Notes under the pieces: generated by a model
The model's database searches: none
What the model was told of the DNA's origin: nothing
Seen by the model: the letters and a program-made list of their open reading frames with translations, nothing else
Program-made: the position numbers and the translations under genes
Shown: piece after piece, positions 1-64,000 of the stretch
How positions within the stretch are numbered: position 1 is the stretch's first letter
How the letters are laid out: each line of letters starts with the position of its first letter
From: JAWCQZ01 sp038869515 [NCBI: Halobacteria archaeon]
Lineage (GTDB): Archaea > Halobacteriota > Syntropharchaeia > JACQPP01
Reading direction: 5' to 3'
Assembly: GCA_038869515.1 (NCBI GenBank)
Contig: JAWCQZ010000008.1
Span: 21,916-85,915 of the forward strand
DNA length: 64,000 nucleotides

Positions 1-339
1 CGCGCGAAGTCGCTCGACACCTTCTGCCCCGTGGGGCCGTGGCTGGTGACGGCCGATGAAATCCCCGACCCCCACCGGCTCGCGGTCCGGGCGCGGGTGA
101 ACGGAGAGGTGCGCCAAGACTCCTCCACGGCGAGCATGGTGGTGAAACTCCCGGAACTCATCGCCTACATCAGCCGCGGCATGACGCTGGAGCCGGGGGA
201 CCTCATCTCCACGGGGACGCCGGCGGGGGTGGGGATGGGGCGGAGGCCGCCCGTGTTCCTGAAGGAGGGGGACGTGGTGGAAGTGGAGGTTGGCGGGGTG
301 GGGGCCCTCCGGAACCGGGTCCGGAGGGAAGGAGGGTAA
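1..339 (+). CDS. Fumarylacetoacetate hydrolase family protein, C-terminal part (5' end outside window)
   Basis: The open frame runs in from the left edge without a start, so only the last 112 residues are visible. They carry the FAH-family end of the fold: [10 protein letters not shown], then the NG...RQDSSTASM stretch, a Pro-Glu-Leu-Ile helix, and [16 protein letters not shown], the family's conserved C-terminal motif. Members hydrolyse or decarboxylate acylpyruvates and 2-oxo diacids using a metal held by acidic residues nearer the N terminus, which are not visible here. The stop is directly followed by the ATG of the next gene, so the two are probably co-transcribed. The family is clear; the substrate cannot be told from this fragment. 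Confidence 0.88.
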
Positions 340-636
340 ATGGATGTCCCCTCGGGCGGCCTCGAAGAGCGCCTCCTGCGCCTCCTCCTGGAGTGCGGCG
401 CCTCCTCGACGGCCGACCTCCGCCGCCGGCTCCGCCTCCCGGAGGCGCGACTCGCGCATCTCTTGAAGCGGCTTGAGTCGCGGGGGATGGTGGCGGTGGA
501 GCGACTCCCCCACGCAGCGTTCGTCTCCCTCCGCAGGAGCGACCTCCGCTTCGTCGGCGTCAAGCGCGGCCAGAAGCACCCGTTCCGGAAGTCGAAGGGC
601 CGAAGGTCCCCCGCGCCCGACCCGCTCTACGGCTGA
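340..636 (+). CDS. Small winged-helix DNA-binding protein
   Basis: 98 residues. The first 65 read as a winged helix-turn-helix: LLRLLLECGASSTADLRRRL (helices 1-2), then LPEARLAHLLKRLESRGMV (recognition helix) and a short wing around VERLPHAAFVSL. The tail is basic (KRGQKHPFRKSKGRR) and could add non-specific DNA contacts. The ATG follows the upstream FAH-family stop with no gap, which suggests translational coupling and possibly local regulation. It resembles MarR/ArsR-type folds, but no ligand domain is present. The next gene is convergent and ends only a few bases away. Confidence 0.65.
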   Translation: MDVPSGGLEERLLRLLLECGASSTADLRRRLRLPEARLAHLLKRLESRGMVAVERLPHAAFVSLRRSDLRFVGVKRGQKHPFRKSKGRRSPAPDPLYG

Positions 637-639
637 GCC

Positions 640-1350
640 CTACGCCGCGGGGCGGGTCAGGGAGACCATCAGCACCGGCCGCCGCTTCCCCTCGATCTTC
701 TGGGTGGAGGCGGCCACCGTCCAGAACCTCCGCCGGAGCCGCGCGCGGGCGTCGTCCGGGAGCGCCCCGGGCTCGGCCTGGATGAGGAGGACCGCCTCCT
801 GGGGGCCGGTGATGTCGAAGGCATGCTCCAGGACCGGGAGGTCCCCGGCCCCCTGGATCTCGGCGAGGACCACCGACTTGCGGTGCTCCTCGAGGAAGGC
901 CCGCAGGGCCTCCAGGACGTCGGAGGGCTCCTTGAGGGGCCGGACCACAGAGACCTTGGGGCCCCGGAGGGCGAGGCCGCCGGCGAAGTCGAGGATGATG
1001 CCCTCCTGGCCCCCGGCCGAGGTGTAGGCCTTCAGCAGTTTGCGCGCCAGGCCGGGCTTCTTCTCCACGAGGAGGTACCCCTGCCCCGGCGAGACCAGCT
1101 GCCGCGCGGCCTCGAACCCGAAGTCGGGGTCCACCGGCATCCGCAGGGTGGGCCCTCCGGGCGGGCCGCCCTTCGCCATCCGCTCCAGGAACTCCACCAT
1201 GTCGGGAGCCACCGGCTTCAGGATGGCCCGCAGTTTCGCCAGCGCCTCGGCGGGGCTCTTCTCGATCAGTTTCAGCGTGGAGTCGACCTCGGCCTCCTTC
1301 ATTCCCAGGGCCTTCAGGACGACCCGGAGCCGGCCCGACTCGGCGCTCAT
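640..1350 (-). CDS. DUF835-like protein
   Basis: 236 residues with no membrane segments. Residues 1-70 are helical and charged. From about residue 90 the pattern resembles DUF835 domains, which are abundant in Thermoplasmata: GYLLVEKKPGLARKLLKAYT, a glycine-rich turn (SAGGQEGIILDF), a strand with VSVVRPLKEPSDVLEAL, then HRKSVVLAEIQGAGDLPVLE and a late QAEPGALPDDARARL segment. Usual DUF835 proteins keep a GLxISR-type motif after the first helix; here that part is diverged, so the assignment is tentative. Its role is unknown; DUF835 domains often sit in sensor-type proteins. It is convergent with the winged-helix gene and probably shares a transcription unit with the sugar kinase upstream (39 bp gap). 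Confidence 0.5.
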   Translation of the reverse strand: MSAESGRLRVVLKALGMKEAEVDSTLKLIEKSPAEALAKLRAILKPVAPDMVEFLERMAKGGPPGGPTLRMPVDPDFGFEAARQLVSPGQGYLLVEKKPGLARKLLKAYTSAGGQEGIILDFAGGLALRGPKVSVVRPLKEPSDVLEALRAFLEEHRKSVVLAEIQGAGDLPVLEHAFDITGPQEAVLLIQAEPGALPDDARARLRRRFWTVAASTQKIEGKRRPVLMVSLTRPAA

Positions 1351-1389
1351 GGAAGCGGATGGGTGCGGCAGGGCATAAAGACGGTGACC

Positions 1390-2313
1390 TCAGGCTTGGC
1401 GGCCCGCGAACCTCTCCAGCCGCGCCAGGGTGGGCAGGGCGGTCATCGCCCCGGGCCGGGTGCAGACCAGGGCCCCCGCGGCGTTGGCGAAGCGGCCCAT
1501 CTTCCCGGCGGGCCACCCCCGCAGGAGGCCGAAGAGGAGCGCCGCCGCGAAGCCGTCGCCCGCGCCGGTGGTGTCCGCGGCCCGAACCCGGAATGCCGGG
1601 GGGGAGATGCGTTCGCCCTCGTGGAAGAGGAGGGAGCCCCGGGCCCCCCGCTTCAGGGCGAGCCACTCCGGCCCGAAGCGGCGGAGGAGGGCCCGCGCCG
1701 CCCGGTCCGGGGCACGGGCTCCGGTGACAATGCGCGCCTCCTCTTCGGTCAGCAGCAGCAGGTCGGTCCGCGCGAGGAGCCAGCGGAGGAAGGGGCGCGG
1801 GAAGGGGTGGTCCCGCCTCATGTTGGGGTCGAAGGAGACCGGGACCCCGAGCCTCCCCGCCCTCGCCACCGCCCTCCGGAGCGCCGCGGGCCCCCGGGGC
1901 GCCAGCAGCGGCCCCGAGCCGCAGTGGAGGAGCCGCAGGCCCCGCCCGAAGGCGGGGAGATCCTCCGGGCCGAGGGCCATGTCGGCGCTCCCGGTCCGGT
2001 GGAAGTCGAAGGTGCGCTCCCCGCCCCGGCCGAGGTAGACGAAGGCGAGCCCGGTCGGCTCCCGGCTCCTCCGCAGCCACCGCGTCTCCACCCCCTCCCG
2101 CTCCAGAGTGGCGATGAGGAAGGAGCCGAGACGGTCCTCCGAGACGCGACCCGCGAAGGCGACGCGAGCGCCGAGGCGGGCGAGCCCCACCGCGACGTTG
2201 GCCGGGGCGCCTCCGGCGAACTTCGCGAAGCCCGGCGGATCCGGGCCGGGGCGGGTCGCGACGAGGTCGACGAGGAGTTCGCCGACGCAGAGCGCCTCGG
2301 GGTTGATGGCCAC
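1390..2313 (-). CDS. PfkB/ribokinase-family sugar kinase
   Basis: 307 residues, the usual length for PfkB kinases. These enzymes phosphorylate sugars or nucleosides from ATP in the cytoplasm. Visible hallmarks are FAGGAPANVAVGLARLG near residues 33-49 (substrate-binding signature 1) and DTTGAGDGFAAALLFGLL near residue 247 (signature 2 with the catalytic Asp and anion hole). VSFDPNMR around residue 160 is the usual central strand. The overall pattern is closest to fructokinase/2-keto-3-deoxygluconate kinase types, but the substrate is not readable. The start is GTG at 2313. It diverges from pdxT across a 38 bp region with short T and A runs that may hold both promoters. Confidence 0.9.
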   Translation of the reverse strand: MAINPEALCVGELLVDLVATRPGPDPPGFAKFAGGAPANVAVGLARLGARVAFAGRVSEDRLGSFLIATLEREGVETRWLRRSREPTGLAFVYLGRGGERTFDFHRTGSADMALGPEDLPAFGRGLRLLHCGSGPLLAPRGPAALRRAVARAGRLGVPVSFDPNMRRDHPFPRPFLRWLLARTDLLLLTEEEARIVTGARAPDRAARALLRRFGPEWLALKRGARGSLLFHEGERISPPAFRVRAADTTGAGDGFAAALLFGLLRGWPAGKMGRFANAAGALVCTRPGAMTALPTLARLERFAGRQA

Positions 2314-2351
2314 GGTGGCCTTTTTTCGCCAGACGGCAAAAAGCAGGCCCG

Positions 2352-3014
2352 ATGCTCGGCCGCTCCGAACTCTCGCGTTCGCCGTCCCCCGACGGGGTGA
2401 GTTCGGGGCGACTCGTCGGCGTCGTGGCCCTCCAGGGCGACGTGAGCGAGCACCTCGAGGCGTTCCGGAAGGTGCTCGGGGAGGCCGGGGAGGCGATCCC
2501 CATCCGCCGCCGGGGGGAGGTGGCGGGCTGCGACGCCCTCTCCCTCCCCGGGGGGGAGTCCACCACCATCGGCCGGCTCCTGGCGGAGAAGGGGATCGGG
2601 CCGGAGATCGCCGAGGCCGCGCGGCGGGGAGTCCCGGTCCTCGGGACCTGCGCCGGGCTGGTCCTCCTGGCGAAGAGGGTCACGGACGAGCTGGAGCGGG
2701 GAAGCCCGGGAAACGGCGGCCGGGTGACGCCCCTCGGCCTCATGGACATCGCCGCCGACCGGAACGCGTTCGGGCGGCAGCGGGAGTCGTTCGAGGCGAA
2801 CCTCGATTTTCCCGCCCTGGGGCGGGAGCCCTGCCCGGCACTCTTCATCCGCGCCCCCGCCATCGCCTCGACGGGGCCGGGCGTCGAAGTGCTCGCCCGC
2901 CACCAGGGGCGCATCGTGGCCGCGCGCCAGGGCAACCTCCTGGCCCTCGCCTTCCATCCCGAACTGACCGGCGACCCGCGGCCCCTCCGCTATTTCCTCG
3001 CCATGGGAGGGTAA
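2352..3014 (+). CDS. pdxT: Pyridoxal 5'-phosphate synthase glutaminase subunit PdxT
   Basis: Class I-like glutamine amidotransferase that feeds ammonia to the PdxS synthase in ribose-5-phosphate-dependent PLP synthesis. Hallmarks are VGVVALQGDVSEH, LPGGESTTIG (oxyanion region), VLGTCAGLVLLA with the catalytic Cys, and ALAFHPELTGD with the His-Glu pair. Family members normally begin just before VGVVALQGD, so the GTG at 2397 (giving 205 residues) may be the true start rather than the ATG at 2352. pdxS is not in the window. Several PLP enzymes are encoded nearby (SHMT, aminotransferases, a cysteine-synthase homologue). It is followed at 3 bp by a membrane-protein gene. Confidence 0.95.
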   Translation: MLGRSELSRSPSPDGVSSGRLVGVVALQGDVSEHLEAFRKVLGEAGEAIPIRRRGEVAGCDALSLPGGESTTIGRLLAEKGIGPEIAEAARRGVPVLGTCAGLVLLAKRVTDELERGSPGNGGRVTPLGLMDIAADRNAFGRQRESFEANLDFPALGREPCPALFIRAPAIASTGPGVEVLARHQGRIVAARQGNLLALAFHPELTGDPRPLRYFLAMGG

Positions 3015-3017
3015 GCG

Positions 3018-3473
3018 ATGGACCTGCGCCTGCTGCGCCGCCGGCTGCTCCTCATGCCCCTCCTGCTCGGGGCGGCGGCCCTGTTCCTCCTCTTTTCCCT
3101 CGACGGGGGGCAGGCCGGGGGGGCGGTCCTCGTCGGGCCCATCCCGGTCGCGGTCGGGACGTCGCCGATGGCTGCCGCCCTCGCCCTGCTCCTCCTCTTC
3201 GGTCTCCTGGTTCTGGCCACAGGGCGGATGTTGAAGGCCGCCGCCGAGACGGAGAGGGAGCACAGGTCGCGGGAGCATCCTCCCCCCGCCCCCCAGGAAA
3301 CCGCGCAGGCCGGGGCCTCCAGAAGGACCCGGGTCCGGGGCGCCGGGGTCGTCATGGTCGGGCCCCTCCCCATCGCCTGGGGAAACGACCCGAGGCTCCT
3401 CCGGTTCACCCTCCTGCTGGCGGCCGCCCTGACGGCCCTCGGCGTGGGAGCGATGCTGCTGTCGCCCGGTTAG
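3018..3473 (+). CDS. TIGR00304/DUF131-like membrane protein with duplicated motif
   Basis: 151 residues with three or four hydrophobic segments: about 10-27, 50-68 and 130-148, with a charged, Pro-rich linker near 75-105. Two copies of the TIGR00304-type signature are visible: GGAVLVGPIPVAVGTSP (about 34-50) and GVVMVGPLPIAWGNDPR (about 109-125). These archaeal proteins usually have one G-V-x-x-G-P-x-P-x-x-x-G motif between two membrane helices, so this looks like a tandem duplication or fusion. The function of the family is unknown. It probably shares a transcript with pdxT, and its stop overlaps the hemA stop by 4 bp, tail to tail. Confidence 0.72.
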   Translation: MDLRLLRRRLLLMPLLLGAAALFLLFSLDGGQAGGAVLVGPIPVAVGTSPMAAALALLLLFGLLVLATGRMLKAAAETEREHRSREHPPPAPQETAQAGASRRTRVRGAGVVMVGPLPIAWGNDPRLLRFTLLLAAALTALGVGAMLLSPG

Positions 3474-4780
3474 GAGGAGCCGTCCAGGCGGAACATCTCC
3501 TCCGCCGATCGGAGGAGACGGGCGTCCCCGCGGCCCGAGGCTTTCCGGATGGCCTCGGCGGGACCGGCGAGAATCTTGTTGGCGATGCTGTCTACCAGGG
3601 CGCGCAGGACCGCCTCCTGCTCCTTGCCCGGGGTCCCGTTCAACTTCCGCAGCGACCTCTCCAGTTCGGCCGCCTTCACCCGCTCCACGTTCCGGTATAG
3701 CCTGCGCAGGAGGTCCTCTCCCGGGGCTCCCTTCTCCGCCAGGGAGGCGACCGCCCGGTCCACCAGGCCCTCGACCCGGGCCATCTCGGCCCTCCGCTTC
3801 TGGAGGTTCTTCCGCGCGACCTCGCGGAGACCGTCGATGTTGTAGAGGCGGACGCCCGGGAGTTCCCCAATGGCGCGGTCCACGTTCCGGGGGTTGGAGA
3901 TGTCAATCACGAAGAGGGGGCGGTCCCCCAGTCCCGCCCGGGAGCGGCGGCGGAGGATGGACTCCATCTCCTCGACTCCGACCACCGCGTGGGGGGCCGA
4001 GGAGGCGCAGATGAAGAGGTCGGCCCGGGAGATGGGGCCCGCCATGCTCGCCAGCGGGACGGTCTCGGGGTGGCCGGCGCCTCCGTTTTCCAGGAGGCCC
4101 GCCAGGTCCCGGGCCCTCCTCAGGGTCCGGTTCGCGAAGGTCACCGACTTCACCTTCTGCTTCACGAGGGAGCGGGCCACGGCCCGGGCCATGTCCCCAG
4201 CCCCGAGGATGACCAGCGAGCGCCCCTCCAGGGAGCCGCCGCACAGTTTCCGGGCCAACTCCACGGTGGCGGAGCCGATGGAGACGTTGCCCCGGCCGAT
4301 GGCGGTCCGGGCCCGGGCCTCCTTGCCGGTGCTCAAGGCCTTCTGGAAGAGGGCGTCGAGGGTCCGGCCCGCGGTCCCCTCCTGGCGGGCGAAGCGGTAG
4401 GCCTCCCGCACCTGCCCGAGAATCTGCCCCTCGCCGACAATCATGCTGTCGAGCCCCGCGGCGACCGAGAGGAGGTGGCGGGCCGAGGCCTCCCCCGAGT
4501 AGAAGCGGACCGTGTCGGGCGTCGTGGAGTTCCCCAGGAGGTCCCCGAGGCGCTCCCGGACCCCGGCGGGGTCCCGGGCGACGGCGTAGATCTCCACCCG
4601 GTTGCAGGTCCGGAGGAGGGCGCATTCCTCGACGCCCTCCATCTCCTTCACCGAGCGGAGGAGAGAGCGGGCCTCCTTCGTCGAGGCCATCTCCAACTGG
4701 TCAATGGTGGCCCACCGGTGGGTGACGTGGGCGCTGACCAGGGAGCGGACGCCCGGACCTCCGTAGCTCCTCGCGGCCAT
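3470..4780 (-). CDS. hemA: Glutamyl-tRNA reductase
   Basis: 436 residues. It reduces Glu-tRNA(Glu) to glutamate-1-semialdehyde with NADPH, the first step of the C5 tetrapyrrole pathway. ECALLRTCNRVEIYAV contains the catalytic Cys (residue 59). SMIVGEGQILGQVREAY is the signature helix, SLVILGAGDMARAVA the NADPH Rossmann motif, and the last 130 residues form the dimerisation helix ending in LLRSAEEMFRL. Length and motif order are typical. hemL, hemB and the siroheme or cobalamin genes are not nearby. A CobD-like aminotransferase at about 30 kb hints at tetrapyrrole (corrinoid) metabolism, but the link is indirect. Confidence 0.97.
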   Translation of the reverse strand: MAARSYGGPGVRSLVSAHVTHRWATIDQLEMASTKEARSLLRSVKEMEGVEECALLRTCNRVEIYAVARDPAGVRERLGDLLGNSTTPDTVRFYSGEASARHLLSVAAGLDSMIVGEGQILGQVREAYRFARQEGTAGRTLDALFQKALSTGKEARARTAIGRGNVSIGSATVELARKLCGGSLEGRSLVILGAGDMARAVARSLVKQKVKSVTFANRTLRRARDLAGLLENGGAGHPETVPLASMAGPISRADLFICASSAPHAVVGVEEMESILRRRSRAGLGDRPLFVIDISNPRNVDRAIGELPGVRLYNIDGLREVARKNLQKRRAEMARVEGLVDRAVASLAEKGAPGEDLLRRLYRNVERVKAAELERSLRKLNGTPGKEQEAVLRALVDSIANKILAGPAEAIRKASGRGDARLLRSAEEMFRLDGSS

Positions 4781-4931
4781 CTCCCCTCCCTACAGAGGTC
4801 CCATTTTAAACGTTGAGCCGGACCGGCCGGTGCCCGACCCCGCCCGGAGAGGGAGGACTGCGTGCCGCCCTTCCACGGAAACGGGCCCAGGAGCGCCGGT
4901 TCTTCCCGCAGGGGAGAGCGAGGAATCCTAT

Positions 4932-5840
4932 ATGAACCCGGGGGCCAAGGGGTCGCCGATGGCCGAGGAGCGACCTCCCGGGATACCCATGATGCTGGAG
5001 AAGCCGCCCCCGGGCCAGCCCGCGGGGCTCCTCGGCCTTCCGCCCGCCGCGCCTCCCGACGAGCGGGCCTCCGGCGAGGTCCCGTCGCGCCCCTCCAGAC
5101 CCTGGGGCGGGACGGTGGCCGTCCGCCTCCCCCACCTCTTCGCCATCGCCGTCGCCCTCGCATTCGTGAGCGGATTCGCGCTCCACGCCGCGGTGTTCCC
5201 GGGAACATCTCCTGCCGGCGGCCCCGCCCCCGCCGCGCCCGCGGGGACCCTCGCGGCGGGCCGCATCCAGCTCTCCAACGGGCTGGGGGACGCCTACACC
5301 GAGGGGAACACGAACGCCAAGGTCCAGCTCATCGAATTCTCCGACTACCAGTGCCCATTCTGCCGCAGGCACTACACCCAGACCGCGCCAACCCTCCTGG
5401 CAGACTACGTCCGGAGCGGCAAGGTCCTCTACGCCTACCGCGATTTCCCGCTCGACAACATCCACCCCGGGGCGACCCCCTGGGCCATCGCGGCGCGCTG
5501 CGCGGGGGAGCAGGGGAAGTACAAGGCCCTCCACGACAAAATCTTCGACGAGCAGAGCAAGCAGGGACAGGGAACCATCAGTTACGAAGACTACGCCGCC
5601 GTCGCCAAGCAGTGGGCCCAGGAACTCGGCCTGGACGCGGGCGCCTTCAACGCCTGCCTCGACTCGCGGAAATACGCCAGGCAGGTCCAGAGGGACCTCC
5701 AGGACGGTTTCGCCGCCGGGGTGAGCGGCACCCCGTCGTTTTTCGTGGGGAACCCCCAGAAGGGATATGTGAGAATCGAGGGGGCGCGGGAGCTCGCCCT
5801 CTTCAAGCAGACCCTGGACCAGGAACTCGCCTCGGCCTGA
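4932..5840 (+). CDS. Membrane-anchored DsbA-like thioredoxin-fold protein
   Basis: 302 residues. An N-terminal cytoplasmic tail rich in Pro and Gly (1-65) is followed by one membrane helix (LFAIAVALAFVSGFALHAAVF, about 69-89) and a Pro/Ala linker. The DsbA/DSBA-like thioredoxin fold starts near residue 115: VQLIEFSDYQCPFCRRHY with the CxxC pair at 141 and 144, a helical insertion (CAGEQGKYKALHDKIF), and the cis-Pro loop in VSGTPSFFVGN. The domain should sit outside the membrane and act as a thiol oxidase or isomerase. An ATG further downstream (4959) is also possible; upstream in-frame sequence to 4830 is low-complexity and unlike the family. No DsbB-like partner is seen. Confidence 0.88.
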   Translation: MNPGAKGSPMAEERPPGIPMMLEKPPPGQPAGLLGLPPAAPPDERASGEVPSRPSRPWGGTVAVRLPHLFAIAVALAFVSGFALHAAVFPGTSPAGGPAPAAPAGTLAAGRIQLSNGLGDAYTEGNTNAKVQLIEFSDYQCPFCRRHYTQTAPTLLADYVRSGKVLYAYRDFPLDNIHPGATPWAIAARCAGEQGKYKALHDKIFDEQSKQGQGTISYEDYAAVAKQWAQELGLDAGAFNACLDSRKYARQVQRDLQDGFAAGVSGTPSFFVGNPQKGYVRIEGARELALFKQTLDQELASA

Positions 5841-5865
5841 TTCAAAACCCGCAACGGCTGCCCAG

Positions 5866-5877
5866 AAAGTTTTTAAA
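5866..5877 (+). promoter_or_regulatory. TATA-like promoter of the MC1 gene
   Basis: AAAGTTTTTAAA lies 27-38 bases before the MC1 start in an otherwise GC-rich intergenic region. It reads as a purine-rich BRE followed by a TATA box. The spacing predicts a transcript beginning within a few bases of the ATG, so a leaderless or nearly leaderless mRNA. Confidence 0.75.
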
Positions 5878-5903
5878 CCGACCCTGCGAGCCTGCGAGCG
5901 GAG

Positions 5904-6188
5904 ATGGCGCGGAAAGGCAGCAAGAGGCGCTTCGTCCTCGTCCGTGGTTCCAAGGAGGTCGCCGTCTTCACCGGAAGGTTTCCCCGCCAGGCGGCCCTCA
6001 AGGCGGCGTGCGCGGGCTACACCGCCATCGCCCTGCGGGAGCGCGGCACCAGGAAACTCCACCAGTTCAAGGGCTCCCGGCAGAAGGTGAAGGCTCCGCC
6101 CGGCCGCCCTTCCTGGCTCCCCGAGATGGTCTGGGTGCCCCGGGTGCGGAAGCAGGGCATCAAGCACCTCGAGAAGAAGCGGCGCTGA
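5904..6188 (+). CDS. MC1-family chromatin protein
   Basis: 94 residues, very basic. It matches the archaeal MC1 chromosomal protein pattern: KRRFVLVRGSKEVAVFTGRF, then PRQAALKAA, LRERGTRKLHQFKG, and a Pro/Trp-rich end segment PPGRPSWLPEMVWVPRV before a Lys-rich tail. MC1 is a monomeric non-histone protein that bends DNA sharply and prefers distorted or four-way DNA. FTGxxPRQAALKAA and RERGTxKxHxFKG are its most conserved blocks. It has its own TATA box, is monocistronic, and is followed convergently by the aldo-keto reductase. A high-output promoter would fit an abundant architectural protein. No histone gene is seen in the window. Confidence 0.95.
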   Translation: MARKGSKRRFVLVRGSKEVAVFTGRFPRQAALKAACAGYTAIALRERGTRKLHQFKGSRQKVKAPPGRPSWLPEMVWVPRVRKQGIKHLEKKRR

Positions 6189-6199
6189 CCGGAGAAGAG

Positions 6200-7174
6200 T
6201 CAAAGAGGAAGAGATTCCCGGAGCCTCGCGAGTCGCGCCAAGGGGCCGGTGGCCAAGTCCACGCCGCGGGCCGCGGCCTCGATGCTCCGCAACTCCGCCG
6301 GGGCCATTAACCAGTCCCCGCCCCGGGCGTTCTCCTCGGCCTGCCCCGCGCTCTTGGCTCCGGGGATGGCGACCACACGCGGGTCATGGACCAGCCAGTT
6401 CAACGCCGTCTGGGAGACGCTTCTCCCGCGCCTCTTCCCGACCTTCCGCAGAGCGGTGATGAGCGGGACAGCGCGCCGGAGGTTCTCCCGGGAGAAGAGG
6501 GGGTGGGCCCGCCGGACCCAGTCCGAGGGCTGGTGGTCCGGGGTGTATTTGCCCGACAGAGCCCCCTGTGCCAGGGGGCTGTAGGCGATGAGGGTCACGC
6601 CCCACTTCCGGCACGCGGGGAGAAGGTCCCTCTCGGCTTCCCGCTCCAGGAGGTTGTACTTCACCTGGTTGGAGACCACCTCCGACCGGGGCAGCGCCTC
6701 CCGGGCCTCGCGGAGCATGGCGGCGGGGAAGTTGCTCACGCCGATGTGGCGAATCCAGCCCCGCTTCTTGAGCCGTTCCATGGCCCGCATCATCGCCGGG
6801 ACCGGGACGAGGGGGTTGGGCCAGTGGACCTGGTAGAGGTCGATGGCGTCCACGCCCAGGCGGCGGCGGGAGCCCGCGCATGCCTTCTCGAAGGAGTGGA
6901 AGGGCATCACCTTGGAGGCGACGAAGACACCGTCGCGCCTCTCCCCGAGAGCCTCGCCGATGACCTGCTCCGAGCGCCACGGGCCGTAGATTTCGGCGGT
7001 GTCGAGCCAGTTCACGCCGAGGGCGAGGGCCCGGTCGAAGGCCTCCAGGGCCTGCCGCTTGCCGTAAGAGCCGCCCCACCCCCATTCGAGGGCCCCCCAC
7101 TGCCACGTCCCGGCGCCGATGACCGAGAGTTTTTCGCCGGTCCGGCCGAGCATCGCGGTCCGCATGGCACCCAT
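6200..7174 (-). CDS. Aldo/keto reductase
   Basis: 324 residues, (beta/alpha)8 NADPH-dependent oxidoreductase. Catalytic tetrad positions are visible: Asp and Tyr in VNWLDTAEIYGPWRSE, Lys in FVASKVMPF, and His in IDLYQVHWPNP. WIRHIGVSNFP and the NADP loop IPGAKSAGQAEENA complete the pattern. It is closest to the AKR groups typified by YajO/PdxI-like and potassium-channel-beta-like enzymes; the substrate is not readable. A second ATG three codons in (MRTAML) may be the start. Its 5' end faces the HAD hydrolase, with about 37 bp between the starts. Confidence 0.93.
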   Translation of the reverse strand: MGAMRTAMLGRTGEKLSVIGAGTWQWGALEWGWGGSYGKRQALEAFDRALALGVNWLDTAEIYGPWRSEQVIGEALGERRDGVFVASKVMPFHSFEKACAGSRRRLGVDAIDLYQVHWPNPLVPVPAMMRAMERLKKRGWIRHIGVSNFPAAMLREAREALPRSEVVSNQVKYNLLEREAERDLLPACRKWGVTLIAYSPLAQGALSGKYTPDHQPSDWVRRAHPLFSRENLRRAVPLITALRKVGKRRGRSVSQTALNWLVHDPRVVAIPGAKSAGQAEENARGGDWLMAPAELRSIEAAARGVDLATGPLARLARLRESLPL

Positions 7175-7211
7175 GGGGAAACTCTATGGCCAGAGGGATG
7201 AACCCGGCGCC

Positions 7212-7907
7212 ATGCTGCGGCTCAAGGCGCTCCTGGTCGATTTCGACGGGACCCTCGCCGACCACGAAGCTGTCTTCGCCGAGGAGTTGGACGGCCTCCT
7301 GGGGCTCCCGGGCCGGGAGATCTTCCGCCTCTGGCTCGAAGTCCACCGGGAGGAGGTCCACACCGACTTCCCCGACCGCCACGAGGACCCGGTGTTCCAC
7401 CTGGAGAGGGTCGCCCGGCGGGCGGGCCGGAGACCGGGAAGGAAGGAGGCGGAGGAGTTCCGCGCGGCCTTCCAGCGGGGCGCCTGGAGGTCCTCCCGTC
7501 AGCCCCGCTTCCACCGGGACTCCCTCGACTTCCTCCGGCACGGCCTCCGCCCCGAGGCGCCCCTCTTCGCCCTCTCGACCGGCGACCGGGCGGCGGCCAA
7601 GGCGCGCGCCGCGGCGCAGGCCGTCGGCCGTCCGGCCTTCCGCCTCATCCTGAGCGAGGAGACGCTGGGCATCCGGAAGGACCGCCCGGAGTTCTTCCGG
7701 CGGGCCTGCGAGAGGCTGCGGCTCCGTCCGCGGGAGGTGGCCTACCTCGGGGACCTGCCCCTCCACGACGTCGGGCCCGCCCGGGCGGCGGGGCTCTGGT
7801 CGGTCTACGTGAACCGGAAGACCGAGGCCATTCCCCCGGGCCGCCCGAGGCCCCACTTCGAGGTGAGGGACCTGTGGGAGGCGCGGCGGGAGCTCGGACT
7901 GCTCTGA
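7212..7907 (+). CDS. HAD-superfamily hydrolase
   Basis: 231 residues from the ATG immediately before LKALLVDFDGTLADH (motif I with nucleophile Asp and acid/base Asp). A helical cap domain runs from about 25 to 100. Motif II is FALSTGD; a Lys is in GIRKDRPEFF (motif III region), and VAYLGDLPLHDVGPARAAG is motif IV. This is the phosphoglycolate-phosphatase/beta-phosphoglucomutase-like branch. Earlier in-frame starts at 7119 or 7173 would overlap the divergent aldo-keto reductase and add no family-like sequence. The substrate is unknown, probably a small phosphorylated metabolite. It is convergent with tRNA-Gly. Confidence 0.88.
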   Translation: MLRLKALLVDFDGTLADHEAVFAEELDGLLGLPGREIFRLWLEVHREEVHTDFPDRHEDPVFHLERVARRAGRRPGRKEAEEFRAAFQRGAWRSSRQPRFHRDSLDFLRHGLRPEAPLFALSTGDRAAAKARAAAQAVGRPAFRLILSEETLGIRKDRPEFFRRACERLRLRPREVAYLGDLPLHDVGPARAAGLWSVYVNRKTEAIPPGRPRPHFEVRDLWEARRELGLL

Positions 7908-7976
7908 AAATCGCCGGGGGGGGCGGGGAGGGGGGAATTGGACCGGAATCGTCGCCGGTCCTCTCCGGCGTCTCTC

Positions 7977-7984
7977 GGCGACAG
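7977..7984 (-). other. Conserved tRNA 3' trailer CTGTCGCC
   Basis: Directly after the tRNA-Gly discriminator base the minus strand reads CTGTCGCC. The same eight bases follow the tRNA-Trp discriminator at 34251-34258. The neighbouring bases differ. Just downstream here CGCCGG/CCGGCG (about 7954-7970) can form a hairpin. It may be a 3'-processing or termination signal. Confidence 0.45.
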
Positions 7985-8056
7985 TGCGCCAATCGGGAGT
8001 CGAACCCGAGTTTTGGGCTTGGCAAGCCCAAGTCATAACCGCTAGACCATTGGCGC
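7985..8056 (-). tRNA. tRNA-Gly (anticodon GCC)
   Basis: Read on the minus strand, the 7-bp acceptor stem GCGCCAA/TTGGCGC, a 3-bp D stem, the anticodon stem TGGGC/GCCCA with loop TTGCCAA, and the T arm TCGGG-TTCGACT-CCCGA all pair. The loop places GCC at positions 34-36, giving glycine for GGC and GGU codons. The discriminator is A; CCA is not encoded. There is no intron. A TATA-like TTTTAATAT on the same strand lies about 60 bases upstream (around 8117-8125), so a leader of some 30-40 nt is possible. Confidence 0.95.
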
Positions 8057-8160
8057 CCGGGGAGTGGGGGAAGGGGGCTGTGCTCCCCCGTCCTTGGAAC
8101 CCTTCACCCTCCCCGCATATTAAAACGTACAAACAAGGCTCCGGCAACCCGGGCCCGAAA

Positions 8161-8169
8161 GTTTTTTAT
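8161..8169 (+). promoter_or_regulatory. TATA box of hsp20
   Basis: GTTTTTTAT(A) stands immediately before the first heat-shock operator and about 65 bases before the hsp20 ATG. Initiation would fall near 8190-8197, inside or beside the second operator, leaving a leader of roughly 40 nt. Confidence 0.75.
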
Positions 8170-8186
8170 ACTAACCAATGGTTAGT
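8170..8186 (+). promoter_or_regulatory. HSR1-type heat-shock operator 1
   Basis: ACTAACC-AAT-GGTTAGT is a perfect 7-bp inverted repeat. It contains CTAAC-N5-GTTAG, the palindrome described for the heat-shock repressor HSR1 of Archaeoglobus fulgidus. It abuts the TATA box, where a bound repressor would block TBP/TFB or polymerase. Its centre is 24 bp from that of operator 2. Confidence 0.85.
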
Positions 8187-8192
8187 GCCAAT

Positions 8193-8211
8193 CACTAACC
8201 ATAGGTTAGTG
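8193..8211 (+). promoter_or_regulatory. HSR1-type heat-shock operator 2
   Basis: CACTAACC-ATA-GGTTAGTG is a perfect 8-bp inverted repeat, again with CTAAC-N5-GTTAG. It overlaps the predicted start of transcription. Only the central spacer differs from operator 1, which argues for a shared protein ligand rather than an RNA hairpin. No HSR1-like regulator gene is in the window. Confidence 0.85.
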
Positions 8212-8213
8212 GC

Positions 8214-8224
8214 AAAGGAGGTGA
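8214..8224 (+). promoter_or_regulatory. Shine-Dalgarno site of hsp20
   Basis: AAAGGAGGTGA lies 10 bases before the hsp20 ATG and complements the 3' end of archaeal 16S rRNA over most of its length. It is unusually strong for this window, where most starts are leaderless or overlap the previous stop. Confidence 0.8.
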
Positions 8225-8234
8225 ACACCGAACA

Positions 8235-11071
<2,837 letters not shown>

Positions 11072-11080
11072 GAGGCGCCG

Positions 11081-11368
11081 ATGGCCGGGCGCGAGCGCTC
11101 TTGGATGATGGACGCGTGCCCCATCTGCGGGAAGGTCTGCCGGGGAGCGTCCCGGAGATCGGTGGGGGCCCAGCTCCGGCGTTGCGCGCTCACCCACCGG
11201 CGCGCGGGGCCTCCCCCAGCGGTCCCGCCCGCCTCCGTCCTGCCGCATCCGGCCATTCCGCCGCTCGGACCGTCCGGCCCCTCCGGGTGGACGGTGGATG
11301 GAGAAGCGCCTCCACGCGCTACTTCGCCGGCCGCCGCTTCGTCCCCTTCTCCGTGTCCTCCACCTTGA
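11081..11368 (+). CDS. Possible small zinc-finger protein
   Basis: A 95-codon frame. Its first 40 residues contain CPICGKVCRG...LRRCALTHRR, a C-x2-C...C-x3-H pattern like a variant C2H2 finger with Cys in place of the first His. The rest is Pro/Ser/Ala-rich and overlaps the 3' end of cysS by 50 bp, so it may be spurious past the finger. The start could be the ATG at 11081 or the second of two ATGs at 11105/11108. It lies 10 bp after cdc48 and could belong to that transcript. Without this frame, 11072-11318 holds nothing else I can identify. Confidence 0.4.
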   Translation: MAGRERSWMMDACPICGKVCRGASRRSVGAQLRRCALTHRRAGPPPAVPPASVLPHPAIPPLGPSGPSGWTVDGEAPPRATSPAAASSPSPCPPP

Positions 11369-12746
11369 ACCCGAGTTTCTCCATCTCCTTCCGAATCTCA
11401 TCCGAGAGGTCGTAGAGCCCCTTCGCCCGCGCCTTCTCCCGGACGCGGATGAGGAGGTCGAGGAGGGGCTCGGGTCCGCCCGCTGCCGCGGGGGCCGCTG
11501 CGCCGAACTCCACCCCGAACGCCTCCAGCGCCCCCGCGAAAGCCCGGCCCGCAGCCTCGAGCGCCGCCGAGCCGGCCTTCTCCAGCAGGGGGTTGGCCGC
11601 GCGCACGAAATTGTGGAGGGCGGCGAGAGCCTCCGGGGTGTTGAGGTCGTCGTCCATCGTGGCGGCGAATCGGGTCTCGAACGCGGTGGTCGCCGCCCGC
11701 AGTTTGGAGTCGGAGGCGCCCTCCTTGGAGGCCCGCTTCAGGGCGTCGCCCAGAGCCCAGTGGAACGCCTCCAGCCTCTCCCGCGCCTTGTGGGCCTCCG
11801 CGATGCGCTCCTCGTCGAAGTCGAGGGGGCTCCGGTAGTGGGCCGTGGCGAAGAAGAGGCGGAGGGTCGGGGCGCCGAACTTCCCCAGCAACTGGCGGAG
11901 GGAGATGAAGTTGCCGAGCGACTTCGACATCTTCTGGCCCCGGATGGTGATGAGTCCCGAGTGGAGCCAGTATTTCGCGTAGGGCTGTTTCCCGGAGAGG
12001 ACCTCGGCGATGGCGATTTCGGCGTCGTGGTGGGGGAAGGCGAGGTCCCGGCCGCCCCCGTGGATGTCGTACTGCTCCCCGAAGTGGTGCATGGCGATGG
12101 CGGTGTCCTCGATGTGCCAGCCCGGCCTCCCGCGCCCCCAGGGGCTCGGCCACCAGGGCTCCCCGGGCTTGGCGGCCTTCCAGAGCGCGAAGTCCTCGGG
12201 GGCGCGTTTCTTCTCCCCGGGCTCGACCCGGGCGCCCGCGACGAGGTCGCCGGGGACGTTCCGCGACAGCTTGCCGAACTCCGGGAAGGCGGCGATGGAG
12301 AAGTAGACGTCGCCGCCGGAGGCGTAGGCCGCCTTCTTCGCGATGAGCCCCTCGATCTGCCCGATGAGTTCCGCGACGTAGGCGGTGCACTTGCAGTAGA
12401 GGTTCACCGTTTCGACCCCCAGGTCGGCCATGAGGTCAAGGAACTCCCGGGTGAATGTCTCGGCGATGGTTTCCGGAGGCACGCCGGCCTCCTTGGAGCG
12501 GTTGATGATTTTGTCGTCGATGTCGGTGATGTTCACGATGCAGAAGAGGGAGTAGGTCCTCCGGAGCCAGCGCGCGAGGGTGTCGAAGGCGGCGTAGGTC
12601 CGGGCGTGGCCGACGTGGGGCACGTCGTAGACCGTGGGGCCGCAGACGAACATCGTCACCCGCTTGCCCCGCATCGGGACGAAGGGCTCCTTCTTGCCGG
12701 TGAGGGTGTTGTAGAGCTGGAGGCGGCCTTCGGAGTCGGGGGCCAT
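11319..12746 (-). CDS. cysS: Cysteinyl-tRNA synthetase
   Basis: 475 residues, class I synthetase. It starts at the ATG before APDSEGRLQLYNTL. FVCGPTVYDVPHVGHARTYA holds a zinc-ligand Cys and the HIGH-equivalent PHVGHA. VNITDIDDKI, GWHIEDTAIA and DIHGGGRDLAFPHHD form the cysteinyl adenylate and zinc site; GQKMSKSLGN is the KMSKS loop. A CysRS means the organism charges tRNA-Cys directly and does not depend on the SepRS/SepCysS route. The ATG follows the stop of the upstream cysteine-synthase homologue after one base, so the two form an operon. The tail is basic (KGTKRRPAK). Confidence 0.97.
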   Translation of the reverse strand: MAPDSEGRLQLYNTLTGKKEPFVPMRGKRVTMFVCGPTVYDVPHVGHARTYAAFDTLARWLRRTYSLFCIVNITDIDDKIINRSKEAGVPPETIAETFTREFLDLMADLGVETVNLYCKCTAYVAELIGQIEGLIAKKAAYASGGDVYFSIAAFPEFGKLSRNVPGDLVAGARVEPGEKKRAPEDFALWKAAKPGEPWWPSPWGRGRPGWHIEDTAIAMHHFGEQYDIHGGGRDLAFPHHDAEIAIAEVLSGKQPYAKYWLHSGLITIRGQKMSKSLGNFISLRQLLGKFGAPTLRLFFATAHYRSPLDFDEERIAEAHKARERLEAFHWALGDALKRASKEGASDSKLRAATTAFETRFAATMDDDLNTPEALAALHNFVRAANPLLEKAGSAALEAAGRAFAGALEAFGVEFGAAAPAAAGGPEPLLDLLIRVREKARAKGLYDLSDEIRKEMEKLGFKVEDTEKGTKRRPAK

Positions 12747-12747
12747 G

Positions 12748-13773
12748 CTATCCACCCCCCGCCAGGGGCCCACTCTCCACCATCTTCCCGTGCAGCACGC
12801 GCTCGACCAGTTCCTTGTACCGCTCCTTCCCGTCCCCGAAGAGGAGGACTCCCTTGCCCCCGTGCTTTTTCTGGTAGCCGTCCGCCACCCGGCCCGCCGC
12901 CCACGACGAGGGGCCCGCGTCGAACCCCGCCCGGAGGAGGCGGCCCGCCCCCTCCGCGATCTCGTCGTTCGACACCTCGACCCACTCGTCCACCACATCC
13001 TGGTGGCGGCGCACGAGGGCGGGGACCATCGAGGCCTTGAGGTTCCTCAGCCCCTGGGCGAAGTGGTCGCGGTCCTTGGGGGTCACGGCGATGACTCTCA
13101 TCTCCGGGTATTTCTGCTTGAGGTAGGCCCCCCACCCCAGGGAGCCCCCGGTCCCGACCCCGATGACCGCGAAGTCGGGCCGAGCGCCCATCTGTTTCTC
13201 GATTTCAGGTCCGGTGGTCTCGAAGTGGGCGGCGAAGTTGTCTTCGGAGGCGTACTGGTTGGGCCAGAAGTAGCGGCCCCGCTCCCCCTCGACCAGCCGC
13301 TCCACGATGCCGATGGCCTGGTCGGTCTTGGTCGCCTCGATGAAGTCGGGGTTGGACTGGTAGTGCTCCGATCTGTCGCGCTCCACCCGGATCAGTTCGC
13401 CGCTCTTCCGGTCGACGAAAATGGTGGGGCACTCCTCCTCCGACTCGATGACGTCGGCCGCGACCTTCCGGAGCGCCTCCTTGGTCCCGGGGGAGGTGTG
13501 TTTCCAGATGACCGCCTCGAACCGGTAGCCTAATTTCCGGCTCAGCAGGCCGCGGGCGAGCGCCATCTGGCCCGCCGAGGCCTCGACGTCGGTCTGCGCC
13601 GAGGGGTCGAACTCCCCGCGGAGGATGGCGCGGCAGACCATGAAGACCGCGGGGCGCCACTTGAGGGAGCCGGCGGGGTTGCGGAACTCCTCTTTCGCGA
13701 ACAGGTGGTCGTTGAAGGGGCGGAGGTTAACGAGGGGCGTGCGGCCCACCGAATCGAGGAGTTCGCGGGCCAT
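12748..13773 (-). CDS. Divergent cysteine-synthase-family PLP enzyme
   Basis: 341 residues from the ATG at 13773 (a GTG at 13791 adds six). The fold-type II pattern is clear: SVGRTPLVNL, NPAGSLKWRPA with the Schiff-base Lys (residue 38), HFETTGPEI (typical of cysteine synthases), VIGVGTGGSLGWG for PLP phosphate, and a late GPSSWAAG. The substrate loop, TSGNTG in cysteine synthases, is here ASAGQM (about 66-71), and the segment after it matches poorly. The reaction may therefore not be O-acetylserine sulfhydrylation. Tight coupling to cysS suggests a cysteine-related role. A TATA-like GTTTATTA on its strand (about 13822-13832) serves it. Confidence 0.8.
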   Translation of the reverse strand: MARELLDSVGRTPLVNLRPFNDHLFAKEEFRNPAGSLKWRPAVFMVCRAILRGEFDPSAQTDVEASAGQMALARGLLSRKLGYRFEAVIWKHTSPGTKEALRKVAADVIESEEECPTIFVDRKSGELIRVERDRSEHYQSNPDFIEATKTDQAIGIVERLVEGERGRYFWPNQYASEDNFAAHFETTGPEIEKQMGARPDFAVIGVGTGGSLGWGAYLKQKYPEMRVIAVTPKDRDHFAQGLRNLKASMVPALVRRHQDVVDEWVEVSNDEIAEGAGRLLRAGFDAGPSSWAAGRVADGYQKKHGGKGVLLFGDGKERYKELVERVLHGKMVESGPLAGGG

Positions 13774-13858
13774 CACAGCAAAGACGACCACCGTCCATCG
13801 GGGCGGCTTGGCCGGCGGGCTCTAATAAACTTTTCCCGGCTGCGCCGCAAGGCGCACG

Positions 13859-15082
13859 ATGAAGCGGCTCCCCCTTCTCGCCATCGCCGGAGCCGCGGCC
13901 CTCGGGCTCGCCCTCGCCCTCTCCGCCTCCTCGACTCCGTGTCCGAAGCCCGGGACCGAGGCCAACACCTCCTCCCCGGTCCGGGTCTCCTACACTCCGC
14001 TGGAGCGGGTCGTCCCCGCCCCGAACCTCCCGTCCGGCGTCGCCCCCCAGCGGTCCAACAACAACCTCGCCCTCGCCCTCCACGAAGGGCGGCTCTTCTT
14101 CGCCTTCCGGACCGCCCACTGGCACTTCGCCTCGCCGACCGCCACCCTCTACGTCCTGTCGAGCGCCGACCTCGGGAGGACGTGGGACCTGGAGGCGAAA
14201 ATCGCCCCGGGGCGGGATGTGCGGGAGCCCAACTTCCTCTCGGTGAACGGCTCGCTCCTCCTCTACTTCTTCCGGGGCGGGGTGAACCCGGTCGCCTTCG
14301 AGCCGGGCCCGACGCTGGTCGCCCGGCGGCTCGGGCCCGGGCGGTGGAGCGAGCCGGCCCCCCTCTTCCCGGAGGAGGGGTGGGTCGCGTGGCGGATCAA
14401 AGCCGAGAACGGGACCCCCTACATGCTCCGCTACCGCGGGGAGCACTACAACTTCAGCGGAGGCGCGAAGCCGCTGGAGGTCGAGTTCCTCACGAGTCGC
14501 GACGGACGGAACTGGACCCCCGTCGACCCGGCGCGCCCCGTCGTCTACAGCGGCGGCGGCTCCGAGGCGGACTTCGGATTCGACCGGTCGGGGGACCTGC
14601 TCGCCACCATACGCATCGAGGACTCCGACCCGGGCGGCATGGGGGCCCGCACCTGCCGCGCCCCGGCGGGGGACCTCGCGAACTGGGCCTGCGCTCCAGA
14701 CCCGCGCCGCTACGACTCGCCCCTCGCCCTCTCCCACAACGGCTCCGTCTACCTGGTGGCCCGCCGCCACCCGCTCGGCCCCTTCGACCTCGGCGCGCAG
14801 GCCCTCCCCGGGAGCCTCCAGGCAGCCCTCTACAACGGATTCTACTGGCTCACCCCGAAGCGGACCTCCCTCTACCGGCTCGTGTCGGACGAACCGCGCG
14901 CGGAGTGGCTGCTCGACTTCCCGAGCAACGGGGACACCGCCTTCCCCGCGCTGGTGAAACTGAACGACTCGACCTACCTCCTCTACAACTACTCCTCCGA
15001 CCCGGAGGGGTGCGAGGTTCCGTGGCTGGCGGGGCAACTCGGCCCCACCGCCATCTACGCGACCCGGCTCACCCTTCCCTGA
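13859..15082 (+). CDS. Secreted sialidase-like beta-propeller protein
   Basis: 407 residues. An N-terminal signal sequence (KRLPLLAIAGAAALGLALALSASS) leads to a mature chain of repeated beta strands. Two Asp-box (BNR) motifs are visible: SSADLGRTW (about 100) and TSRDGRNW (about 213). Many N-x-S/T sequons support export. These features fit the sialidase/neuraminidase or glycosidase five- or six-bladed propeller superfamily. No Arg triad can be assigned, so it may bind glycans or be structural. There is one Cys close to the signal end, but no clear lipobox. Its end overlaps the truB end by 14 bp, tail to tail. TAATAAAC (about 13823) may be its promoter, giving a leaderless start. Confidence 0.7.
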   Translation: MKRLPLLAIAGAAALGLALALSASSTPCPKPGTEANTSSPVRVSYTPLERVVPAPNLPSGVAPQRSNNNLALALHEGRLFFAFRTAHWHFASPTATLYVLSSADLGRTWDLEAKIAPGRDVREPNFLSVNGSLLLYFFRGGVNPVAFEPGPTLVARRLGPGRWSEPAPLFPEEGWVAWRIKAENGTPYMLRYRGEHYNFSGGAKPLEVEFLTSRDGRNWTPVDPARPVVYSGGGSEADFGFDRSGDLLATIRIEDSDPGGMGARTCRAPAGDLANWACAPDPRRYDSPLALSHNGSVYLVARRHPLGPFDLGAQALPGSLQAALYNGFYWLTPKRTSLYRLVSDEPRAEWLLDFPSNGDTAFPALVKLNDSTYLLYNYSSDPEGCEVPWLAGQLGPTAIYATRLTLP

Positions 15083-16007
15083 CGCTCTCCCCCCGCCTCT
15101 TCCATCCCCGCGGGTAGGTGCCGGGCTCCATGACCACCTTCCACGGCTTCACCGCCACCCCGGAGGCCATGTCCCCCATCCGCTCCGAATCGACCGCCGC
15201 CTCTCCGACGCAGACCAGTTCGCCCTTCGGGGTCAGCACGGCGACCCGGCTCTCCGGGCGGAGGCCGGGAGGGGGCGGCTCCGCGAGACCGGGGGCCATG
15301 AGGGGCGCGCCGTGGCAGAGCGCCTCCACCGCGCTCTCCTTCGCCACGATTCTCGGCAGGAACCCGAGCGCTTCCTCGGGCGACTGGAGCAGCGCCCGGA
15401 GGGACTCCGGGTCTCCCGCCTCCCGCGCATCGGCGGCCTCCTTCAGCCGGTGGAGCGTCACCGCCCGCGCCTCGTCCCACGGCCCGGCGCGGGTCCTCCG
15501 CAACTGGACCATGTGCGCCCCCGTCCCGAGGGCGAGGCCGAGGTCGTGGACCAGTTTGCGGATGTAGGTCCCCGCCTCGCAGCGCACCCGGAAGAGGGCG
15601 AGAGGGCCGTCGGCCTCCAGGATTTGCAACTCGTGGATGGTCCGGACCCGGACCCGTTTCTCGACGGCCGACCGGAGGGGGGGCCGCTGGTAGATGGGGC
15701 CGGTGAACTCCTGGACGACGGAGTCGAGGGCTCTCCGCTCGACCTCCCGGTGGAGCCGGAGGAGGCCAACATACTCCTTCTCCAGGTCGCCGGTGGCCGC
15801 GGCGAGGCCGACTCCGCGGTCGAGCCAGAGGGGGAGGACCCCGGTGACCCGGGGGTCGAGGGTCCCGACGTGGCCCGCCTTCGGGACGCCGAGGATCTCC
15901 CGGGCCCAGAGGGCCGCCTCGTGGCTTGTGGGGCCCGGAGGCTTGTCGAGGACCAGGAGGCCCCGCTTCAGCAGGGAATCGATGGAGGGGCGTCCCGTCG
16001 CGCTCAT
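15069..16007 (-). CDS. truB: tRNA/rRNA pseudouridine synthase (Cbf5/TruB family) with PUA domain
   Basis: 312 residues. GLLVLDKPPGPTSHEAALWAREILG and AGHVGTLDPRVTGVLPLWL carry the catalytic Asp (residue 51). EYVGLLRLH, IYQRPPLRSAVEKRVRVRTIHE and AGTYIRKLVHDLGLALG are the other family motifs; the end from about 225 is a PUA domain (ESRVAVLTPKGELVCVGEA). In archaea this enzyme makes Psi55 in tRNA and, with L7Ae, Nop10 and Gar1, is the H/ACA RNP catalyst. Its ATG overlaps the cmk stop (ATGA). The order EMC3-cmk-truB matches the conserved euryarchaeal cluster, so cbf5 would be an equally fair name. Confidence 0.95.
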   Translation of the reverse strand: MSATGRPSIDSLLKRGLLVLDKPPGPTSHEAALWAREILGVPKAGHVGTLDPRVTGVLPLWLDRGVGLAAATGDLEKEYVGLLRLHREVERRALDSVVQEFTGPIYQRPPLRSAVEKRVRVRTIHELQILEADGPLALFRVRCEAGTYIRKLVHDLGLALGTGAHMVQLRRTRAGPWDEARAVTLHRLKEAADAREAGDPESLRALLQSPEEALGFLPRIVAKESAVEALCHGAPLMAPGLAEPPPPGLRPESRVAVLTPKGELVCVGEAAVDSERMGDMASGVAVKPWKVVMEPGTYPRGWKRRGESVREG

Positions 16008-16531
16008 CGCTTCGCGGCGGAGATGGCGGTGCGGATGACCCGTGCGATGGCCTGGGGGCCCCAGCGGGAGGAGTCGAGGACCAGTTGGTAGGGTTCGAGG
16101 GAGGCCATCTCGATGTTGTACCAGCGCCGGTAGCGCCGCGCCTCGCACCGCTCCCTCTCCCGGACCTGCCTCCGGGCGGTCGCCACCGAGACCCCCTCCC
16201 GGCGCGCCACCCGCGCCGCCCGGACCTCGAGGGGCGCCGTGATCCAGACCCGCAGGTCGGCCTTCGGAATGAAGTGGGCCGCCAGCCGCCCCTCCACGAT
16301 GGCGTTCCGGTGGCGCGCCGCCTCGGCGGCTTGGCGCCGGTCCACCGCCCGGTCGAGGCGGGGATCGCGCTCCGCCCGGCGGCCGAACTCCGGGAGGGAG
16401 AGGCCGCGCGCCTCCGCCTCCCTCCGGAACATCTCCCCGGCAGAGATGAGGGGCCAGCCGGTCTGCTTCGAAAGGAGGTCGGCCACGGTCGTCTTCCCGG
16501 CGCCCGGGGGGCCGCCGAGGGTGACCTTCAC
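16004..16531 (-). CDS. cmk: Cytidylate kinase, archaeal type
   Basis: 175 residues from a GTG overlapping the EMC3 stop (GTGA). VTLGGPPGAGKTTVADLLS is the P-loop (residues 6-14). WPLISAGEMFRREAEARG is the CMP-binding helix. RLDRAVDRRQAAEAARHRNAIVEGRLAAHF and VWITAPLEVRAARVARREG follow, with the lid RERERCEARRYRRWYNI. It transfers phosphate from ATP to CMP and dCMP. Length and order match archaeal AdK-related CMP kinases. It is translationally coupled on both sides, between EMC3 and truB. Confidence 0.95.
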   Translation of the reverse strand: MKVTLGGPPGAGKTTVADLLSKQTGWPLISAGEMFRREAEARGLSLPEFGRRAERDPRLDRAVDRRQAAEAARHRNAIVEGRLAAHFIPKADLRVWITAPLEVRAARVARREGVSVATARRQVRERERCEARRYRRWYNIEMASLEPYQLVLDSSRWGPQAIARVIRTAISAAKR

Positions 16532-17442
16532 GCCGCCATCCCCCCGGAAGCCTCCGTCGCTTCCTTCTCCTTCCGCCGCATCCGGTCCTCCATCGCCTTC
16601 TGGACCAGGTGGCTGGCCGGGAGCGTGATGAGCATGTACCAGACGATCCACCAGGGCATGATGCCGAGGGCGAGGTCGTTGGGGTGGCGGCTGCCCGAGT
16701 CGCCGGGGGAGAGGGGCGGCACCCGGAAGAGGCCGCCGGTCCTCGAAGCGATGCAACTCTCGAGGTGGTCGCGGAAGGGCCCCATCTCGCTCCGGTAGGG
16801 ACAGTGGTCCGCCACGTAGTCGAGCGCGGGGCGGTGGACCGCCGTGACGTTTCCGCACGAGGAGATGTTCCGCTGCCCGTCGGGGCTCGCGTGGGAGATT
16901 TCGAGGGTGGCGTTCGGCGGGCAGCCCTCCACCAGAGAAATGGTCTCCGAAACGGCCACCCCCGGGGGCGGCACGGTGGCGTAAATCCACATGAAGAAGG
17001 GCAGCGAGACAACCATCAGCAGCAGCATCGGCTTCATGTTCTCGGTCATCATCGCCTGCTGCTCCCGCATCATCCCCATCTGCTCCTCGCGCGCCTTCTG
17101 GATGAGGTGCTTGTTCTGGCTCTTCATCGCCTCCCGCAACTGCTTGCCGACGCGCTGGCTCCTCTCCTGGAACGCCTTGACCTTCTTCCAGTCGGTGAAC
17201 CGGAACCGGAGGAGGGTGGAGATGACGCCGGAGACGATGGCGAGGAGGGCGATGGTGGCCTGGAAGGAGTGGGCGGCGAGCGGGTCGAGGAGGGGGCGCA
17301 GGGGCTTGGCGATTTGGCCTGCGAAGGGGAGGAGGACGATCCAGAGGAGCATCGGGGCGAAGAGGAGGAGCATGGGGCGGAGGCTCGGAGCTGGCGGGGG
17401 CTGCTTTCCGGCGGGCCCCTTGGCCCCGGTTTCGGGGGGCAT
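16528..17442 (-). CDS. EMC3/DUF106 membrane insertase-like protein with an external insertion
   Basis: 304 residues. Membrane helices are at about 23-43, 57-78, 136-155 and 258-279, with a charged coiled coil (85-130) after the second. This is the Oxa1-superfamily archaeal DUF106/EMC3 plan, thought to help insert proteins into the membrane. Unusually, about 100 residues (157-257) separate the last two helices. This loop has four Cys (174, 196, 214, 230) and three N-x-S/T sequons (N177, N192, N198), and so looks extracytoplasmic, disulfide-bonded and glycosylated. Typical DUF106 proteins are shorter there. It heads an operon with cmk and truB. Confidence 0.88.
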   Translation of the reverse strand: MPPETGAKGPAGKQPPPAPSLRPMLLLFAPMLLWIVLLPFAGQIAKPLRPLLDPLAAHSFQATIALLAIVSGVISTLLRFRFTDWKKVKAFQERSQRVGKQLREAMKSQNKHLIQKAREEQMGMMREQQAMMTENMKPMLLLMVVSLPFFMWIYATVPPPGVAVSETISLVEGCPPNATLEISHASPDGQRNISSCGNVTAVHRPALDYVADHCPYRSEMGPFRDHLESCIASRTGGLFRVPPLSPGDSGSRHPNDLALGIMPWWIVWYMLITLPASHLVQKAMEDRMRRKEKEATEASGGMAA

Positions 17443-17460
17443 GGCATGGGGAGGCCAGCA

Positions 17461-17470
17461 TTCTTAATAT
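17461..17470 (+). promoter_or_regulatory. TATA box of the purine-salvage operon
   Basis: TTCTTAATAT lies 19-28 bases before the ATG at 17489 in a GC-rich spacer between divergent genes. The spacing implies a leaderless or nearly leaderless mRNA for the phosphoribosyltransferase. Confidence 0.7.
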
Positions 17471-17488
17471 CACTTCCCCAGGGTTCTC

Positions 17489-18142
17489 ATGGCTGCCCGC
17501 AAGGTGCGATACCTCCGGGTCTCCTGGGACGACGTGGCCCGCTTGGTCCGCCGGGTAGCCCGGGAGGTGGTGGACGAGGGGTGGCGGCCGGAGGCCATCG
17601 TCGCCATCTCGCGCGGGGGGCTCTTCCACGGCCGGGTCCTGAGCGACCTCCTCGGCATCCCCGCCCTCTACGCGGTGAAGGTGGAGCACTGGGGAGTGAC
17701 GGCGACAATCACCGGAGAGGCGCGCGTCGCCGCCCCTCTCTCGGGGCCCGTGGAGGGGAAGCGGGTCCTCGCCGTGGACGACATCGCCGACACCGGCGAC
17801 AGCCTCGCCCTCGTCCGGAAGCACCTCGAGGAGCGGGGGGCCGGGGAGACCCGCCTCGCGACCCTCCACTACCTGCCCTCCTCGAAGGTGCGCCCCGATT
17901 TCTACGGCAAGACGCTCCAGTCGTGGGTCTGGGTTGTCTACCCCTGGAACTTCACCGAGGACCTGGGGAACGTCGCCCGGAAGATGCTGCCGGAGGAGGG
18001 ACTGGGGGCGGCGGAACTGAGACGGAAACTGGCGGCCCGGGGATTCGCCTCGGGAGCCAAGGAGTTCGCCGACGCCCTCGCGCTCCTGAAGTGGCAGGGA
18101 AAACTCGCGCAGAAGGGGGGCCGGTGGAGGGCGGGGCCGTGA
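17489..18142 (+). CDS. Purine phosphoribosyltransferase (hypoxanthine/xanthine-guanine type)
   Basis: 217 residues, type I PRTase. PEAIVAISRGGLFHGRVLSDLLG holds the pyrophosphate loop. RVLAVDDIADTGDSLALV is the 13-residue PRPP-binding motif with its acidic pair. VYPWNFTED is the hood segment typical of xanthine-guanine PRTase-like archaeal enzymes. It would convert a free purine base plus PRPP to the nucleotide. The next gene, an MTA phosphorylase, releases purine bases, and its GTG start overlaps this stop (GTGA), so the two salvage steps are coupled. The C-terminal 60 residues are a basic helical extension. Confidence 0.9.
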   Translation: MAARKVRYLRVSWDDVARLVRRVAREVVDEGWRPEAIVAISRGGLFHGRVLSDLLGIPALYAVKVEHWGVTATITGEARVAAPLSGPVEGKRVLAVDDIADTGDSLALVRKHLEERGAGETRLATLHYLPSSKVRPDFYGKTLQSWVWVVYPWNFTEDLGNVARKMLPEEGLGAAELRRKLAARGFASGAKEFADALALLKWQGKLAQKGGRWRAGP

Positions 18143-18990
18143 AGCCGGAACCGGCGGTCGGCATCATCGGGGGCTCCGGCCTCTACGAGGCGGGGTTCCT
18201 CGGCAAGGCGAAGGCGCACCGGGTCGCCACCCCGTTCGGCCCCCCCTCCGACGCCATCGTGGAGGGGCGGTTGGAGGGGCGGAGGGTGCTCTTCCTCTCC
18301 CGGCACGGGCGAGGCCACCGGTGGCCCCCCCACAAAATCCCCGCCCGGGCCAACCTCTGGGCCCTCAAGAAACTCGGCTCGACGGCCCTCCTCTCTGTCT
18401 CGGCGGTCGGCTCCCTGAAGGAGGAGATTGCGCCCCTCGACGTGGTGGTGCCGGACCAGTTGTTCGACCGGACCCGCTCGCGCCCCTCCACCTTCTTCGA
18501 CGACCTCACCGTCCACGTCTCCCTGGCGGAGCCCTTCTGCCCCGTCCTCCGGGGACTCCTCGCGGGGGGGGCGCGGGAAGCGGGGGGAAAGGTCCACCCG
18601 AGGGGGACCTACGTCTGCGTCGAGGGGCCCCAGTTCTCGACCAAGGCGGAGAGCGCGGAGAACCGGCGGGCGGGGTTCGACGTGGTCGGGATGACCGCCC
18701 TCCCCGAGGCGCGGCTCGCCCGCGAGGCGCAACTCTGCTACGGCACCCTCGCCTTCTCGACCGACTACGACGTCTGGAAGGAGACCGAGGAGGTGGATGT
18801 GGCCCGGATCCTCGGGAACCTCCGCAAGAACGCCGCCCTCGCCCAGGAGGTCCTGCGGCGGGTCGTCCCCCGCATCGCCGAGGGGCGGGAGTGCCGCTGC
18901 CGGACGGCGCTGGAGGGGGCGGTGGTCACCGACCTGAAGCGGCTGCCCGCCCCGCTCCGGGCGAAACTCAAGCTCCTCCTCGGGCCATGA
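18139..18990 (+). CDS. mtnP: S-methyl-5'-thioadenosine/-inosine phosphorylase
   Basis: 283 residues from the overlapping GTG. VGIIGGSGLYEAG, FLSRHGRGHRWPPHKIPARANLWAL, LLSVSAVGSLKEEIAPLDVVVPDQLFDRT, YVCVEGPQFSTKAES and the late FSTDYDVW are the MTAP family motifs. Phosphorolysis of methylthioadenosine (or the inosine form) yields methylthioribose-1-phosphate and a purine. Most archaeal MTA is salvaged through such enzymes. AFSTDYDVW keeps the Asp that favours a 6-amino purine, but archaeal members vary in specificity. It is coupled by 4-bp overlaps to the PRTase before it and the unknown gene after it. Confidence 0.93.
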   Translation: MKPEPAVGIIGGSGLYEAGFLGKAKAHRVATPFGPPSDAIVEGRLEGRRVLFLSRHGRGHRWPPHKIPARANLWALKKLGSTALLSVSAVGSLKEEIAPLDVVVPDQLFDRTRSRPSTFFDDLTVHVSLAEPFCPVLRGLLAGGAREAGGKVHPRGTYVCVEGPQFSTKAESAENRRAGFDVVGMTALPEARLAREAQLCYGTLAFSTDYDVWKETEEVDVARILGNLRKNAALAQEVLRRVVPRIAEGRECRCRTALEGAVVTDLKRLPAPLRAKLKLLLGP

Positions 18991-19481
18991 GCGCGGTCCG
19001 GGAGCCGGGGCTCGTCGACGGGGCGCCCGCCGACCTCGACCTCCGCCGCCAGAGCCTGGTGGCCGACGGGGGGAACTTCCTCCTCACCATCGGGAGCGGG
19101 AAGATCGTCCTCTGGCTCGGGAGGAAGGTCCCCGAGGCGACCATCGGGGCTCTCCTGCGGGCCGTGGCGGAGGCGGACCCCCGGGCGGGGCCCCGGGAGC
19201 CCCTCCTGGTGAAGTGCTCCCACGGCGAGATTCCCCGCTACGAAGAGGAGGGGCTCCGGCTCCTGGGGCACGCCCTCGCCGAGAACCGGGCCCTCTTCCA
19301 GGTCCCCTTCGTGGACCCGAGGGCGGTCCGGTTCTACACCCGCCACCTCGCGGCCCGGCGTGAGGTGGAGGACGTGGAGGAGACCCTCCTCTGGAAGGGG
19401 GGACCGCTCCGCCTCCGGCGGCTGGCGGAGGCCCTCCGGGCCCTGGGCGTCGAGTTCTCCGCCCGGGCCCGCTCCGAGTGA
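18987..19481 (+). CDS. Conserved hypothetical, third gene of the purine-salvage operon
   Basis: 164 residues from an ATG overlapping the mtnP stop (ATGA). I do not recognise a family. Residues 20-60 read as alternating strands and helices (QSLVADGGNFLLTIGSGKIVLWLG). KCSHGEIPRYEEEGLRLLG and VPFVDPRAVRFYTRHL follow, then a charged helical C-terminus. There are no membrane segments and no Cys cluster; one Cys-Ser-His (KCSHGE) could be catalytic but there is no support for that. Its position argues for a role next to PRPP/MTA salvage. It ends 3 bp from the convergent aMBF1 stop. Confidence 0.8.
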   Translation: MSAVREPGLVDGAPADLDLRRQSLVADGGNFLLTIGSGKIVLWLGRKVPEATIGALLRAVAEADPRAGPREPLLVKCSHGEIPRYEEEGLRLLGHALAENRALFQVPFVDPRAVRFYTRHLAARREVEDVEETLLWKGGPLRLRRLAEALRALGVEFSARARSE

Positions 19482-19484
19482 GAG

Positions 19485-19841
19485 CTACTCGGCCGAGTCC
19501 AGCAACGAAACCTTGAGGAGCCGCTCCAGCCTCTTGCGGACCGCCTCCTCGGGGGCGATTTCGTTCCGCTCCATCTTCCGGAGGAGCCCCTCCTTCATCC
19601 TCGCCTCGGCCGCCAGCTGGGCGGGGGACCAGCCCCGGGCCTCCCGGGCCCTTCGGATCGTCTCGCCGTAGTTCTCCTTGAGGACGGGGGCGTCGAGGAC
19701 GAGGCGCGCGGGCCCCGGCTCCGGGGGGGCGATTTCGGGAGCGCCGGCCTTGAGACAGGCCGGGCACGCCAGCACGGAGGCCCCTCCGACCCTCGCGCGC
19801 TTGAGTCCCGACGCCGGCTGCCCGCAGAGCTCGCAAAGCAT
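19485..19841 (-). CDS. Archaeal multiprotein bridging factor aMBF1
   Basis: 118 residues. The N-terminal zinc ribbon CELCG...[10 protein letters not shown] (four Cys) joins through a flexible linker to a cro/C1-type helix-turn-helix: [38 protein letters not shown]. This is the aMBF1 (TIGR00270) layout, thought to link the small ribosomal subunit or transcription machinery with regulation; its role in archaea is still debated. It is divergent from PAN and shares the same TATA region, which falls about 25 bases before its ATG. Confidence 0.94.
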
Positions 19842-19865
19842 GCCTCATTCCCGACTTGCCCGATA

Positions 19866-19876
19866 GATATATATAA
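19866..19876. promoter_or_regulatory. Shared bidirectional TATA region of aMBF1 and PAN
   Basis: GATATATATAA is nearly self-complementary and is the only AT-rich stretch between the two genes. On the minus strand it lies 25-35 bases before the aMBF1 ATG, fitting a leaderless mRNA. On the plus strand it is 32-42 bases before the PAN ATG, leaving a leader of about 10 nt. Confidence 0.7.
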
Positions 19877-19907
19877 CCATCTTCCCCAACGGGAAGCGAT
19901 TCTTGTG

Positions 19908-21134
19908 ATGGCTGAGGAATCGGCATCGGAGAAGCCTTCGGACCAGTTGAACCGCTACCTTCTGGAGCGCGTCCGGCAACTCGAGGAGCGCAACCTCAGC
20001 CTGCGGGAGGAGGCCAAGCGGCTGGAGACCGAGAAGCGGCTCATGGAGGGGCAAAAGCAGCGGTTCGAGCGGGAGTCCCAGAAAATGCGCTCCGAGGTGG
20101 AGCGGCTCAAGAACGTCCCCCTGGTGGTGGGGACGGTGATTGACGTCATCAACAACGAGAAGATCATCATCAAATCCTCCACCGGGCCCAAGTTCGTGGT
20201 GAGCAAGAGCCAGTTCATCGGAGAGGTCCTGGCGGGGACCCAGGTGGCCCTGAACCAGCAGAGCCTGGCCGTCGTGGAGGTCCTGCCCAGCACCAAGGAC
20301 CCCGCGGTCTACGCCATGGAGATCGTCGACCGGCCCGAACTCACCTACGAAGACGTGGGCGGCCTGGAGGGGCAGGTCCAGGAGATCCGCGAGATGATCG
20401 AGCTGCCCCTGCTCCACCCGGAGAAGTTCGAGAAGGTGGGCATCGAGCCCCCCCGCGGCGTCCTCCTCTACGGCCCCCCGGGAACGGGGAAGACGCTGCT
20501 GGCGAAGGCGGTCGCCCACCACACCAAGGCGACCTTCATCCGGGTCGTCGCCTCCGAACTGGTCCAGAAGTACATCGGCGAGGGGGCCCGCATGGTGCGG
20601 GAGATTTTCCGCCTCGCCCGGGAGAAGGCCCCCTCCATCGTCTTTGTGGACGAGCTGGACGCCATCGGCTCCCGGCGTCTCGACAGCGCCACCTCCGGGG
20701 ACCGGGAGGTCCAGCGGACCCTGATGCAGCTCCTGTCGGAGATTGACGGCTTCGACCCCCGTGGGGACGTGAAGTTCGTCGCCGCCACCAACCGGCCCGA
20801 CATCCTCGACCCCGCCCTCCTGCGGCCCGGCCGCTTCGACCGGATGATCGCCATCCCCCTCCCGACGGTCGAGGGGCGGGCGGAAATCCTGAAAATCCAC
20901 ATCAGGAAGATGCGCCTCGCCCCCGACCTCTTCGTGGAGAGGGTCGCCGCCGCCACGGAGGGGGCGTCGGGAGCCGACCTGAAGGCGGTCTGCACCGAGG
21001 CGGGCATGTTCGCCATCCGGGCCGACCGGGACCACGTCACCATGGCGGACTTCGAAGCCGCCGCCCGCAAGGTCCTGGGCGGGCAGCAGTCGGTGGCGCC
21101 CAAGCCCCCCGAGGCGGCGGGAATGTTCGCCTGA
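19908..21134 (+). CDS. psmR: Proteasome-activating nucleotidase (PAN)
   Basis: 408 residues: N-terminal coiled coil (about 12-70), OB domain ([18 protein letters not shown]), then one AAA+ domain with Walker A GPPGTGKT at 189-196, Walker B IVFVDELD at 245-252 and [20 protein letters not shown]. The hexamer unfolds substrates and gates the 20S proteasome. PAN C termini normally end in an HbYX motif (hydrophobic-Tyr-any) that opens the 20S gate; here the end is GMFA, with Phe at the Tyr position. The ATG at 19908 is preceded by an in-frame GTG; the ATG is preferred. The 20S genes are not in the window. Confidence 0.97.
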
Positions 21135-21242
21135 AGCCCCGCCCCTTTCGGAAACTTTCCCGCACCTGTCCCCCCGGGAACCCCTTCGCTCCGCCGGGAC
21201 GATCCGGGCTATGGTTTTTTGAGGCCCCGGAGATGCCTGCCC

Positions 21243-22526
21243 ATGGACCGCTTCCCGCCCGACTTTCTCTTCGGCGTCGCCACGTCGTCCCACCAGATCG
21301 AGGGGAACAACGCGAGCAGCGACTGGTGGGCCTTCGAGCAGGAGCCGGGACGCATCGAGAACGGCCACCGGTCGGGGCGGGCCTGCGACTTCTGGAACCG
21401 CTACCCCGAGGATGTGGCGCTGATGAAGTCCCTGGGGTTCCAGGCCCACCGCCTCTCCATCGAGTGGAGCCGGGTGGAGCCCGAGCGCGGGCGCTACTCC
21501 GAGGAAGCCATCGAGCGTTACCGGCGCATCCTCCAGGCCCACCGGGAGGCGGGAATCAAGACCTTCGCCACCCTCCACCACTTCACCCTCCCCCGGTGGG
21601 TGGCGGAGTCGGGGAACCTGCTGGCCGACGGGAACCTGAGGGCCTTCGAGGCCTACGCCGCCCGGACGGTGCGCGCCCTGCGGGGGCTGGTCGACGCCTG
21701 GAACACCATCAACGAGCCGACCGTGTGGGCCTACATGGGGTTCCTCCGCGGGGAGTTCGCGCCGGGCCTCAAGAGTTTCCGGACGTGGGGCAAAGCGCTG
21801 AAGGCGGCGCTCCGGGCGCACGGCCTCGCCTACCACGCGGCCAAGGCGGAGGACCCGCACACCCCGGCGGGCATCGTCGCCAACGTGCCGGTCTACCGGC
21901 CCGACCACCGGTGGGACCCCGGGGACTACCTGGTGCGGTGGCTCGCCGACGGCCTCTTCAACCGCCCGGTGGTGAAGGCGCTGCGGGAGGGCGTCCTGAA
22001 GGTCCCCGGGGCCCCGAAGGAGAGGGCGCCCGCGCTGGAGGGCTCCTCCGACTTCATCGGCGTCAACTACTACCACCGCATCTGGACCTGCTGGTGGCGC
22101 CTCCGGAACCCCCGGTTCGGGGCGCCGGGGGAGAGGCTCAGCCAGATGGGGTGGGCCTCCTACCCCGACGGCCTCCTCGAGGCCCTGCGGCGCTACGGAG
22201 CCCTCGGGAAGCCCCTCTACGTCACCGAGAACGGCGTCGGGACCGAGGACGACGGATGGCGCGCCGAGTTCCTCCGCGATCATCTCGCCCGGGTGCTGCA
22301 GGCGCGGGCCGAAGGGCTCGACGTCCGGGGCTACTTCCACTGGTCCTACATCGACAACTTCGAGTGGAGCCGGGGGTGGGTGCCGAGGTTCGGGCTGGTC
22401 GCCTTCGACCCGGAGACCCTGGAGCGGCGGCCCAAGCCCTCGGCGCGGCTCTACGGGGAGGTCGCCCGGAGACGGGAGTTGCCTCCGACAGGTTTTAGCC
22501 CGGGCTCCGCGGATTCTTCCCGATGA
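21243..22526 (+). CDS. Glycoside hydrolase family 1 beta-glycosidase
   Basis: 427 residues. FLFGVATSSHQIEGN is the family N-terminal signature. WNTINEP supplies the acid/base Glu (158) and PLYVTENG the nucleophile Glu (329). DFIGVNYYHR and the aglycone end SYIDNFEWSRGW are also present. GH1 enzymes retain configuration and cleave beta-glucosides, galactosides or related sugars. It lacks a signal peptide, so it should be cytoplasmic. It is slightly shorter than Sulfolobus-type archaeal GH1 and reads more like bacterial or Thermoplasmatales forms. The ATGA overlap with the Lrp regulator implies co-transcription. Confidence 0.95.
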   Translation: MDRFPPDFLFGVATSSHQIEGNNASSDWWAFEQEPGRIENGHRSGRACDFWNRYPEDVALMKSLGFQAHRLSIEWSRVEPERGRYSEEAIERYRRILQAHREAGIKTFATLHHFTLPRWVAESGNLLADGNLRAFEAYAARTVRALRGLVDAWNTINEPTVWAYMGFLRGEFAPGLKSFRTWGKALKAALRAHGLAYHAAKAEDPHTPAGIVANVPVYRPDHRWDPGDYLVRWLADGLFNRPVVKALREGVLKVPGAPKERAPALEGSSDFIGVNYYHRIWTCWWRLRNPRFGAPGERLSQMGWASYPDGLLEALRRYGALGKPLYVTENGVGTEDDGWRAEFLRDHLARVLQARAEGLDVRGYFHWSYIDNFEWSRGWVPRFGLVAFDPETLERRPKPSARLYGEVARRRELPPTGFSPGSADSSR

Positions 22527-22975
22527 GCCAGAAGGTGGACGACCTCGACCTGAAAATCCTCCGGCACCTCCAGGAGGACGCCCGCAAGTCCTACCGGGAC
22601 ATCGCGGAGAAGCTCGACGTCGCCGAGGGGACGGTCTACAACCGGGTGAACAAACTCCTCCAGATGGGGGTCATCCGGAAATTCGGGGTTGAGGTCGACT
22701 ACGGCAAACTCGGCTACGACCTCCTGGCGGTGGTGGGCGTCGTCGTGGAGGGGGGAAAACTCCAGGATGTGGAGGAGAAGCTCTCCCACGAGCCCAACGT
22801 CACGGCGGTCTACGACGTCACGGGCGAGTATGACACCGTGGTGGTGGCCCGGTTCAAGGACCGGACCGGCCTGAACCGCTTCATCAAGGCCCTGCTCTCC
22901 AACCCCGCGATCAAGAAGACCTACACCATGATGGCGCTCAACGTGGTGAAGGAAGAGTCGGGCGTCCGCCTCTGA
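22523..22975 (+). CDS. Lrp/AsnC-family transcriptional regulator
   Basis: 150 residues. The N-terminal helix-turn-helix (LDLKILRHLQEDARKSYRDI, then VAEGTVYNRVNKLLQMGVI) is followed by the RAM ligand/oligomerisation domain (DLLAVVGVVVEGGKLQDVEEKL, VYDVTGEYDTVVVARF, LNRFIKALLSNPAIKKTYTMM). Such proteins assemble as dimers or octamers and respond to amino acids. Coupling to the GH1 gene by a 4-bp overlap is unusual for Lrp genes, which are often monocistronic, and may mean the glycosidase is regulated with it. Confidence 0.95.
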   Translation: MSQKVDDLDLKILRHLQEDARKSYRDIAEKLDVAEGTVYNRVNKLLQMGVIRKFGVEVDYGKLGYDLLAVVGVVVEGGKLQDVEEKLSHEPNVTAVYDVTGEYDTVVVARFKDRTGLNRFIKALLSNPAIKKTYTMMALNVVKEESGVRL

Positions 22976-23039
22976 CCGCGGGAGCGAGGCGCGCCGGTCT
23001 ACGGAAAGTTTATCCCTCTCTCCGGGCCGAGACCCGAAG

Positions 23040-23852
23040 ATGGCCGCCGAAGCGAGACCCGCCAGCGACGCCTTCGAAATCGCCGGCCACCCCTACCCGG
23101 ACTACCGCACCATCAAGGTCGCGCTCCACTCCTCCGATCTCTCGACCAAGGTCCGCGTCGAAGTCGCGCGCCGGGACGGCTACGACCTCATCCTGGAGGG
23201 CGAGTTCTTCCCCTACACTTACCAGAAGGACATGCTCCGCTCCTTCATCCCCGCCGCCAAGGTCGGCGAGCCCGAGACGCGGGTCCTGAGCACCGGTGCC
23301 CTCTATCTCACGAACGCGGTCAAGCGCAAGGAGATTCCCGCGCCCCGAGGAGGCTTCGGGAAAAAGGCGCCGCTGGTTCTCGAGGACAAGTTCAAGCCCC
23401 TCCAGGAGAAGGGGCTCTGCCTCCACGTGGTGGCGCCTGCGGTCTCCACGCGGCTGAACCGCAGCGCCCTCATGAGGGCCCCCGCCCACCAGCACTTCAT
23501 CGTCTATGACAACAGCGAGGTCCACGCGGTCCTCAGCCGCACTTTGACCCGGAAGGAGGACGAGATGCTCCGGAGCGCCACCGAGGACCTTCCCGCCACT
23601 GCCCTGGAAGACGAGATGCGGCCCGCCGTCGAGGTGGTCCACACCGACTTCATCTCCTCGGAACTCATCGGCTACACCCTCGGCAAGCTCCGCCCCTACA
23701 CCATCGCGGTTGTTAAGGAGGAGTACCTGGACGGCCCCGCGGCCCTCCCCCGGATCAGGCTCCTGCCCGCCGACAAACTTCCCGGCGACGCCATGCGGCG
23801 GGAGGAGAAGAAGAAGAAAGAACTGGTGGAAGAGAGCATGCTCACGCGGTAA
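23040..23852 (+). CDS. Conserved hypothetical cytoplasmic protein
   Basis: 270 residues, not recognised. The chain looks like one folded alpha/beta domain (about 15-235) with a charged Lys/Glu-rich helical tail (MRREEKKKKELVEESM). Points worth searching are KVRVEVARRDGYDLILEGEFFPYTYQKDM, RAPAHQHFIVYDNSEVHAVL and VVHTDFISSELIGYTLGKLRPYTIAVV. There is no signal peptide, membrane helix or Cys cluster. AAAGTTTATCC (23003-23013), 27-37 bases before the ATG, is a credible TATA box, so it has its own leaderless promoter. The following small membrane-protein gene is 55 bp away. Confidence 0.82.
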   Translation: MAAEARPASDAFEIAGHPYPDYRTIKVALHSSDLSTKVRVEVARRDGYDLILEGEFFPYTYQKDMLRSFIPAAKVGEPETRVLSTGALYLTNAVKRKEIPAPRGGFGKKAPLVLEDKFKPLQEKGLCLHVVAPAVSTRLNRSALMRAPAHQHFIVYDNSEVHAVLSRTLTRKEDEMLRSATEDLPATALEDEMRPAVEVVHTDFISSELIGYTLGKLRPYTIAVVKEEYLDGPAALPRIRLLPADKLPGDAMRREEKKKKELVEESMLTR

Positions 23853-23907
23853 GCGGCCCGGGGATTGCCGGGAGAAAGTTGTTAGCCCGAAATAGGAGAC
23901 GGAGGAG

Positions 23908-24282
23908 ATGGTCGGCGAGCCCGCCGTCTGGACCGGCATCGGAGTTCTCGCGGGAGGGACCTACTATGCCATCTTCCGGGGGGTCCGGGCGTCCGGGCTG
24001 TGGAAGATGTTCCTCAAGACCTACGTCCCTCCGGAGCGCCACGGGGACGTCCGCCTACGGGTCGCCTTCGTCTGCTACAACCTCGCCCTCTTCCTGTGGC
24101 TCTTCCGCATCTGGGCCTGGCTGGCGGAGGCGGGGTTCCAGGCGGTTCCCGAGAAGGACCTGATCGAACTCACGAACGGGGTCCTCGGCGCGGTCTACGC
24201 GACGGCCATCCTGGGAGCGGTGATTTTCATTCCCTATGTGCGGAAGCGGGTGGACCTCCTGGAGAGGGAGGAAGGACGCTGA
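23908..24282 (+). CDS. Small three-helix membrane protein
   Basis: 124 residues with hydrophobic segments at about 7-25 (VWTGIGVLAGGTYYAIF), 50-72 (VAFVCYNLALFLWLFRIWAWLA) and 90-110 (GVLGAVYATAILGAVIFIPYV), and a basic/acidic tail (RKRVDLLEREEGR). No family is recognised. It ends 9 bp from the convergent aIF5A gene. AGAAAGTTGTTAGCC (about 23872) may be a weak promoter. The sequence does not allow a transport or enzymatic role to be assigned. Confidence 0.75.
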   Translation: MVGEPAVWTGIGVLAGGTYYAIFRGVRASGLWKMFLKTYVPPERHGDVRLRVAFVCYNLALFLWLFRIWAWLAEAGFQAVPEKDLIELTNGVLGAVYATAILGAVIFIPYVRKRVDLLEREEGR

Positions 24283-24291
24283 CCGGCCGCG

Positions 24292-24684
24292 TTACTTCTC
24301 GCCCCGCACGTCGAACTTCATCTTCCCCATGGAGGTCAGGAGGGTGGTGTCCTGCCCAGTCTGGAGCTTGCCCTGGAGTTCCGGGGGAATCTTGAGCTCG
24401 AAGTTCGCGTAGGTCGAGAGGTCCATCAGTTGGGCCGTGTCCCCGACGATGTTGAGGATCTGGACCCCCTTCCGCTCCACCACCGGGATGTAGATTTTGG
24501 CGTCCACGGGCTGGACCACGGAGCGCTTCACGCCGTCGAAGAGGCCGATGGCCTCGACCCGCAGTTTCGCGGCGCCGTGCTTCCCGGGCTTGGAGTGGGC
24601 GGTGCTGACGACGACGCAGGGCTCCTCGTCAATCAGGAGATACTTCCCCTCCTTGATCTCCTTCATCTCGGCCTGGATTTTCAT
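24292..24684 (-). CDS. eif5A: Translation factor aIF5A
   Basis: 130 residues, two beta-rich domains. The hypusination loop is HSKPGKHGAAKLRVEAIGLF, with Lys35 as the modified residue (usual consensus S-x-P/T-G-K-H-G). Domain 2 (VQPVDAKIYIPVVERKGVQILNIVGDTAQLMD) is the OB fold. aIF5A rescues ribosomes stalled on poor peptide-bond formers such as polyproline, which matters here because many proteins in this window are Pro-rich. A TATA-like AATCTTTTAA on its strand (24711-24720) predicts a leaderless mRNA. The gene diverges from the modifying enzyme, deoxyhypusine synthase. Confidence 0.96.
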   Translation of the reverse strand: MKIQAEMKEIKEGKYLLIDEEPCVVVSTAHSKPGKHGAAKLRVEAIGLFDGVKRSVVQPVDAKIYIPVVERKGVQILNIVGDTAQLMDLSTYANFELKIPPELQGKLQTGQDTTLLTSMGKMKFDVRGEK

Positions 24685-24800
24685 CTACGATGGCCCATCG
24701 GGGGACGGGGTTAAAAGATTTCTCTTGCTGCCGGTCCTGTCGACACCCGTTGCCGACGGGACGGGAGGGTTCCCGAGTGGACCGGCAACACGAACCGAAG

Positions 24801-24810
24801 ATTTCTTATG
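24801..24810 (+). promoter_or_regulatory. TATA box of deoxyhypusine synthase
   Basis: ATTTCTTATG lies 21-30 bases before the ATG at 24831. Transcription would begin at or beside the start codon. The divergent aIF5A box is at 24711-24720, so the two genes have separate cores about 90 bp apart. Confidence 0.65.
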
Positions 24811-24830
24811 ATGCTCTTGGATTGGCAGCG

Positions 24831-25844
24831 ATGGCCCGCAAAGCGGACTTCCTGCGCCACCCCACGGTCCCCATCTCCGTAGGCAGGAAATCGGTCTCGG
24901 AACTCGCGCGGCAGATGGCCAGGACGGGCTTCCAGGGCCGGACCCTGGGCCAGGCGGTGGACGTCTGGGAGCAGATGTTCCGGAGGAAGGGGATGACGAT
25001 TTTCCTGGGCCTCACGGGGGCGATGGTCCCGGCGGGCATGCGGCGAGTCATCGCGTTCCTCATCGAGCGAAAACTGGTGGACTGCATCGTCTCGACCGGC
25101 GCGAACCTGTTCCACGACGCCTACGAGGCCCTGGGCCGGAAGCACTACCAGGGGACCGACACGGTGGACGACGCGGCCCTCCAGCGGTACCACATCGACC
25201 GGATGTATGACGTCTACGCCTCCGAGGACGAGTTCCGGATTCTCGACTGGAAGATCGCGGGGTTCGCGCGCTCCATCTCCCCCTGCCGCATCTCCACCCG
25301 GGAATTCATGCGCCGGTGGGGCCGCGAACTGGCCCGGATGGGAGGGGCCCGGGACTCCATCGTGGTGGCCGCCTACCGGAACCACGTCCCCCTCTTCGTC
25401 CCCGCCATCTGCGACAGCGGCTACGGAATCGCCCTCCACCTGGCCCGGAGGAGGGGGGTGGACATCGACCTCGACCAGTTGAAGGACGTGGAGGAGATTG
25501 TGGAGTTGTACGGCGCGAGCCGCGAGACCGGGGGAATCTACGTCGGAGGCGGCGTGCCCCGGAACTTCATCCAGCAGACCTCTGTCATCGAGGACATCGT
25601 GGAGCAGAACGCGCCCCACCAGTACGGCATCCAGTTCACCATCGACCCGCCCCACTACGGCGGCCTCTCCGGCTCCACCTTCTCCGAGGCGGTCTCCTGG
25701 GGGAAGTACCACCCCCGGGACGCCAAGATGGTCCAGGTGTTCGCCGACGCCACCATCGCCCTGCCCATCGTCGCCCACGCCCTGGAGGAGCGGACCCGGG
25801 GGCTCAAGCGGAAGCGCGTCCGGCCGCCCTGGCCCCTCGACTGA
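24831..25844 (+). CDS. dys: Deoxyhypusine synthase
   Basis: 337 residues. It transfers the aminobutyl group of spermidine to the aIF5A lysine, NAD-dependently. LGLTGAMVPAGMRRVIAFLIE, CIVSTGANLFHDAYEALG, VPLFVPAICDSGYG, YVGGGVPRNFIQQT, QFTIDPPHYGGLSGSTFSEAVSWGKYHP (Lys292 the enzyme-intermediate Lys) and VFADATIALPIVAHAL are family hallmarks. Retention of the WGK lysine indicates a true DHS rather than the agmatine-using homospermidine-type paralogues. Its last 41 bp overlap the convergent larB gene. Confidence 0.96.
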   Translation: MARKADFLRHPTVPISVGRKSVSELARQMARTGFQGRTLGQAVDVWEQMFRRKGMTIFLGLTGAMVPAGMRRVIAFLIERKLVDCIVSTGANLFHDAYEALGRKHYQGTDTVDDAALQRYHIDRMYDVYASEDEFRILDWKIAGFARSISPCRISTREFMRRWGRELARMGGARDSIVVAAYRNHVPLFVPAICDSGYGIALHLARRRGVDIDLDQLKDVEEIVELYGASRETGGIYVGGGVPRNFIQQTSVIEDIVEQNAPHQYGIQFTIDPPHYGGLSGSTFSEAVSWGKYHPRDAKMVQVFADATIALPIVAHALEERTRGLKRKRVRPPWPLD

Positions 25845-26634
25845 CTCCGCGGCCGGAGGCCCGCAGCGCCACCCGGCCCGCCGCCACCGCCGCGCCGAAG
25901 CCGTTCCCGATGTTCACGACGGTGAGCCCGGGGGAGCACGACTGGAGCATCGTGAGGAGCGCCCCCAACCCCTCGCCGCCCGCCCCGTAGCCGCTCCGGG
26001 CCGGGACGCCGACCACCGGGACGTCCACCAGCCCCGCCACCACCGAAGGCAGCACCCCCTCCATCCCCGCCACCACGATGAGGGCGTCCACCCTCTCCGA
26101 CATCTCCTCCAGGGGGCCGTAGAGGCGGTGGATGCCCGCCACCCCCACGTCGTAGGCCCGCTCCACCCCGACCCCCATCGCTTCCAGAGTGAGCGCCGCC
26201 TCCTCCGCGACCGGGATGTCGGAGGTGCCGGCGGTCAGGATCCCCACCCGCCCCCGGGGGGCGGGCCGGAGGTCTTTCCGCCGGACCAGGAGGACCCCCG
26301 CCTCAGGATGGTGGGTGACCTGGAAGCCCCTGAGGGCCCTGCGCGCCGCCCGCGCGCCCGCGGGAGTGACGCGGGTCGCCAGGGCGACTCCGTTGTGGCG
26401 GACCATCTCCCGCAGGAGGCGGGCCACGTCCTGTGGCCGCTTGTTCTGCCCCATGACCGCCTCCGGCGCGCCGGTCCGGTGGTGGCGGAGGAGGTCGAGG
26501 CGGGCGCGGCCCGAGACCTCCCGGACCGCCAGGCGCGCCAGGGCCTTCCGGGCCTCCCCGGGCCCGAGGAGACCCCGGCGGAGGTCCCCGAGAAGCCGCT
26601 CCAGGGAGTCGGGGGCCCGGTTTCGCGCCGCCAT
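25804..26634 (-). CDS. larB: LarB-type pyridinium-3,5-biscarboxylic acid mononucleotide synthase
   Basis: 276 residues (a GTG at 26643 adds three). It carboxylates and hydrolyses nicotinate adenine dinucleotide in the first step of nickel-pincer nucleotide (lactate-racemase cofactor) synthesis. The C-terminal AIR-carboxylase-like domain is clear: VGILTAGTSDIPVAEEAALTLEAMG, YDVGVAGIHRLYGPLEEMSE, LIVVAGMEGVLPSVVAGLVDVPVVGVPARSGYGAG and VNIGNGFGAA. The N-terminal 120 residues are the LarB-specific part. larC, larE and larA are not in the window. It may act with distant genes, or make a pyridinium compound for something else. Confidence 0.9.
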   Translation of the reverse strand: MAARNRAPDSLERLLGDLRRGLLGPGEARKALARLAVREVSGRARLDLLRHHRTGAPEAVMGQNKRPQDVARLLREMVRHNGVALATRVTPAGARAARRALRGFQVTHHPEAGVLLVRRKDLRPAPRGRVGILTAGTSDIPVAEEAALTLEAMGVGVERAYDVGVAGIHRLYGPLEEMSERVDALIVVAGMEGVLPSVVAGLVDVPVVGVPARSGYGAGGEGLGALLTMLQSCSPGLTVVNIGNGFGAAVAAGRVALRASGRGVSRGARAAGRASA

Positions 26635-26656
26635 GGTTCCCACCCGCTCCCGGGGC

Positions 26657-29884
<3,228 letters not shown>

Positions 29885-29937
29885 GTCCTGTTCCAAAGTT
29901 GCGACACGCCCCCGGCGGAAAAGACTTTGGGACAGCC

Positions 29938-30969
29938 TCAGTGGAAAATCTGCGCCACCGCTTCCGCCAGCCGCCGGTTGTCGGGCCGCGTCCGAATTCC
30001 CAATCGGAGGTAGCGGGGCAGGCCGAAGGAGGCGCAGTCCCGGACCAGGAGGCCGCGCTTCAGGAGGTCGCGGGCGGCCCGCGACGCCCCGCCGGGGGCC
30101 TCGGCGGTGAGGAAAGGGGCCGCGCTCGGCTGCGGGCGGAGGGGAGTAGCGGCGAGTTCCTCGGTGAGCCACGCCCGCTCCCGGGCCACGAGCCGCCTCG
30201 ACCTTTCGAGGAACGGCCCCGCCCCCCGGAAGCAGGCCCGCGCCGCCTCCTCGGCGGGGACCGAGAGGGACCAAGGGCTCCGCAGCGCCTCCAGGGCATC
30301 CGCCACCGGGGGCGAGGCGGCGGCGAAGCCCGCCCGGAGGCCGGGGAGGCCGAACGCCTTGCTGAGGCTCCGGAGGACCAGGAGCCCTTCGAAGTCCGCC
30401 GCGTCGGGGGCGACCGACTGGGCGGGGTCCGACAACTCGACGAAGGACTCATCTACCACCAGCACCGCGCCGCGCCGGTCGCACTCCTCAGCCAGGGAGA
30501 GGACTTCGTCCCGGAGAAGCAGATCCCCGGTGGGGTTGTTGGGGTTGCAGGCGAAGACCACGCGGGAGGAGTCGGGGCCGGAGCCCTCCTTCGCCTCAGC
30601 CCCCGCGAGCATCGCCCGGAAGCGATACTCCTCGTAGGTGGGGCTGCGGACCACCACCCGGTCGCCGGGCTCGAGAAACGCGCGGACGGCGAGCTCGATG
30701 AGTTCGGTGGAGCCGTTGCCGGGGACGACCAGTTCGGGGGACGAGCCGCAGAAGCGGGCCGCGGCCTCCCGGAACTCCGCATACCGGTCGTCGGGGTAGT
30801 GGGCCAACTCCTTCGCGCACTCCCGCAGGGCGCGGGCCACCGGGAAGGAGAGGGGGTTGGTGCAGGCGGAGAAGTCGAGGACCTCGCGGCCGGCGGCTTC
30901 AGAGGCGGCGCGGACGTTGCCGCCGTGGACCGGCCTTCTGGGGAACTGGGCACCCTGAACTCGGCTCAT
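29938..30969 (-). CDS. CobD/HisC-family PLP aminotransferase or decarboxylase
   Basis: 343 residues from the ATG at 30969. [31 protein letters not shown] is the opening typical of threonine-phosphate decarboxylase (CobD), where HisC differs. [37 protein letters not shown] and [17 protein letters not shown] (Schiff-base Lys) are fold-type I motifs common to CobD and HisC. CobD supplies aminopropanol phosphate for the cobalamin nucleotide loop; HisC is the alternative. No cob or his genes are adjacent. It begins just downstream of the small ribbon-helix-helix gene and is followed by carB. Confidence 0.85.
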
Positions 30970-31006
30970 CCTGCCCGGGTTCCGGTGCGGCACAAAAAGA
31001 CGCCGC

Positions 31007-31165
31007 TCACTCTTTTTCGAGGTAGCCGATGAAATGGGAGACCGCGTGGGCCACGAAGTCCGACCTTGAGGTGAACCTCTTCCTCGCGATGAGGGCGTCC
31101 ATCTTCTCGACGACGTAGGGCGAGAGATAGGTCTGGATTCGCTCCTTGTTCTTGTTTTTCGGCAT
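31007..31165 (-). CDS. Ribbon-helix-helix (CopG-like) protein, 52 residues
   Basis: A short frame giving MPKNKNKERIQTYLSPYVVE followed by KMDALIARKRFTSRSDFVAHA and a VSHFIGYLEKE helix. The strand ERIQTYLSP, helix A (VVEKMDALIA), the turn after FTSRSD, and helix B fit the RHH/Arc-MetJ fold that binds DNA as a dimer. It sits between gatD (24 bp away) and the CobD/HisC gene (37 bp away), all on the minus strand, so it may be part of one transcript. It has no toxin partner beside it. This gene is easily missed because of its size. Confidence 0.82.
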   Translation of the reverse strand: MPKNKNKERIQTYLSPYVVEKMDALIARKRFTSRSDFVAHAVSHFIGYLEKE

Positions 31166-31188
31166 GGCCCCCTACGCGTTTCGCCGGT

Positions 31189-32421
31189 TCATTGCGCGGA
31201 ACTCTCCGTGATTTCCCCGGCCACATTCGTCTGCATGAGACGCTTCACCCCGTCCAGGTCGCGGGTCTGCCCCAGCACCCACATCAGTTTCACGTAGGCG
31301 GTCTCCGGCAGCATGTCCTCCGCCTCAATCACCCCGGCCCTCAGCAGGTCGCGCCCCGTGTCGTAGACCCGGTCGTTCACCCTTCCCTGCAAACACTGGG
31401 AGGCCATGACCACCGGGATGCCCCGCTTCACCAGTTTGCGGACGGCAGGAATCCACGACGAGGCGACGTGGCCGAGGCCGGTCCCTTCCAGCACCACTCC
31501 ACGGGCCCCCTGGGCGGCCCGTTCCAGTGCTTGCGGCCCGAGGCCGGGGGCGAACTTCACCAGCGCGACCTTCGGCTCCATCTTCAGGCGCGCTTTCAAC
31601 TCCCCGCCCCGGGGCCGCCTCGGGAGGAAGAACTCCACCCTCCGGCTCGCGAACTCCACGAACCCGAGGGGGCCCGGCTGCGACTCGAACGCGTCGCGGC
31701 GGGAGGTGTGGTTCTTGCGGACCCGGGTGCCGCGATGGATGGCGCACACCCCGTCGGCGGTCCCGGCGTGCATCACCACCGCCACCTCGGCGAAGTCGGC
31801 CAGGGCCGCCTCGGCGGCGCAGACCGCGTTGATGGCGGCGTCGCTGCTGGGGCGGTCGGAGGAGCGCTGGGCGCCGGTAAGGACCACGGGCACCGGGCTC
31901 TCCAGCAGGAAGGCGAGGGCGGCGGCGGTGTAGCCCATGGTGTCGGTCCCGTGGGTGACAAGAACCCCGTCGGCCCCCTTGCGGATTTCGTCCGCGATTT
32001 TCCTGGCGAGCGTGACCCACCGGGCGGGGGTCATGTTCTCGCTGAGGAGGGAGAAGACCGGCTCCGCCCGGAGGCGGGCGACCCCCTTCAATTCGGGGAT
32101 GGCCTCCACCAGGTCCCCAGCCGAAAACTGGCTGGTGACGGCCCCGGTCCGGTAGTCCACCCGGGAGGCGATGGTGCCTCCGGTGGAGAGTATCGCGAGG
32201 GTTCGCGCTGGGCCTCCGACCGGGAGCGGCTTCGGGGCGGAGGGTCGCTCCGGGGCGGCCTTCTCCAGCAGGGTCACCTTCGCCCCGGGACCGATCCCCA
32301 CGTTGTAGCCGCTGTCGAGTTTCACCACGGGGCCCGCGCCGGGAGAGGGCATGAGGACCCCCTCGATGGCCCGACTTCCCTTCACGACCCGGACCCGGTC
32401 TCCGGGGGCGGGCCTGCTCAT
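31189..32421 (-). CDS. gatD: Glu-tRNA(Gln) amidotransferase subunit D
   Basis: 410 residues. An N-terminal small barrel (APGDRVRVVKGSRAIEGVLMPS, about 1-55) is GatD-specific. The L-asparaginase-like domain follows: TLAILSTGGTIASRVDYRTG (first catalytic Thr), VLVTHGTDTMGYTAAALAFLL (second Thr-Asp), and VVMHAGTADGVCAIHRGTRVRKNHTSRRDAF. It frees ammonia from glutamine for GatE, which converts Glu-tRNA(Gln) to Gln-tRNA(Gln). gatE is not in the window. Upstream lies a block of nested hairpins (32428-32500). The archaea-specific GatDE pathway supports the taxonomic call. Confidence 0.96.
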   Translation of the reverse strand: MSRPAPGDRVRVVKGSRAIEGVLMPSPGAGPVVKLDSGYNVGIGPGAKVTLLEKAAPERPSAPKPLPVGGPARTLAILSTGGTIASRVDYRTGAVTSQFSAGDLVEAIPELKGVARLRAEPVFSLLSENMTPARWVTLARKIADEIRKGADGVLVTHGTDTMGYTAAALAFLLESPVPVVLTGAQRSSDRPSSDAAINAVCAAEAALADFAEVAVVMHAGTADGVCAIHRGTRVRKNHTSRRDAFESQPGPLGFVEFASRRVEFFLPRRPRGGELKARLKMEPKVALVKFAPGLGPQALERAAQGARGVVLEGTGLGHVASSWIPAVRKLVKRGIPVVMASQCLQGRVNDRVYDTGRDLLRAGVIEAEDMLPETAYVKLMWVLGQTRDLDGVKRLMQTNVAGEITESSAQ

Positions 32422-32427
32422 CGTTGA

Positions 32428-32500
32428 CTGGCCGGAACGCGGCCGAAGGCCGCGGTCGGCAGGCCAGACGACGCGCTCGTCGCGTCGAAAGTCAAACTTT
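32428..32500. repeat. Nested palindromes between argH and gatD
   Basis: Most of the spacer between argH and gatD is made of inverted repeats: CTGGCC/GGCCAG (32428-32433 with 32462-32467) enclosing GCGGCC-GAA-GGCCGC (32439-32453), then CGACGCG-CTCGT-CGCGTCG (32469-32487) and GAAAGT-CAA-ACTTTTC (32487-32500). On the minus strand the inner hairpin closes on UUCG. The layout resembles the compound elements near 59.9 and 63.9 kb, including a GAAAGTCA end. Confidence 0.65.
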
Positions 32501-32503
32501 TCG

Positions 32504-34075
32504 TCATTTGAGAAGGGCCCGGACAGCGGCCCGGGTCTCCGCCCGTGCCGCCTCGATTCTCCGCTCCCTCTCGGAGACCCACTGCCGGTCGTCCCGGAGG
32601 GTCTCGCGGGCGGCCGCCACCGCGCGGCCCAACTCGGCGGGCGACGGGCCCCCGCGCCCCCGCGCCTCCACGGCCCCCCGGGGGTCGAGGCACCGCTCGA
32701 ACTCCTTCGGGCCGAAGCCGGCCGACTTGAGGGGGCGGCCGGTGGCCTTCTTGAAGGCCGCCTCCAGGCGCGGGTAGGAGGGGGCGTGGCCGAGGGAGCC
32801 GACGATCCGGTGGGCCTGGCGGAAGGGGATCCCGGTGAGGTGGGCGAGGGTGTCGGCCACGTCGGTTGCGGTGGAGAAATCGGCCCCGGCCATCCTCTCC
32901 ATGAGGCCCCTGCGGATGTCCATGGTCCGGACCATCTCCTCCATCGCCTCGAGGCAGCCCCGGGTCCCCCGGAGCGCCCGGAGGAGGAGCGGGGTCATCT
33001 CCTGGAGGTCCCGGTTGTAGGCGAGGGGGAGGTTCTTCGCCATCGCCGCCGCGGCGGTCAGGGCGCCGAGAGCGAGGCCGGCCCGGCCCCGGATGAGTTC
33101 GGCGGCGTCGGGATTACGCTTCTGGGGCATGATGGAGGAGCCGGTGGCCCAGCCCGGGGCGAGGACCACGAAGCCGAAGGCGGGGCTCGACCAGTTCACC
33201 AGTTCCTCGGCCATGCGGCTGAGGCGGACCATCAGCAGGGCCAAGGCCGCCAGGGCCTCCAGCAGGAAGTCCCGGTCCCCGGTGGCGTCCATGGAGTTCT
33301 CGAAGACCCCGTCGAACCCGAGCAGGCGGGCGGTGGTGTCGGAGTCCACCGGCCAGCGGGTCGAGGCGAGAGCGGCGGCTCCCAGGGGGGAGACATTGAG
33401 GCGGGGCCAGAGGTCGCGGAGGCGGGCGGTGTCCCGCCCGAGGCCCGCGGCGTGGGCGAGGAGGTGGTGGCCGAGGGTCGTGGGCTGGGCGGGCTGGAGG
33501 TGGGTGAAGCCGGGCATGAGGGTCCCCGCCTCCTCGGTGGCCCGCGCGACGAGGACGGCCCGGAGGTCGAGGAGCGCTCTGTGGACGGCCAGAAGGTCGT
33601 CCCGGAGGGCGACGCGGATGCAGGTGGCCACCTCGTCGTTCCGGGAGCGGGCCGTGTGCATCCTGCCCCCGGCGGGGCCGATGCGCTCCGTCAACTCCGC
33701 CTCGATGGCGGTGTGGAGGTCCTCCCGCTCCTCGAGGCGGATTCCGGCGACCCCGTCCCTCTCGATCGAGTCGAGGCCCTGCAGAATCCGGGCCGCCTCC
33801 GCCTTCGGGAGAATCCGCTGCTTCGCGAGCATGGCGACGTGGGCCCGGTCCACCCAGAGGTCGGCCGGGAAGAGCCAGGGGTCGGCCTCGAGGGAGCGGA
33901 GGAACGATTGGGGGGCGGCACGAAGTCCCGGGCCCCCCGGAAACCCTCCCGCCCCGTCGGCGCGGGCCTCAAACTTGCGTGCCTTCGGCACGCGTGGCAA
34001 TCTGGGAGGCCCGCGCCGGCCCCATCGGGAACCCTCTCGTTTCGCCGGGACTTGCCATTTGCCGCTGCGGACCAT
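32504..34075 (-). CDS. argH: Argininosuccinate lyase with an atypical N-terminus
   Basis: 523 residues from the ATG at 34075; the last step of arginine synthesis. Family motifs: EDLHTAIEAELTERIG, MHTARSRNDEVATCIRVALR, HLQPAQPTTLGHHLLAHA, TGSSIMPQKRNPDAAELIRG (signature loop with catalytic Ser) and FSTATDVADTLAHLTGIPF. Similarity begins only near QSFLRSLEADPWLFPADLWVDRAHV. The usual first 20 residues with W-G-G-R-F are missing, and about 45 non-family residues are encoded by a 59-bp palindrome (33959-34017). A GTG at 33991 inside that palindrome (495 residues) is another start candidate. The TATA-like GTTTTTTCGG (about 34098-34108, minus strand) fits 34075. Confidence 0.9.
   Translation of the reverse strand: MVRSGKWQVPAKREGSRWGRRGPPRLPRVPKARKFEARADGAGGFPGGPGLRAAPQSFLRSLEADPWLFPADLWVDRAHVAMLAKQRILPKAEAARILQGLDSIERDGVAGIRLEEREDLHTAIEAELTERIGPAGGRMHTARSRNDEVATCIRVALRDDLLAVHRALLDLRAVLVARATEEAGTLMPGFTHLQPAQPTTLGHHLLAHAAGLGRDTARLRDLWPRLNVSPLGAAALASTRWPVDSDTTARLLGFDGVFENSMDATGDRDFLLEALAALALLMVRLSRMAEELVNWSSPAFGFVVLAPGWATGSSIMPQKRNPDAAELIRGRAGLALGALTAAAAMAKNLPLAYNRDLQEMTPLLLRALRGTRGCLEAMEEMVRTMDIRRGLMERMAGADFSTATDVADTLAHLTGIPFRQAHRIVGSLGHAPSYPRLEAAFKKATGRPLKSAGFGPKEFERCLDPRGAVEARGRGGPSPAELGRAVAAARETLRDDRQWVSERERRIEAARAETRAAVRALLK
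33959..34017. repeat. Long nested palindrome within the 5' end of argH
   Basis: Outer arms GGCGCGGGCCTC (33959-33970) and GAGGCCCGCGCC (34006-34017) pair perfectly over 12 bp. Inside, GCGTGCC-TTC-GGCACGC (33977-33993) forms a 7-bp stem with a C(UUCG)G loop on the plus strand. The element is open in the argH frame and replaces the normal family N-terminus. Confidence 0.75.
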
Positions 34076-34230
34076 AGAAGGGCCACGCCCCTTCACCGAA
34101 AAAACCTTCGGTTAGAACCCGTCGCAGCAAGGCGATTTTGCGGGGATGGGGGGGGCGCGTGCGTGATCGCCGGCGAAAACCGGGGTGGGGGGCGGGCTTG
34201 TGGACGGGGAGTCACGGCCAGCGACCCCCC

Positions 34231-34243
34231 GGGGCGGAGCCCC
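34231..34243. repeat. GGGGC-GGA-GCCCC palindrome
   Basis: A 5-bp inverted repeat in the 34097-34258 gap, close to the tRNA-Trp 3' side. The same core in reverse (GGGGCTCCGCCCC) occurs at the 5' end of the BFN-domain gene (about 43325-43337). Nothing else in this 160-base gap is recognisable. Confidence 0.35.
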
Positions 34244-34250
34244 TCCCCCC

Positions 34251-34258
34251 GGCGACAG
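34251..34258 (-). other. Conserved tRNA 3' trailer CTGTCGCC
   Basis: Eight bases identical to those after tRNA-Gly (7977-7984) begin directly after the tRNA-Trp discriminator. Outside this block the two loci do not match, so it is unlikely to be a leftover of gene duplication. Confidence 0.45.
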
Positions 34259-34332
34259 TGGGGGCGGTAGGATTTGAACCCACGAGAGGCGGGTCTGGAG
34301 CCCGCTGCCTTACCTGGCTAGGCAACACCCCC
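34259..34332 (-). tRNA. tRNA-Trp (anticodon CCA), no intron
   Basis: On the minus strand: acceptor GGGGGTG/CGCCCCC (one G-U pair), D arm GCCT-loop-AGGC, anticodon stem GCGGG/CCCGC with loop CTCCAGA (CCA at 34-36), a 5-base variable loop, and T arm GTGGG-TTCAAAT-CCTAC. The discriminator is A; CCA is not encoded. Many euryarchaeal tRNA-Trp genes carry a long box C/D intron after position 37; none is present. CTTATCACC on the plus strand near 34356-34364 may mark its promoter. Confidence 0.95.
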
Positions 34333-34368
34333 GTTCACCCCTAGGAGGAGGTTGGGCCTTATCACCTT

Positions 34369-35511
34369 TCACCGGGAGGCGCGTCGGTGGAAGAGCCCCG
34401 ACAAGGCGAGACCCCCCGCCGCCAGAAGGAATTCAAATCCCGGCGAGCGGGCCGGAGCGGAGGGGACCGGAGTGAACGAAGGAAAAACCCCGGGAGATGG
34501 AGCGGGGGTTGGAACGGAAGATGGCGAAGGGGGGCTGAGGTCCCACACGCGGAGGGTCCCGTCGTCGGAGGCCGAGGCCAGGCGGGTCCCCGAGGGGTTC
34601 CACGCGACCGACCGGACCGGCGCGGTGTGCCCGGTAAAGACGCGTTCGCCCTCGCCGGTGGAGACCCTCCAGACCCGAACCGTGCCGTCGTTGGACCCCG
34701 AGGCGAGCCGGGTTCCGGTCGGGCCCCACGCGACTGCGTTGACGACGCTGCTGTGACCGGCGAAGGTCCGGAACGGGGACCCCGACGGAATTTCCCAGAT
34801 GCGAATCTTGGCATCCTGCGAGCCGATGGCCACCAGGTTCGCAAGTGGACTCCAGGAGAGGGACTCCACGCTCGACAGGTCTCCGCTCAGATTCCGGAGG
34901 CGGGTCCCCGTGACCGGGTCCCAGACCCGAAGAGCGGGCTCATCCGACCCCGAGACGAGGAGGGCGCCGTCCGGACTCCAGGCCACCTGGGTCACGTACT
35001 TCATGCTGTCCTTGAGTTCATGAACCGTGACGTTCGCGACAGGGTCCCAAATGCGGACGAACCCCACCACGACTGGGAAGAAGTCCCGGTTCGCACCGAA
35101 GGCGAGATGGGTCCCATTGGGGTTCCAGACGGGGGAGGTGACGGGGCCCGGATGGAGGCCGAGGTCGCCCACGGCAGCCCCGGTGTTCGGGTCCCATGCG
35201 CGGAGGGTCCCGTAGACCGGCGCGGCGCTCAGGTTGTTGGAGGCCGCTGCCAGTCGCTTGCCGTCGTGGCTCCAGGCGACGAACCCCACCGGACCCGCCC
35301 CTCCCGAGAGCACCTTCAAAGGCGCACCGGCGGTCGCGTCCCAAATCCGAACAACTCCGTCCACCGACCCGGAGGCGAGCCGGCTCCCGTCGGGGCTCCA
35401 AGCCACCGAGGAGGCGCCCCCTCCACCGGTTTGGATGACCCGTGGTTCCTGGCCCCAGGCAGGACCGGCCAGGAGGGATACCGCGAGGAGAACGACCCAT
35501 AGGCTTCGCAT
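34369..35511 (-). CDS. Secreted seven-bladed WD40 protein with PGF-CTERM-like tail
   Basis: 380 residues. The signal peptide is RSLWVVLLAVSLLAGPAWG. Seven WD-type repeats follow, each with a V-x-W-S/N-P-x-G core and an ending such as GVVRIWD, GTLRAWD, GFVRIWD, ALRVWD, KIRIWE, TVRVWR or TLRVWD: one complete propeller. A Ser/Pro-rich linker leads to SPGFEFLLAAGGLALSG and a basic end FHRRASR, the three-part archaeosortase (PGF-CTERM) sorting signal. The protein should be exported, cut and lipid-anchored on the cell surface. TATA box GTTTTAAAAC at 35531-35540 (minus strand) predicts a leaderless mRNA. The ligand is unknown. Confidence 0.88.
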   Translation of the reverse strand: MRSLWVVLLAVSLLAGPAWGQEPRVIQTGGGGASSVAWSPDGSRLASGSVDGVVRIWDATAGAPLKVLSGGAGPVGFVAWSHDGKRLAAASNNLSAAPVYGTLRAWDPNTGAAVGDLGLHPGPVTSPVWNPNGTHLAFGANRDFFPVVVGFVRIWDPVANVTVHELKDSMKYVTQVAWSPDGALLVSGSDEPALRVWDPVTGTRLRNLSGDLSSVESLSWSPLANLVAIGSQDAKIRIWEIPSGSPFRTFAGHSSVVNAVAWGPTGTRLASGSNDGTVRVWRVSTGEGERVFTGHTAPVRSVAWNPSGTRLASASDDGTLRVWDLSPPSPSSVPTPAPSPGVFPSFTPVPSAPARSPGFEFLLAAGGLALSGLFHRRASR

Positions 35512-35530
35512 CCCCCGGGTGTTGTGGGAC

Positions 35531-35540
35531 GTTTTAAAAC
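35531..35540 (-). promoter_or_regulatory. TATA box of the WD40 gene
   Basis: GTTTTAAAAC lies 20-29 bases before the WD40 ATG. It is self-complementary and so could also fire in the other direction, but the nearest plus-strand start (35608) is too far for the usual spacing. Confidence 0.7.
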
Positions 35541-35607
35541 CGTTGGGGCGGGAGGCTCTCGCCACGGAGGGGCCAAAGGGATTTAGAGCCCCGGGGAGAG
35601 GAGGGCC

Positions 35608-35793
35608 ATGGCCGCCTCCCGCCCCCCCTGGGCCTCCCCCGCCGCCGAACTGGCCGGCTCCCCCCTCTGGGAGCACCGGTGCGACCCCTGCAAGGTGGTC
35701 GTGAAGCACTTCGGCCCCTGCGACGACACCTGCGCCCACGTGGCGGAGGCCCACGCGCCCCACGGGGCCCGCCACGGCCCGCTGAAAGGGTAG
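35608..35793 (+). CDS. Small Cys/His-rich protein (61 residues)
   Basis: A short frame with HRCDPCKVVVKHFGPCDDTCAHVAEAHAPH: four Cys and several His in 30 residues, suggesting a metal site. The first 20 residues are Pro/Ala-rich. No family is recognised. GGATTTAGA (35578-35586) is about 24 bases before the ATG and could be a TATA box. It ends 4 bp before the thioesterase start, so the two would be co-transcribed. Composition-driven frames are common in this GC-rich DNA, so it could be spurious, but the clustered Cys/His argue otherwise. Confidence 0.55.
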   Translation: MAASRPPWASPAAELAGSPLWEHRCDPCKVVVKHFGPCDDTCAHVAEAHAPHGARHGPLKG

Positions 35794-35797
35794 GCAG

Positions 35798-36226
35798 ATG
35801 CCCCCGCCCCGGGACTACATCCGCCTGCTGCTCGAAGGGAAGGCCCCGCCCGCCCCCGTGATGAAACTGGTGGGCTTCTCCCTGAAGTCGGCCGAGCCGG
35901 GGCGGGCGGTGATGGAGTTCGAGGCCGACGAGCGCCACCACAACCCGGGCGGAACCCTCCACGGGGGAGTCCTCTGCGACGTGGCCGACGGCGCGATGGG
36001 GTTCGCCTTCGCCTCAACCCTGAAGGAGGGAGAGAACTTCACCACCGTGGAACTCAAAATCAACTTCCTGAAGGCGGTCAAGGAGGGAAAGCTGAAGGCC
36101 GAGGGGAGGGTGGTGAAGCGGGGGAAGACCTTGAGTTACATCGAAGCGGATGTGACCGATGAGGAGGGGGCCCTGATCGCGAAGGCGTCGAGCACCGTCA
36201 TGGTCCTGCCGGGCGGGAGCAGATAG
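35798..36226 (+). CDS. PaaI-type hotdog thioesterase
   Basis: 142 residues, single hotdog domain. HHNPGGTLHGGVLCDVADGAMGFAF is the PaaI-family active-site block (N-P-x-G-x-x-H-G-G). ELKINFLKAVKEGKLKAEGRVVKRGKTLSYIEADV and a final hydrophobic strand complete the fold. Members hydrolyse acyl-CoA thioesters, often of aromatic acids or stalled intermediates, as tetramers in the cytoplasm. No phenylacetate genes are nearby. The acyl-CoA dehydrogenase at 44 kb is another acyl-CoA enzyme, but not linked by position. Confidence 0.93.
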   Translation: MPPPRDYIRLLLEGKAPPAPVMKLVGFSLKSAEPGRAVMEFEADERHHNPGGTLHGGVLCDVADGAMGFAFASTLKEGENFTTVELKINFLKAVKEGKLKAEGRVVKRGKTLSYIEADVTDEEGALIAKASSTVMVLPGGSR

Positions 36227-36228
36227 GC

Positions 36229-36549
36229 TCAGGCCTGCCTGGGCGCGGCCCTTTCCCCGGCGCGCGGGCCCTGCGAGAAGCCGCACTCGTGGCAGAACTT
36301 GGGGACCTCCTTCTCGAAGAGGGCGCCGCAGTGGAAGCACCGGGGGCGCAGGTCCCGGGTCCGCACCAGCCGCTCGCTGCAGTTTTCGCAGTAGCGCCCC
36401 CGGCCCGGGAGGCGGCAGGCGGCGCACCACCGCAGGTGGCGCTTCCGCCGCTCGACCGGCCAGTAGAGGAGGAGGATGAAAGCCACGAAGGCGCCGAGGA
36501 ACGCGAGCCAGAGGAGGCCCGCGAGACCGAGGGCCTGGAGGACGCCCAT
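36229..36549 (-). CDS. Membrane-anchored double zinc-ribbon protein
   Basis: 106 residues from the ATG at 36549. One N-terminal helix (LGLAGLLWLAFLGAFVAFILLLYW) is followed by basic residues (RRKRHLR), so the rest faces the cytoplasm. Two zinc ribbons follow: WCAACRL...YCENC and RCFHCGAL...FCHECGF, eight Cys in four CxxC pairs. Such small membrane zinc-ribbon proteins are common in archaea and have no assigned function. It is convergent with the thioesterase (2 bp apart) and divergent from the next small gene (21 bp between starts). Confidence 0.82.
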   Translation of the reverse strand: MGVLQALGLAGLLWLAFLGAFVAFILLLYWPVERRKRHLRWCAACRLPGRGRYCENCSERLVRTRDLRPRCFHCGALFEKEVPKFCHECGFSQGPRAGERAAPRQA

Positions 36550-36570
36550 CTTCCCCGGGAGGGTCGCGGG

Positions 36571-36873
36571 ATGAAGGTTTTCCCCTACGACGTCCGCCGG
36601 GGACCGATGGAGAAGCCGGCACCCCGGAAGGTCCGCCCCGCCCGGGTCGCCGCGGGAGTCCCGGTCCCGCAGGAGGTCCGGGCGGAGCTGGAGTCCCTCG
36701 CGCGGAGGCACGGGCGCCCCCTCGAGACCGTGGAGGCCCGATTCCGCCACATGGAGGGCTACGACCTCATCCGGGAGCGGTTCCAGGGGCGGCCGGAGAG
36801 GGAGCGGTGGGACTACATCCTGCAGATTCTGGAGGAGCGGCTCAAGGACGAGGCCCCGGGGGCGCAAAGTTGA
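36571..36873 (+). CDS. Hypothetical protein, 100 residues
   Basis: Not recognised. It starts with MKVFPYDVRRGPMEKPAP, then a helical domain: PVPQEVRAELESLARRHGRPLETVEARFRHMEGYDLIRERFQGRPERERWDYILQ and a final charged helix. The central helix-turn-helix-like pattern is suggestive but below what I would call. It has no membrane segment or Cys. It lies 25 bp before the peroxiredoxin on the same strand and may be co-transcribed with it. Confidence 0.62.
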   Translation: MKVFPYDVRRGPMEKPAPRKVRPARVAAGVPVPQEVRAELESLARRHGRPLETVEARFRHMEGYDLIRERFQGRPERERWDYILQILEERLKDEAPGAQS

Positions 36874-36898
36874 AAAAGAGCCGCGCGCACGGCACTCC

Positions 36899-37345
36899 AT
36901 GCTGAAAGCGGGCGACAAGGCGCCGGAGCTTGCGGGCCTCGACCAAAACGGCCGGAAGATTTCGCTGGCAGGCAAGAAGGTCGTCCTCTACTTCTACCCC
37001 AAGGACGACACGCCGGGGTGCACCGTCGAGGCGTGCAACTTCCGGGACTCCAGCGACGAAATCCGCAAGCGGGGCTGGGAGGTCGTGGGGGTCTCGACCG
37101 ACCCCGTGCTCTCCCACAAGAAGTTCGAGCAGAAATACCGCCTCAACTTCCCGCTCCTGGCAGACCCCGAGAAGGAACTGACATCGGAGTTCGGAGTCCT
37201 CGCCCCCCTGGGCTACGCCCAGCGCGCCACCTTCCTCGTCGGCGCCAACGGCCTCGTCCTGCACGTCTGGCCGAAGGTGAGCCCGAAGAGCCACGCCGCC
37301 GAGGTCATCGCAAAAATCGAGGAGCTCGACCGGACGGGAACGTAG
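36899..37345 (+). CDS. bcp: Peroxiredoxin, BCP/PrxQ type
   Basis: 148 residues. KVVLYFYPKDDTPGCTVEACNFRDSSDEI contains the peroxidatic Cys41 (P-x-x-x-T-x-x-C context) and resolving Cys46 five residues later, the PrxQ atypical two-Cys arrangement. VVGVSTDPVLSHKKFEQKYRLNFPLLADP and the later Arg in AQRATFLV complete the active site. It reduces H2O2 and organic peroxides using thioredoxin-like donors in the cytoplasm. Its stop is directly followed by the stop of the convergent CrtI-like gene. Confidence 0.96.
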   Translation: MLKAGDKAPELAGLDQNGRKISLAGKKVVLYFYPKDDTPGCTVEACNFRDSSDEIRKRGWEVVGVSTDPVLSHKKFEQKYRLNFPLLADPEKELTSEFGVLAPLGYAQRATFLVGANGLVLHVWPKVSPKSHAAEVIAKIEELDRTGT

Positions 37346-38830
37346 TCACCCCCGCGCCGCGAGGATTTTGTCTGCGCATTCGAGCCCGCTCCGGGCCGCC
37401 ATCTCGGTCCCGATGCCGCGTCCCCCGGCCGAGTCGCCCGCGAGGTAGAGCCCCTCCACAGGGGTCTCGTTCGGGAGCCGGTCCCGCCCCGCCTGGCCCA
37501 CCAGGGGAGGGTTGCTGATGGGGGGCCCGCCCGCCTTGCCGAGGAAGCCGCCGTAGAACCGGGTCGAGGGGTCCCACATCCGCATCACCTCGCGGGAGAG
37601 TCCCGGGAAGAGGCGGCGGAGGTAGGGCCAGGTCATCCCCCGGGCCCCCACGGCGAGGAGGATGTGGCGGCCCGGCGGGGCGAGGTCGGGGTCGAAGTGG
37701 GTCGGGAAGACCGCCCAGGCGATGCCGAAGCCGGCGTGCCCGAGAAGCCGGTTCAGCCAGAGCCGCCCCCGGGAGGCCGCCCCGCCATACCACCGCCCTT
37801 GGCCGCGCCGGGTCATCCGGGCGGCGAGGGCGGCCGGGAGGTGGCGGGATAGCCGCAGGAGCCTCTCCGCCCCCGGCGCATCGCCGGCCAGGTAGTTTTT
37901 CGCCTCCGCCACCCGCCCCCGGAGGGCGACGCGGAGCACCTCCCGGGTGTCGAAGTTGTAGGTGCGGACCGCGCGGACCCGCTCGAGGTAGTCGGCGGGG
38001 AAGCGCCCCTCCCCCGCGAGGCCGAAGACCGTCTCGCGGAGTCCAGCGGTGCTCACCACGACCGGCGCTTCCTCGAAGCCGCCGCGGGTCTCGACGCCCT
38101 CCACCCGGCCGCCGCGGATGCGGAGGAGGCCGGCCGGGGCGCGCGTCCGGACCTCGCCCCCCGACGCCTCCACCGCCCGCCCGAGCGCCTCCGGGATGGC
38201 CGAGGCGCCGCCCCGGACGTAGGAGAGGGATGAGTTCCGGAACACCTCCTGGTAGCACCGGATGAACTCGCCGGCCGCGACCTGCCCCGCCGCGGAGGTG
38301 GTGTAGAGGGTGGAGAGGATGGAGGGGACGAGGAGCGCGGGGGCCCCCACGGGATAGCGGCCGATGAAGGAGAGGAGGTCGGTCCGGTCGAGCCGGTCCA
38401 GCTCCTGCCCGGGCAGGGTCCACAAATCGCGGACCAGCGCCTCGTCCCCCGCCCCGAACTCAAGGCCGAAGGCGGCGTACATCCCCGCGAAGTCGCGCAC
38501 CGCCTCCTCGACCCCGCGGCACCCGTAGCCCGGAACTTCCACCGAGGTCCGCCCCACCCGGAGCACGACATCCTCCCGGACGGCGGGGAGGAATTCGACC
38601 CGCTCCCCCGCCCGCCGCAGGGCCTCCCCCAGCACCCCCTTCTCCCCCGAGGCGAAGAGGTGGACGGCGACGTCGAACTGGAACCCCTCCCACTCCACGG
38701 CCGCGCAGGCGCCGCCAACGGCCGAGTTCTTCTCCAAGACGAGCACCTTCAGCCCCCCTCGAGCCAGAGCCGAGGCGGCGGCGAGGCCTCCGACGCCGGA
38801 GCCCAGGATGACCGCGTCCCACCGGCCCAT
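37346..38830 (-). CDS. CrtI/phytoene-desaturase-like FAD oxidoreductase
   Basis: 494 residues. DAVILGSGVGGLAAASALARGGLKVLVLEKN is the FAD Rossmann motif. GGACAAVEWEGFQFDVAVHLF follows, and the end is GLYLAGDSAGGRGIGTEMAARSG, the FAD-binding C-terminal signature (usual G-D-x-x-x-P-G-x-G). The middle holds a long helical substrate domain (about 100-370). The family includes phytoene desaturases, carotene isomerases and prenyl reductases acting at the membrane. No phytoene synthase or prenyltransferase is adjacent, so the lipid substrate is open. Confidence 0.9.
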   Translation of the reverse strand: MGRWDAVILGSGVGGLAAASALARGGLKVLVLEKNSAVGGACAAVEWEGFQFDVAVHLFASGEKGVLGEALRRAGERVEFLPAVREDVVLRVGRTSVEVPGYGCRGVEEAVRDFAGMYAAFGLEFGAGDEALVRDLWTLPGQELDRLDRTDLLSFIGRYPVGAPALLVPSILSTLYTTSAAGQVAAGEFIRCYQEVFRNSSLSYVRGGASAIPEALGRAVEASGGEVRTRAPAGLLRIRGGRVEGVETRGGFEEAPVVVSTAGLRETVFGLAGEGRFPADYLERVRAVRTYNFDTREVLRVALRGRVAEAKNYLAGDAPGAERLLRLSRHLPAALAARMTRRGQGRWYGGAASRGRLWLNRLLGHAGFGIAWAVFPTHFDPDLAPPGRHILLAVGARGMTWPYLRRLFPGLSREVMRMWDPSTRFYGGFLGKAGGPPISNPPLVGQAGRDRLPNETPVEGLYLAGDSAGGRGIGTEMAARSGLECADKILAARG

Positions 38831-38885
38831 CTTCCTGGTGCGGAGCCTCCTGAAAGATGCGCTCTCCGGTCCCGGGCGGGCGCCC

Positions 38886-39326
38886 TCAGGCCTTGCCCTC
38901 TTCCTTGGGGACTCGGCCCGCCATCTCCTCGGCGAGGGCCAAGACGAGGGGGAGCGCCTCCTGCTCTCCCCGGCGCCGGTTCTTCCGGTAGGCCTCCAGG
39001 ACCTCCGGGTGCTCCTCGATGCGGCTGCGCGCGATGGCCCGGAGGGGACCCGGGAGGATGCGGCGGGTCTCGGGGTACCTCTCCCGGACGCGGACCGCCA
39101 TGAACCGGACCAGGCTCTCCTTGACGGCGTCCGCGGGGCCGGGGGCGGCGGGCTTCGGGGCATGGGCTCCCTCCCTGCGCGCCCCACTCTCCCGGGGCTT
39201 GGAGGCCTTGGACCCCCCCTCCTCCCCCCTCCTCGCCGCGGCGGCTTTGGGGGCCTCGGGCTCGGCCTTGGCCGGAGCGGGCTCCGGGGCCTGGGCGGTC
39301 TCGGGCGGAGCGGGTCCCGGGCTCAT
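38886..39326 (-). CDS. Hypothetical protein with Ala/Pro-rich arm
   Basis: 146 residues. The first 65 are a low-complexity Ala/Pro/Glu/Lys arm. The rest is a charged helical domain: DAVKESLVRFMAVRVRERYPETRRILPG, PLRAIARSRIEEHPEVLEAYRKNRRRGEQEALPLVLALAEEMAG. No family is recognised. Its ATG overlaps the GPN-GTPase stop (ATGA), so the two are translationally coupled; GPN GTPases assist assembly of RNA polymerase and other complexes, and this protein may be an accessory. It is followed by the CrtI-like gene on the same strand (55 bp). Confidence 0.78.
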   Translation of the reverse strand: MSPGPAPPETAQAPEPAPAKAEPEAPKAAAARRGEEGGSKASKPRESGARREGAHAPKPAAPGPADAVKESLVRFMAVRVRERYPETRRILPGPLRAIARSRIEEHPEVLEAYRKNRRRGEQEALPLVLALAEEMAGRVPKEEGKA

Positions 39327-40078
39327 TCGCGCACGATGTCCTCCCCCCCCATATAAATCTCCTGAACCGCGGTGTAGAGGTCGGCGGCTCCCTCGCCGGT
39401 GGCCCCCGAGACCGGGAGGGGCGCCCCGAAGGCTCCGATGGAGTCGAGGGCCTTGAACAGTTCGGTGCTCACCGCGCCCGCCCCCTCGAGGGCCTCCCGG
39501 AGCAGGTCGCCGTCGGCGGCCCACGATTCGATCCGCGCCCGCTCCTCGGGCTTGAGGAGGTCCGACTTCCCCAGGAGAGTCACCGAGGGGACGGCGAACC
39601 GGAACTGGACCGAGCAGGCGAGGAGGGCGAGGGAGACGAAGCCGGCGGGCTGGCGGGCGAGGAGGGGGTCGTAGAGGAACGCGAGGAGGTTGGGGCCCCC
39701 CAGCGCCTCGACGAGGAGGCGGGAGGACTCGCGGAAGGCGAAGAGCTCGATCTGCCCCGGGGTGTCCATGAGGAAGTAGTCGGCCCGGAGGGAGTCGAGT
39801 TCTCTCCGGATCTCCTCGGCGTGGAGGGCGATCATGTCGGCGGCGAGGATCTGCCCCCCGTTGGGGCCGACGCTGTAGCGGTTCATCACGTCGGACAGCT
39901 TCACCCAGTCCCGCACATCCACGTCGGGGGTGTAGGGGAGTCGCTCCGCGCCCGGGTCGAGGTTCACGGTGAAGGCGGGATATTTCTGGGCGTCCATCCA
40001 CTCCAGGAGCGCCTTCGTGAAGGTGGACTTCCCCGAGCCCGCGGTGCCGACGAGGTAGAGGCGGATGTTGTCCTCCAT
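39323..40078 (-). CDS. GPN-loop GTPase
   Basis: 251 residues. RLYLVGTAGSGKSTFTKALLEWM is the P-loop; TVNLDPGAERLPYTPDVDVRDWV follows, then SVGPNGGQILAADM with the diagnostic Gly-Pro-Asn loop. FLMDTPGQIELFAFRESSRLLVEAL is the switch II region and TLLGKSDLL the base-specificity motif. Archaeal members dimerise; their eukaryotic counterparts help assemble RNA polymerase II. It is divergent from the CBS protein and coupled to the downstream hypothetical gene. Confidence 0.95.
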   Translation of the reverse strand: MEDNIRLYLVGTAGSGKSTFTKALLEWMDAQKYPAFTVNLDPGAERLPYTPDVDVRDWVKLSDVMNRYSVGPNGGQILAADMIALHAEEIRRELDSLRADYFLMDTPGQIELFAFRESSRLLVEALGGPNLLAFLYDPLLARQPAGFVSLALLACSVQFRFAVPSVTLLGKSDLLKPEERARIESWAADGDLLREALEGAGAVSTELFKALDSIGAFGAPLPVSGATGEGAADLYTAVQEIYMGGEDIVRE

Positions 40079-40204
40079 CGCGGGAATGCGTGCTGCCGTC
40101 AAAAGACCCTCGGTCCGCCCTCCCCAGCCCTGAATCCGGGGTCTCGCGATCCCCGGTTCCGGGCCCGCGTCAAGCCTAATAGGGGTCGAGGCCCATGCCC
40201 TCCC

Positions 40205-40591
40205 ATGTCCAGAACCGTCCTCACGGCCCAGGATGTGATGGTCAAGGAGGTCTACACCATCGGCCCCAACCAGAAGGTCGCCCTCGCCCGGCTCCAGATG
40301 CTCCGCCATGGCGTCGGCGCCCTGCCGGTCCTCGACTCCGACGGCAGCCTGCTCGGCATCGTGACCCTCCGGGACATCGACCTCGCCGGGCACGACATCG
40401 GCGACATGCGCATCGAGGAACTGATGAGCCGCAACCTCGTCACCTGCTCCCCCGAGACCCCCCTCCGGCGCATCGCCGACGACATGGTGAAGAGCGGCAT
40501 CCAGCGCATCCCGGTGGTCAGCGGGCGCGGAAAACTGGTGGGGCTGGTGACCCAGACCACCCTCATCAAGGGGGCGCGGAACTACCTGTGA
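40205..40591 (+). CDS. Two-CBS-domain protein
   Basis: 128 residues, almost entirely a CBS pair (Bateman module): TAQDVMVKEVYTIGPNQKVALARLQMLRHGVGALPVLDSDGSLLGIVTLRDID and IEELMSRNLVTCSPETPLRRIADDMVKSGIQRIPVVSGRGKLVGLVTQTTL. Such modules bind adenosyl ligands (AMP, ATP, SAM) and regulate partners. There is no attached effector, so it must act in trans. The aminotransferase GTG overlaps its stop (GTGA), a hint that the enzyme or its pathway is the target. CCTAATAGG (about 40174-40182) may be the promoter. Confidence 0.93.
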   Translation: MSRTVLTAQDVMVKEVYTIGPNQKVALARLQMLRHGVGALPVLDSDGSLLGIVTLRDIDLAGHDIGDMRIEELMSRNLVTCSPETPLRRIADDMVKSGIQRIPVVSGRGKLVGLVTQTTLIKGARNYL

Positions 40592-41775
40592 GCCTCCGCA
40601 AGGGCTCCCTGAAGGTGAAATCGCTCCACCTCGGGAACCGGGTGGCCCGGAGGGTGCGGGAGGTCCCCCCGAGCGGCATCCGGAGGTTCTTCGAGATGGT
40701 GATCGGCATGGAGGACGTCCTCAGCCTCGCGGTGGGCGAGCCCGACTTCGCCACCCCGTGGCGCGTCCGGGAGGCGGCCATCTACTCCCTCGAGCGCGGC
40801 GACACCTCCTACACCAGCAACTGGGGGTTGCTGGAGCTGCGCGAGGCCATCGCCCGCCACATGGAGGAGGGGTACGGCGCGACCTACGACCCGAAGAAGG
40901 AGGTCCTCGTCACCACCGGGGTCTCGGAGGGGCTCGACCTGACCCTGCGGGCGGTGGTGGAGCCCGGCGAGGAGATCCTCTACCCGGAGCCCGCCTACGT
41001 CTCCTACGGCCCCAACACGGTCTTCGCCGGGGGCGTCCCCCGGAGCGTGGTGGCGGAGGAGCACGAGGGGTTCGTCCCCCGGGCGGAGGCGCTCGACGCG
41101 GCGGCCGCGAAGGGGCCGGTGAAGGCCCTCCTGCTGAACTACCCCAACAACCCGACCGGGGCGGCCCTCGGCCGGAGGGAGATGGCCCGCATCGCGGAGG
41201 TGGCGGAGGACCGCGACCTGCTCATCATCTCCGACGAGATTTACCGGGACCTGACCTACGACGGCAAGCCCTTGAGCATGGCCTCCTTCGCCCCCGAGCG
41301 CACCATCGTCCTCGGGGGCTTCTCGAAGGGGCAGGCGATGACCGGCTTCCGCATCGGCTACGCCTGCGGGCCCGCCGAACTGATCGCGGGGCTGGCGAAA
41401 ATCCACCAGTACACCATGCTCTGCGCCCCCATCACCGGCCAGTACGCCGCCATCGAGGCCCTCGCGGCGGAGGGGGAGACGCGGGAGATGGTGCGGGAGT
41501 ACGACCGGAGGCGGCGGTTCCTCATGGGCGCATTCAGGGAGATGGACCTCCCCTGCGCGGAGCCGAAGGGGGCGTTCTACGCCTTCCCGATGGTGCCCGG
41601 CGAGAGTTCCGAGAAGTTCGCCGAGGGGCTCCTGAACCAGCAGAAGGTCGCGGTGGTGCCCGGGTCGGCCTTCGGGAAGAGCGGGGAGGGGCACATCCGC
41701 ATCTCCTACGCGGTGGAGATGGGGACGCTGAGGGAAGCGGTGGAGCGGATTGGGAAGTACGTCGAGGGGAAGTAA
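40588..41775 (+). CDS. Class I/II (aspartate-aminotransferase-like) aminotransferase
   Basis: 395 residues from an overlapping GTG. DVLSLAVGEPDFATPWRVREAA, YTSNWGLLELREAIARHM, VTTGVSEGLDLTLRAVVEPG, LLNYPNNPTGAALGRREM, LLIISDEIYRDLTYDG, and IVLGGFSKGQAMTGFRIGY (PLP Lys) are fold-type I hallmarks; GEGHIRISYA holds the carboxylate-binding Arg. It fits archaeal aspartate or aromatic/branched-chain aminotransferases; specificity is unclear. It is translationally coupled to the CBS protein. The next 100 bp (41776-41877) hold nothing identifiable. Confidence 0.93.
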   Translation: MSLRKGSLKVKSLHLGNRVARRVREVPPSGIRRFFEMVIGMEDVLSLAVGEPDFATPWRVREAAIYSLERGDTSYTSNWGLLELREAIARHMEEGYGATYDPKKEVLVTTGVSEGLDLTLRAVVEPGEEILYPEPAYVSYGPNTVFAGGVPRSVVAEEHEGFVPRAEALDAAAAKGPVKALLLNYPNNPTGAALGRREMARIAEVAEDRDLLIISDEIYRDLTYDGKPLSMASFAPERTIVLGGFSKGQAMTGFRIGYACGPAELIAGLAKIHQYTMLCAPITGQYAAIEALAAEGETREMVREYDRRRRFLMGAFREMDLPCAEPKGAFYAFPMVPGESSEKFAEGLLNQQKVAVVPGSAFGKSGEGHIRISYAVEMGTLREAVERIGKYVEGK

Positions 41776-41877
41776 GCGCAGAATCCGCAACAAAAGGGCT
41801 CAACCGCAAAGCAGGGGCCGCAGCGCGAAGGCGGCCGTAGGCGGGAGTTACGAGAGAGTTTCCGAGTGGAGCGGCAA

Positions 41878-42438
41878 CTACGGCCGCTTGAACAACTGCA
41901 CGCCCTTCCCCAGGATGGAGCCCCCCGCCGCGACGAGGATGCCCGCCCCGGCCGCCTTGATGGCGACGCCGATGGAGTTCTGGAAACTCTCGGCGATGGG
42001 CCCGAGGAGGGTCTTCCCGAGGTCGGCGCCTCCGCCTCCCCCCAGGAGGGCGGCGGGGTCGAGGGAGGGGATGTTGATGGCAGGCGGGGGCGTGTTGAAC
42101 AACTGGTAGCCGAGTTGGAACGCGGAGTAGACCATGGCGAAACCCCCCGCCATGAAGGCGCCCCCGACCCCCTTGTCCACCCACATCTCGTGCTTCCAGC
42201 GCACAACGACCGGCGCCGGGTGGGCGAGTTCGTGGGCGAGGGCCGCCTCCAGCCCTGCGGGGGTCAGGGCGAGCCGACTCCCGGCCCGGGTGAGGAGCCC
42301 CTTCCCGGTCGCGGACTTGGCGAAGGCCTCCGCCTGCTCCTTCGTGGCCCCGAGGGCCTTTCGGGCATCCCCGAGCCTCCGCTGGCCCATCCGCACCGCG
42401 CGGAGGAGGGCCAGTTCGCCAGGCGAGGGCTCGGCCAT
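41878..42438 (-). CDS. Winged-helix-like protein with C-terminal membrane segments
   Basis: 186 residues. The N-terminal 70 (ELALLRAVRMGQRRLGDARKALGATKEQAEAFAKSATGKGLLTRAG, SRLALTPAGLEAALAHEL) look like a winged helix. Basic/aromatic VVRWKHEMWVDKGVGG then leads to hydrophobic segments at about 93-113 (AFMAGGFAMVYSAFQLGYQLF) and 152-176, with a Pro/Gly-rich stretch between them. A membrane-tethered DNA-binding protein is plausible. The TATA-like ATATAT at 42461-42467 is 23-29 bases before its ATG. It is divergent from the Lon-like/BFN pair and could regulate it; this is inference. Confidence 0.68.
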   Translation of the reverse strand: MAEPSPGELALLRAVRMGQRRLGDARKALGATKEQAEAFAKSATGKGLLTRAGSRLALTPAGLEAALAHELAHPAPVVVRWKHEMWVDKGVGGAFMAGGFAMVYSAFQLGYQLFNTPPPAINIPSLDPAALLGGGGGADLGKTLLGPIAESFQNSIGVAIKAAGAGILVAAGGSILGKGVQLFKRP

Positions 42439-42460
42439 GGGGGTAGTCCTCGGTCCCCCC

Positions 42461-42467
42461 ATATATC
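42461..42467. promoter_or_regulatory. TATA-like site between the winged-helix membrane protein and the Lon-like gene
   Basis: ATATATC is the only AT-rich stretch in this divergent spacer. Its distance to the minus-strand ATG (42438) suits a leaderless promoter. On the plus strand the Lon-like ATG is 56 bases away, so that gene may have a short leader or use another site. Confidence 0.55.
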
Positions 42468-42522
42468 TCGCGCGACCGGAGGGCCCCGAAAGGGGTATCC
42501 TCCCCCTGGGAGATGACCACCC

Positions 42523-43311
42523 ATGGCCGCCGAGCCCCCCGCGGGACCGAACCCTCCCCCGCCGCCCGCCGCGAAGCCGCGCCGCAGGTGGGTCCTCCCC
42601 GTCGCGGTCCTCTTGGTCGGACTCCTCCTGGGGCTCGCCTTCTACGCCGGGACCCGGGTGGGCGGCCCCCGCGACCTCGCGATGCCCCCCCTGAGCCCCG
42701 AAGCGCGCGAGGTCTCGGTCAAGGTTCCCGGGATCGACACCTCGGGGGAGGGGGTCATCGCCAACCTGACCGCCCGGGTCCAGCCCGGCGGCGGGCTCGT
42801 CCTGGTGAGCGTGAACAACGCCAAGGCCGCCCCCGACACCCAGGTCTCGGCTCTCACCGCGGCGCGGGTAGCGGCCAACCTGACGGGGCGCAGCCTGGGC
42901 GCCGTGGATGTGATTTACTCGGTGCAGGCCGACGCCCAGGTGGTGGAGGGTCCCTCGGCCGGGGCGGCCATGGCGGTCGCAGCCGCGGCTGCGCTGGAGG
43001 GGCGGACCCCAAATCCGAGGGTGGCCATCACCGGGACCGTGGAGCCCGACGGCTCCGTGGGCGCCGTCGGGGGGGTGGAGGAGAAGGCGGCGGCGGCGCG
43101 GGACAAGGGCGTGACCCTCTTCCTCGTGGCCCCGGGCCAGAACACCGCGGGGCGCCTCGCCGAGCCGGTCCGGCGCTGCCTCACCGAAGAGTCGCTCCGG
43201 CTCTGCACGGTGGAGTTCGAGGAGCGGAGGGTGGACCTGGGGGGGCGCCTGGGCATCCGGGTGGCGGAGGTGGCCACGGTGAAGGAGGCGCTGGAGAGGT
43301 TCTATGAGTGA
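42523..43311 (+). CDS. Membrane-anchored Lon-like (S16) protease domain protein without ATPase
   Basis: 262 residues. A short Pro-rich cytoplasmic tail with RRR (20-22) leads to one membrane helix (VLPVAVLLVGLLLGLAFYAG, 24-43), then an exported domain. The domain matches the Lon protease fold: VVEGPSAGAAMAVAAAAALEG with nucleophile Ser145, and VAITGTVEPDGSVGAVGGVEEKAAAARDKG with catalytic Lys188. There is no AAA+ module and no PDZ domain. N-x-T sequons (N81, N119) agree with an outside location. Substrate delivery without ATP is unexplained. The next gene starts 8 bp inside its 3' end, so the pair is coupled. Confidence 0.88.
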   Translation: MAAEPPAGPNPPPPPAAKPRRRWVLPVAVLLVGLLLGLAFYAGTRVGGPRDLAMPPLSPEAREVSVKVPGIDTSGEGVIANLTARVQPGGGLVLVSVNNAKAAPDTQVSALTAARVAANLTGRSLGAVDVIYSVQADAQVVEGPSAGAAMAVAAAAALEGRTPNPRVAITGTVEPDGSVGAVGGVEEKAAAARDKGVTLFLVAPGQNTAGRLAEPVRRCLTEESLRLCTVEFEERRVDLGGRLGIRVAEVATVKEALERFYE

Positions 43312-43915
43312 ACCCCTGGAGGGGGGGGCTCCGCCCCCCCCGCCGTTCCGGTCCACTCCGGGGGGGTCGCCTCCAGGACTCCCCCCGAGGCCGAGACGGA
43401 CGGTCGGCTCAATGGCCGTCGCGGCGGCTCTGGCGGCGGGGATTGCATTGGGCCTGCTGCTCGCCCCCTCTCCCCCGCAGGCCCTCTCCCTCCAGAGCGA
43501 GTTCCAGGGGCGCCTCAAGGCGGCCCTCGACCTGGTGGACTACGCCCCCGTGAACGTCACCACCTCCGAGCTCGGCATCCACCTCACCTCGGGCTGCCTC
43601 CGCCTCACCCTCGCGGCCCTCCCGGCCCAGACCCAGTCGGTCGCCAACGGCCTCGCCGGGAGGATTGACGTCCGGCCCAACGCCCACGACCTGATGGCGG
43701 AGATGCTCCGCGCATTCAACACCACCCTCCTCCAGATCCGGGTGGAGCGGCTCGCCGGGGACGTCTACTACGGCCGGCTGAACCTCCAGCAGGGCTCCAC
43801 CATCCTCAGCCTCGACGCCCGGCCGAGCGACGCCATCGCCTTGGCGGTCCGGCTCAACGGGACGGTCCACGTGAACTCGACCCTGCTGCAGAAGGAGGGG
43901 CGGGGAGTCTGCTGA
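43304..43915 (+). CDS. Membrane-anchored BFN (DUF151) domain protein
   Basis: 203 residues. A Pro/Gly-rich N-terminal tail (1-32, encoded by a nested palindrome) is followed by a membrane helix (MAVAAALAAGIALGLLLAP, about 37-55). The bifunctional-nuclease domain follows: GCLRLTLAALPAQTQSVANGLAG, RPNAHDLMAEMLRAFNTTLLQIRVERLAGDVYYGRLNL and LDARPSDAIALAVRLNGTVHVNSTLLQKEG. RP-x-x-HDL and DARPSDAIALA are the family signatures. BFN proteins are usually cytoplasmic; here the charge pattern and several N-x-T sequons place it outside. It is coupled to the Lon-like protease gene. Confidence 0.85.
   Translation: MSEPLEGGAPPPPPFRSTPGGSPPGLPPRPRRTVGSMAVAAALAAGIALGLLLAPSPPQALSLQSEFQGRLKAALDLVDYAPVNVTTSELGIHLTSGCLRLTLAALPAQTQSVANGLAGRIDVRPNAHDLMAEMLRAFNTTLLQIRVERLAGDVYYGRLNLQQGSTILSLDARPSDAIALAVRLNGTVHVNSTLLQKEGRGVC
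43315..43377. repeat. Nested palindrome in the 5' end of the BFN gene
   Basis: CCTGGAGG (43315-43322) and CCTCCAGG (43370-43377) pair over 8 bp and enclose a G7-CTCCG-C7 hairpin (43322-43340). It is read through in frame as the Pro/Gly-rich tail, much as the argH palindrome is. Confidence 0.5.
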
Positions 43916-43939
43916 GGCGCGCCCGGAGGGGCGCCGGCC

Positions 43940-45184
43940 CTACCCCGACCCAGTCTCGTCCTTCAGCAACTCCCGAGCGATGGTGAGCTCCTGGATTTCG
44001 TCGGTCCCGCCCCCTAGGGCGAGGAGCCGGACGTCCCGGTAGAGCTTCTCGACGGGGTATTCCGAGAGGAAGCCGTAGCCGCCGAAGATCTGGATCGCCT
44101 CCCGGCAGACGTCCTCGGCAGCCTTGCCGCAGTAGAGCTTGGCGGCGCAGGCGTCCTGCATGTTCCGGACGTTGTTCTTCATCATCCAGATTTGCTTCAG
44201 CATGAGGTTCTTCACGTTCTCCCGGTGCATGTACATGAAGGCCAGTTTCTTCTGGACCATCTGGTACTCCGCGATGGGGCGGCCGAACTGGACCCGCTCC
44301 TTCGAGTACTTCACGCACTCGTCGATGCACCGCTCGATGACCCCGAGGGCCATGGCGGGGGCGCCGGAGCGCTCGCCCTCGAGGATGGAGATGGCCTGGA
44401 TCCGGCTCGGGTCCTTCTCCTTCCCCCCGAGCAGGTGGTCCTTGGTCACGGTGACCTCGTTCATGTAGATGGCGCCGGTGGGGCTGGTCCGCATCCCCAT
44501 CTTCTTGAAGGGCTTGCTGGTCTCCAATCCGTCCATCCCGCGCTCCAGGATGAAGCCGTGGACCTTCCGCTGGGCAGGGTCGCTGCCCGGGTGGTCGATG
44601 CGGGCGTAAACGACGAAGGTGTCGGCGTAGGGGGCGTTTGTCACGAGCGTCTTCTGGCCCGTGAGGACGTATTTGTCCCCCTGGACCTTCGCCACCGACT
44701 TCAGGCCGAAGGCGTTGCTCCCGCTGTCGGGCTCGGTGAGCCCCCAGGCGCCGATTTTGTCGAGGAGGAGAACCGGAAGGGCGTATTTCTCTTTCTGAAC
44801 CATGGTGCCCTTCGCCATAATGGTCCGGCCGCAGAGGCCGAGGGAGGCGCCGAGGGAGAGGGCGAGGCCGGGGTCGATGCGGGAGATTTCCACGAAAAGG
44901 AGGAGAAAGAGGGTCGGGTCCTGGGCGGTGCCCCCGCTGAAGAGGTCCGCCTCGGGGGCCCCCTCCATCGTGTCGCTCCCCTGCTCCTTCAGTTTCTTGC
45001 GGCGCGACTCCCACCCCGACTTGATCATCGAGGCGATGCCGAAGGTCTTCCAGATTTTGCGCATCGCCTCGTAGGTGAGGCGGTCGTCCTCCTCCATCTT
45101 CGGGACCATGGGCTGGATCTCCTTCGCGAGGTAGGAGCGGAACATCTGGCGCGCCGCAAGTTGCTCCTTGGTGAAGTCGAACAC
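43940..45184 (-). CDS. Acyl-CoA dehydrogenase
   Basis: 414 residues. AWGLTEPDSGSNAFGLKSVAKV, YVLTGQKTLVTNAPYADTFVVYARID and FKKMGMRTSPTGAIYMNEVTV are FAD/acyl-CoA motifs; QIFGGYGFLSEYPVEKLYRDVRLLALGGGTDEIQ is the C-terminal signature. At the position of the usual catalytic Glu (Y-E-G-T) there is Gly (G-G-G-T). A Glu in ILEGERSGAPAMALG lies where isovaleryl- and long-chain enzymes keep their base, so that branch is likely. TATA box CTTTTAAAAC at 45208-45217 (in reverse) fits a leaderless mRNA. It is divergent from an SCP2 protein. No electron-transfer flavoprotein genes are nearby. Confidence 0.94.
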   Translation of the reverse strand: MFDFTKEQLAARQMFRSYLAKEIQPMVPKMEEDDRLTYEAMRKIWKTFGIASMIKSGWESRRKKLKEQGSDTMEGAPEADLFSGGTAQDPTLFLLLFVEISRIDPGLALSLGASLGLCGRTIMAKGTMVQKEKYALPVLLLDKIGAWGLTEPDSGSNAFGLKSVAKVQGDKYVLTGQKTLVTNAPYADTFVVYARIDHPGSDPAQRKVHGFILERGMDGLETSKPFKKMGMRTSPTGAIYMNEVTVTKDHLLGGKEKDPSRIQAISILEGERSGAPAMALGVIERCIDECVKYSKERVQFGRPIAEYQMVQKKLAFMYMHRENVKNLMLKQIWMMKNNVRNMQDACAAKLYCGKAAEDVCREAIQIFGGYGFLSEYPVEKLYRDVRLLALGGGTDEIQELTIARELLKDETGSG

Positions 45185-45207
45185 GATGGGGGTGTGGGGG
45201 CACCGCC

Positions 45208-45217
45208 CTTTTAAAAC
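45208..45217 (-). promoter_or_regulatory. TATA box of the acyl-CoA dehydrogenase gene
   Basis: GTTTTAAAAG on the minus strand, 24-33 bases before the ATG at 45184. It is the same sequence type as the WD40 promoter. Confidence 0.7.
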
Positions 45218-45290
45218 TTCTCCGGGGGCGCGGAAAGCGCTTCAAACTTGTTTCGGCCGAGAAACCTGCTTTCGGGGCAGAAACATGGAA

Positions 45291-45300
45291 ATTTTCTTAT
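45291..45300 (+). promoter_or_regulatory. TATA box of the SCP2 gene
   Basis: ATTTTCTTAT lies 24-33 bases before the ATG at 45324. It also makes an upstream ATG at 45285 unlikely as the start, since that would precede the transcript. Confidence 0.65.
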
Positions 45301-45323
45301 GCCCGGGGAGGGCAGGACAGGCC

Positions 45324-45737
45324 ATGGGCGCCCTCGACGACGTCCGGGCCAAGTTCCAGGCGGGGAGCGCCCGCCCGGAGGACCTCGGGCTCCTCTTCAA
45401 GGCGATAGAGGAGCTGGCCTCCCGGGACCCCGACGTCCAGGCCGAACTCAACGGCGTGAGGGACGTCACCGTCAACTTCGTGGTGGAGAAGACCGACCTC
45501 AAGACCTACCTGAGAATCGCCAACCACCGGCTCCAGTTCGGCGTCGGGACCGCCCCCAACCCCGACGTCACCCTCTCGGTGAGCGCCGAAGTGGCGGCCT
45601 ACCTGGCGGCGGCCAACATGGACAAGGTCCGGGAGGCGGTCTTCGCCGGAGGGTTCAACGTTGTGAGCGGGGACATCAACAAGTCCATGGCCCTCCTGCC
45701 CATCTTTGAAATGGTCGTGGAGAAACTGCAGGCCTGA
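45324..45737 (+). CDS. SCP2 sterol-carrier-like lipid-binding protein
   Basis: 137 residues, one SCP2 domain: an N-terminal helix pair, then DVTVNFVVEKTDLKTYLRIANHRLQFGVGTAPNPDVTLSVSAEVAAYLAA and VFAGGFNVVSGDINKSMALLPIFEMVVEKL. SCP2 domains hold fatty acyl chains or other lipids in a hydrophobic tunnel. Its divergent placement with the acyl-CoA dehydrogenase suggests a shared lipid or acyl-CoA process. The start is chosen by the TATA spacing. Nothing identifiable lies between its end and 45840. Confidence 0.88.
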   Translation: MGALDDVRAKFQAGSARPEDLGLLFKAIEELASRDPDVQAELNGVRDVTVNFVVEKTDLKTYLRIANHRLQFGVGTAPNPDVTLSVSAEVAAYLAAANMDKVREAVFAGGFNVVSGDINKSMALLPIFEMVVEKLQA

Positions 45738-45839
45738 TGCGGGGGGCCGGTCAGGTCCTCCGGCGGCCCGCGGCGGCGGAGAGGATTCCCCGGTTCGGCC
45801 GCCTCTCGTGCATCCGTCCCCTCGGGAGTCGGCCTTCCG

Positions 45840-46484
45840 TCACATCCGGACCTTGACGGCGAAGCCCACTCCGTCCCGCACCGGGAGGAGGGTCATCCGG
45901 AACCGGGGGTCGCGAAGCATCTGGCCGGTGAACGCCCGGATGGCACGGGTCTCCGGGCTCCGGTCCCCCGTCGCCACGAGTCCCGACCAGAGCAGGTTGT
46001 CCACCAGGAGGAGGGCGCCGGGCTTCATGCGGGGCGCGAAGTTGCGGCGGGCGTCGGGGTATCCCTCCTTGTCGATGTCCATGAAGAGGATGTCCGCCCG
46101 CTCCACCGGGAGCGCGTCCAGGAGGTCGAGGGCGTCTCCGACATGGAATTTGAACCGCCTTCCGAAGCCCATCCGGCCCAGGCAATCCCGCGCCATCTCC
46201 GCGTGGTTCTCCGAGGCGTCGGTGAGGTGGATGGCCCCCCTCGGGCCCATGCCGCGCAGGAACCACGCCGCGGAGTATCCGAACCCGGAGCCGAGTTCAA
46301 CGACGAGACGGGCCCGGACAGCGCGAGCCGCGAGTTCGAGAAACCGCCCCACCTGGGGGCCCACGATGGGGAAGTCGAATCTGCGCGCGTAGGACTCCAT
46401 CTCCCGGAGGACCGGGTGAGGGCTCGGGAGGCGCCGGGCCAGGTAGTCCTCGACGCGGGGAGTGTGGATTCCGGTGACCGCCAC
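45840..46484 (-). CDS. Caffeoyl-CoA-type O-methyltransferase
   Basis: 214 residues. The class I SAM-binding fold begins with ARLVVELGSGFGYSAAWFLRGMG (motif I). HLTDASENHAEMARDCLG (motif II) and ADILFMDIDKEGYPDARRNFAPRMKPGALLLVDNLLWSGLV (metal-ligand Asp/Asn region) match the CCoAOMT/COMT family, which uses a divalent cation to methylate catechol-like hydroxyls. The archaeal substrate is unknown. It shares its transcript with the DoxX protein upstream (3 bp gap). Confidence 0.92.
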   Translation of the reverse strand: MAVTGIHTPRVEDYLARRLPSPHPVLREMESYARRFDFPIVGPQVGRFLELAARAVRARLVVELGSGFGYSAAWFLRGMGPRGAIHLTDASENHAEMARDCLGRMGFGRRFKFHVGDALDLLDALPVERADILFMDIDKEGYPDARRNFAPRMKPGALLLVDNLLWSGLVATGDRSPETRAIRAFTGQMLRDPRFRMTLLPVRDGVGFAVKVRM

Positions 46485-46487
46485 TCC

Positions 46488-46964
46488 TCAGACCATCCAA
46501 CCGGGTTTCCGCTTCCTCAGCCAGCCGTCCACGCTGAGGAGGTAGCACCCCGTGAGGCCCAGGGAGAGGGCCGCGCCGAGGGTGGTGAGGTCCTTGAGGA
46601 TCCCCACCTGCCACCGGGGGACTCCGAAGAGGGAGACGATGAGGACCATCTCCACCGCCACAAGGGCGCAGGCGTAGCGGGTGAACGCGCCGAAGAGGAG
46701 GAGGAGCCCGAGGGCCGCCTCGCCGATGCCGAACACGTAGAGCGTGAGCGCCTGGGCGGTCGGCTCGGAGAGGCCGGGGACCGCCTGCTGCAGGAGCTGG
46801 AATCCCGCGCGGCCGCCGCTGGCCAGTTTCGAGTGTCCCTCGATGAGGAAGAGAGCAGCGAGGCCGAACCGGAGGGGGAGAGTCGAGAGCCGTTCGCCTT
46901 TCCGGACCACTTCCCAGCCCCACCGGAAGAGAGGCCGAGGGTCCACCGGGGACTGGAGGGGCAT
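46488..46964 (-). CDS. DoxX-family membrane protein
   Basis: 158 residues with four helices at about 28-48 (LPLRFGLAALFLIEGHSKL), 72-90 (ALTLYVFGIGEAALGLLLLFG), 93-112 and 122-143. RFGLAALFLIEGHSKLASGG is the DoxX/SURF4-type opening. Related proteins include the quinol-oxidase subunit DoxD and bacterial integral proteins with no settled role. It is coupled to the O-methyltransferase by a 3-bp gap, which raises the possibility of a quinone-related pathway, but nothing else supports that. Confidence 0.82.
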   Translation of the reverse strand: MPLQSPVDPRPLFRWGWEVVRKGERLSTLPLRFGLAALFLIEGHSKLASGGRAGFQLLQQAVPGLSEPTAQALTLYVFGIGEAALGLLLLFGAFTRYACALVAVEMVLIVSLFGVPRWQVGILKDLTTLGAALSLGLTGCYLLSVDGWLRKRKPGWMV

Positions 46965-47016
46965 GGCAGTTCAGGTTCCCTCCGTCCATGGCTCGCTAAA
47001 ACGTTGTCGACAGGGG

Positions 47017-48336
47017 TCAGCGGGAGACCTTCCCCGTCCCCCGGCCGGTGAGGCGCGCGAGATAGTCGGCGAGCCCCTTGTAGATGAGGTCCACCCGCTG
47101 GGGGAGGGTCGTCTCGGTGCTCAGGACGAGGGCCTGGGGGTCCACCTTGGCCAGGGCGCGGGTGATTTCGAGGTTCTTGGCCGCGAAGGTGGCGTGGTAC
47201 ATCTGCTGGAGGTCGGGGTCGTGGGTGTCCACCAGCCAGGTGCGGCCCGTCTCGGGGTGCTGGAACCCCATGAGCCCCATGTCGGGGAGCGTGTCGTCAA
47301 TCGGGTCGGTGACTCGGAAGTTGACGATCCAGCGGTTGCCCTTCTTGAGGTCGCGGATGACCTCCGCGAGGGCGTTCCATCCCCCGCTCCACTCCTCGAC
47401 GTGCTGGAACGGGGAGAGGACGATGACGATGGAGCGGGGCGTGATGCGGTTCACCGCCACCATCTGGGAGATGGCCTTGGGGAGGTCGCTCCGGCCCCGG
47501 GGGTAGTACTTGTTGAGTTTGTAGAGGATGTCGTAGAAGTGGTTCTTCCCGTTGCTCGGGTCGATGATGTAGCCGGCGCTGTCGGTCAGGAAGCCGATGC
47601 CGAGGAGGTCCTCGTTGACGGTGGTGAGGCAGCCGATGAGGGCGGCGGTCTCGGCCATGACGTTCCACTTCCGGTCCACGATGCCCTCCCACGATTGGGC
47701 CGAGGCGTCGAGGAGGACCCAGAAGGTCCGGGCGTCGGGGGGCGGGGGCCGCGTCAGAATCTTGCCACCGCGGGCGCTCTGCTTCCAGTCGATGAGCCGG
47801 GCGTCGTCTCCCGCCTCCATGACCTTGCGGTCGTAGGGGTCGCTGCCCTTCAGCATCTGGAAGAGCAGCTCCATGGAGCCCGAGCGCGCCATGCTGTCGG
47901 TGGAGCGGACCCCGAAGAGGTAGTCCTCCACGATGCGCTGGAGCCGCTTCTTCAGGCGGGCCTCCACCAGGGAGGTGGTGTCGAAGGAGGAGCCGGTGAG
48001 GGAGAAGAGGCCCTTGAAGCGCTCCCGCCCCCCCTTCGGCGCGGGGGCCGGGGGGGCGCCGGGAGGGGAACGGGAAGGAGGGGCGCCGCGCGGAGGGGGG
48101 AGCCGTCCGCCCGGAGGGGGGGGCGCGGTCCGGCCGGGGGAGGGGGCGGGCCGCCCCGGAACGGCCCCGGGCCGGGGAGCGGCGGGGGCGGGCCGGGGGG
48201 GAGCCATCAGCGGCGGCCGGGAAGAGGCGACGCCGCCCTTTTCCCGAATCGCCGCGCGGACGTAGGCGGGCGGGACCGCGGGTTGGCCCTGCGCCGGGGG
48301 CTGGGGCTTGGGGGGCGGTTTGGACGCCTCGGCCAT
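47017..48336 (-). CDS. DUF58/VWA-like protein with Pro-rich N-terminus
   Basis: 439 residues. The first 105 are a Pro/Ala/Arg-rich disordered arm. A helical stretch (LVEARLKKRLQRIVEDYLFGVRSTD) precedes the DUF58 core: YDRKVMEAGDDARLIDWKQSARGGKIL (the conserved D-D-x-R-x-I-D-W-K-x-x-A-R block), then a vWA-like domain starting TFWVLLDASAQSW. The MIDAS triad D-x-S-x-S is imperfect (DASAQ), so metal binding is doubtful. DUF58 proteins normally act with a MoxR AAA+ ATPase in chaperone-like complexes; no MoxR gene is in the window. It is divergent from a helical-repeat protein gene. Confidence 0.85.
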   Translation of the reverse strand: MAEASKPPPKPQPPAQGQPAVPPAYVRAAIREKGGVASSRPPLMAPPRPAPAAPRPGAVPGRPAPSPGRTAPPPPGGRLPPPRGAPPSRSPPGAPPAPAPKGGRERFKGLFSLTGSSFDTTSLVEARLKKRLQRIVEDYLFGVRSTDSMARSGSMELLFQMLKGSDPYDRKVMEAGDDARLIDWKQSARGGKILTRPPPPDARTFWVLLDASAQSWEGIVDRKWNVMAETAALIGCLTTVNEDLLGIGFLTDSAGYIIDPSNGKNHFYDILYKLNKYYPRGRSDLPKAISQMVAVNRITPRSIVIVLSPFQHVEEWSGGWNALAEVIRDLKKGNRWIVNFRVTDPIDDTLPDMGLMGFQHPETGRTWLVDTHDPDLQQMYHATFAAKNLEITRALAKVDPQALVLSTETTLPQRVDLIYKGLADYLARLTGRGTGKVSR

Positions 48337-48418
48337 CAGGCGGCGTCTCCCCCCGGTGTTCCCGTCCCCACATCGTCGCGTCCCATGGGCCCTTCGACCC
48401 ACTTCCTTCGGAGGAAGG

Positions 48419-50035
48419 ATGAAGTCTCCGCGGAGGATGGGGGGCGCGATGGCCTCGCCGGAGAAGCGCCCCTCTCTCTTCGGGCCCTTCCCCGAGTATC
48501 GCCTCGACCTCACCGCCCCGCTCGACCGCGCCCGCGAGAGGGAGCGGAAGGGGGACCTGGAGGAGGCCCTGCTCCTGGCGAGCCGGTTCTTCGACGAGAC
48601 CGCCAAGGAGATTCTCGGGGGGAGGTCCGAGTTCGTCCCCAACGCCGCCAGCGCGGCGCGGTGCGTGGTGCGGTGCTGCGTGAAGATGGAGAGGCCGGAG
48701 CGGGCCAGGAAGTTCATCGCCGACGCACGGTCCCGCGTCCCGCAGGAGGGTCCCGGCCCCCTCCGCCTCCGCGCCCGGCTCCGGGAGGAGGAGGCGCGCC
48801 TCCGGGAGTTCGAGGAGACCCTCGGGGAGTTCCGGGCGCGGGCCGAGGGGTTCCGGTCCCGCGCGTCGCCATCGGTCCAGGGGCACGCCCTGCCCCTCGG
48901 CCTCTCGGCGCGCCACGCCGCGGCCGCCTGCAAGGAGATGGGCGCGGAGGCCCTCGGGGTGCGGCTCCTCGCCGAGGCGGCGCAGGGCCTCCTCGGGGCG
49001 CGCTCGACCGACCTCCGCCCCCTCGTGGCGGCGCTGGAACTCCTCGCGGCGGAGATGGACCGGCTCGGCTCGCCGGGCGAGGCGGCCCGGACGCTGGAGG
49101 CGGCCCGCCTGCGGGCGGAGTCGGCCTTGGCCCTCTTCCGGGCGGCCGGGGCTCTCTTCGGGGCGCCCGCGAGCTCCGACCCGGTGGCCCGCCTCCTGCG
49201 GCTCGAGGCGGCCCACCGGCGGAGGGGCGGGGACCGGGCGGGCGCCCGGAGATGCCTCGACGCGCTGACCCGCCTGCAGCCCGGCGAGGCGGCGGTTGAG
49301 CTCGCCCTCCTCGGAGATGCGGGGCCGGCCCTTGACGACCTCGCATCCGCGGCGCCTCCGCCGGAGGAGGTGGTGTTCGTCCTGGAGTTCCGCGCCCGCC
49401 TCCTGCTCCGCCTCGGCCGCGAAGAGGAGGGGCGGCGGGCGGCGCGGGAGGCCCTGGGGCTCTTCCGCGCCGCGGAGCGGCCCCCCCTCGAAGACGAGTG
49501 GTACCAGCGGTGGCTGAGCCGCCTCCACCGGGCCGCGGGCGAGTACCGGCGGCTGCGGCTCCGGGAGGCTGCGGGCGAGGAGGTCGCGCCCGCCCTGGAG
49601 GCGCTCGCCTCCGACCTGGCCCGGTTCGGGCTTGAGGTCCGCGCGATGGAGCGCGGGGTGGCGGACGAGGCGGCGGGCCACATCCTCCTGCGGGCGGGGC
49701 GGCGTGAGGCGGCCTTCCACTCCTTCCACCGCGCCCTCGAGGCCTACCGGGAGGAGGAGTGGGAGGGGAGCGAGCACATCTACGAGGACGACTTCCTGAT
49801 GCTCGACGCCCTCGGGAGGGAGGAGGCGCTCCTCCGGCTGACCGACCCCCGCTGGAGACATCCGCCGGAGCGGGTGGAAGCCCTCATGCGGGCCGCCTTC
49901 GACCCCGGCGAGTTCCGGAGGTTCGGCGACCACGCGGTCGAGGACTACTTCGCGGGGCTCAACCCGGGGCCCCTCGACCGCGACCCGGAGGAAGTGACCG
50001 CGGAAATCAAACTTCCCGAGGGTCCGAGGGGCTGA
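48419..50035 (+). CDS. Large helical-repeat (TPR-like) protein
   Basis: 538 residues from the ATG at 48419, which has GGAGGAAGG just before it; an ATG at 48449 is an alternative. The whole chain is Ala/Arg/Glu/Leu-rich paired helices resembling degenerate TPRs, e.g. LDRARERERKGDLEEALLLASRFFDE, ERPERARKFIADA, RRRGGDRAGARRCLDALTRLQPGEAA and EGRRAAREALGLF. No enzyme motif is present. It faces the DUF58 gene across 82 bp; MoxR/DUF58 systems often include TPR proteins, so a partnership is plausible. Its 3' end overlaps the convergent membrane-protein gene by 29 bp. Confidence 0.72.
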   Translation: MKSPRRMGGAMASPEKRPSLFGPFPEYRLDLTAPLDRARERERKGDLEEALLLASRFFDETAKEILGGRSEFVPNAASAARCVVRCCVKMERPERARKFIADARSRVPQEGPGPLRLRARLREEEARLREFEETLGEFRARAEGFRSRASPSVQGHALPLGLSARHAAAACKEMGAEALGVRLLAEAAQGLLGARSTDLRPLVAALELLAAEMDRLGSPGEAARTLEAARLRAESALALFRAAGALFGAPASSDPVARLLRLEAAHRRRGGDRAGARRCLDALTRLQPGEAAVELALLGDAGPALDDLASAAPPPEEVVFVLEFRARLLLRLGREEEGRRAAREALGLFRAAERPPLEDEWYQRWLSRLHRAAGEYRRLRLREAAGEEVAPALEALASDLARFGLEVRAMERGVADEAAGHILLRAGRREAAFHSFHRALEAYREEEWEGSEHIYEDDFLMLDALGREEALLRLTDPRWRHPPERVEALMRAAFDPGEFRRFGDHAVEDYFAGLNPGPLDRDPEEVTAEIKLPEGPRG

Positions 50036-50570
50036 GCCGCGGCGCGTAGCGGGCCGTCAGGCCGAGGAGCCCGTAGCCGATGCCGACGAGAATCAGCAGG
50101 AACTTCGGGATGGCGCAGAGCGGGGCGAGAGGGGCCCAGGCGTAGTTCCCCTCCAGGGAGGCGAGGATGGAGAGATTCTCCACGCCGTCGAGCGCCCCGC
50201 CCGCCCACTGGAGCCACGCGAGGGGAACCGCCGCGGAGGCGAGGGGCCAGCGGCGCGCCCGCAGGAGGTCGCCGCTCCAGAGGCAGGCGAGGGCGAGGCC
50301 GGTGGAGTAGACGACGGCGTAGAGGCAGTCGAGGCCGAGGTCGAACCCCGCCCGGGCGCGCTGCTCGGGGCCCCACGACTCGACGGCGGCGCGGGCCCGC
50401 TCCGGGTCGCCGGTGAACTCCATCGTGAGGACTCCGAGGGGGGCCGCCGGAGTCCGGAGAGGGGCGCCGCCGGAGAAGAGCGCCAGGGTGAGGAGCGCGA
50501 AGAGGCCGAGGAGGGCGAGGAAGACCCGGAGGCGCTTCTGCGGGGGGACCGCCTGGAGGGGGTGGTTCAC
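50007..50570 (-). CDS. Hypothetical four-helix membrane protein
   Basis: 187 residues with hydrophobic segments at about 15-33 (VFLALLGLFALLTLALFSG), 78-98, 107-125 and 145-172. The external loop after helix 1 carries GVLTMEFTGDPERARAAVESWGPEQRARAGFDLGLDCLYAVVYSTGLALA, a pattern seen in uncharacterised membrane proteins of many prokaryotes. No function is known. It is divergent from the XTP pyrophosphatase (36 bp between starts). Confidence 0.78.
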   Translation of the reverse strand: MNHPLQAVPPQKRLRVFLALLGLFALLTLALFSGGAPLRTPAAPLGVLTMEFTGDPERARAAVESWGPEQRARAGFDLGLDCLYAVVYSTGLALACLWSGDLLRARRWPLASAAVPLAWLQWAGGALDGVENLSILASLEGNYAWAPLAPLCAIPKFLLILVGIGYGLLGLTARYAPRLSPSDPREV

Positions 50571-50606
50571 GGGCGAAGGTTAAGGTCCCCCGGTAAAGGC
50601 TTCCCC

Positions 50607-51218
50607 ATGCCCGGGCGCCAGCGGCTGGCCTTCCTGACCTCCAACCGCCACAAGTTCCTCGAGGCGCGCGCCGCCCTCGGGCCGGAGGTGGCGCTGGAGC
50701 AGATTGCGGTCCCAAAGCCCGAGTTGCAGGCGGACGACCTCGAGACCATCGCGCGGTTCGGCGCCGGGTTTGCGGCGCGGGTCCTGGGGCGGCCGGTGGT
50801 GGTGGAGGACACCGGGCTCTTCGTCGACGCGCTGAGGGGGTTCCCGGGCCCCTACTCCAACTACGTCTTCCGCACCATCGGCAACGCCGGAGTGCTGAGA
50901 CTGCTCGACGGTGCGAAGAACCGGAAGGCGCTCTTCCGGTCGGTCGTCGCCTTCGCTGTGCCGGGAGGGGAGCCGGCGACCTTCGCGGGGGAGGTGCGGG
51001 GGCGCATCGGCCTCGCTCCGCGGGGCAAGGGCGGCTTCGGGTATGACCCGGTCTTCATCTACAAGGGGCGGACGCTGGCGGAGATGTCGGTGCGGGAGAA
51101 GGGGGCCGTTTCCCACCGGGGGAGGGCGTTCCGGAGGTTCGGGACGTGGTGGACTGTCGCCGGGAGGAGGAGAGGAGCTACGCTCCCCTCCCCCTTCCGG
51201 GACTCCGCCACGGTTTAG
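50607..51218 (+). CDS. rdgB: XTP/dITP diphosphatase (RdgB/HAM1 family)
   Basis: 203 residues. LAFLTSNRHKFLEARAALGP (substrate-binding S/T-x-N-x-x-K), VVVEDTGLFVDALRGFPGPYSNYVFRTIG (catalytic acidic cluster), GKGGFGYDPVFIYKG, and MSVREKGAVSHRGRAFRRF are family hallmarks. It removes deaminated purine nucleotides (ITP, XTP and deoxy forms) before they enter DNA or RNA. The last 15 residues run past the usual end. In many euryarchaea this gene sits near tRNA or kinase genes; here it stands alone. Confidence 0.95.
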   Translation: MPGRQRLAFLTSNRHKFLEARAALGPEVALEQIAVPKPELQADDLETIARFGAGFAARVLGRPVVVEDTGLFVDALRGFPGPYSNYVFRTIGNAGVLRLLDGAKNRKALFRSVVAFAVPGGEPATFAGEVRGRIGLAPRGKGGFGYDPVFIYKGRTLAEMSVREKGAVSHRGRAFRRFGTWWTVAGRRRGATLPSPFRDSATV

Positions 51219-51316
51219 GACCCCCTGGCACAGAAGGGGCAGGAGCGTGCCGGTTTTGCGCCTATCCGTCCCCTCATCCGGAGGATGGGGGGCCGGGGGT
51301 TGATGGTGCTGGGGGC

Positions 51317-52246
51317 TTAAGAGGCGGAGAAATTCATCCTAGAGGATGGTGGGGACCCCGCCAGCCAGAACATCCGCTGGACCTGCTCCTCGATATTCGG
51401 GAACATGTCGGGGCAGTGGCCGTGGCAGGTCCCGTTGAAGACGTAGAAGAACTTGGGCTCACGGGCCCGGTCGAAGAGGGCGCGACCCTGCTCGACAGGC
51501 ACGATGGAGTCCTCCCGGGAGTGGAAGAACGCCACCGGCCGCCCGGAAATGCGGGCCACGGCGGAGCTCGGGTCCAGGTCGGGCCCCAGACGGGAGTCGG
51601 GGAAGCCGCTGAACGCGAGGACCCCCTTGAAGCGGGGCTCCGCTCCCGCGGCCACCAGGGCGGCGTTGGCGCCGATGGAGTCCCCCGACACGGCGATCGC
51701 CTCGGGGTCGAGGGCGGCGCGGAGGCTCCCCGGAAGGGGGGCCCGGAGGTGGTCGAATCCGCGGAGGAGGTCCCAAATCCATGTCCGGGCCTTCTCCGGG
51801 GTGATCTCCGCGTCTCCGCCCCGCTTCTCGACGCTGAGTGTGGCGACCCCGAGGGAGCCGAGGAACCGGGCCAGGTTCCGGGCCCCCTCCGCGTCAACGG
51901 TCCTCCCGGTCATGTGGACCACCGCGGGCGTCAGGGCGGTGGCGTTGGTCCGGTTCGGGAGCCAGAGCACGGCCCGGGCCGTCCCGCCCAGGCTCGGGTA
52001 GGTGATGCGAGACTCGGTCAGGTTGCCGAGGTCGGTCTGCCCCTCCAGGAATGTCCCGATGGAGCCCCGGTCCCGGGACCATGAGGAGGCGTCCGCCGAT
52101 GGGGCGGGGAGGGCCAGGAGGAGTCCGATCCCGACCAGAACGACGGCGGCGACCGCGAGCATCCAGCGGGGCATCCGGCGGGCGGCGGGAGCGGCCCTCC
52201 CGGGGCCCTTCTGGCCCCGGCCCTTGATCTCCTTAGTTCGACCCAT
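51317..52246 (-). CDS. Membrane-anchored alpha/beta hydrolase
   Basis: 309 residues. A basic N-terminal tail, one helix (WMLAVAAVVLVGIGLLLALPA, about 28-48), then an exported domain. VVHMTGRTVDAEGARNLARFL, AIAVSGDSIGANAALVAAG (nucleophile Ser in G-D-S-I-G), VAFFHSREDSIVPVEQG (acid Asp) and NGTCHGHCPDMFPN (His) give the triad of the dienelactone-hydrolase/prolyl-oligopeptidase-like branch. Two Cys flanking the catalytic His could form a disulfide. N-x-T sequons agree with export. It overlaps the serB 3' end by 14 bp, so it is the last gene of that operon. Confidence 0.85.
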   Translation of the reverse strand: MGRTKEIKGRGQKGPGRAAPAARRMPRWMLAVAAVVLVGIGLLLALPAPSADASSWSRDRGSIGTFLEGQTDLGNLTESRITYPSLGGTARAVLWLPNRTNATALTPAVVHMTGRTVDAEGARNLARFLGSLGVATLSVEKRGGDAEITPEKARTWIWDLLRGFDHLRAPLPGSLRAALDPEAIAVSGDSIGANAALVAAGAEPRFKGVLAFSGFPDSRLGPDLDPSSAVARISGRPVAFFHSREDSIVPVEQGRALFDRAREPKFFYVFNGTCHGHCPDMFPNIEEQVQRMFWLAGSPPSSRMNFSAS

Positions 52247-52916
52247 CGCACGCCCTCCGGACGACGGCCGCCAGGCGGCGGAAGGAGCGGTCGGGGACGC
52301 CGGCCCGGGCCACCCGGGCGACCTCGGGGTTCCGGCCGAATGCGATGGAGAGGCCGGCCGCCCGCAGCATGGGGATGTCGTTCGCCCCGTCGCCCACCGC
52401 GATGGTGCGGGCCAGGTCGGTCCCGGTCCGGCGCGCGAGGTCCCGGAGGGCCCGGGCCTTGGCCCCCGGGGTCTGGAGGGGACCCCGAACCCGCCCGGTC
52501 AGGCGGCCCTTCCGGACCTCCAAGGTATTTGCGGCCACATCGGTGATGCCGAGGCGATGGGCGATGGGGTCGGCCACCTCGTGGAAGCCGCCGGTCACGA
52601 GAGCTACCGAGAGGCCCCGGCGGCGGAACTCCCGGATAACGTCTGCAGCCCCGGGCCGCGGGCGGAGGCCGCGCGCCAGCCGCGCCACCTCCCGGGCCTC
52701 CATCCCCCGGAGGAGGGCGACCCGGCGGGTCAGAGCCCCCCGGAAATCGATTTCTCCGGCCATCGCCCGAGCGGTGATGCGCGCCACCTCGGGACCGCAG
52801 CCGCGGGCCCTCGCCAGGACGACGAGCGTCTCCACCGGGACGAGGGTCATGTCCATGTCGAGGGCGATGAGGGAGTATCGGGGGCTCAAGCCGGCCTCGC
52901 GGGTTTTGACATCCAT
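52233..52916 (-). CDS. serB: Phosphoserine phosphatase
   Basis: 227 residues. YSLIALDMDMTLVPVETL is HAD motif I (DxDxT). The cap is helical (about 25-85), followed by RPRPGAADVIREFRRRGLSVALVTGGFHEVADPIAHRLG (motif II), a Lys in GAKARALRDLARRTG (motif III) and IAVGDGANDIPMLRAAGLSIAFG (motif IV). SerB-like archaeal enzymes make serine from phosphoserine. The gene overlaps the SHMT 3' end by about 31 bp, so serine formation and serine-glycine interconversion are physically coupled. serA and serC are not here. Confidence 0.92.
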   Translation of the reverse strand: MDVKTREAGLSPRYSLIALDMDMTLVPVETLVVLARARGCGPEVARITARAMAGEIDFRGALTRRVALLRGMEAREVARLARGLRPRPGAADVIREFRRRGLSVALVTGGFHEVADPIAHRLGITDVAANTLEVRKGRLTGRVRGPLQTPGAKARALRDLARRTGTDLARTIAVGDGANDIPMLRAAGLSIAFGRNPEVARVARAGVPDRSFRRLAAVVRRACDGSN

Positions 52917-54208
52917 TCGTAGGCCTCCCCGCGGGGGAAGTAAAGGTCGTCGAGGGAATAGCGGACCCTCTGGAAGGGGCGCCGCAACTCCCGAACGTCG
53001 CGCTTCACCTTCGCGAGCTCCTTCCCCCGGGCCGCCCGGAGAATCAACCCGGCGAGGGCCTCCATCTCCGACTTCCCGAAGCCGAGCCGGGTGACCTCCT
53101 GGGAGCCGATGCGGATGCCCGAGGGGTCGGTGGAGGCCCCGGGCGGGTCCCACGGCAGGAGGTTCTTGTTGACGATGATGTCGCACCTCTCCAGGTTCTC
53201 CGCCACCCGCGTGCCCCCGCCCATGGCGCTCACGTCCGCCGCGACCTGGTGGGACTCGGTGAAGCCCCGGTGCTCGGCGAGGACCTTCATCCCCCCCTCG
53301 TGGAGGGCGGCGGCGAGGGCCTTCGCGTTCTCGACGATGGCGCGGGCGTAGGCCTTCCCGAAGAGCCGCATCTCCTCCAGCGCCACGGCGAGGCCCGCCA
53401 GGTGGTGGAGGTGGTGGTTGCTGGTGGTCCCCGGGTAGACCCCTGCGTCCACGGCGTCGGCCACCTCCCGGGTGCAGAGAATCATCCCCCCCTGGGGGCC
53501 GGGCAGGGTTTTGTGGGTCGAACCGGTCAGGAGGTCGGCCCCCTCCCGGAGGGGGTCCTGGAACTTTCCGCCGGCGATGAGCCCCATGACGTGGGCGCCG
53601 TCGAACATGAGGCGGGCCCCGACCTCGGAGGCCGCCTCCCGCAGCTCGCGGACGGGGTGGGGGAAGAGGATGAGGGAGCCGCCGAGGACCACGACCTTGG
53701 GCCGGACTTCGCGGATTTTCTCAGCCGAGGCGTCGGCGTCCACGGAGAGGCTCGCGGGGTCGAAGGCGTGGTACTCGACCTTCAGGCCCCGGAGGCCGGC
53801 GGTGGAGAACCGGGCGTGCGAGATGTGGCCGCCGTGGGAAACCTTCAGCGACATGAGGGTGTCCCCGGGCTGGGCCAGGCCCCCGAAGGCGGCGAGGTTG
53901 GCGTTCATCCCCGAGATGGGCTGGACGTTGGCGTGCTCGGCCCGGAACAGCCGCTTCGCCGCCTCGAGGGCCACCGCCTCGACCTCGTCCACGTACTGGC
54001 ACCCCTGGTAGTAGCGCTCCCCCACCTTCCCTTCGGCGTAACGGTGGGAAAAATCGGTCGTCAGGAAGGAGCGCACGGTGAGGCTGGTCACGTTCTCGCT
54101 GGCGATGAGGGGAATGGCGCCGCGGAGGAGGCGGTGCTGCCCAAGGGTGGCCTCGAAGACCTTCCGGACGCCCGCGGGGGCCCGCCGGGGCCCCTTTCGG
54201 GAAGCCAT
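52886..54208 (-). CDS. glyA: Serine hydroxymethyltransferase-like enzyme
   Basis: 440 residues from the ATG at 54208 (another ATG at 54232 is possible). It is PLP-dependent and interconverts serine and glycine with tetrahydro-folate or -methanopterin. AIPLIASENVTSLTVRSFLTTDFSHRYAEG, YYQGCQYVDEVEAVALEAAK, VQPISGMNANLAAFGGLAQPGD, VSHGGHISHARFSTAG, FDGAHVMGLIAGG and LTGSTHKTLPGPQGGMI (Schiff-base Lys) are the hallmarks. The C-terminal third is closer to archaeal SHMT than to bacterial GlyA. It leads an operon with serB and the alpha/beta hydrolase. Confidence 0.94.
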   Translation of the reverse strand: MASRKGPRRAPAGVRKVFEATLGQHRLLRGAIPLIASENVTSLTVRSFLTTDFSHRYAEGKVGERYYQGCQYVDEVEAVALEAAKRLFRAEHANVQPISGMNANLAAFGGLAQPGDTLMSLKVSHGGHISHARFSTAGLRGLKVEYHAFDPASLSVDADASAEKIREVRPKVVVLGGSLILFPHPVRELREAASEVGARLMFDGAHVMGLIAGGKFQDPLREGADLLTGSTHKTLPGPQGGMILCTREVADAVDAGVYPGTTSNHHLHHLAGLAVALEEMRLFGKAYARAIVENAKALAAALHEGGMKVLAEHRGFTESHQVAADVSAMGGGTRVAENLERCDIIVNKNLLPWDPPGASTDPSGIRIGSQEVTRLGFGKSEMEALAGLILRAARGKELAKVKRDVRELRRPFQRVRYSLDDLYFPRGEAYEWMSKPARPA

Positions 54209-54309
54209 GGCGAGGGAGGCAGGGAGCCCCATTTCAACCTTGCCCTTCGCGCGGGAAGCCTCGCGACGAGAGCGAAAGAGGTATTGTCGGGTCCGCCCCA
54301 AATCCAGGG

Positions 54310-55431
54310 ATGCCGACCCGGGTGCTCATTCTCTCCATCGACCGCGACGACGACCTCGGGGTCAAGACCTCCATCCGCTCCCCCGTCATGGGCCGCGAGG
54401 CGGTCCTCGACGCCGCGACCCGGCTCGCCCTCGCCGACCCGACCGAGTCGGACGCGAACGCCCTCTTCGGGGCCGTCAAATTGTTCGATGAACTCCGGGC
54501 GAAGGGGGAGGAGGCGGAGGTGGCCGCCGTCTCGGGCCACCCCAACGTGGGGCTCCAGTCCGACCGGACCGTCGCGGCCCAACTGGACGAGGTGGTCCAG
54601 AAGACCGGCGCCCGGAATGTCATCGTGGTCTCCGACGGCGCGGACGACGAGTTCGTCCTGCCCCTCGTCCAGTCCCGCCTGAAGGTGGAGGCGATGCACC
54701 GGGTGGTCGTCGCCCAGAACGTCGCCCTGAAGGGGTTCTACTACCAGATGCAGAAGGCCCTCGACAGCCCCCGGTTCGGCCGGAAGGTCCTGCTCCCCGC
54801 GGGGGCGATGTTCCTGATGTTCGCCGCCTTCGCCGCGGCGGGGCACGTCGAGCTTGCCTCCACCTCGGTCATCGCCTTCCTCGGGGGCTACCTCGTCCTC
54901 CGGGGTCTCGGCTGGGGAGAAGAACTCGAAGGCGCCGTGAGGAGTCTGGAGAGCTTCTTCTCGCAGGGCGGCGCCTCGTTCCTCTTCTACCTGGCGGCCG
55001 CCGCCGTGGCCGTCCTCGGCGCCCTGGTGGGATACACCGACGTCCAGGACGACTGGCTCCGCCGGGGCTCGACCGTCTACGCTCCGGGGCCCATGCCGAC
55101 CTCCCTGATGTTGATGGCGAAGTTCGGCGAGACGACCGTGCCCTGGCTCGGCATCGCCGCCAGCCTCGTCCTCATGGGCCGCATCCTCGGCCTGGTGCTC
55201 CGCGACCGGAACCCGATGGGGACGGTGGGGGCCGTCTTCTACGCGTGGTCGGTGACCCTCGTCCTCTACGGAATCGCCGGGCTCCTCCTCTCAATGGGGG
55301 GCATCTCCGCCATTACCTTCCCCCTCGCCATGCGGGGCTTCGGCTTCGCCCTGGCGGGCGCGGTCGTCCTGGGCCTGGTCGGAGTCTCCCTCGGTCGGGG
55401 CCGCAAGCACGCCGCCCCGGGGCCGGGCTGA
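54310..55431 (+). CDS. DUF373-family membrane protein
   Basis: 373 residues. The soluble N-terminal domain (1-150) opens RVLILSIDRDDDLGVKTSIRSPVMGREAVLDAATRLALADPTESDANALFGAVKLFDEL and contains VIVVSDGADDEFVLPLVQSR, both DUF373 hallmarks rich in Asp and possibly metal-binding. The C-terminal half has five or six membrane helices (about 158-180, 181-198, 222-243, 270-290, 303-325, 328-350). The family is archaeal and uncharacterised. It has its own position between glyA (divergent) and the nucleotidyltransferase, and no obvious partner. Confidence 0.92.
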   Translation: MPTRVLILSIDRDDDLGVKTSIRSPVMGREAVLDAATRLALADPTESDANALFGAVKLFDELRAKGEEAEVAAVSGHPNVGLQSDRTVAAQLDEVVQKTGARNVIVVSDGADDEFVLPLVQSRLKVEAMHRVVVAQNVALKGFYYQMQKALDSPRFGRKVLLPAGAMFLMFAAFAAAGHVELASTSVIAFLGGYLVLRGLGWGEELEGAVRSLESFFSQGGASFLFYLAAAAVAVLGALVGYTDVQDDWLRRGSTVYAPGPMPTSLMLMAKFGETTVPWLGIAASLVLMGRILGLVLRDRNPMGTVGAVFYAWSVTLVLYGIAGLLLSMGGISAITFPLAMRGFGFALAGAVVLGLVGVSLGRGRKHAAPGPG

Positions 55432-55499
55432 GCGCCCCCCTCATGGCCCCGCGCCACGGGACGTAGACACGTTCATTTCAGGGGCCGCCCTCTCCACCC

Positions 55500-56762
55500 A
55501 TGGAGCCGCCGGTGGTCATCGCCATCGTGGGGGGCGAGGGGACCCGGATGTATCCCCTGACCCTGAGCGAGCCGAAGCCGCTCCTCCCCATCTGCAACTA
55601 CCCGACCCTCATGCGGCTCTTCGAGGTCCTCGCGGTCCAGGGGTGCCGGGAGTTCATTTTCGCCTCGAAGGGCTTCGAGAACACCATCCGCCTGAAGGAG
55701 TCGTTCAAATACGGGGACGGATTCACGGCGCGCCTCGGCCTGAAATCCCCGGCGGTGTTCCACTACCAGCCCAACTACCCCGACCGGGGCTCGGCCGACG
55801 CGGTCCGCTACTGCGCGGAATACTACGATTTGAAGGGGGACATGCTGGTGGTCACCGGCGACGCCATCATGGAGGTGGACGTGGCGGCGCTGGTCGCGGC
55901 CCACCGGAAGTCGGGGGCCCTCATGACCGTCTGCCTCAAAGAGGTGGCGGACGTGGCCACCTACGGGGTCGCTGATTGCGCCCCGGACGGCCGCATCCGG
56001 CGCTTCGTCGAGAAGCCGGCCCGGGACCAGGCCCCGAGCCACCTGGCCAACATGGGGGTCTACGTCCTCTCGCCGCGCATCCGCGAGGTGCTCCGGTCCG
56101 TGGAGCCGGGGCGGGTGGCGGACTTCGGGAAGGACCTCATCCCCCACCTCGCGGAGCGGGGGGAGGCCCTCCACGGCTACGTCCACACGCGGTACTGGAA
56201 CGACGTGGGGACTGCGGCCCGCTTCCTCGAGACCGCCAAGGACATCCTCGCCCAGAAAATCCCATCCATCCGGTTCAAAAACCGCTTCGCCGACGGAGTC
56301 TGGGTCCACTCCACCACGCGCCCCCGCTTCGATCCGGGCCGGGTGGAGCTGGCGCCCCCGGTCCTGGTGGGGGGCGACACCTCCATCGGGCCCGGCGTGC
56401 GCATCGAGAACTCCTGCGTCGGGGACCAGTGCCTCATCGGGGAGGGGAGCTTCATCCGCGGCAGCGTGGTCATGGACCACGTCAACGTCGGCAAGCACTG
56501 CCGGCTGGTGAACTGCATCGTCGGCAAATACGCAACCATCGAGGACTACGCCGTGGTGGACTCCGAGATGTCGGTGGACTTCCACGGGGGGGCGGACGAC
56601 CGGACGCCGGTGGTCGGCGAGGGCGTCCGCATCTTCGCGCGGTCGGTCATCGGGCCGAAGAAGCGGGTGGCGAGAATCCAGGAGAGCCACCGCATCCTGG
56701 CGACGGGGAAGTTCCAGGATTTGGGATACGACCGGGAGAACGTGTATTTCATCGAGAAGTAG
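55500..56762 (+). CDS. Sugar-phosphate nucleotidyltransferase with left-handed beta-helix
   Basis: 420 residues. VVIAIVGGEGTRMYPLTLSEPKPLLPICNYPTLM is the NTP-transferase signature (G-x-G-T-R...P-K). DRGSADAVRYCAEYYDLKGDMLVVTGDAIMEVD holds the metal Asp, and GRIRRFVEKPARDQAPSHLANMGVYVLS the sugar site. From about 275 hexapeptide repeats form a left-handed beta-helix (PPVLVGGDTSIGPGVRIENSCVGDQCLIGEGSFIRGSVV). It resembles mannose-1-phosphate guanylyl- and glucose-1-phosphate thymidylyl-transferases of archaeal glycan synthesis. Exported proteins nearby with many glycosylation sequons would need such activated sugars. Confidence 0.93.
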   Translation: MEPPVVIAIVGGEGTRMYPLTLSEPKPLLPICNYPTLMRLFEVLAVQGCREFIFASKGFENTIRLKESFKYGDGFTARLGLKSPAVFHYQPNYPDRGSADAVRYCAEYYDLKGDMLVVTGDAIMEVDVAALVAAHRKSGALMTVCLKEVADVATYGVADCAPDGRIRRFVEKPARDQAPSHLANMGVYVLSPRIREVLRSVEPGRVADFGKDLIPHLAERGEALHGYVHTRYWNDVGTAARFLETAKDILAQKIPSIRFKNRFADGVWVHSTTRPRFDPGRVELAPPVLVGGDTSIGPGVRIENSCVGDQCLIGEGSFIRGSVVMDHVNVGKHCRLVNCIVGKYATIEDYAVVDSEMSVDFHGGADDRTPVVGEGVRIFARSVIGPKKRVARIQESHRILATGKFQDLGYDRENVYFIEK

Positions 56763-56774
56763 CGTCTTCGACTT

Positions 56775-57131
56775 CTACTCCAACCTGCCCGAAAGGAGGT
56801 TGAATGTCCGGAGGACGCGGTCGTTCCCGGCATCGTAGATGAGCAGCACCGCGTCCCCGGAAGGCGTGTAGAATTCGACCCGGTAGAGCCCGCTAGAGGA
56901 GGTCAAGTTGCCGTAGACCGCCGGCTGCTCCGCCGCCAGTCCCGGCAGGTTCTCGGGAGTGAGGGGGAGGATGTGGGCCCGCGCCTTCGCGTAAGGGGCC
57001 ATGTCGGGGCGGGCGAGGAGCCGCTGGTGGACCTCGACGTCGCCCGGGGAGGCTCCCCAGGGACCCCACAGCAGAAGGGCCACGATGAGCCCGCCGGCGG
57101 CCAAGCCGACCCCAATCGAGACCCGGCGCAT
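56775..57131 (-). CDS. Hypothetical membrane-anchored protein
   Basis: 118 residues. One N-terminal helix (VSIGVGLAAGGLIVALLLWGPW) is followed by an exported domain of about 90 residues: RLLARPDMAPYAKARAHILPLTPENLPGLAAEQPAVYGNLTSSSGLYRVEFYT and a final strand pair SGDAVLLIYDAGNDRVLRTFNLL. It has one N-x-T sequon. No family is recognised. It lies 27 bp after bax1... on the same strand and could be the last gene of the xpb-bax1 transcript. It is convergent with the nucleotidyltransferase. Confidence 0.75.
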   Translation of the reverse strand: MRRVSIGVGLAAGGLIVALLLWGPWGASPGDVEVHQRLLARPDMAPYAKARAHILPLTPENLPGLAAEQPAVYGNLTSSSGLYRVEFYTPSGDAVLLIYDAGNDRVLRTFNLLSGRLE

Positions 57132-57158
57132 CGAATCCCGGTTCCCGGCGGCGCCAGA

Positions 57159-58331
57159 TTACTCTTCCGGGTCCGCGACCGCCACAGCACGCCGGGGGTC
57201 GAGGCCGGACCACCGGACGCGGTAGCCCATCGCCTCGAGGAGCGCCGGAGAGGCGACGACCCCCGCGGCGCTCGCCTGGCGGCAGAGGTCGGCGACGCTC
57301 CCCTTCCGCGGCAGGCGCGCCCGCAGCGCCTCCGCGAAGGAGCGCTTCACCAGCAGGTCGCCCGCGCGGAGGTACTCCGGGGCGCGCGCCTGCAGGGAGC
57401 GGGCGAGGGCTTCGGGCTCGACGCCGCTCCCGGCGGCCAAGGATGCGACCGGGATGACGTCCTCCCCGAGGACCACCCTCGCGGCGACGTCGGAGGGGCG
57501 GACGGGCGGAGGCCCGGGAGCGAGCAGCAGGGGGCGGAGGGAGTCGTCGAGCGCGAGCAGGGCGGGGCGGGGCGCCCCTCGGACCGGCCCCCTCCGGCCG
57601 GAGCGGCCGCTCCGGGGCATGACGATTTCGGAGGACCACGACCAGCGCTCCAGGGACGCGACCTGGTCGAAGAGGCGGGCGAGCCCGTCGGTCCTCTCGG
57701 GGCCCCGGCCCCTCCCGGGGGAGACCTGGACCCGGCCCTGGTCGAACGCGGCCTCCAGGCCGAGGGCACGGGCGCGGGACGCCACCGCCTCGAGGTCGCC
57801 ATCGACCGCGGCCCCCCGGGCCCACTGAAGGAGGGTGTGGATCAGTTCGCGGTTGAACTCCCGGAGCAGGTCGTCGGGCGGGGGCGGGTCGAACCCCCTC
57901 AGCACGGTCTCGGAGTCGAGGTCCGCCCAGAGGGAGGCGTCGAGCGCCTCGGCGGAGGTGCTGAAATCGGAAGCGACGGCGGAGAGCAGCGCCGCGCGCT
58001 TCTCCGCGTCCGCCACCGGCCCCCCCGCGGCGCCGAAGAGGGCCCGGCGAGCCGCCGCGGGCTCCACGGCGCTCTCCACTTCGAACCGGGAGCGGCGCTC
58101 GAGGAGGACGACGAGCGACTTCCGGAACCGCAGCGCGGGGGCGGTCGTTCCGGGGGGCTCCCCGGCGTCGAGGGCGGCCTCCAGTTCCGCCCGCCTCTTG
58201 CCGACCGACTCCCGGAAAACGGAGATGAGCCCCTGAGCCGCTTCGCGGTTGGCGTCGCTCAGCAGCGCGAAACCGGGTTGGACCCGGTCGCCCTGGAATC
58301 GCAGGACCAGGAGTTCCTTCGGGAGTGTCAC
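57159..58331 (-). CDS. bax1: Bax1 (DUF790) nuclease partner of XPB
   Basis: 390 residues. LPKELLVLRFQGDRVQPGFA is the family opening. FEVESAVEPAAARRALFGAAG, LWADLDSETVLRGFDPPPPDDLLREFNRELIHTLLQWA and the C-terminal domain LLVKRSFAEALRARLPRKGS with a Tyr/Trp-rich end (MGYRVRWSGLDP) fit DUF790. Bax1 binds archaeal XPB and is a structure-specific endonuclease that cuts bubble or 3'-flap substrates, replacing XPG in a nucleotide-excision pathway. Its ATG overlaps the xpb stop (4 bp), as is usual for this pair. Confidence 0.93.
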   Translation of the reverse strand: MTLPKELLVLRFQGDRVQPGFALLSDANREAAQGLISVFRESVGKRRAELEAALDAGEPPGTTAPALRFRKSLVVLLERRSRFEVESAVEPAAARRALFGAAGGPVADAEKRAALLSAVASDFSTSAEALDASLWADLDSETVLRGFDPPPPDDLLREFNRELIHTLLQWARGAAVDGDLEAVASRARALGLEAAFDQGRVQVSPGRGRGPERTDGLARLFDQVASLERWSWSSEIVMPRSGRSGRRGPVRGAPRPALLALDDSLRPLLLAPGPPPVRPSDVAARVVLGEDVIPVASLAAGSGVEPEALARSLQARAPEYLRAGDLLVKRSFAEALRARLPRKGSVADLCRQASAAGVVASPALLEAMGYRVRWSGLDPRRAVAVADPEE

Positions 58332-59746
58332 GCCGCCGCCCGCCTCCCGCGCCCCCGGGCCAGTTTCACGCTCACCGGCGTGTGGCGCCGCCGCATCGTG
58401 CCGACCTCGCTGGTCTTCTTCGAAACGATTTCGTAGAGCAGCGCGCGCTTCCCCTCCCGCTTCCGGAGGATGCGCCCCAGCCGCTGCCGGTAGGCGCGGG
58501 TCGAGCCTGTTCCGCTGAGGATGACGCCGACCGAGGCCTCGGGGACGTCAATCCCCTCGTCGAGGACGCGGGAGGTGACGAGCGCCGAGTAGGTCCCGGC
58601 GCGGAAGCCCTCGAGGTTCCGGGCCCGCTCCTCCTTCGGGGTCTTGTGGGTCACGGCCGGGACGAGGAACTCCCGGGAGATGCGGTAGACCAGGTCGTTG
58701 AACTCGGTGAAGATGAGGGTCCGCTCGCCGGGGTGAGCTTGGAGAACTTCGCGCAGGGCAGCCATCTTCGAGGCCGAGTTGAGGGCGATGGTCCGCGCCC
58801 GGTGGCGGGCCAGGAGCGCCGTCCGGGCCCGCGGGTCCCGGCCGCTCCTCATGATGAGGCGCTGGAAGTCCCGGGGGCCCCGAAACTTGATGTTGGCCGC
58901 CCGGACGAAGGAGCGGAAAATCAGGTGGTTCCGGCGGTATTCCGCCTCCTCCCCCGGGGTCAACTGGGTGGTGACGACCCTCACGTCATATTCCGCCAGG
59001 TGGGTCCCGGCGAGGTTAGCGATGGGGACCTCCATCACCTTCGGGCCGACCAGTTTCTCGAGCCGCGCGTGGGCGCCGTCTTCCCGCTCCAGGGTTGCGG
59101 TGAGGCCGAGGCGGCAGGGGGCCGCCGCCATCTCCGCGATGCGGCCGTAGGCGGGGGCGGCGAGGTGGTGGACCTCGTCGAACAGGAGGAATGGGAAGCG
59201 GTTGCCGAGCGTTTCGGCGTTGATCGCCGCGCTGTCGTAGGTGGCGACGGTGACGGCTCGAATGTCCTTCCTCTCTCCGGTGAAGGCCCCGGCCTCCACG
59301 CCGAGGACCTTCCGGATTTCGTCCCGCCACTGCTCGACGAGGTCGAGGGTCGGGACGCAGACGAGGACCGGCACGCGCAGGTCGGCCACGGCCTGGAGCC
59401 CCACGAAGGTCTTGCCCGAGCCGGTGGGGAGGACGACGATGCCCCGGCGGCCAGCCCTGGCCCACGACTCCAAGGCCTTCGACTGGTAGTCCCGGAGGGG
59501 CAGGGAGACCGGGGAGATGGAGCCGGGGACATCCTCCCAGACCGCGTCGTCAAAGTCCGCCTCCTCGCAGCGCAGGGCGGCGACGACCCGGGAGTAGGCG
59601 AAGGCGGGGACGCGGTAGGCCCGGAGGGCGGGGTCCCAGTCGGAGCCGGGGGGGCGGAAGGTCCCGCGGACCAGCAGGTGGCCCCGGTCGTAAGAGAGGG
59701 CCGTCTTCTGCACGGCTCGCAGAGGAGCCGCGGCGCTCCTATCCAT
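58328..59746 (-). CDS. xpb: XPB-type DNA helicase
   Basis: 472 residues, SF2 helicase. A damage-recognition domain (about 1-80) precedes LRDYQSKALESWARAGRRGIVVLPTGSGKTFVGLQA (Q motif and Walker A), LLFDEVHHLAA (DEVHH box), LGLTATLEREDGAHARLEKLVGP (motif III plus the XPB RED motif), a thumb region, and VTSRVLDEGIDVPEASVGVILSGTGSTRAYRQRLGRILR (motifs V-VI). It remodels DNA at lesions together with Bax1. The start at 59746 is about 27 bases from the TATA-like AAAACCTAATC (59774-59784, minus strand), so leaderless; earlier in-frame codons would precede the transcript. Confidence 0.96.
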   Translation of the reverse strand: MDRSAAAPLRAVQKTALSYDRGHLLVRGTFRPPGSDWDPALRAYRVPAFAYSRVVAALRCEEADFDDAVWEDVPGSISPVSLPLRDYQSKALESWARAGRRGIVVLPTGSGKTFVGLQAVADLRVPVLVCVPTLDLVEQWRDEIRKVLGVEAGAFTGERKDIRAVTVATYDSAAINAETLGNRFPFLLFDEVHHLAAPAYGRIAEMAAAPCRLGLTATLEREDGAHARLEKLVGPKVMEVPIANLAGTHLAEYDVRVVTTQLTPGEEAEYRRNHLIFRSFVRAANIKFRGPRDFQRLIMRSGRDPRARTALLARHRARTIALNSASKMAALREVLQAHPGERTLIFTEFNDLVYRISREFLVPAVTHKTPKEERARNLEGFRAGTYSALVTSRVLDEGIDVPEASVGVILSGTGSTRAYRQRLGRILRKREGKRALLYEIVSKKTSEVGTMRRRHTPVSVKLARGRGRRAAA

Positions 59747-59860
59747 CCCGCTCGCGTGTTCAACCCGCGAGGTGATTAGGTTTTCCGTTGTCGAAATCGC
59801 CATCCCGGGAGCCATCGAGGGGGTTGCGGGGCGGTGGGTGATGGGGGTGGGCCGAGAGGG

Positions 59861-59992
59861 GGGTGAAAGTGACAGAACTCGCGCGAGCGCAGCGAGCGCG
59901 AGTTCTGCGACGCCCCGGCCCGAAGGCCGGGGCGTCCGCCGGCGGGCCTTTTAAGAATTTTCACGCAGTGAAAATTCTTGTGACTTTCGCCC
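59861..59992. repeat. Compound palindromic element, left copy
   Basis: Ends GGGTGAAAGTGACA (59861-59874) and TGTGACTTTCGCCC (59979-59992) are inverted, 12 of 14 matching. Between them are three perfect hairpins: AGAACTCGCGC/GCGCGAGTTCT (59874-59884 with 59896-59906), GACGCCCCGGCC-CGAA-GGCCGGGGCGTC (59909-59936), and AAGAATTTTCAC-GCA-GTGAAAATTCTT (59953-59979), plus the palindrome CCGCCGGCGG (59936-59945). There is no coding capacity of its own. An inverted relative lies at 63878 onwards. The size, terminal repeats and hairpins resemble a miniature mobile or REP-like element. Confidence 0.75.
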
Positions 59993-60000
59993 CCCGCGGC

Positions 60001-60126
60001 CTGAAGCCGGCGGCCGAGTGGATGCGCGACTACGAGGCCCGCTGGAACTCGGCCCTCGACCGGCTGGACGACTACCTTCAAGAACTGCAGGCCACGGAGG
60101 GGCGCCATGGCGGCGGGAAAGAGTAG
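60001..60126 (+). pseudogene. 3' remnant of an ArsR-family regulator
   Basis: Forty-one codons end an open frame that enters from the palindromic element: LKPAAEWMRDYEARWNSALDRLDDYLQELQ and a charged end. This matches the C-terminal helix (x-W-x-x-x-Y-x-x-x-W-x-x-x-L-D-x-L-x-x-x-L) of ArsR regulators that, in many bacteria, stand directly before AHSA1/SRPBCC genes. The DNA-binding helix-turn-helix part is missing; in its place lies the element at 59861-59992. The frame can be read upstream to an ATG at 59863, but that part only translates the palindromes. Its end overlaps the next gene by 20 bp, the tight link expected of the original pair. Confidence 0.65.
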
Positions 60127-61066
60127 TCAGGCCGACCGGGAAATCGTCATCACCCGCATCCTTCACGCGCCCCGCGAGTTGGTGTGGGAGGCGTGGACCG
60201 ACCCCAAGCACACCGACCGCTGGATGGGCCCGCGCGGGTTCGCGACCCAAACCAAAGAGATGAGCGCCAAACCCGGCGGCGCGTGGCGCTACACCATGCG
60301 CCATACCGAGCACGGGGAGTTCCAGAACAAAATCACCTACCTCGAAGTCGTGAAGCCCGAGCGCCTCGTCTACGACCATGGCGCGGACGACGGCGGCGAG
60401 CCCCACTTCCGCGTGACGGTGACGTTCAAGGACCTCGGGGGCAAGACGGAGCTCCAGATGCGCTCGGTCTTCCCCACGGCCGCCGCGCGCGACAAGGTGG
60501 TGAAGGAGTACAACGCCATCGAGGGCGGGAACCAGACCGTCGATCGGCTGGAGGAGCACCTCGCGAGGAGCGCGATGGAGGAGTTCGCCATCACCCGCAC
60601 CCTCGACGCGTCCCGCGACCTCGTCTGGAAGGCCTTCACCGAGTCCGAGCGCATGGCGAAGTGGTGGGGGCCAAAGGGGTTCGTCGTCCGGGTCAGCAAG
60701 ATGGACCTCCGCCCCGGCGGGACCTACCACTTCTGCCTCAGCGGGCCCAACAACACGGAGATGTGGGGCAGGTTCGTCTTCCGGGAAATCGTGAAGCTGG
60801 AGCGCCTCGTCTACATCAGTTCCTTCTCGGACGAGAAGGGCGGCGTCACCCGGCCCCCGTTCAGCGAGCCCTGGCCGCCGGAGATACTCTCGACCTTCAC
60901 TTTCGAGGAGCGCGGCGGCAAGACAGCGGTCACCATCCGGTCGGTGCCGTTCCGGGCGACGGAGGAGGAGCGCAAGACCTTCGACGCCGGGCGCAAATCC
61001 ATGACGCAGGGGTGGACCGGGACGTTCGAGAAACTTGCCGGATACCTCGCCGAGGCCCGGTCATGA
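60107..61066 (+). CDS. Tandem AHSA1/SRPBCC-domain protein
   Basis: 319 residues made of two START-like AHSA1 domains. The first (about 10-150) starts DREIVITRILHAPRELVWEAWTDPKHTDRWMGPRGF; the second (about 157-316) starts EEFAITRTLDASRDLVWKAFTESERMAKWWGPKGF and ends MTQGWTGTFEKLAGYLAEA. Each has the domain's hydrophobic cavity pattern, used to bind small ligands. In bacteria single AHSA1 proteins usually occupy such loci; here two are fused. It overlaps the ArsR remnant upstream and the VOC gene downstream (ATGA). Codons ending in A or T are more frequent than in the core genes. Confidence 0.9.
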   Translation: MAAGKSSQADREIVITRILHAPRELVWEAWTDPKHTDRWMGPRGFATQTKEMSAKPGGAWRYTMRHTEHGEFQNKITYLEVVKPERLVYDHGADDGGEPHFRVTVTFKDLGGKTELQMRSVFPTAAARDKVVKEYNAIEGGNQTVDRLEEHLARSAMEEFAITRTLDASRDLVWKAFTESERMAKWWGPKGFVVRVSKMDLRPGGTYHFCLSGPNNTEMWGRFVFREIVKLERLVYISSFSDEKGGVTRPPFSEPWPPEILSTFTFEERGGKTAVTIRSVPFRATEEERKTFDAGRKSMTQGWTGTFEKLAGYLAEARS

Positions 61067-61974
61067 TTGGGCAAAAAATCACCCCGCATCTTTGGTTCGA
61101 CAAGGAAGCCAAGGAGGCCGCTGGGTTCTACGCCTCGGCCTTCCCGAACTCGAAAATCACGAGCGCGACGACCCTCCACGGCACGCCGTCCGGCCCGGTG
61201 GACATCGTGTCGTTCGAGTTGTCCGGACAGCCATTCCAGGCCATCAGCGCCGGGCCTCTGTTCAAGTTCAATCCGTCCGTGTCGTTCATCGTGAATTTCG
61301 ACCCGTCGCGGGACAAGAGCGCGCGGGAGAGCATCGACGCGCTGTGGGAGAAACTCTCGCAGGGCGGCACGACGCTCATGCCGCTCCAGAAATACCCGTT
61401 CAGCGAGCGCTACGGCTGGGTGCAGGACCGATACGGGCTTTCCTGGCAACTCATCCTGTCCAACCCCGAGGGCGAGGAGCGGCCCTTCATCGTCCCGTCG
61501 CTGATGTTCGTGGGTGCTGTCTGCGGAAAAGCCGAGGAGGCGGCCAACCTCTACCAGTCTGTGTTCCGGAACTCGAAGCAGGGAACCGTCGTCCGTTACG
61601 CCAAAGGCATGGGGCCGGACAAGGAGGGGACGGTCATGTTTTCCGACTTCATGCTCGAGGGCCAGTGGTTTGCGGCCATGGACAGCGCCCGGGAGCACAC
61701 ATTCGCCTTCAACGAGGCGGTTTCCTTCATGGTCCATTGCGACACGCAGAAGGAGATTGACCACTATTGGGAGAGACTTTCCGCAGTGCCCGGGGCGGAG
61801 CAGTGCGGCTGGCTCAAGGACAAATACGGGCTCTCGTGGCAGGTGGTCCCGGCCGTTCTGGACGAGATGATGCGGAACGGCACCCCGAAGCAAATCGCGC
61901 GCGTGACCGAAGCGTTGCTCAAAATGAAAAAATTCGATGTTGGAGCGCTCAAAGGGGCATACGAAGGGAAATAA
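61063..61974 (+). CDS. Double PhnB-like VOC-superfamily protein
   Basis: 303 residues in two PhnB/3-demethylubiquinone-methyltransferase-like (DUF899-type VOC) domains: KITPHLWFDKEAKEAAGFYASAFPNSKI to about 140, and PSLMFVGAVCGKAEEAANLYQSVFRNSKQ to about 270. Each has the F-D/G-x-x-A-x-E-A-x-x-F/L-Y and Y-G-L-S-W-Q motifs, and both ends keep W...D-x-Y-G-L-S-W-Q. Typical family members have one domain of about 150 residues. Function is unknown (possibly resistance or glyoxalase-like). The start overlaps the AHSA1 stop. It has relatively AT-rich stretches for this genome, e.g. near 61920-61985. Confidence 0.9.
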   Translation: MIGQKITPHLWFDKEAKEAAGFYASAFPNSKITSATTLHGTPSGPVDIVSFELSGQPFQAISAGPLFKFNPSVSFIVNFDPSRDKSARESIDALWEKLSQGGTTLMPLQKYPFSERYGWVQDRYGLSWQLILSNPEGEERPFIVPSLMFVGAVCGKAEEAANLYQSVFRNSKQGTVVRYAKGMGPDKEGTVMFSDFMLEGQWFAAMDSAREHTFAFNEAVSFMVHCDTQKEIDHYWERLSAVPGAEQCGWLKDKYGLSWQVVPAVLDEMMRNGTPKQIARVTEALLKMKKFDVGALKGAYEGK

Positions 61975-61986
61975 ACCGGTCGGCGA

Positions 61987-62625
61987 ATGCCGATGAAAAA
62001 AGCACCCAAAAGCGCGGATGCCCACATGGAAGAGGCTCCTAAAGAAGTGCGCGCCAAGGTCTCCGTGTTCGTGGGCGCGAGCCTCGACGGCTTCATTGCG
62101 CGCAAGAACGGCGACCTCGACTGGCTGGAGGGGCCCGGCGGGAGCCCGGGCGAGGACTACGGCTACCGGGCGTTCGTGTCCCGAATCGACGCCCTGGTCA
62201 TGGGCCGCGGCACGTTTGAGAAAGTCCTCACCTTCAAGGAGTGGCCCTACGGGAAGAAGCCGGTGTTTGTGCTGACGCATCGTCCGCTGGTGATTCCGCC
62301 GAAACTGACCGGAACCGTCGAGGCGATGTCGGGAACCCCGGCCGAAGTGGTCGCGCGGCTCGCCAAGCGCGGGCTTCACCGCCTCTACGTGGACGGCGGC
62401 AAGACCATCCAGGAATTCATCGCGGCCGGCCTCGTGGACGAGTTGATTGCGAGCCGCCTGCCGGTCCTTATCGGAGAGGGGATTCCGCTGTTCGGCCCGG
62501 TGCCGGCGGACATCCGGCTCAAGCACGTGGAGACCCGGACGTTCGCGGGCGGCGTGGTACAGAGTGTATACAAGATTGAAAAGCCACGCGGGGGTGGCCA
62601 CCGGACCCGCGCCCCCAGGAAGTGA
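61987..62625 (+). CDS. RibD/dihydrofolate-reductase-like protein
   Basis: 212 residues with an N-terminal charged arm (1-22). The DHFR/RibD C-terminal fold follows: KVSVFVGASLDGFIARKNGDLDWLEG, FVSRIDALVMGRGTFEKVLTF, KPVFVLTHRPL, then LHRLYVDGGKTIQEFIAAGLVDELIASRLPVLIGEGIPLFGPVP. Motifs for NADPH binding (G-x-x-x-F, D-G-G) are present. Small stand-alone proteins of this type commonly accompany AHSA1, VOC and ArsR genes in bacteria; their substrate is unknown. The gene has a 12 bp gap from the VOC gene. The 150 bp after its end hold nothing I can identify. Confidence 0.9.
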   Translation: MPMKKAPKSADAHMEEAPKEVRAKVSVFVGASLDGFIARKNGDLDWLEGPGGSPGEDYGYRAFVSRIDALVMGRGTFEKVLTFKEWPYGKKPVFVLTHRPLVIPPKLTGTVEAMSGTPAEVVARLAKRGLHRLYVDGGKTIQEFIAAGLVDELIASRLPVLIGEGIPLFGPVPADIRLKHVETRTFAGGVVQSVYKIEKPRGGGHRTRAPRK

Positions 62626-62777
62626 GAGCCGCCCGGGGCCATGCCCCTGCTGTCGCCGCCGCTGCCGACCGTTAAGGCGGATTCCTCGGGATGCCAGACC
62701 GCGTGGCGTGAGCCCGCTCGGAACCGTTTCCCGGGAAGGACTCCTCGACGGCGACCATGATTGGAGAATCCGTGCAA

Positions 62778-63665
62778 TCAGGGAGTTGATCTGAGGAACG
62801 CCACCATCTCCTTCGCAATCCCCTCCGGCACATCCTCCTGCAAAAAGTGGCCCGCCTCCGGGAAGACCACCTTTTTCGCTGACGGCAACCTCTCCTGGAA
62901 CCTCTCCGCCACGGAGACGGGAAAGACGAGGTCCCTCCCTCCCCAGAGAATCAGCGCAGGCCGGTCGGCGATTTTCCCGAGCGAGTCGTCCACCTTGACG
63001 ATGACCGGCCACGCCTCCTCTCCCGACGCCATGGGAATCAGCCGCGGGAACGCCAGGACCCCGGCCCGCGATTCCGGCGTCGGGAACGGGGCCCGGTAGG
63101 CATCCATGACCTCCTTCACCCGTTGCTTGCTGGCGATGCCCCCGGGCAGGAGGACCTCCACGAAGAAGTTCTGGTTCAGGACCATTCCCTCCCCCTTCGG
63201 TTCCCGGAGCATCGCGAGGAAGGGCGGAATCTTCGCCTTCGCGTGGGGCTTGAACGCCCAGGTGTTCAGAATGACCAGCCGCTTCACCCGGTCCAAGTGG
63301 CCGGCCGCCCACCCGAGGCCGATGGGGCCGCCCCAGTCGTGGACGACGACCGTGACGTCGCGGAGGTCGAGGCGGTCGGCGAGCGCGGTCAGGTCTGCGA
63401 TGTGGCCGTGGATGGTGTAGTCGGTCCAGCGGGGCCCGCGCTTGTCGCTCCGGCCGAAACCGATGTAGTCGGGCGCGATGGCCCGGAACCCCGCGCCGAC
63501 CACGGAGGGGAGGATGTTGCGGTAGAGGAAGGACCAGGTCGGGTTGCCGTGGAGGAAGAGGATGGGCTCGCCCTTGCCCTCGTCCACGTAGTGCATCTGG
63601 AGGCCTGCTCCTATCTCCGCAAAGTGCGGCACGAACGGGAAGCGGCCACCAAATGTCCAGTCCAT
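62778..63665 (-). CDS. Haloalkane-dehalogenase-like alpha/beta hydrolase
   Basis: 295 residues from the ATG at 63665. EPILFLHGNPTWSFLYRNILP carries the His-Gly oxyanion region and the halide-binding Asn position. VTVVVHDWGGPIGLGWAAGH has Asp as nucleophile with the adjacent Trp that binds halide. A cap domain (about 140-215) precedes ILWGGRDLVFP (acid) and EAGHFLQEDVPEGIAKEMVAFL (catalytic His). Retention of Asp nucleophile, Asn and Trp favours true dehalogenase chemistry over epoxide or ester hydrolysis, though natural substrates of such enzymes are seldom known. It is convergent with the DHFR-like gene and lies inside the palindrome-flanked region. Confidence 0.88.
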   Translation of the reverse strand: MDWTFGGRFPFVPHFAEIGAGLQMHYVDEGKGEPILFLHGNPTWSFLYRNILPSVVGAGFRAIAPDYIGFGRSDKRGPRWTDYTIHGHIADLTALADRLDLRDVTVVVHDWGGPIGLGWAAGHLDRVKRLVILNTWAFKPHAKAKIPPFLAMLREPKGEGMVLNQNFFVEVLLPGGIASKQRVKEVMDAYRAPFPTPESRAGVLAFPRLIPMASGEEAWPVIVKVDDSLGKIADRPALILWGGRDLVFPVSVAERFQERLPSAKKVVFPEAGHFLQEDVPEGIAKEMVAFLRSTP

Positions 63666-63691
63666 CGCTCCCGGGTTGGCCCCTCCGGCTT

Positions 63692-63907
63692 TCAACTTGC
63701 CTGGGGTCGCGGATAAAACCGGCCCCTCACGACCTCTACGGGGTAGAGCAGGAACGCGAGCCCGGCGGCCATGATGAGCCCCGAGGCGGGGAGTCCGAGA
63801 GCGAGGAGAAGCGCCGCCGACACCCCGCCGGCGAACCGGCCCAGGTTCAGGAAGAACTCCCGGGCCACCACGGTCACGGGAATTTGCGCTGCGCGCAAAT
63901 TCCCCAA
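63692..63907 (-). CDS. Small membrane protein starting within the right palindrome
   Basis: 71 residues with one long or two short hydrophobic segments (VSAALLLALGLPASGLIMAAGLAFLLYPVEVV). The first ten residues (MGNLRAAQIP) are encoded by the hairpin at 63878-63904, so the frame may be a truncated gene whose original 5' end was replaced, like the ArsR remnant at the other border. The homologous part would then start near VTVVAREFFLNLGRFAGG. No family is recognised. It lies 26 bp upstream of the dehalogenase-like gene and could share its transcript. Confidence 0.5.
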   Translation of the reverse strand: MGNLRAAQIPVTVVAREFFLNLGRFAGGVSAALLLALGLPASGLIMAAGLAFLLYPVEVVRGRFYPRPQAS

Positions 63908-64000
63908 GGTCCCGCCGGCGGACGCCCCGGGCTTCAGACCGGGGAGGAGCCGGCGGGCAGCATAACTCGGTCGGCGCTCGGAGCCCTTGCGCCGAAGCGC
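63878..64000. repeat. Compound palindromic element, right copy (inverted, runs to window end)
   Basis: GGGAATTTGCGC-TGC-GCGCAAATTCCC (63878-63904) is a 12-bp hairpin with the same TGC loop as its counterpart in the left copy read in reverse. Next is AAGGTCCCGCCGG onward (63906-63930), matching the reverse complement of 59927-59950 except for one inserted T. CCCGCCGGC/GCCGGCGGG (63911-63919 with 63949-63957) then encloses CCCCGG/CCGGGG. After 63961 the AACTCGG...GCTCGG stretch weakly resembles the third hairpin. The element is probably cut by the window edge. Confidence 0.65.

What the first reader, a model, noticed from the sequence alone, without database searches (positions are those of the whole stretch)
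59861..64000. Bacterial-type gene cassette flanked by inverted copies of a compound palindromic element
Two related 120-130 bp structures, in opposite orientation, bracket 60.0-63.9 kb. They share an AT-core hairpin with the same TGC loop and a 24-base GC block that differs by one indel. The left copy also has imperfect 14-bp terminal inverted repeats. Between them lie an ArsR-like remnant, double AHSA1, double VOC, DHFR-like and haloalkane-dehalogenase-like genes, a set common in bacteria and unlike the archaeal core genes around it. Both border genes appear to lose their 5' ends at the element. This looks like a composite unit that moved or was assembled by a non-autonomous element, with no transposase visible.
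Basis: partly seen in the sequence, partly recalled or inferred. Interest (0 to 1): 0.82.

Follow-up and report, generated by a model that had tools for sequence, protein, structure and literature searches.

The report
Two IS605-like hairpin elements flanking genes
Two diverged, transposase-less hairpin elements that resemble IS200/IS605 transposon ends sit on either side of accessory genes in a GC-rich archaeon; they look like separate old insertions, not one mobile cassette.

Summary
The paired structures are real: a 72-nt inverted match (81%), with hairpins far more stable than shuffles allow. They are best read as two diverged copies of a transposase-free element related to IS200/IS605 (TnpB/IscB) transposons, of the PATE kind. 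The right copy has a hairpin like those beside TnpB genes. Three hairpin models rank it first, first and second in the window, the last two close to GC background. A relative, G668 (up to 79% protein identity), carries several related repeats whose one end follows TTAC or ATAC. The left copy is tied to the family mainly through the right one.

The composite-cassette reading is not supported. The copies are inverted, so no left-end/right-end pair spans the genes on one strand. They differ by 19%. Related gene clusters occur in other archaea, the full set in one, with no clear element beside them, so the genes are not specifically bacterial. Codon usage differs among the genes.

The ArsR remnant on the left is real and begins exactly where the AT hairpin ends. 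The right "lost 5' end" cannot be judged, because the window ends 43 nt after the right double stem. No genome of the window is held, so ends, target duplication and empty site were not testable.

The parts
59858..59995 (+). Left copy with the imperfect inverted repeat (59858-59873 / 59980-59995) and GTGAC direct repeats at 59869-59873 and 59980-59984; the right-hand GTGAC is already ArsR coding sequence
   Evidence: Sequence; fold z -8.36; ArsR homology from 59980
59874..59906 (+). Left copy, hairpin 1: AGAACTCGCGC, 11-nt loop, GCGCGAGTTCT
   Evidence: Sequence and fold
59909..59936 (-). Left copy, GC hairpin, 12 perfect pairs. In TnpB orientation it keeps GGACG-CCCCGG of the IS605-type hairpin but lacks AGGA and the 3' outer arm
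   Evidence: model R1 21.4 bits, tied with a coding stretch at 22105; model R2 13.6 bits, rank 16; not in the R3 list to E 0.2; RF02656 sot0042 below threshold, E 0.033, lowest E of 27 mostly chance matches
59953..59979 (+). Left copy, AT hairpin, loop GCA/TGC, 12 perfect pairs
63878..63904 (-). Right copy, AT hairpin, loop GCA/TGC, 12 perfect pairs; 4 of 12 pairs differ from the left copy on both sides
63911..63957 (+). Right copy, double-stem hairpin: outer stem CCCGCCGGC/GCCGGCGGG, internal loop GGACG/AGGA, inner stem CCCCGG/CCGGGG; resembles IS200/IS605 ends
   Evidence: Model R1 36.9 bits, first; R2 23.9 bits, first; R3 20.1 bits, second; RF00062 HgcC below threshold, E 0.007, lowest of 8 matches; like layout near TnpB in L175, L203, L201, L202 and in G668 copies
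63971..63995 (-). Right copy, probable third hairpin TCGGCGC, 11-nt loop, GCGCCGA; same shape as left hairpin 1. Formed when folded alone, but paired otherwise in longer folds
   Evidence: other pairings
59980..60126 (+). C-terminal remnant of an ArsR-family regulator; N-terminal part missing
   Evidence: tblastn to the ArsR of L163, residues 68-102
60107..61066 (+). Protein with two AHSA1 (SRPBCC) domains
   Evidence: PF08327, 2 stretches
61063..61974 (+). Protein with two VOC (PhnB-like) domains
   Evidence: PF06983, 2 stretches
61987..62625 (+). RibD_C / dihydrofolate-reductase-like protein
   Evidence: PF01872
62778..63695 (-). Alpha/beta hydrolase, closest to haloalkane dehalogenase models, below their cut-offs
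   Evidence: PF00561; NF002938 231 bits, cut-off 241
63692..63907 (-). Small hydrophobic reading frame, no known family found; frame open through the right element to the window end
58328..59815 (-). XPB-type helicase, next to a Bax1-type nuclease (57159-58331); left neighbour of the left copy

Best explanation
The left and right structures are two diverged copies of a short, transposase-free element of IS200/IS605 descent (PATE-like: palindromic ends without the transposase core). Such elements would be mobilised in trans, as single strands, by a Y1 transposase that recognises the hairpins. The two copies most likely reached their places separately, beside or within genes of a common accessory cluster (ArsR, double AHSA1, double VOC, DHFR-like, dehalogenase-like) that the archaeal lineage acquired on its own. 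The left copy went into the ArsR gene, and the ArsR N-terminus was lost by deletion or rearrangement. Shown: kinship of the two copies, their hairpins, likeness of the right hairpin to TnpB-flanking hairpins, related repeats in a relative, related clusters elsewhere without a clear element, ArsR homology starting at the hairpin. Inferred: descent from an IS605 transposon, mobilisation in trans, independence of the insertions, how the ArsR N-terminus was lost.
For: A 36-nt search with the right GC hairpin gave 24 plasmid and 59 phage records. Of 14 places inspected (12 of the 15 plasmid rows with no annotated gene under the match, H60, and 1 phage record) 4 lie within 63 nt of a TnpB or IscB gene (L172, L174, L175, L181), all with both hairpin arms. 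Model R1 (7 such hairpins) puts the right copy first, 36.9 bits, next 21.4; R2 first, 23.9, next 22.7. Rfam below threshold: right = HgcC over the whole model, E 0.007, and HgcC also matches the 3' end of TnpB in L174 at 30.9 bits; left = sot0042, E 0.033, an omega-RNA family of IS200/IS605 (PMC12558985, passages). Relative G668: 3 long copies and 3 partial ones in 954,194 bases; the 4 copies that show the double-stem end are preceded by TTAC (3) or ATAC (1); TnpB locus L202 has the same GAGAAT..ATGAATC motif upstream of its gene. Clusters: full set in L164, parts in L163, L165, L169.
Against: R1 is partly circular (4 of 7 hairpins were found through the right copy). R2 is less so but not free of it: L202 and L203 came from scans that asked for a GC hairpin followed by AGGA, L201 from R1, and the L174 locus from the right-copy search. 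Model R3, from four 3' hairpins placed by position after TnpB, ranks the right copy second (20.1 bits) behind a stretch inside the dehalogenase gene (27.3 bits). The left copy is not distinguished by R2 or R3. Many uninspected hits lie inside annotated genes (19 of the 20 phage rows listed are Mycobacterium phages). L173 has a 5-bp hairpin and no TnpB. The left copy has an imperfect inverted repeat and a GTGAC direct repeat, which PATEs should not have. Left and right lack the TTAC flank of G668. Close copies were not found in 389 Thermoplasmatota (4 short chance-like hits), 42 other archaea (1 short hit) or plasmids. No TnpB was found in the window or G668 stretches.
Confidence: 0.55

Rival explanations
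1. Composite unit: a MITE of a cut-and-paste (DDE) transposon with terminal inverted repeats, two inverted copies of which moved the gene cluster together, as with TIME-COMPs.
For: Left copy has an imperfect inverted repeat; GTGAC is repeated on both sides, and the inner one is ArsR coding sequence, as a 5-bp target duplication would be. VOC and DHFR-like genes are the two strongest codon outliers, z -2.96 and -2.78. MITE-bounded composites are known (PMC13367494, start of abstract seen in the search listing).
Against: No counterpart of the left inverted repeat was seen at the right copy; the right hairpin resembles IS605-type ends; AHSA1 codon usage is typical of the window (z 0.11); related clusters occur in archaea without a clear element; copies 19% diverged.
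Confidence: 0.15
2. Recombination remnant: the two inverted copies served as homologous sites for an inversion or deletion that produced the truncated ArsR gene and the present gene order.
For: Inverted copies with a gene truncated exactly at the left one.
Against: No ArsR N-terminus was found in the window, and only 43 nt lie beyond the right double stem; 81% identity over 72 nt is a poor substrate for recombination.
Confidence: 0.13
3. Decayed TnpB guide-RNA (omega-RNA) or other structured RNA relics, kept as RNAs rather than as mobile ends.
For: Sub-threshold Rfam matches to HgcC and sot0042; 4 pairs covary between the AT hairpins.
Against: No TnpB found; matches far below gathering scores; two copies only.
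Confidence: 0.07
4. REP or other host palindromes that resemble IS ends by chance in a GC-rich genome.
For: Left GC hairpin ends in CGTC; coding stretches score near or above the right copy in R2 and R3.
Against: REPs are 20-40 bp, and CGTC ones have an unpaired tag and AT first pairs (PMC3733652, passages), unlike this; the compound layout is shared by both copies; the terminator scan lists no site at either element.
Confidence: 0.1

Closest known systems
PATEs (palindrome-associated transposable elements) of Haloquadratum, IS605-derived (PMC3119063, passages read)
   Same: Short, no transposase, palindromes like those of IS605-type transposons; archaeal.
   Different: Left copy has an imperfect inverted repeat, a GTGAC direct repeat and an extra AT palindrome; boundaries could not be shown.
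IS200/IS605 (IS1341-type) transposon ends beside TnpB
   Same: Right copy: outer stem, GGA/AGGA internal loop, inner CCCC..GGGG hairpin with a TTCAG-type loop.
   Different: No TnpB found (TnpA not sought); no TGTCA or TTCAC terminus; no TTAC flank.
HgcC (RF00062) and sot0042 (RF02656) RNAs
   Same: Right copy aligns to the whole HgcC model; left GC hairpin aligns to the 3' end of sot0042.
   Different: 20.2 bits against a gathering score of 50; 15.8 against 88.
SMR-A small mobile repeats of Haloquadratum
   Same: About 110 bp with inverted ends, found in IS605-type palindromes (PMC3119063, passages).
   Different: No SMR sequence was compared; the right copy shows no inverted ends in the window.
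TIME-COMP composites (MITE-bounded; PMC13367494, listing only)
   Same: Two non-autonomous copies bounding accessory genes.
   Different: No comparison with Tn3-type ends was made; no proof of joint movement.

Membership tests
PATE | Near-terminal palindromes similar to IS605-type transposon ends | tested here: inconclusive
   Right copy: first in R1 and R2, second in R3, 4 of 14 inspected hairpin hits beside TnpB/IscB; left copy only through its homology to the right. Likely but not proven
PATE | Too short to code for a transposase | tested here: met
   About 140 bp left; no TnpB/IscB match in the window
PATE | No terminal inverted repeats | tested here: inconclusive
   Left copy has an imperfect inverted repeat, possibly its target site; far end of the right copy not fixed
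PATE | No target duplication | tested here: inconclusive
   GTGAC on both sides of the left copy, the inner one in ArsR sequence; right copy not testable
PATE | Repeated in the genome, insertion polymorphism between strains | not testable with these tools
   No genome held for the window; related repeats in G668
IS200/IS605 transposon | Y1 TnpA and/or TnpB gene between the ends | tested here: not met
   TnpB/IscB not found; TnpA not searched for
IS200/IS605 transposon | Left end placed 3' of a short target such as TTAC | tested here: inconclusive
   No TTAC beside the window copies; TTAC or ATAC beside 4 of 4 G668 copies that show that end; targets differ among elements (recalled)
MITE / composite transposon | Terminal inverted repeats in both copies with target duplications | tested here: inconclusive
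   Left: imperfect repeat and GTGAC on both sides; right: not seen in the sequence available
MITE / composite transposon | Unit present or absent as a whole in relatives | not testable with these tools
   XPB loci found have at most 55% identity; XPB not found in the G668 stretches beyond one 26% match
REP (CGTC or GTAG) | 20-40 bp palindrome with unpaired CGTC or GTAG tag | tested here: not met
   CGTC in the left hairpin is paired with GACG; the whole is a compound of hairpins

The most novel reading that the evidence does not exclude
Two inverted IS605-type, transposase-free elements bound and have moved an archaeal gene cluster as one unit: a composite of single-strand (peel-and-paste) elements, which would need a way of pairing ends on opposite strands that is not known for this family.
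Probability: 0.05. Interest if true: 0.75.

Novelty: new member of a known kind. Interest (0 to 1): 0.3.

Why it matters
It adds PATE-like elements in a GC-rich archaeal lineage whose nearest genome seen (G668) lies in the phylum of a Methanocellaceae genome, with a related repeat family there. It also shows how a 'composite cassette' impression can arise from two separate insertions around a widespread kind of accessory cluster.

Tried and rejected
Exact patterns of the hairpins in viral contigs: 0 matches in 4 scans. Left element as DNA in 389 Thermoplasmatota: 4 genomes with short matches that on inspection I read as chance GC matches. Right element in 42 archaea: 1 genome with a 22-nt match. 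Lineage: XPB, PAN (22), DHS (24-26) and GatD (30, 31) pointed to different groups, none above 64%; G668, found late by the element itself, is the nearest relative seen (PAN 79% over 301 aa, CPSase 76% over 646 aa, GatD 61%). An empty-site idea for the right copy (joining the two sides of the element in frame) was dropped: no homologue spanned it, and a probable third hairpin suggests that the copy runs further. A 5-bp direct repeat GACCG seen by eye around the right GC hairpin was dropped for the same reason. An in-frame reading through the elements (as with Rickettsia palindromic elements, recalled) was considered; both frames are open through the element, but this is weak evidence. VOC tree of 9 rows: no starred group holds the window. 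Hits L225 and L226 were not followed beyond. In one search two further G668 matches (L270, L284) fall on the flank of the query, outside the element, and were not counted as copies; a weak one (L294) was also left out.
Full report
The two structures exist. The repeat finder lists one long inverted pair in 59000-64000: arms 59913-59984 and 63873-63944, 72 nt, 81% complementary; the next is 30 nt at 77%. BLAST gives E about 4e-15. Folded as DNA, left (59859-59998) and right (63873-63960) have z-scores of -8.36 and -6.11, with 0 of 200 shuffles as stable for each. Of eight hairpins in the window with at least 11 pairs and loops of 3-9, three are in the elements; ten Markov sequences gave 1 to 6 each. 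The AT hairpins share the 3-nt loop; of their 12 pairs 8 are the same and 4 are changed on both sides, none broken. With two sequences the shuffle control reaches this in 27 of 500 cases, so it is suggestive only.

Anatomy. Left: inverted flank 59858-59873 / 59980-59995 with GTGAC as a direct repeat inside; hairpin 1 at 59874-59906 with an 11-nt loop; GC hairpin 59909-59936; AT hairpin 59953-59979. ArsR homology starts at 59980, directly after the AT hairpin, so the inner GTGAC is host coding sequence and the element ends there; GTGAC could then be a 5-bp target duplication. Right, inverted: AT hairpin 63878-63904; a double stem 63911-63957 (outer CCCGCCGGC/GCCGGCGGG, internal loop GGACG/AGGA, inner CCCCGG/CCGGGG); and a probable third hairpin 63971-63995 with an 11-nt loop like left hairpin 1. 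Folded alone it forms; longer folds pair that stretch otherwise. The far boundary of the right copy, its target duplication and the fate of the 5' end of the neighbouring frame (63692-63907) cannot be judged. That frame matches no family above threshold and nothing in the plasmid collection.

What the element is. A 36-nt query around the right GC hairpin found 24 plasmid and 59 phage records, at E 0.1 or weaker. I looked at 14 places: 12 of the 15 plasmid rows with no annotated gene under the match, H60, and the best phage record. Four lie beside a TnpB or IscB gene: L172 (27 nt beyond the 3' end of iscB), L174 (63 nt before TnpB), L175 (58 nt before TnpB), L181 (16 nt after TnpB); all four have both hairpin arms. 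L173 has a short hairpin inside a gene and no TnpB; the other nine have no TnpB match. Not inspected were 11 plasmid rows, some inside genes, and 58 phage records; the 19 other phage rows listed are Mycobacterium phages, inside annotated genes. TnpB genes were sought in archaea: 24 of 77 genomes have them. Hairpins of the form GGAAnCCCC...GGGGAGGA stand after TnpB in L202 and, in varied form, in L188 and L198, before it in L203, and in the 5' part of the open frame in L201, whose start codon is not fixed.

Three covariance models test this. R1 (7 hairpins, 4 of them found through the right copy) scores the right copy 36.9 bits, E 4.6e-8; the left copy and a coding stretch at 22105 tie at 21.4. 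R2 (L174 3' end, L202, L203, L201) scores it 23.9 bits, first, with a coding stretch at 22.7 next and the left copy at 13.6, rank 16. R2 is not free of the right copy: the L174 locus was found with it, L202 and L203 by scans for a GC hairpin followed by AGGA, L201 by R1. R3 (3' hairpins of L174, L202, L198 and L188, taken by their place after TnpB) scores the right copy 20.1 bits, second to a stretch in the dehalogenase gene at 27.3; the left copy is not in its list to E 0.2. So the likeness is good, but in a 70% GC window it is not beyond coding background. Rfam, below gathering score: the right copy matches HgcC over the full model at E 0.007, the lowest of 8, and HgcC also matches the 3' end of TnpB in L174 at 30.9 bits. 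The left GC hairpin matches sot0042 at E 0.033, the lowest of 27 mostly chance matches; sot0042 is an omega-RNA family of IS200/IS605 according to PMC12558985 (passages). A search for papers holding both HgcC and TnpB found none.

Relatives. No genome is held for the window. XPB relatives in genome contigs reach at most 55% among the 80 loci kept. The left copy was searched in 389 Thermoplasmatota (4 genomes with short chance-like hits), the right copy in 42 other archaea (1 short hit) and in 392 genomes of the phylum of G025, a Methanocellaceae genome (3 genomes with hits at E 1e-4). One of these, G668, is the nearest relative seen: PAN 79%, CPSase 76%, GatD 61%, with GatD next to the homologue of 29938-30993 as in the window. 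In 954,194 bases of it there are three long related copies (L229; L228, 97% over 129 nt, cut by its contig end; L269, 82% over 95 nt plus an 85% piece of 48 nt) and three partial ones (L307, L233, L313). L229 and L269 show a single GC hairpin at one end and a double stem at the other, with conserved GAACG/ATGAA internal loops; the outer stem sequence differs among L229/L228, L269 and L307 while its pairing is kept. The double-stem end is preceded by TTAC in L229, L228 and L307 and by ATAC in L269. TTAC is the recalled target of IS608. The TnpB locus L202 carries the same GAGAAT..ATGAATC motif upstream of its gene, and in one orientation the L313 hairpin ends in GTAGTTCAC, as does the TnpB 3' hairpin of L196. 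G668 therefore seems to hold a family of IS605-type elements without a transposase; no TnpB was found in its stretches with the queries used. The right window copy matches its double stem at 82-84% over 48 nt. PATEs were defined in Haloquadratum as IS605-derived elements with near-terminal palindromes, no inverted repeats, no target duplication (PMC3119063, passages). The window copies fit by hairpin and size; the left copy's inverted repeat and GTGAC repeat do not.

The genes between. AHSA1 twice, VOC twice, RibD_C and an alpha/beta hydrolase are confirmed. The ArsR remnant matches residues 68-102 of an archaeal ArsR that stands in front of AHSA1 in L163. Related clusters are found in archaea: G106 L164 holds the full set (ArsR, AHSA1s, DHFR, VOC, a second ArsR); Haladaptatus plasmid L169 has ArsR, SRPBCC genes, SDR and DHFR; G072 L163 has ArsR and AHSA1s; Methanoperedens G026 L165 has DHFR, VOC and AHSA1. 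In eight such loci the two copies gave one weak 44-nt match, in L163 at 16547, away from the cluster, and none in the other seven. Of 80 archaeal genomes searched 9 have an AHSA1 match at E 1e-10. Among the VOC proteins compared the identities are 56% (Methanoperedens), 48-51% (haloarchaea), 48% (bacteria), 45% (G106), and the 9-row tree mixes archaea and bacteria. Codon usage: AHSA1 z 0.11, VOC -2.96, DHFR -2.78, dehalogenase -1.55; three window genes outside the cassette are nearly as odd, z -2.4 to -2.5. So VOC and DHFR may be recent arrivals, but the set does not behave as one import.

Mechanism. IS200/IS605 transposases act on one strand, needing a left end 5' and a right end 3' (recalled). 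With the two copies inverted, no such pair spans 60.0-63.9 kb. Independent insertions in trans, the left one into ArsR with later loss of the ArsR N-terminus, explain the facts with least. A composite unit, recombination between the copies, RNA relics and host palindromes are rivals with lower weight; none can be excluded without the rest of the genome and sister strains.

Noticed in passing
L224 and L227 (G668), C-terminal ends of the reading frames: In the relative G668 two copies of the element lie at the 3' ends of hydrophobic reading frames in the same frame, adding nearly the same tail (KPAENAPGFKPGDESAGDF..LPWLVAGRSRRRRRAQHTKT) to two different proteins; the L224 frame runs off its contig. 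A mobile element may here supply protein C-termini.
   Followed up: partly
window 8170-8210: The longest hairpin of the scan of the window (17 of 18 pairs, AT-rich), 114 nt from the tRNA-Gly gene at 7984-8056.
   Followed up: no
L249 1064-1102 and L299 11187-11217 (G668): Perfect hairpins of 18 and 14 pairs with T-run arms and a TGC loop, reminiscent of the AT hairpins of the window (only GCA/TGC loops were scanned for).
   Followed up: no
window 36229-36975, 40195-41775, 45168-45737: Three genes outside the finding with codon usage nearly as odd as VOC and DHFR (z -2.4 to -2.5).
   Followed up: no
window 24690-25844: Deoxyhypusine synthase closer (49-58%, 21 of 23 genomes) to a 23-genome phylum (G020, G270-G291) than to the other archaea searched or to the G668 stretches (41%).
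   Followed up: partly
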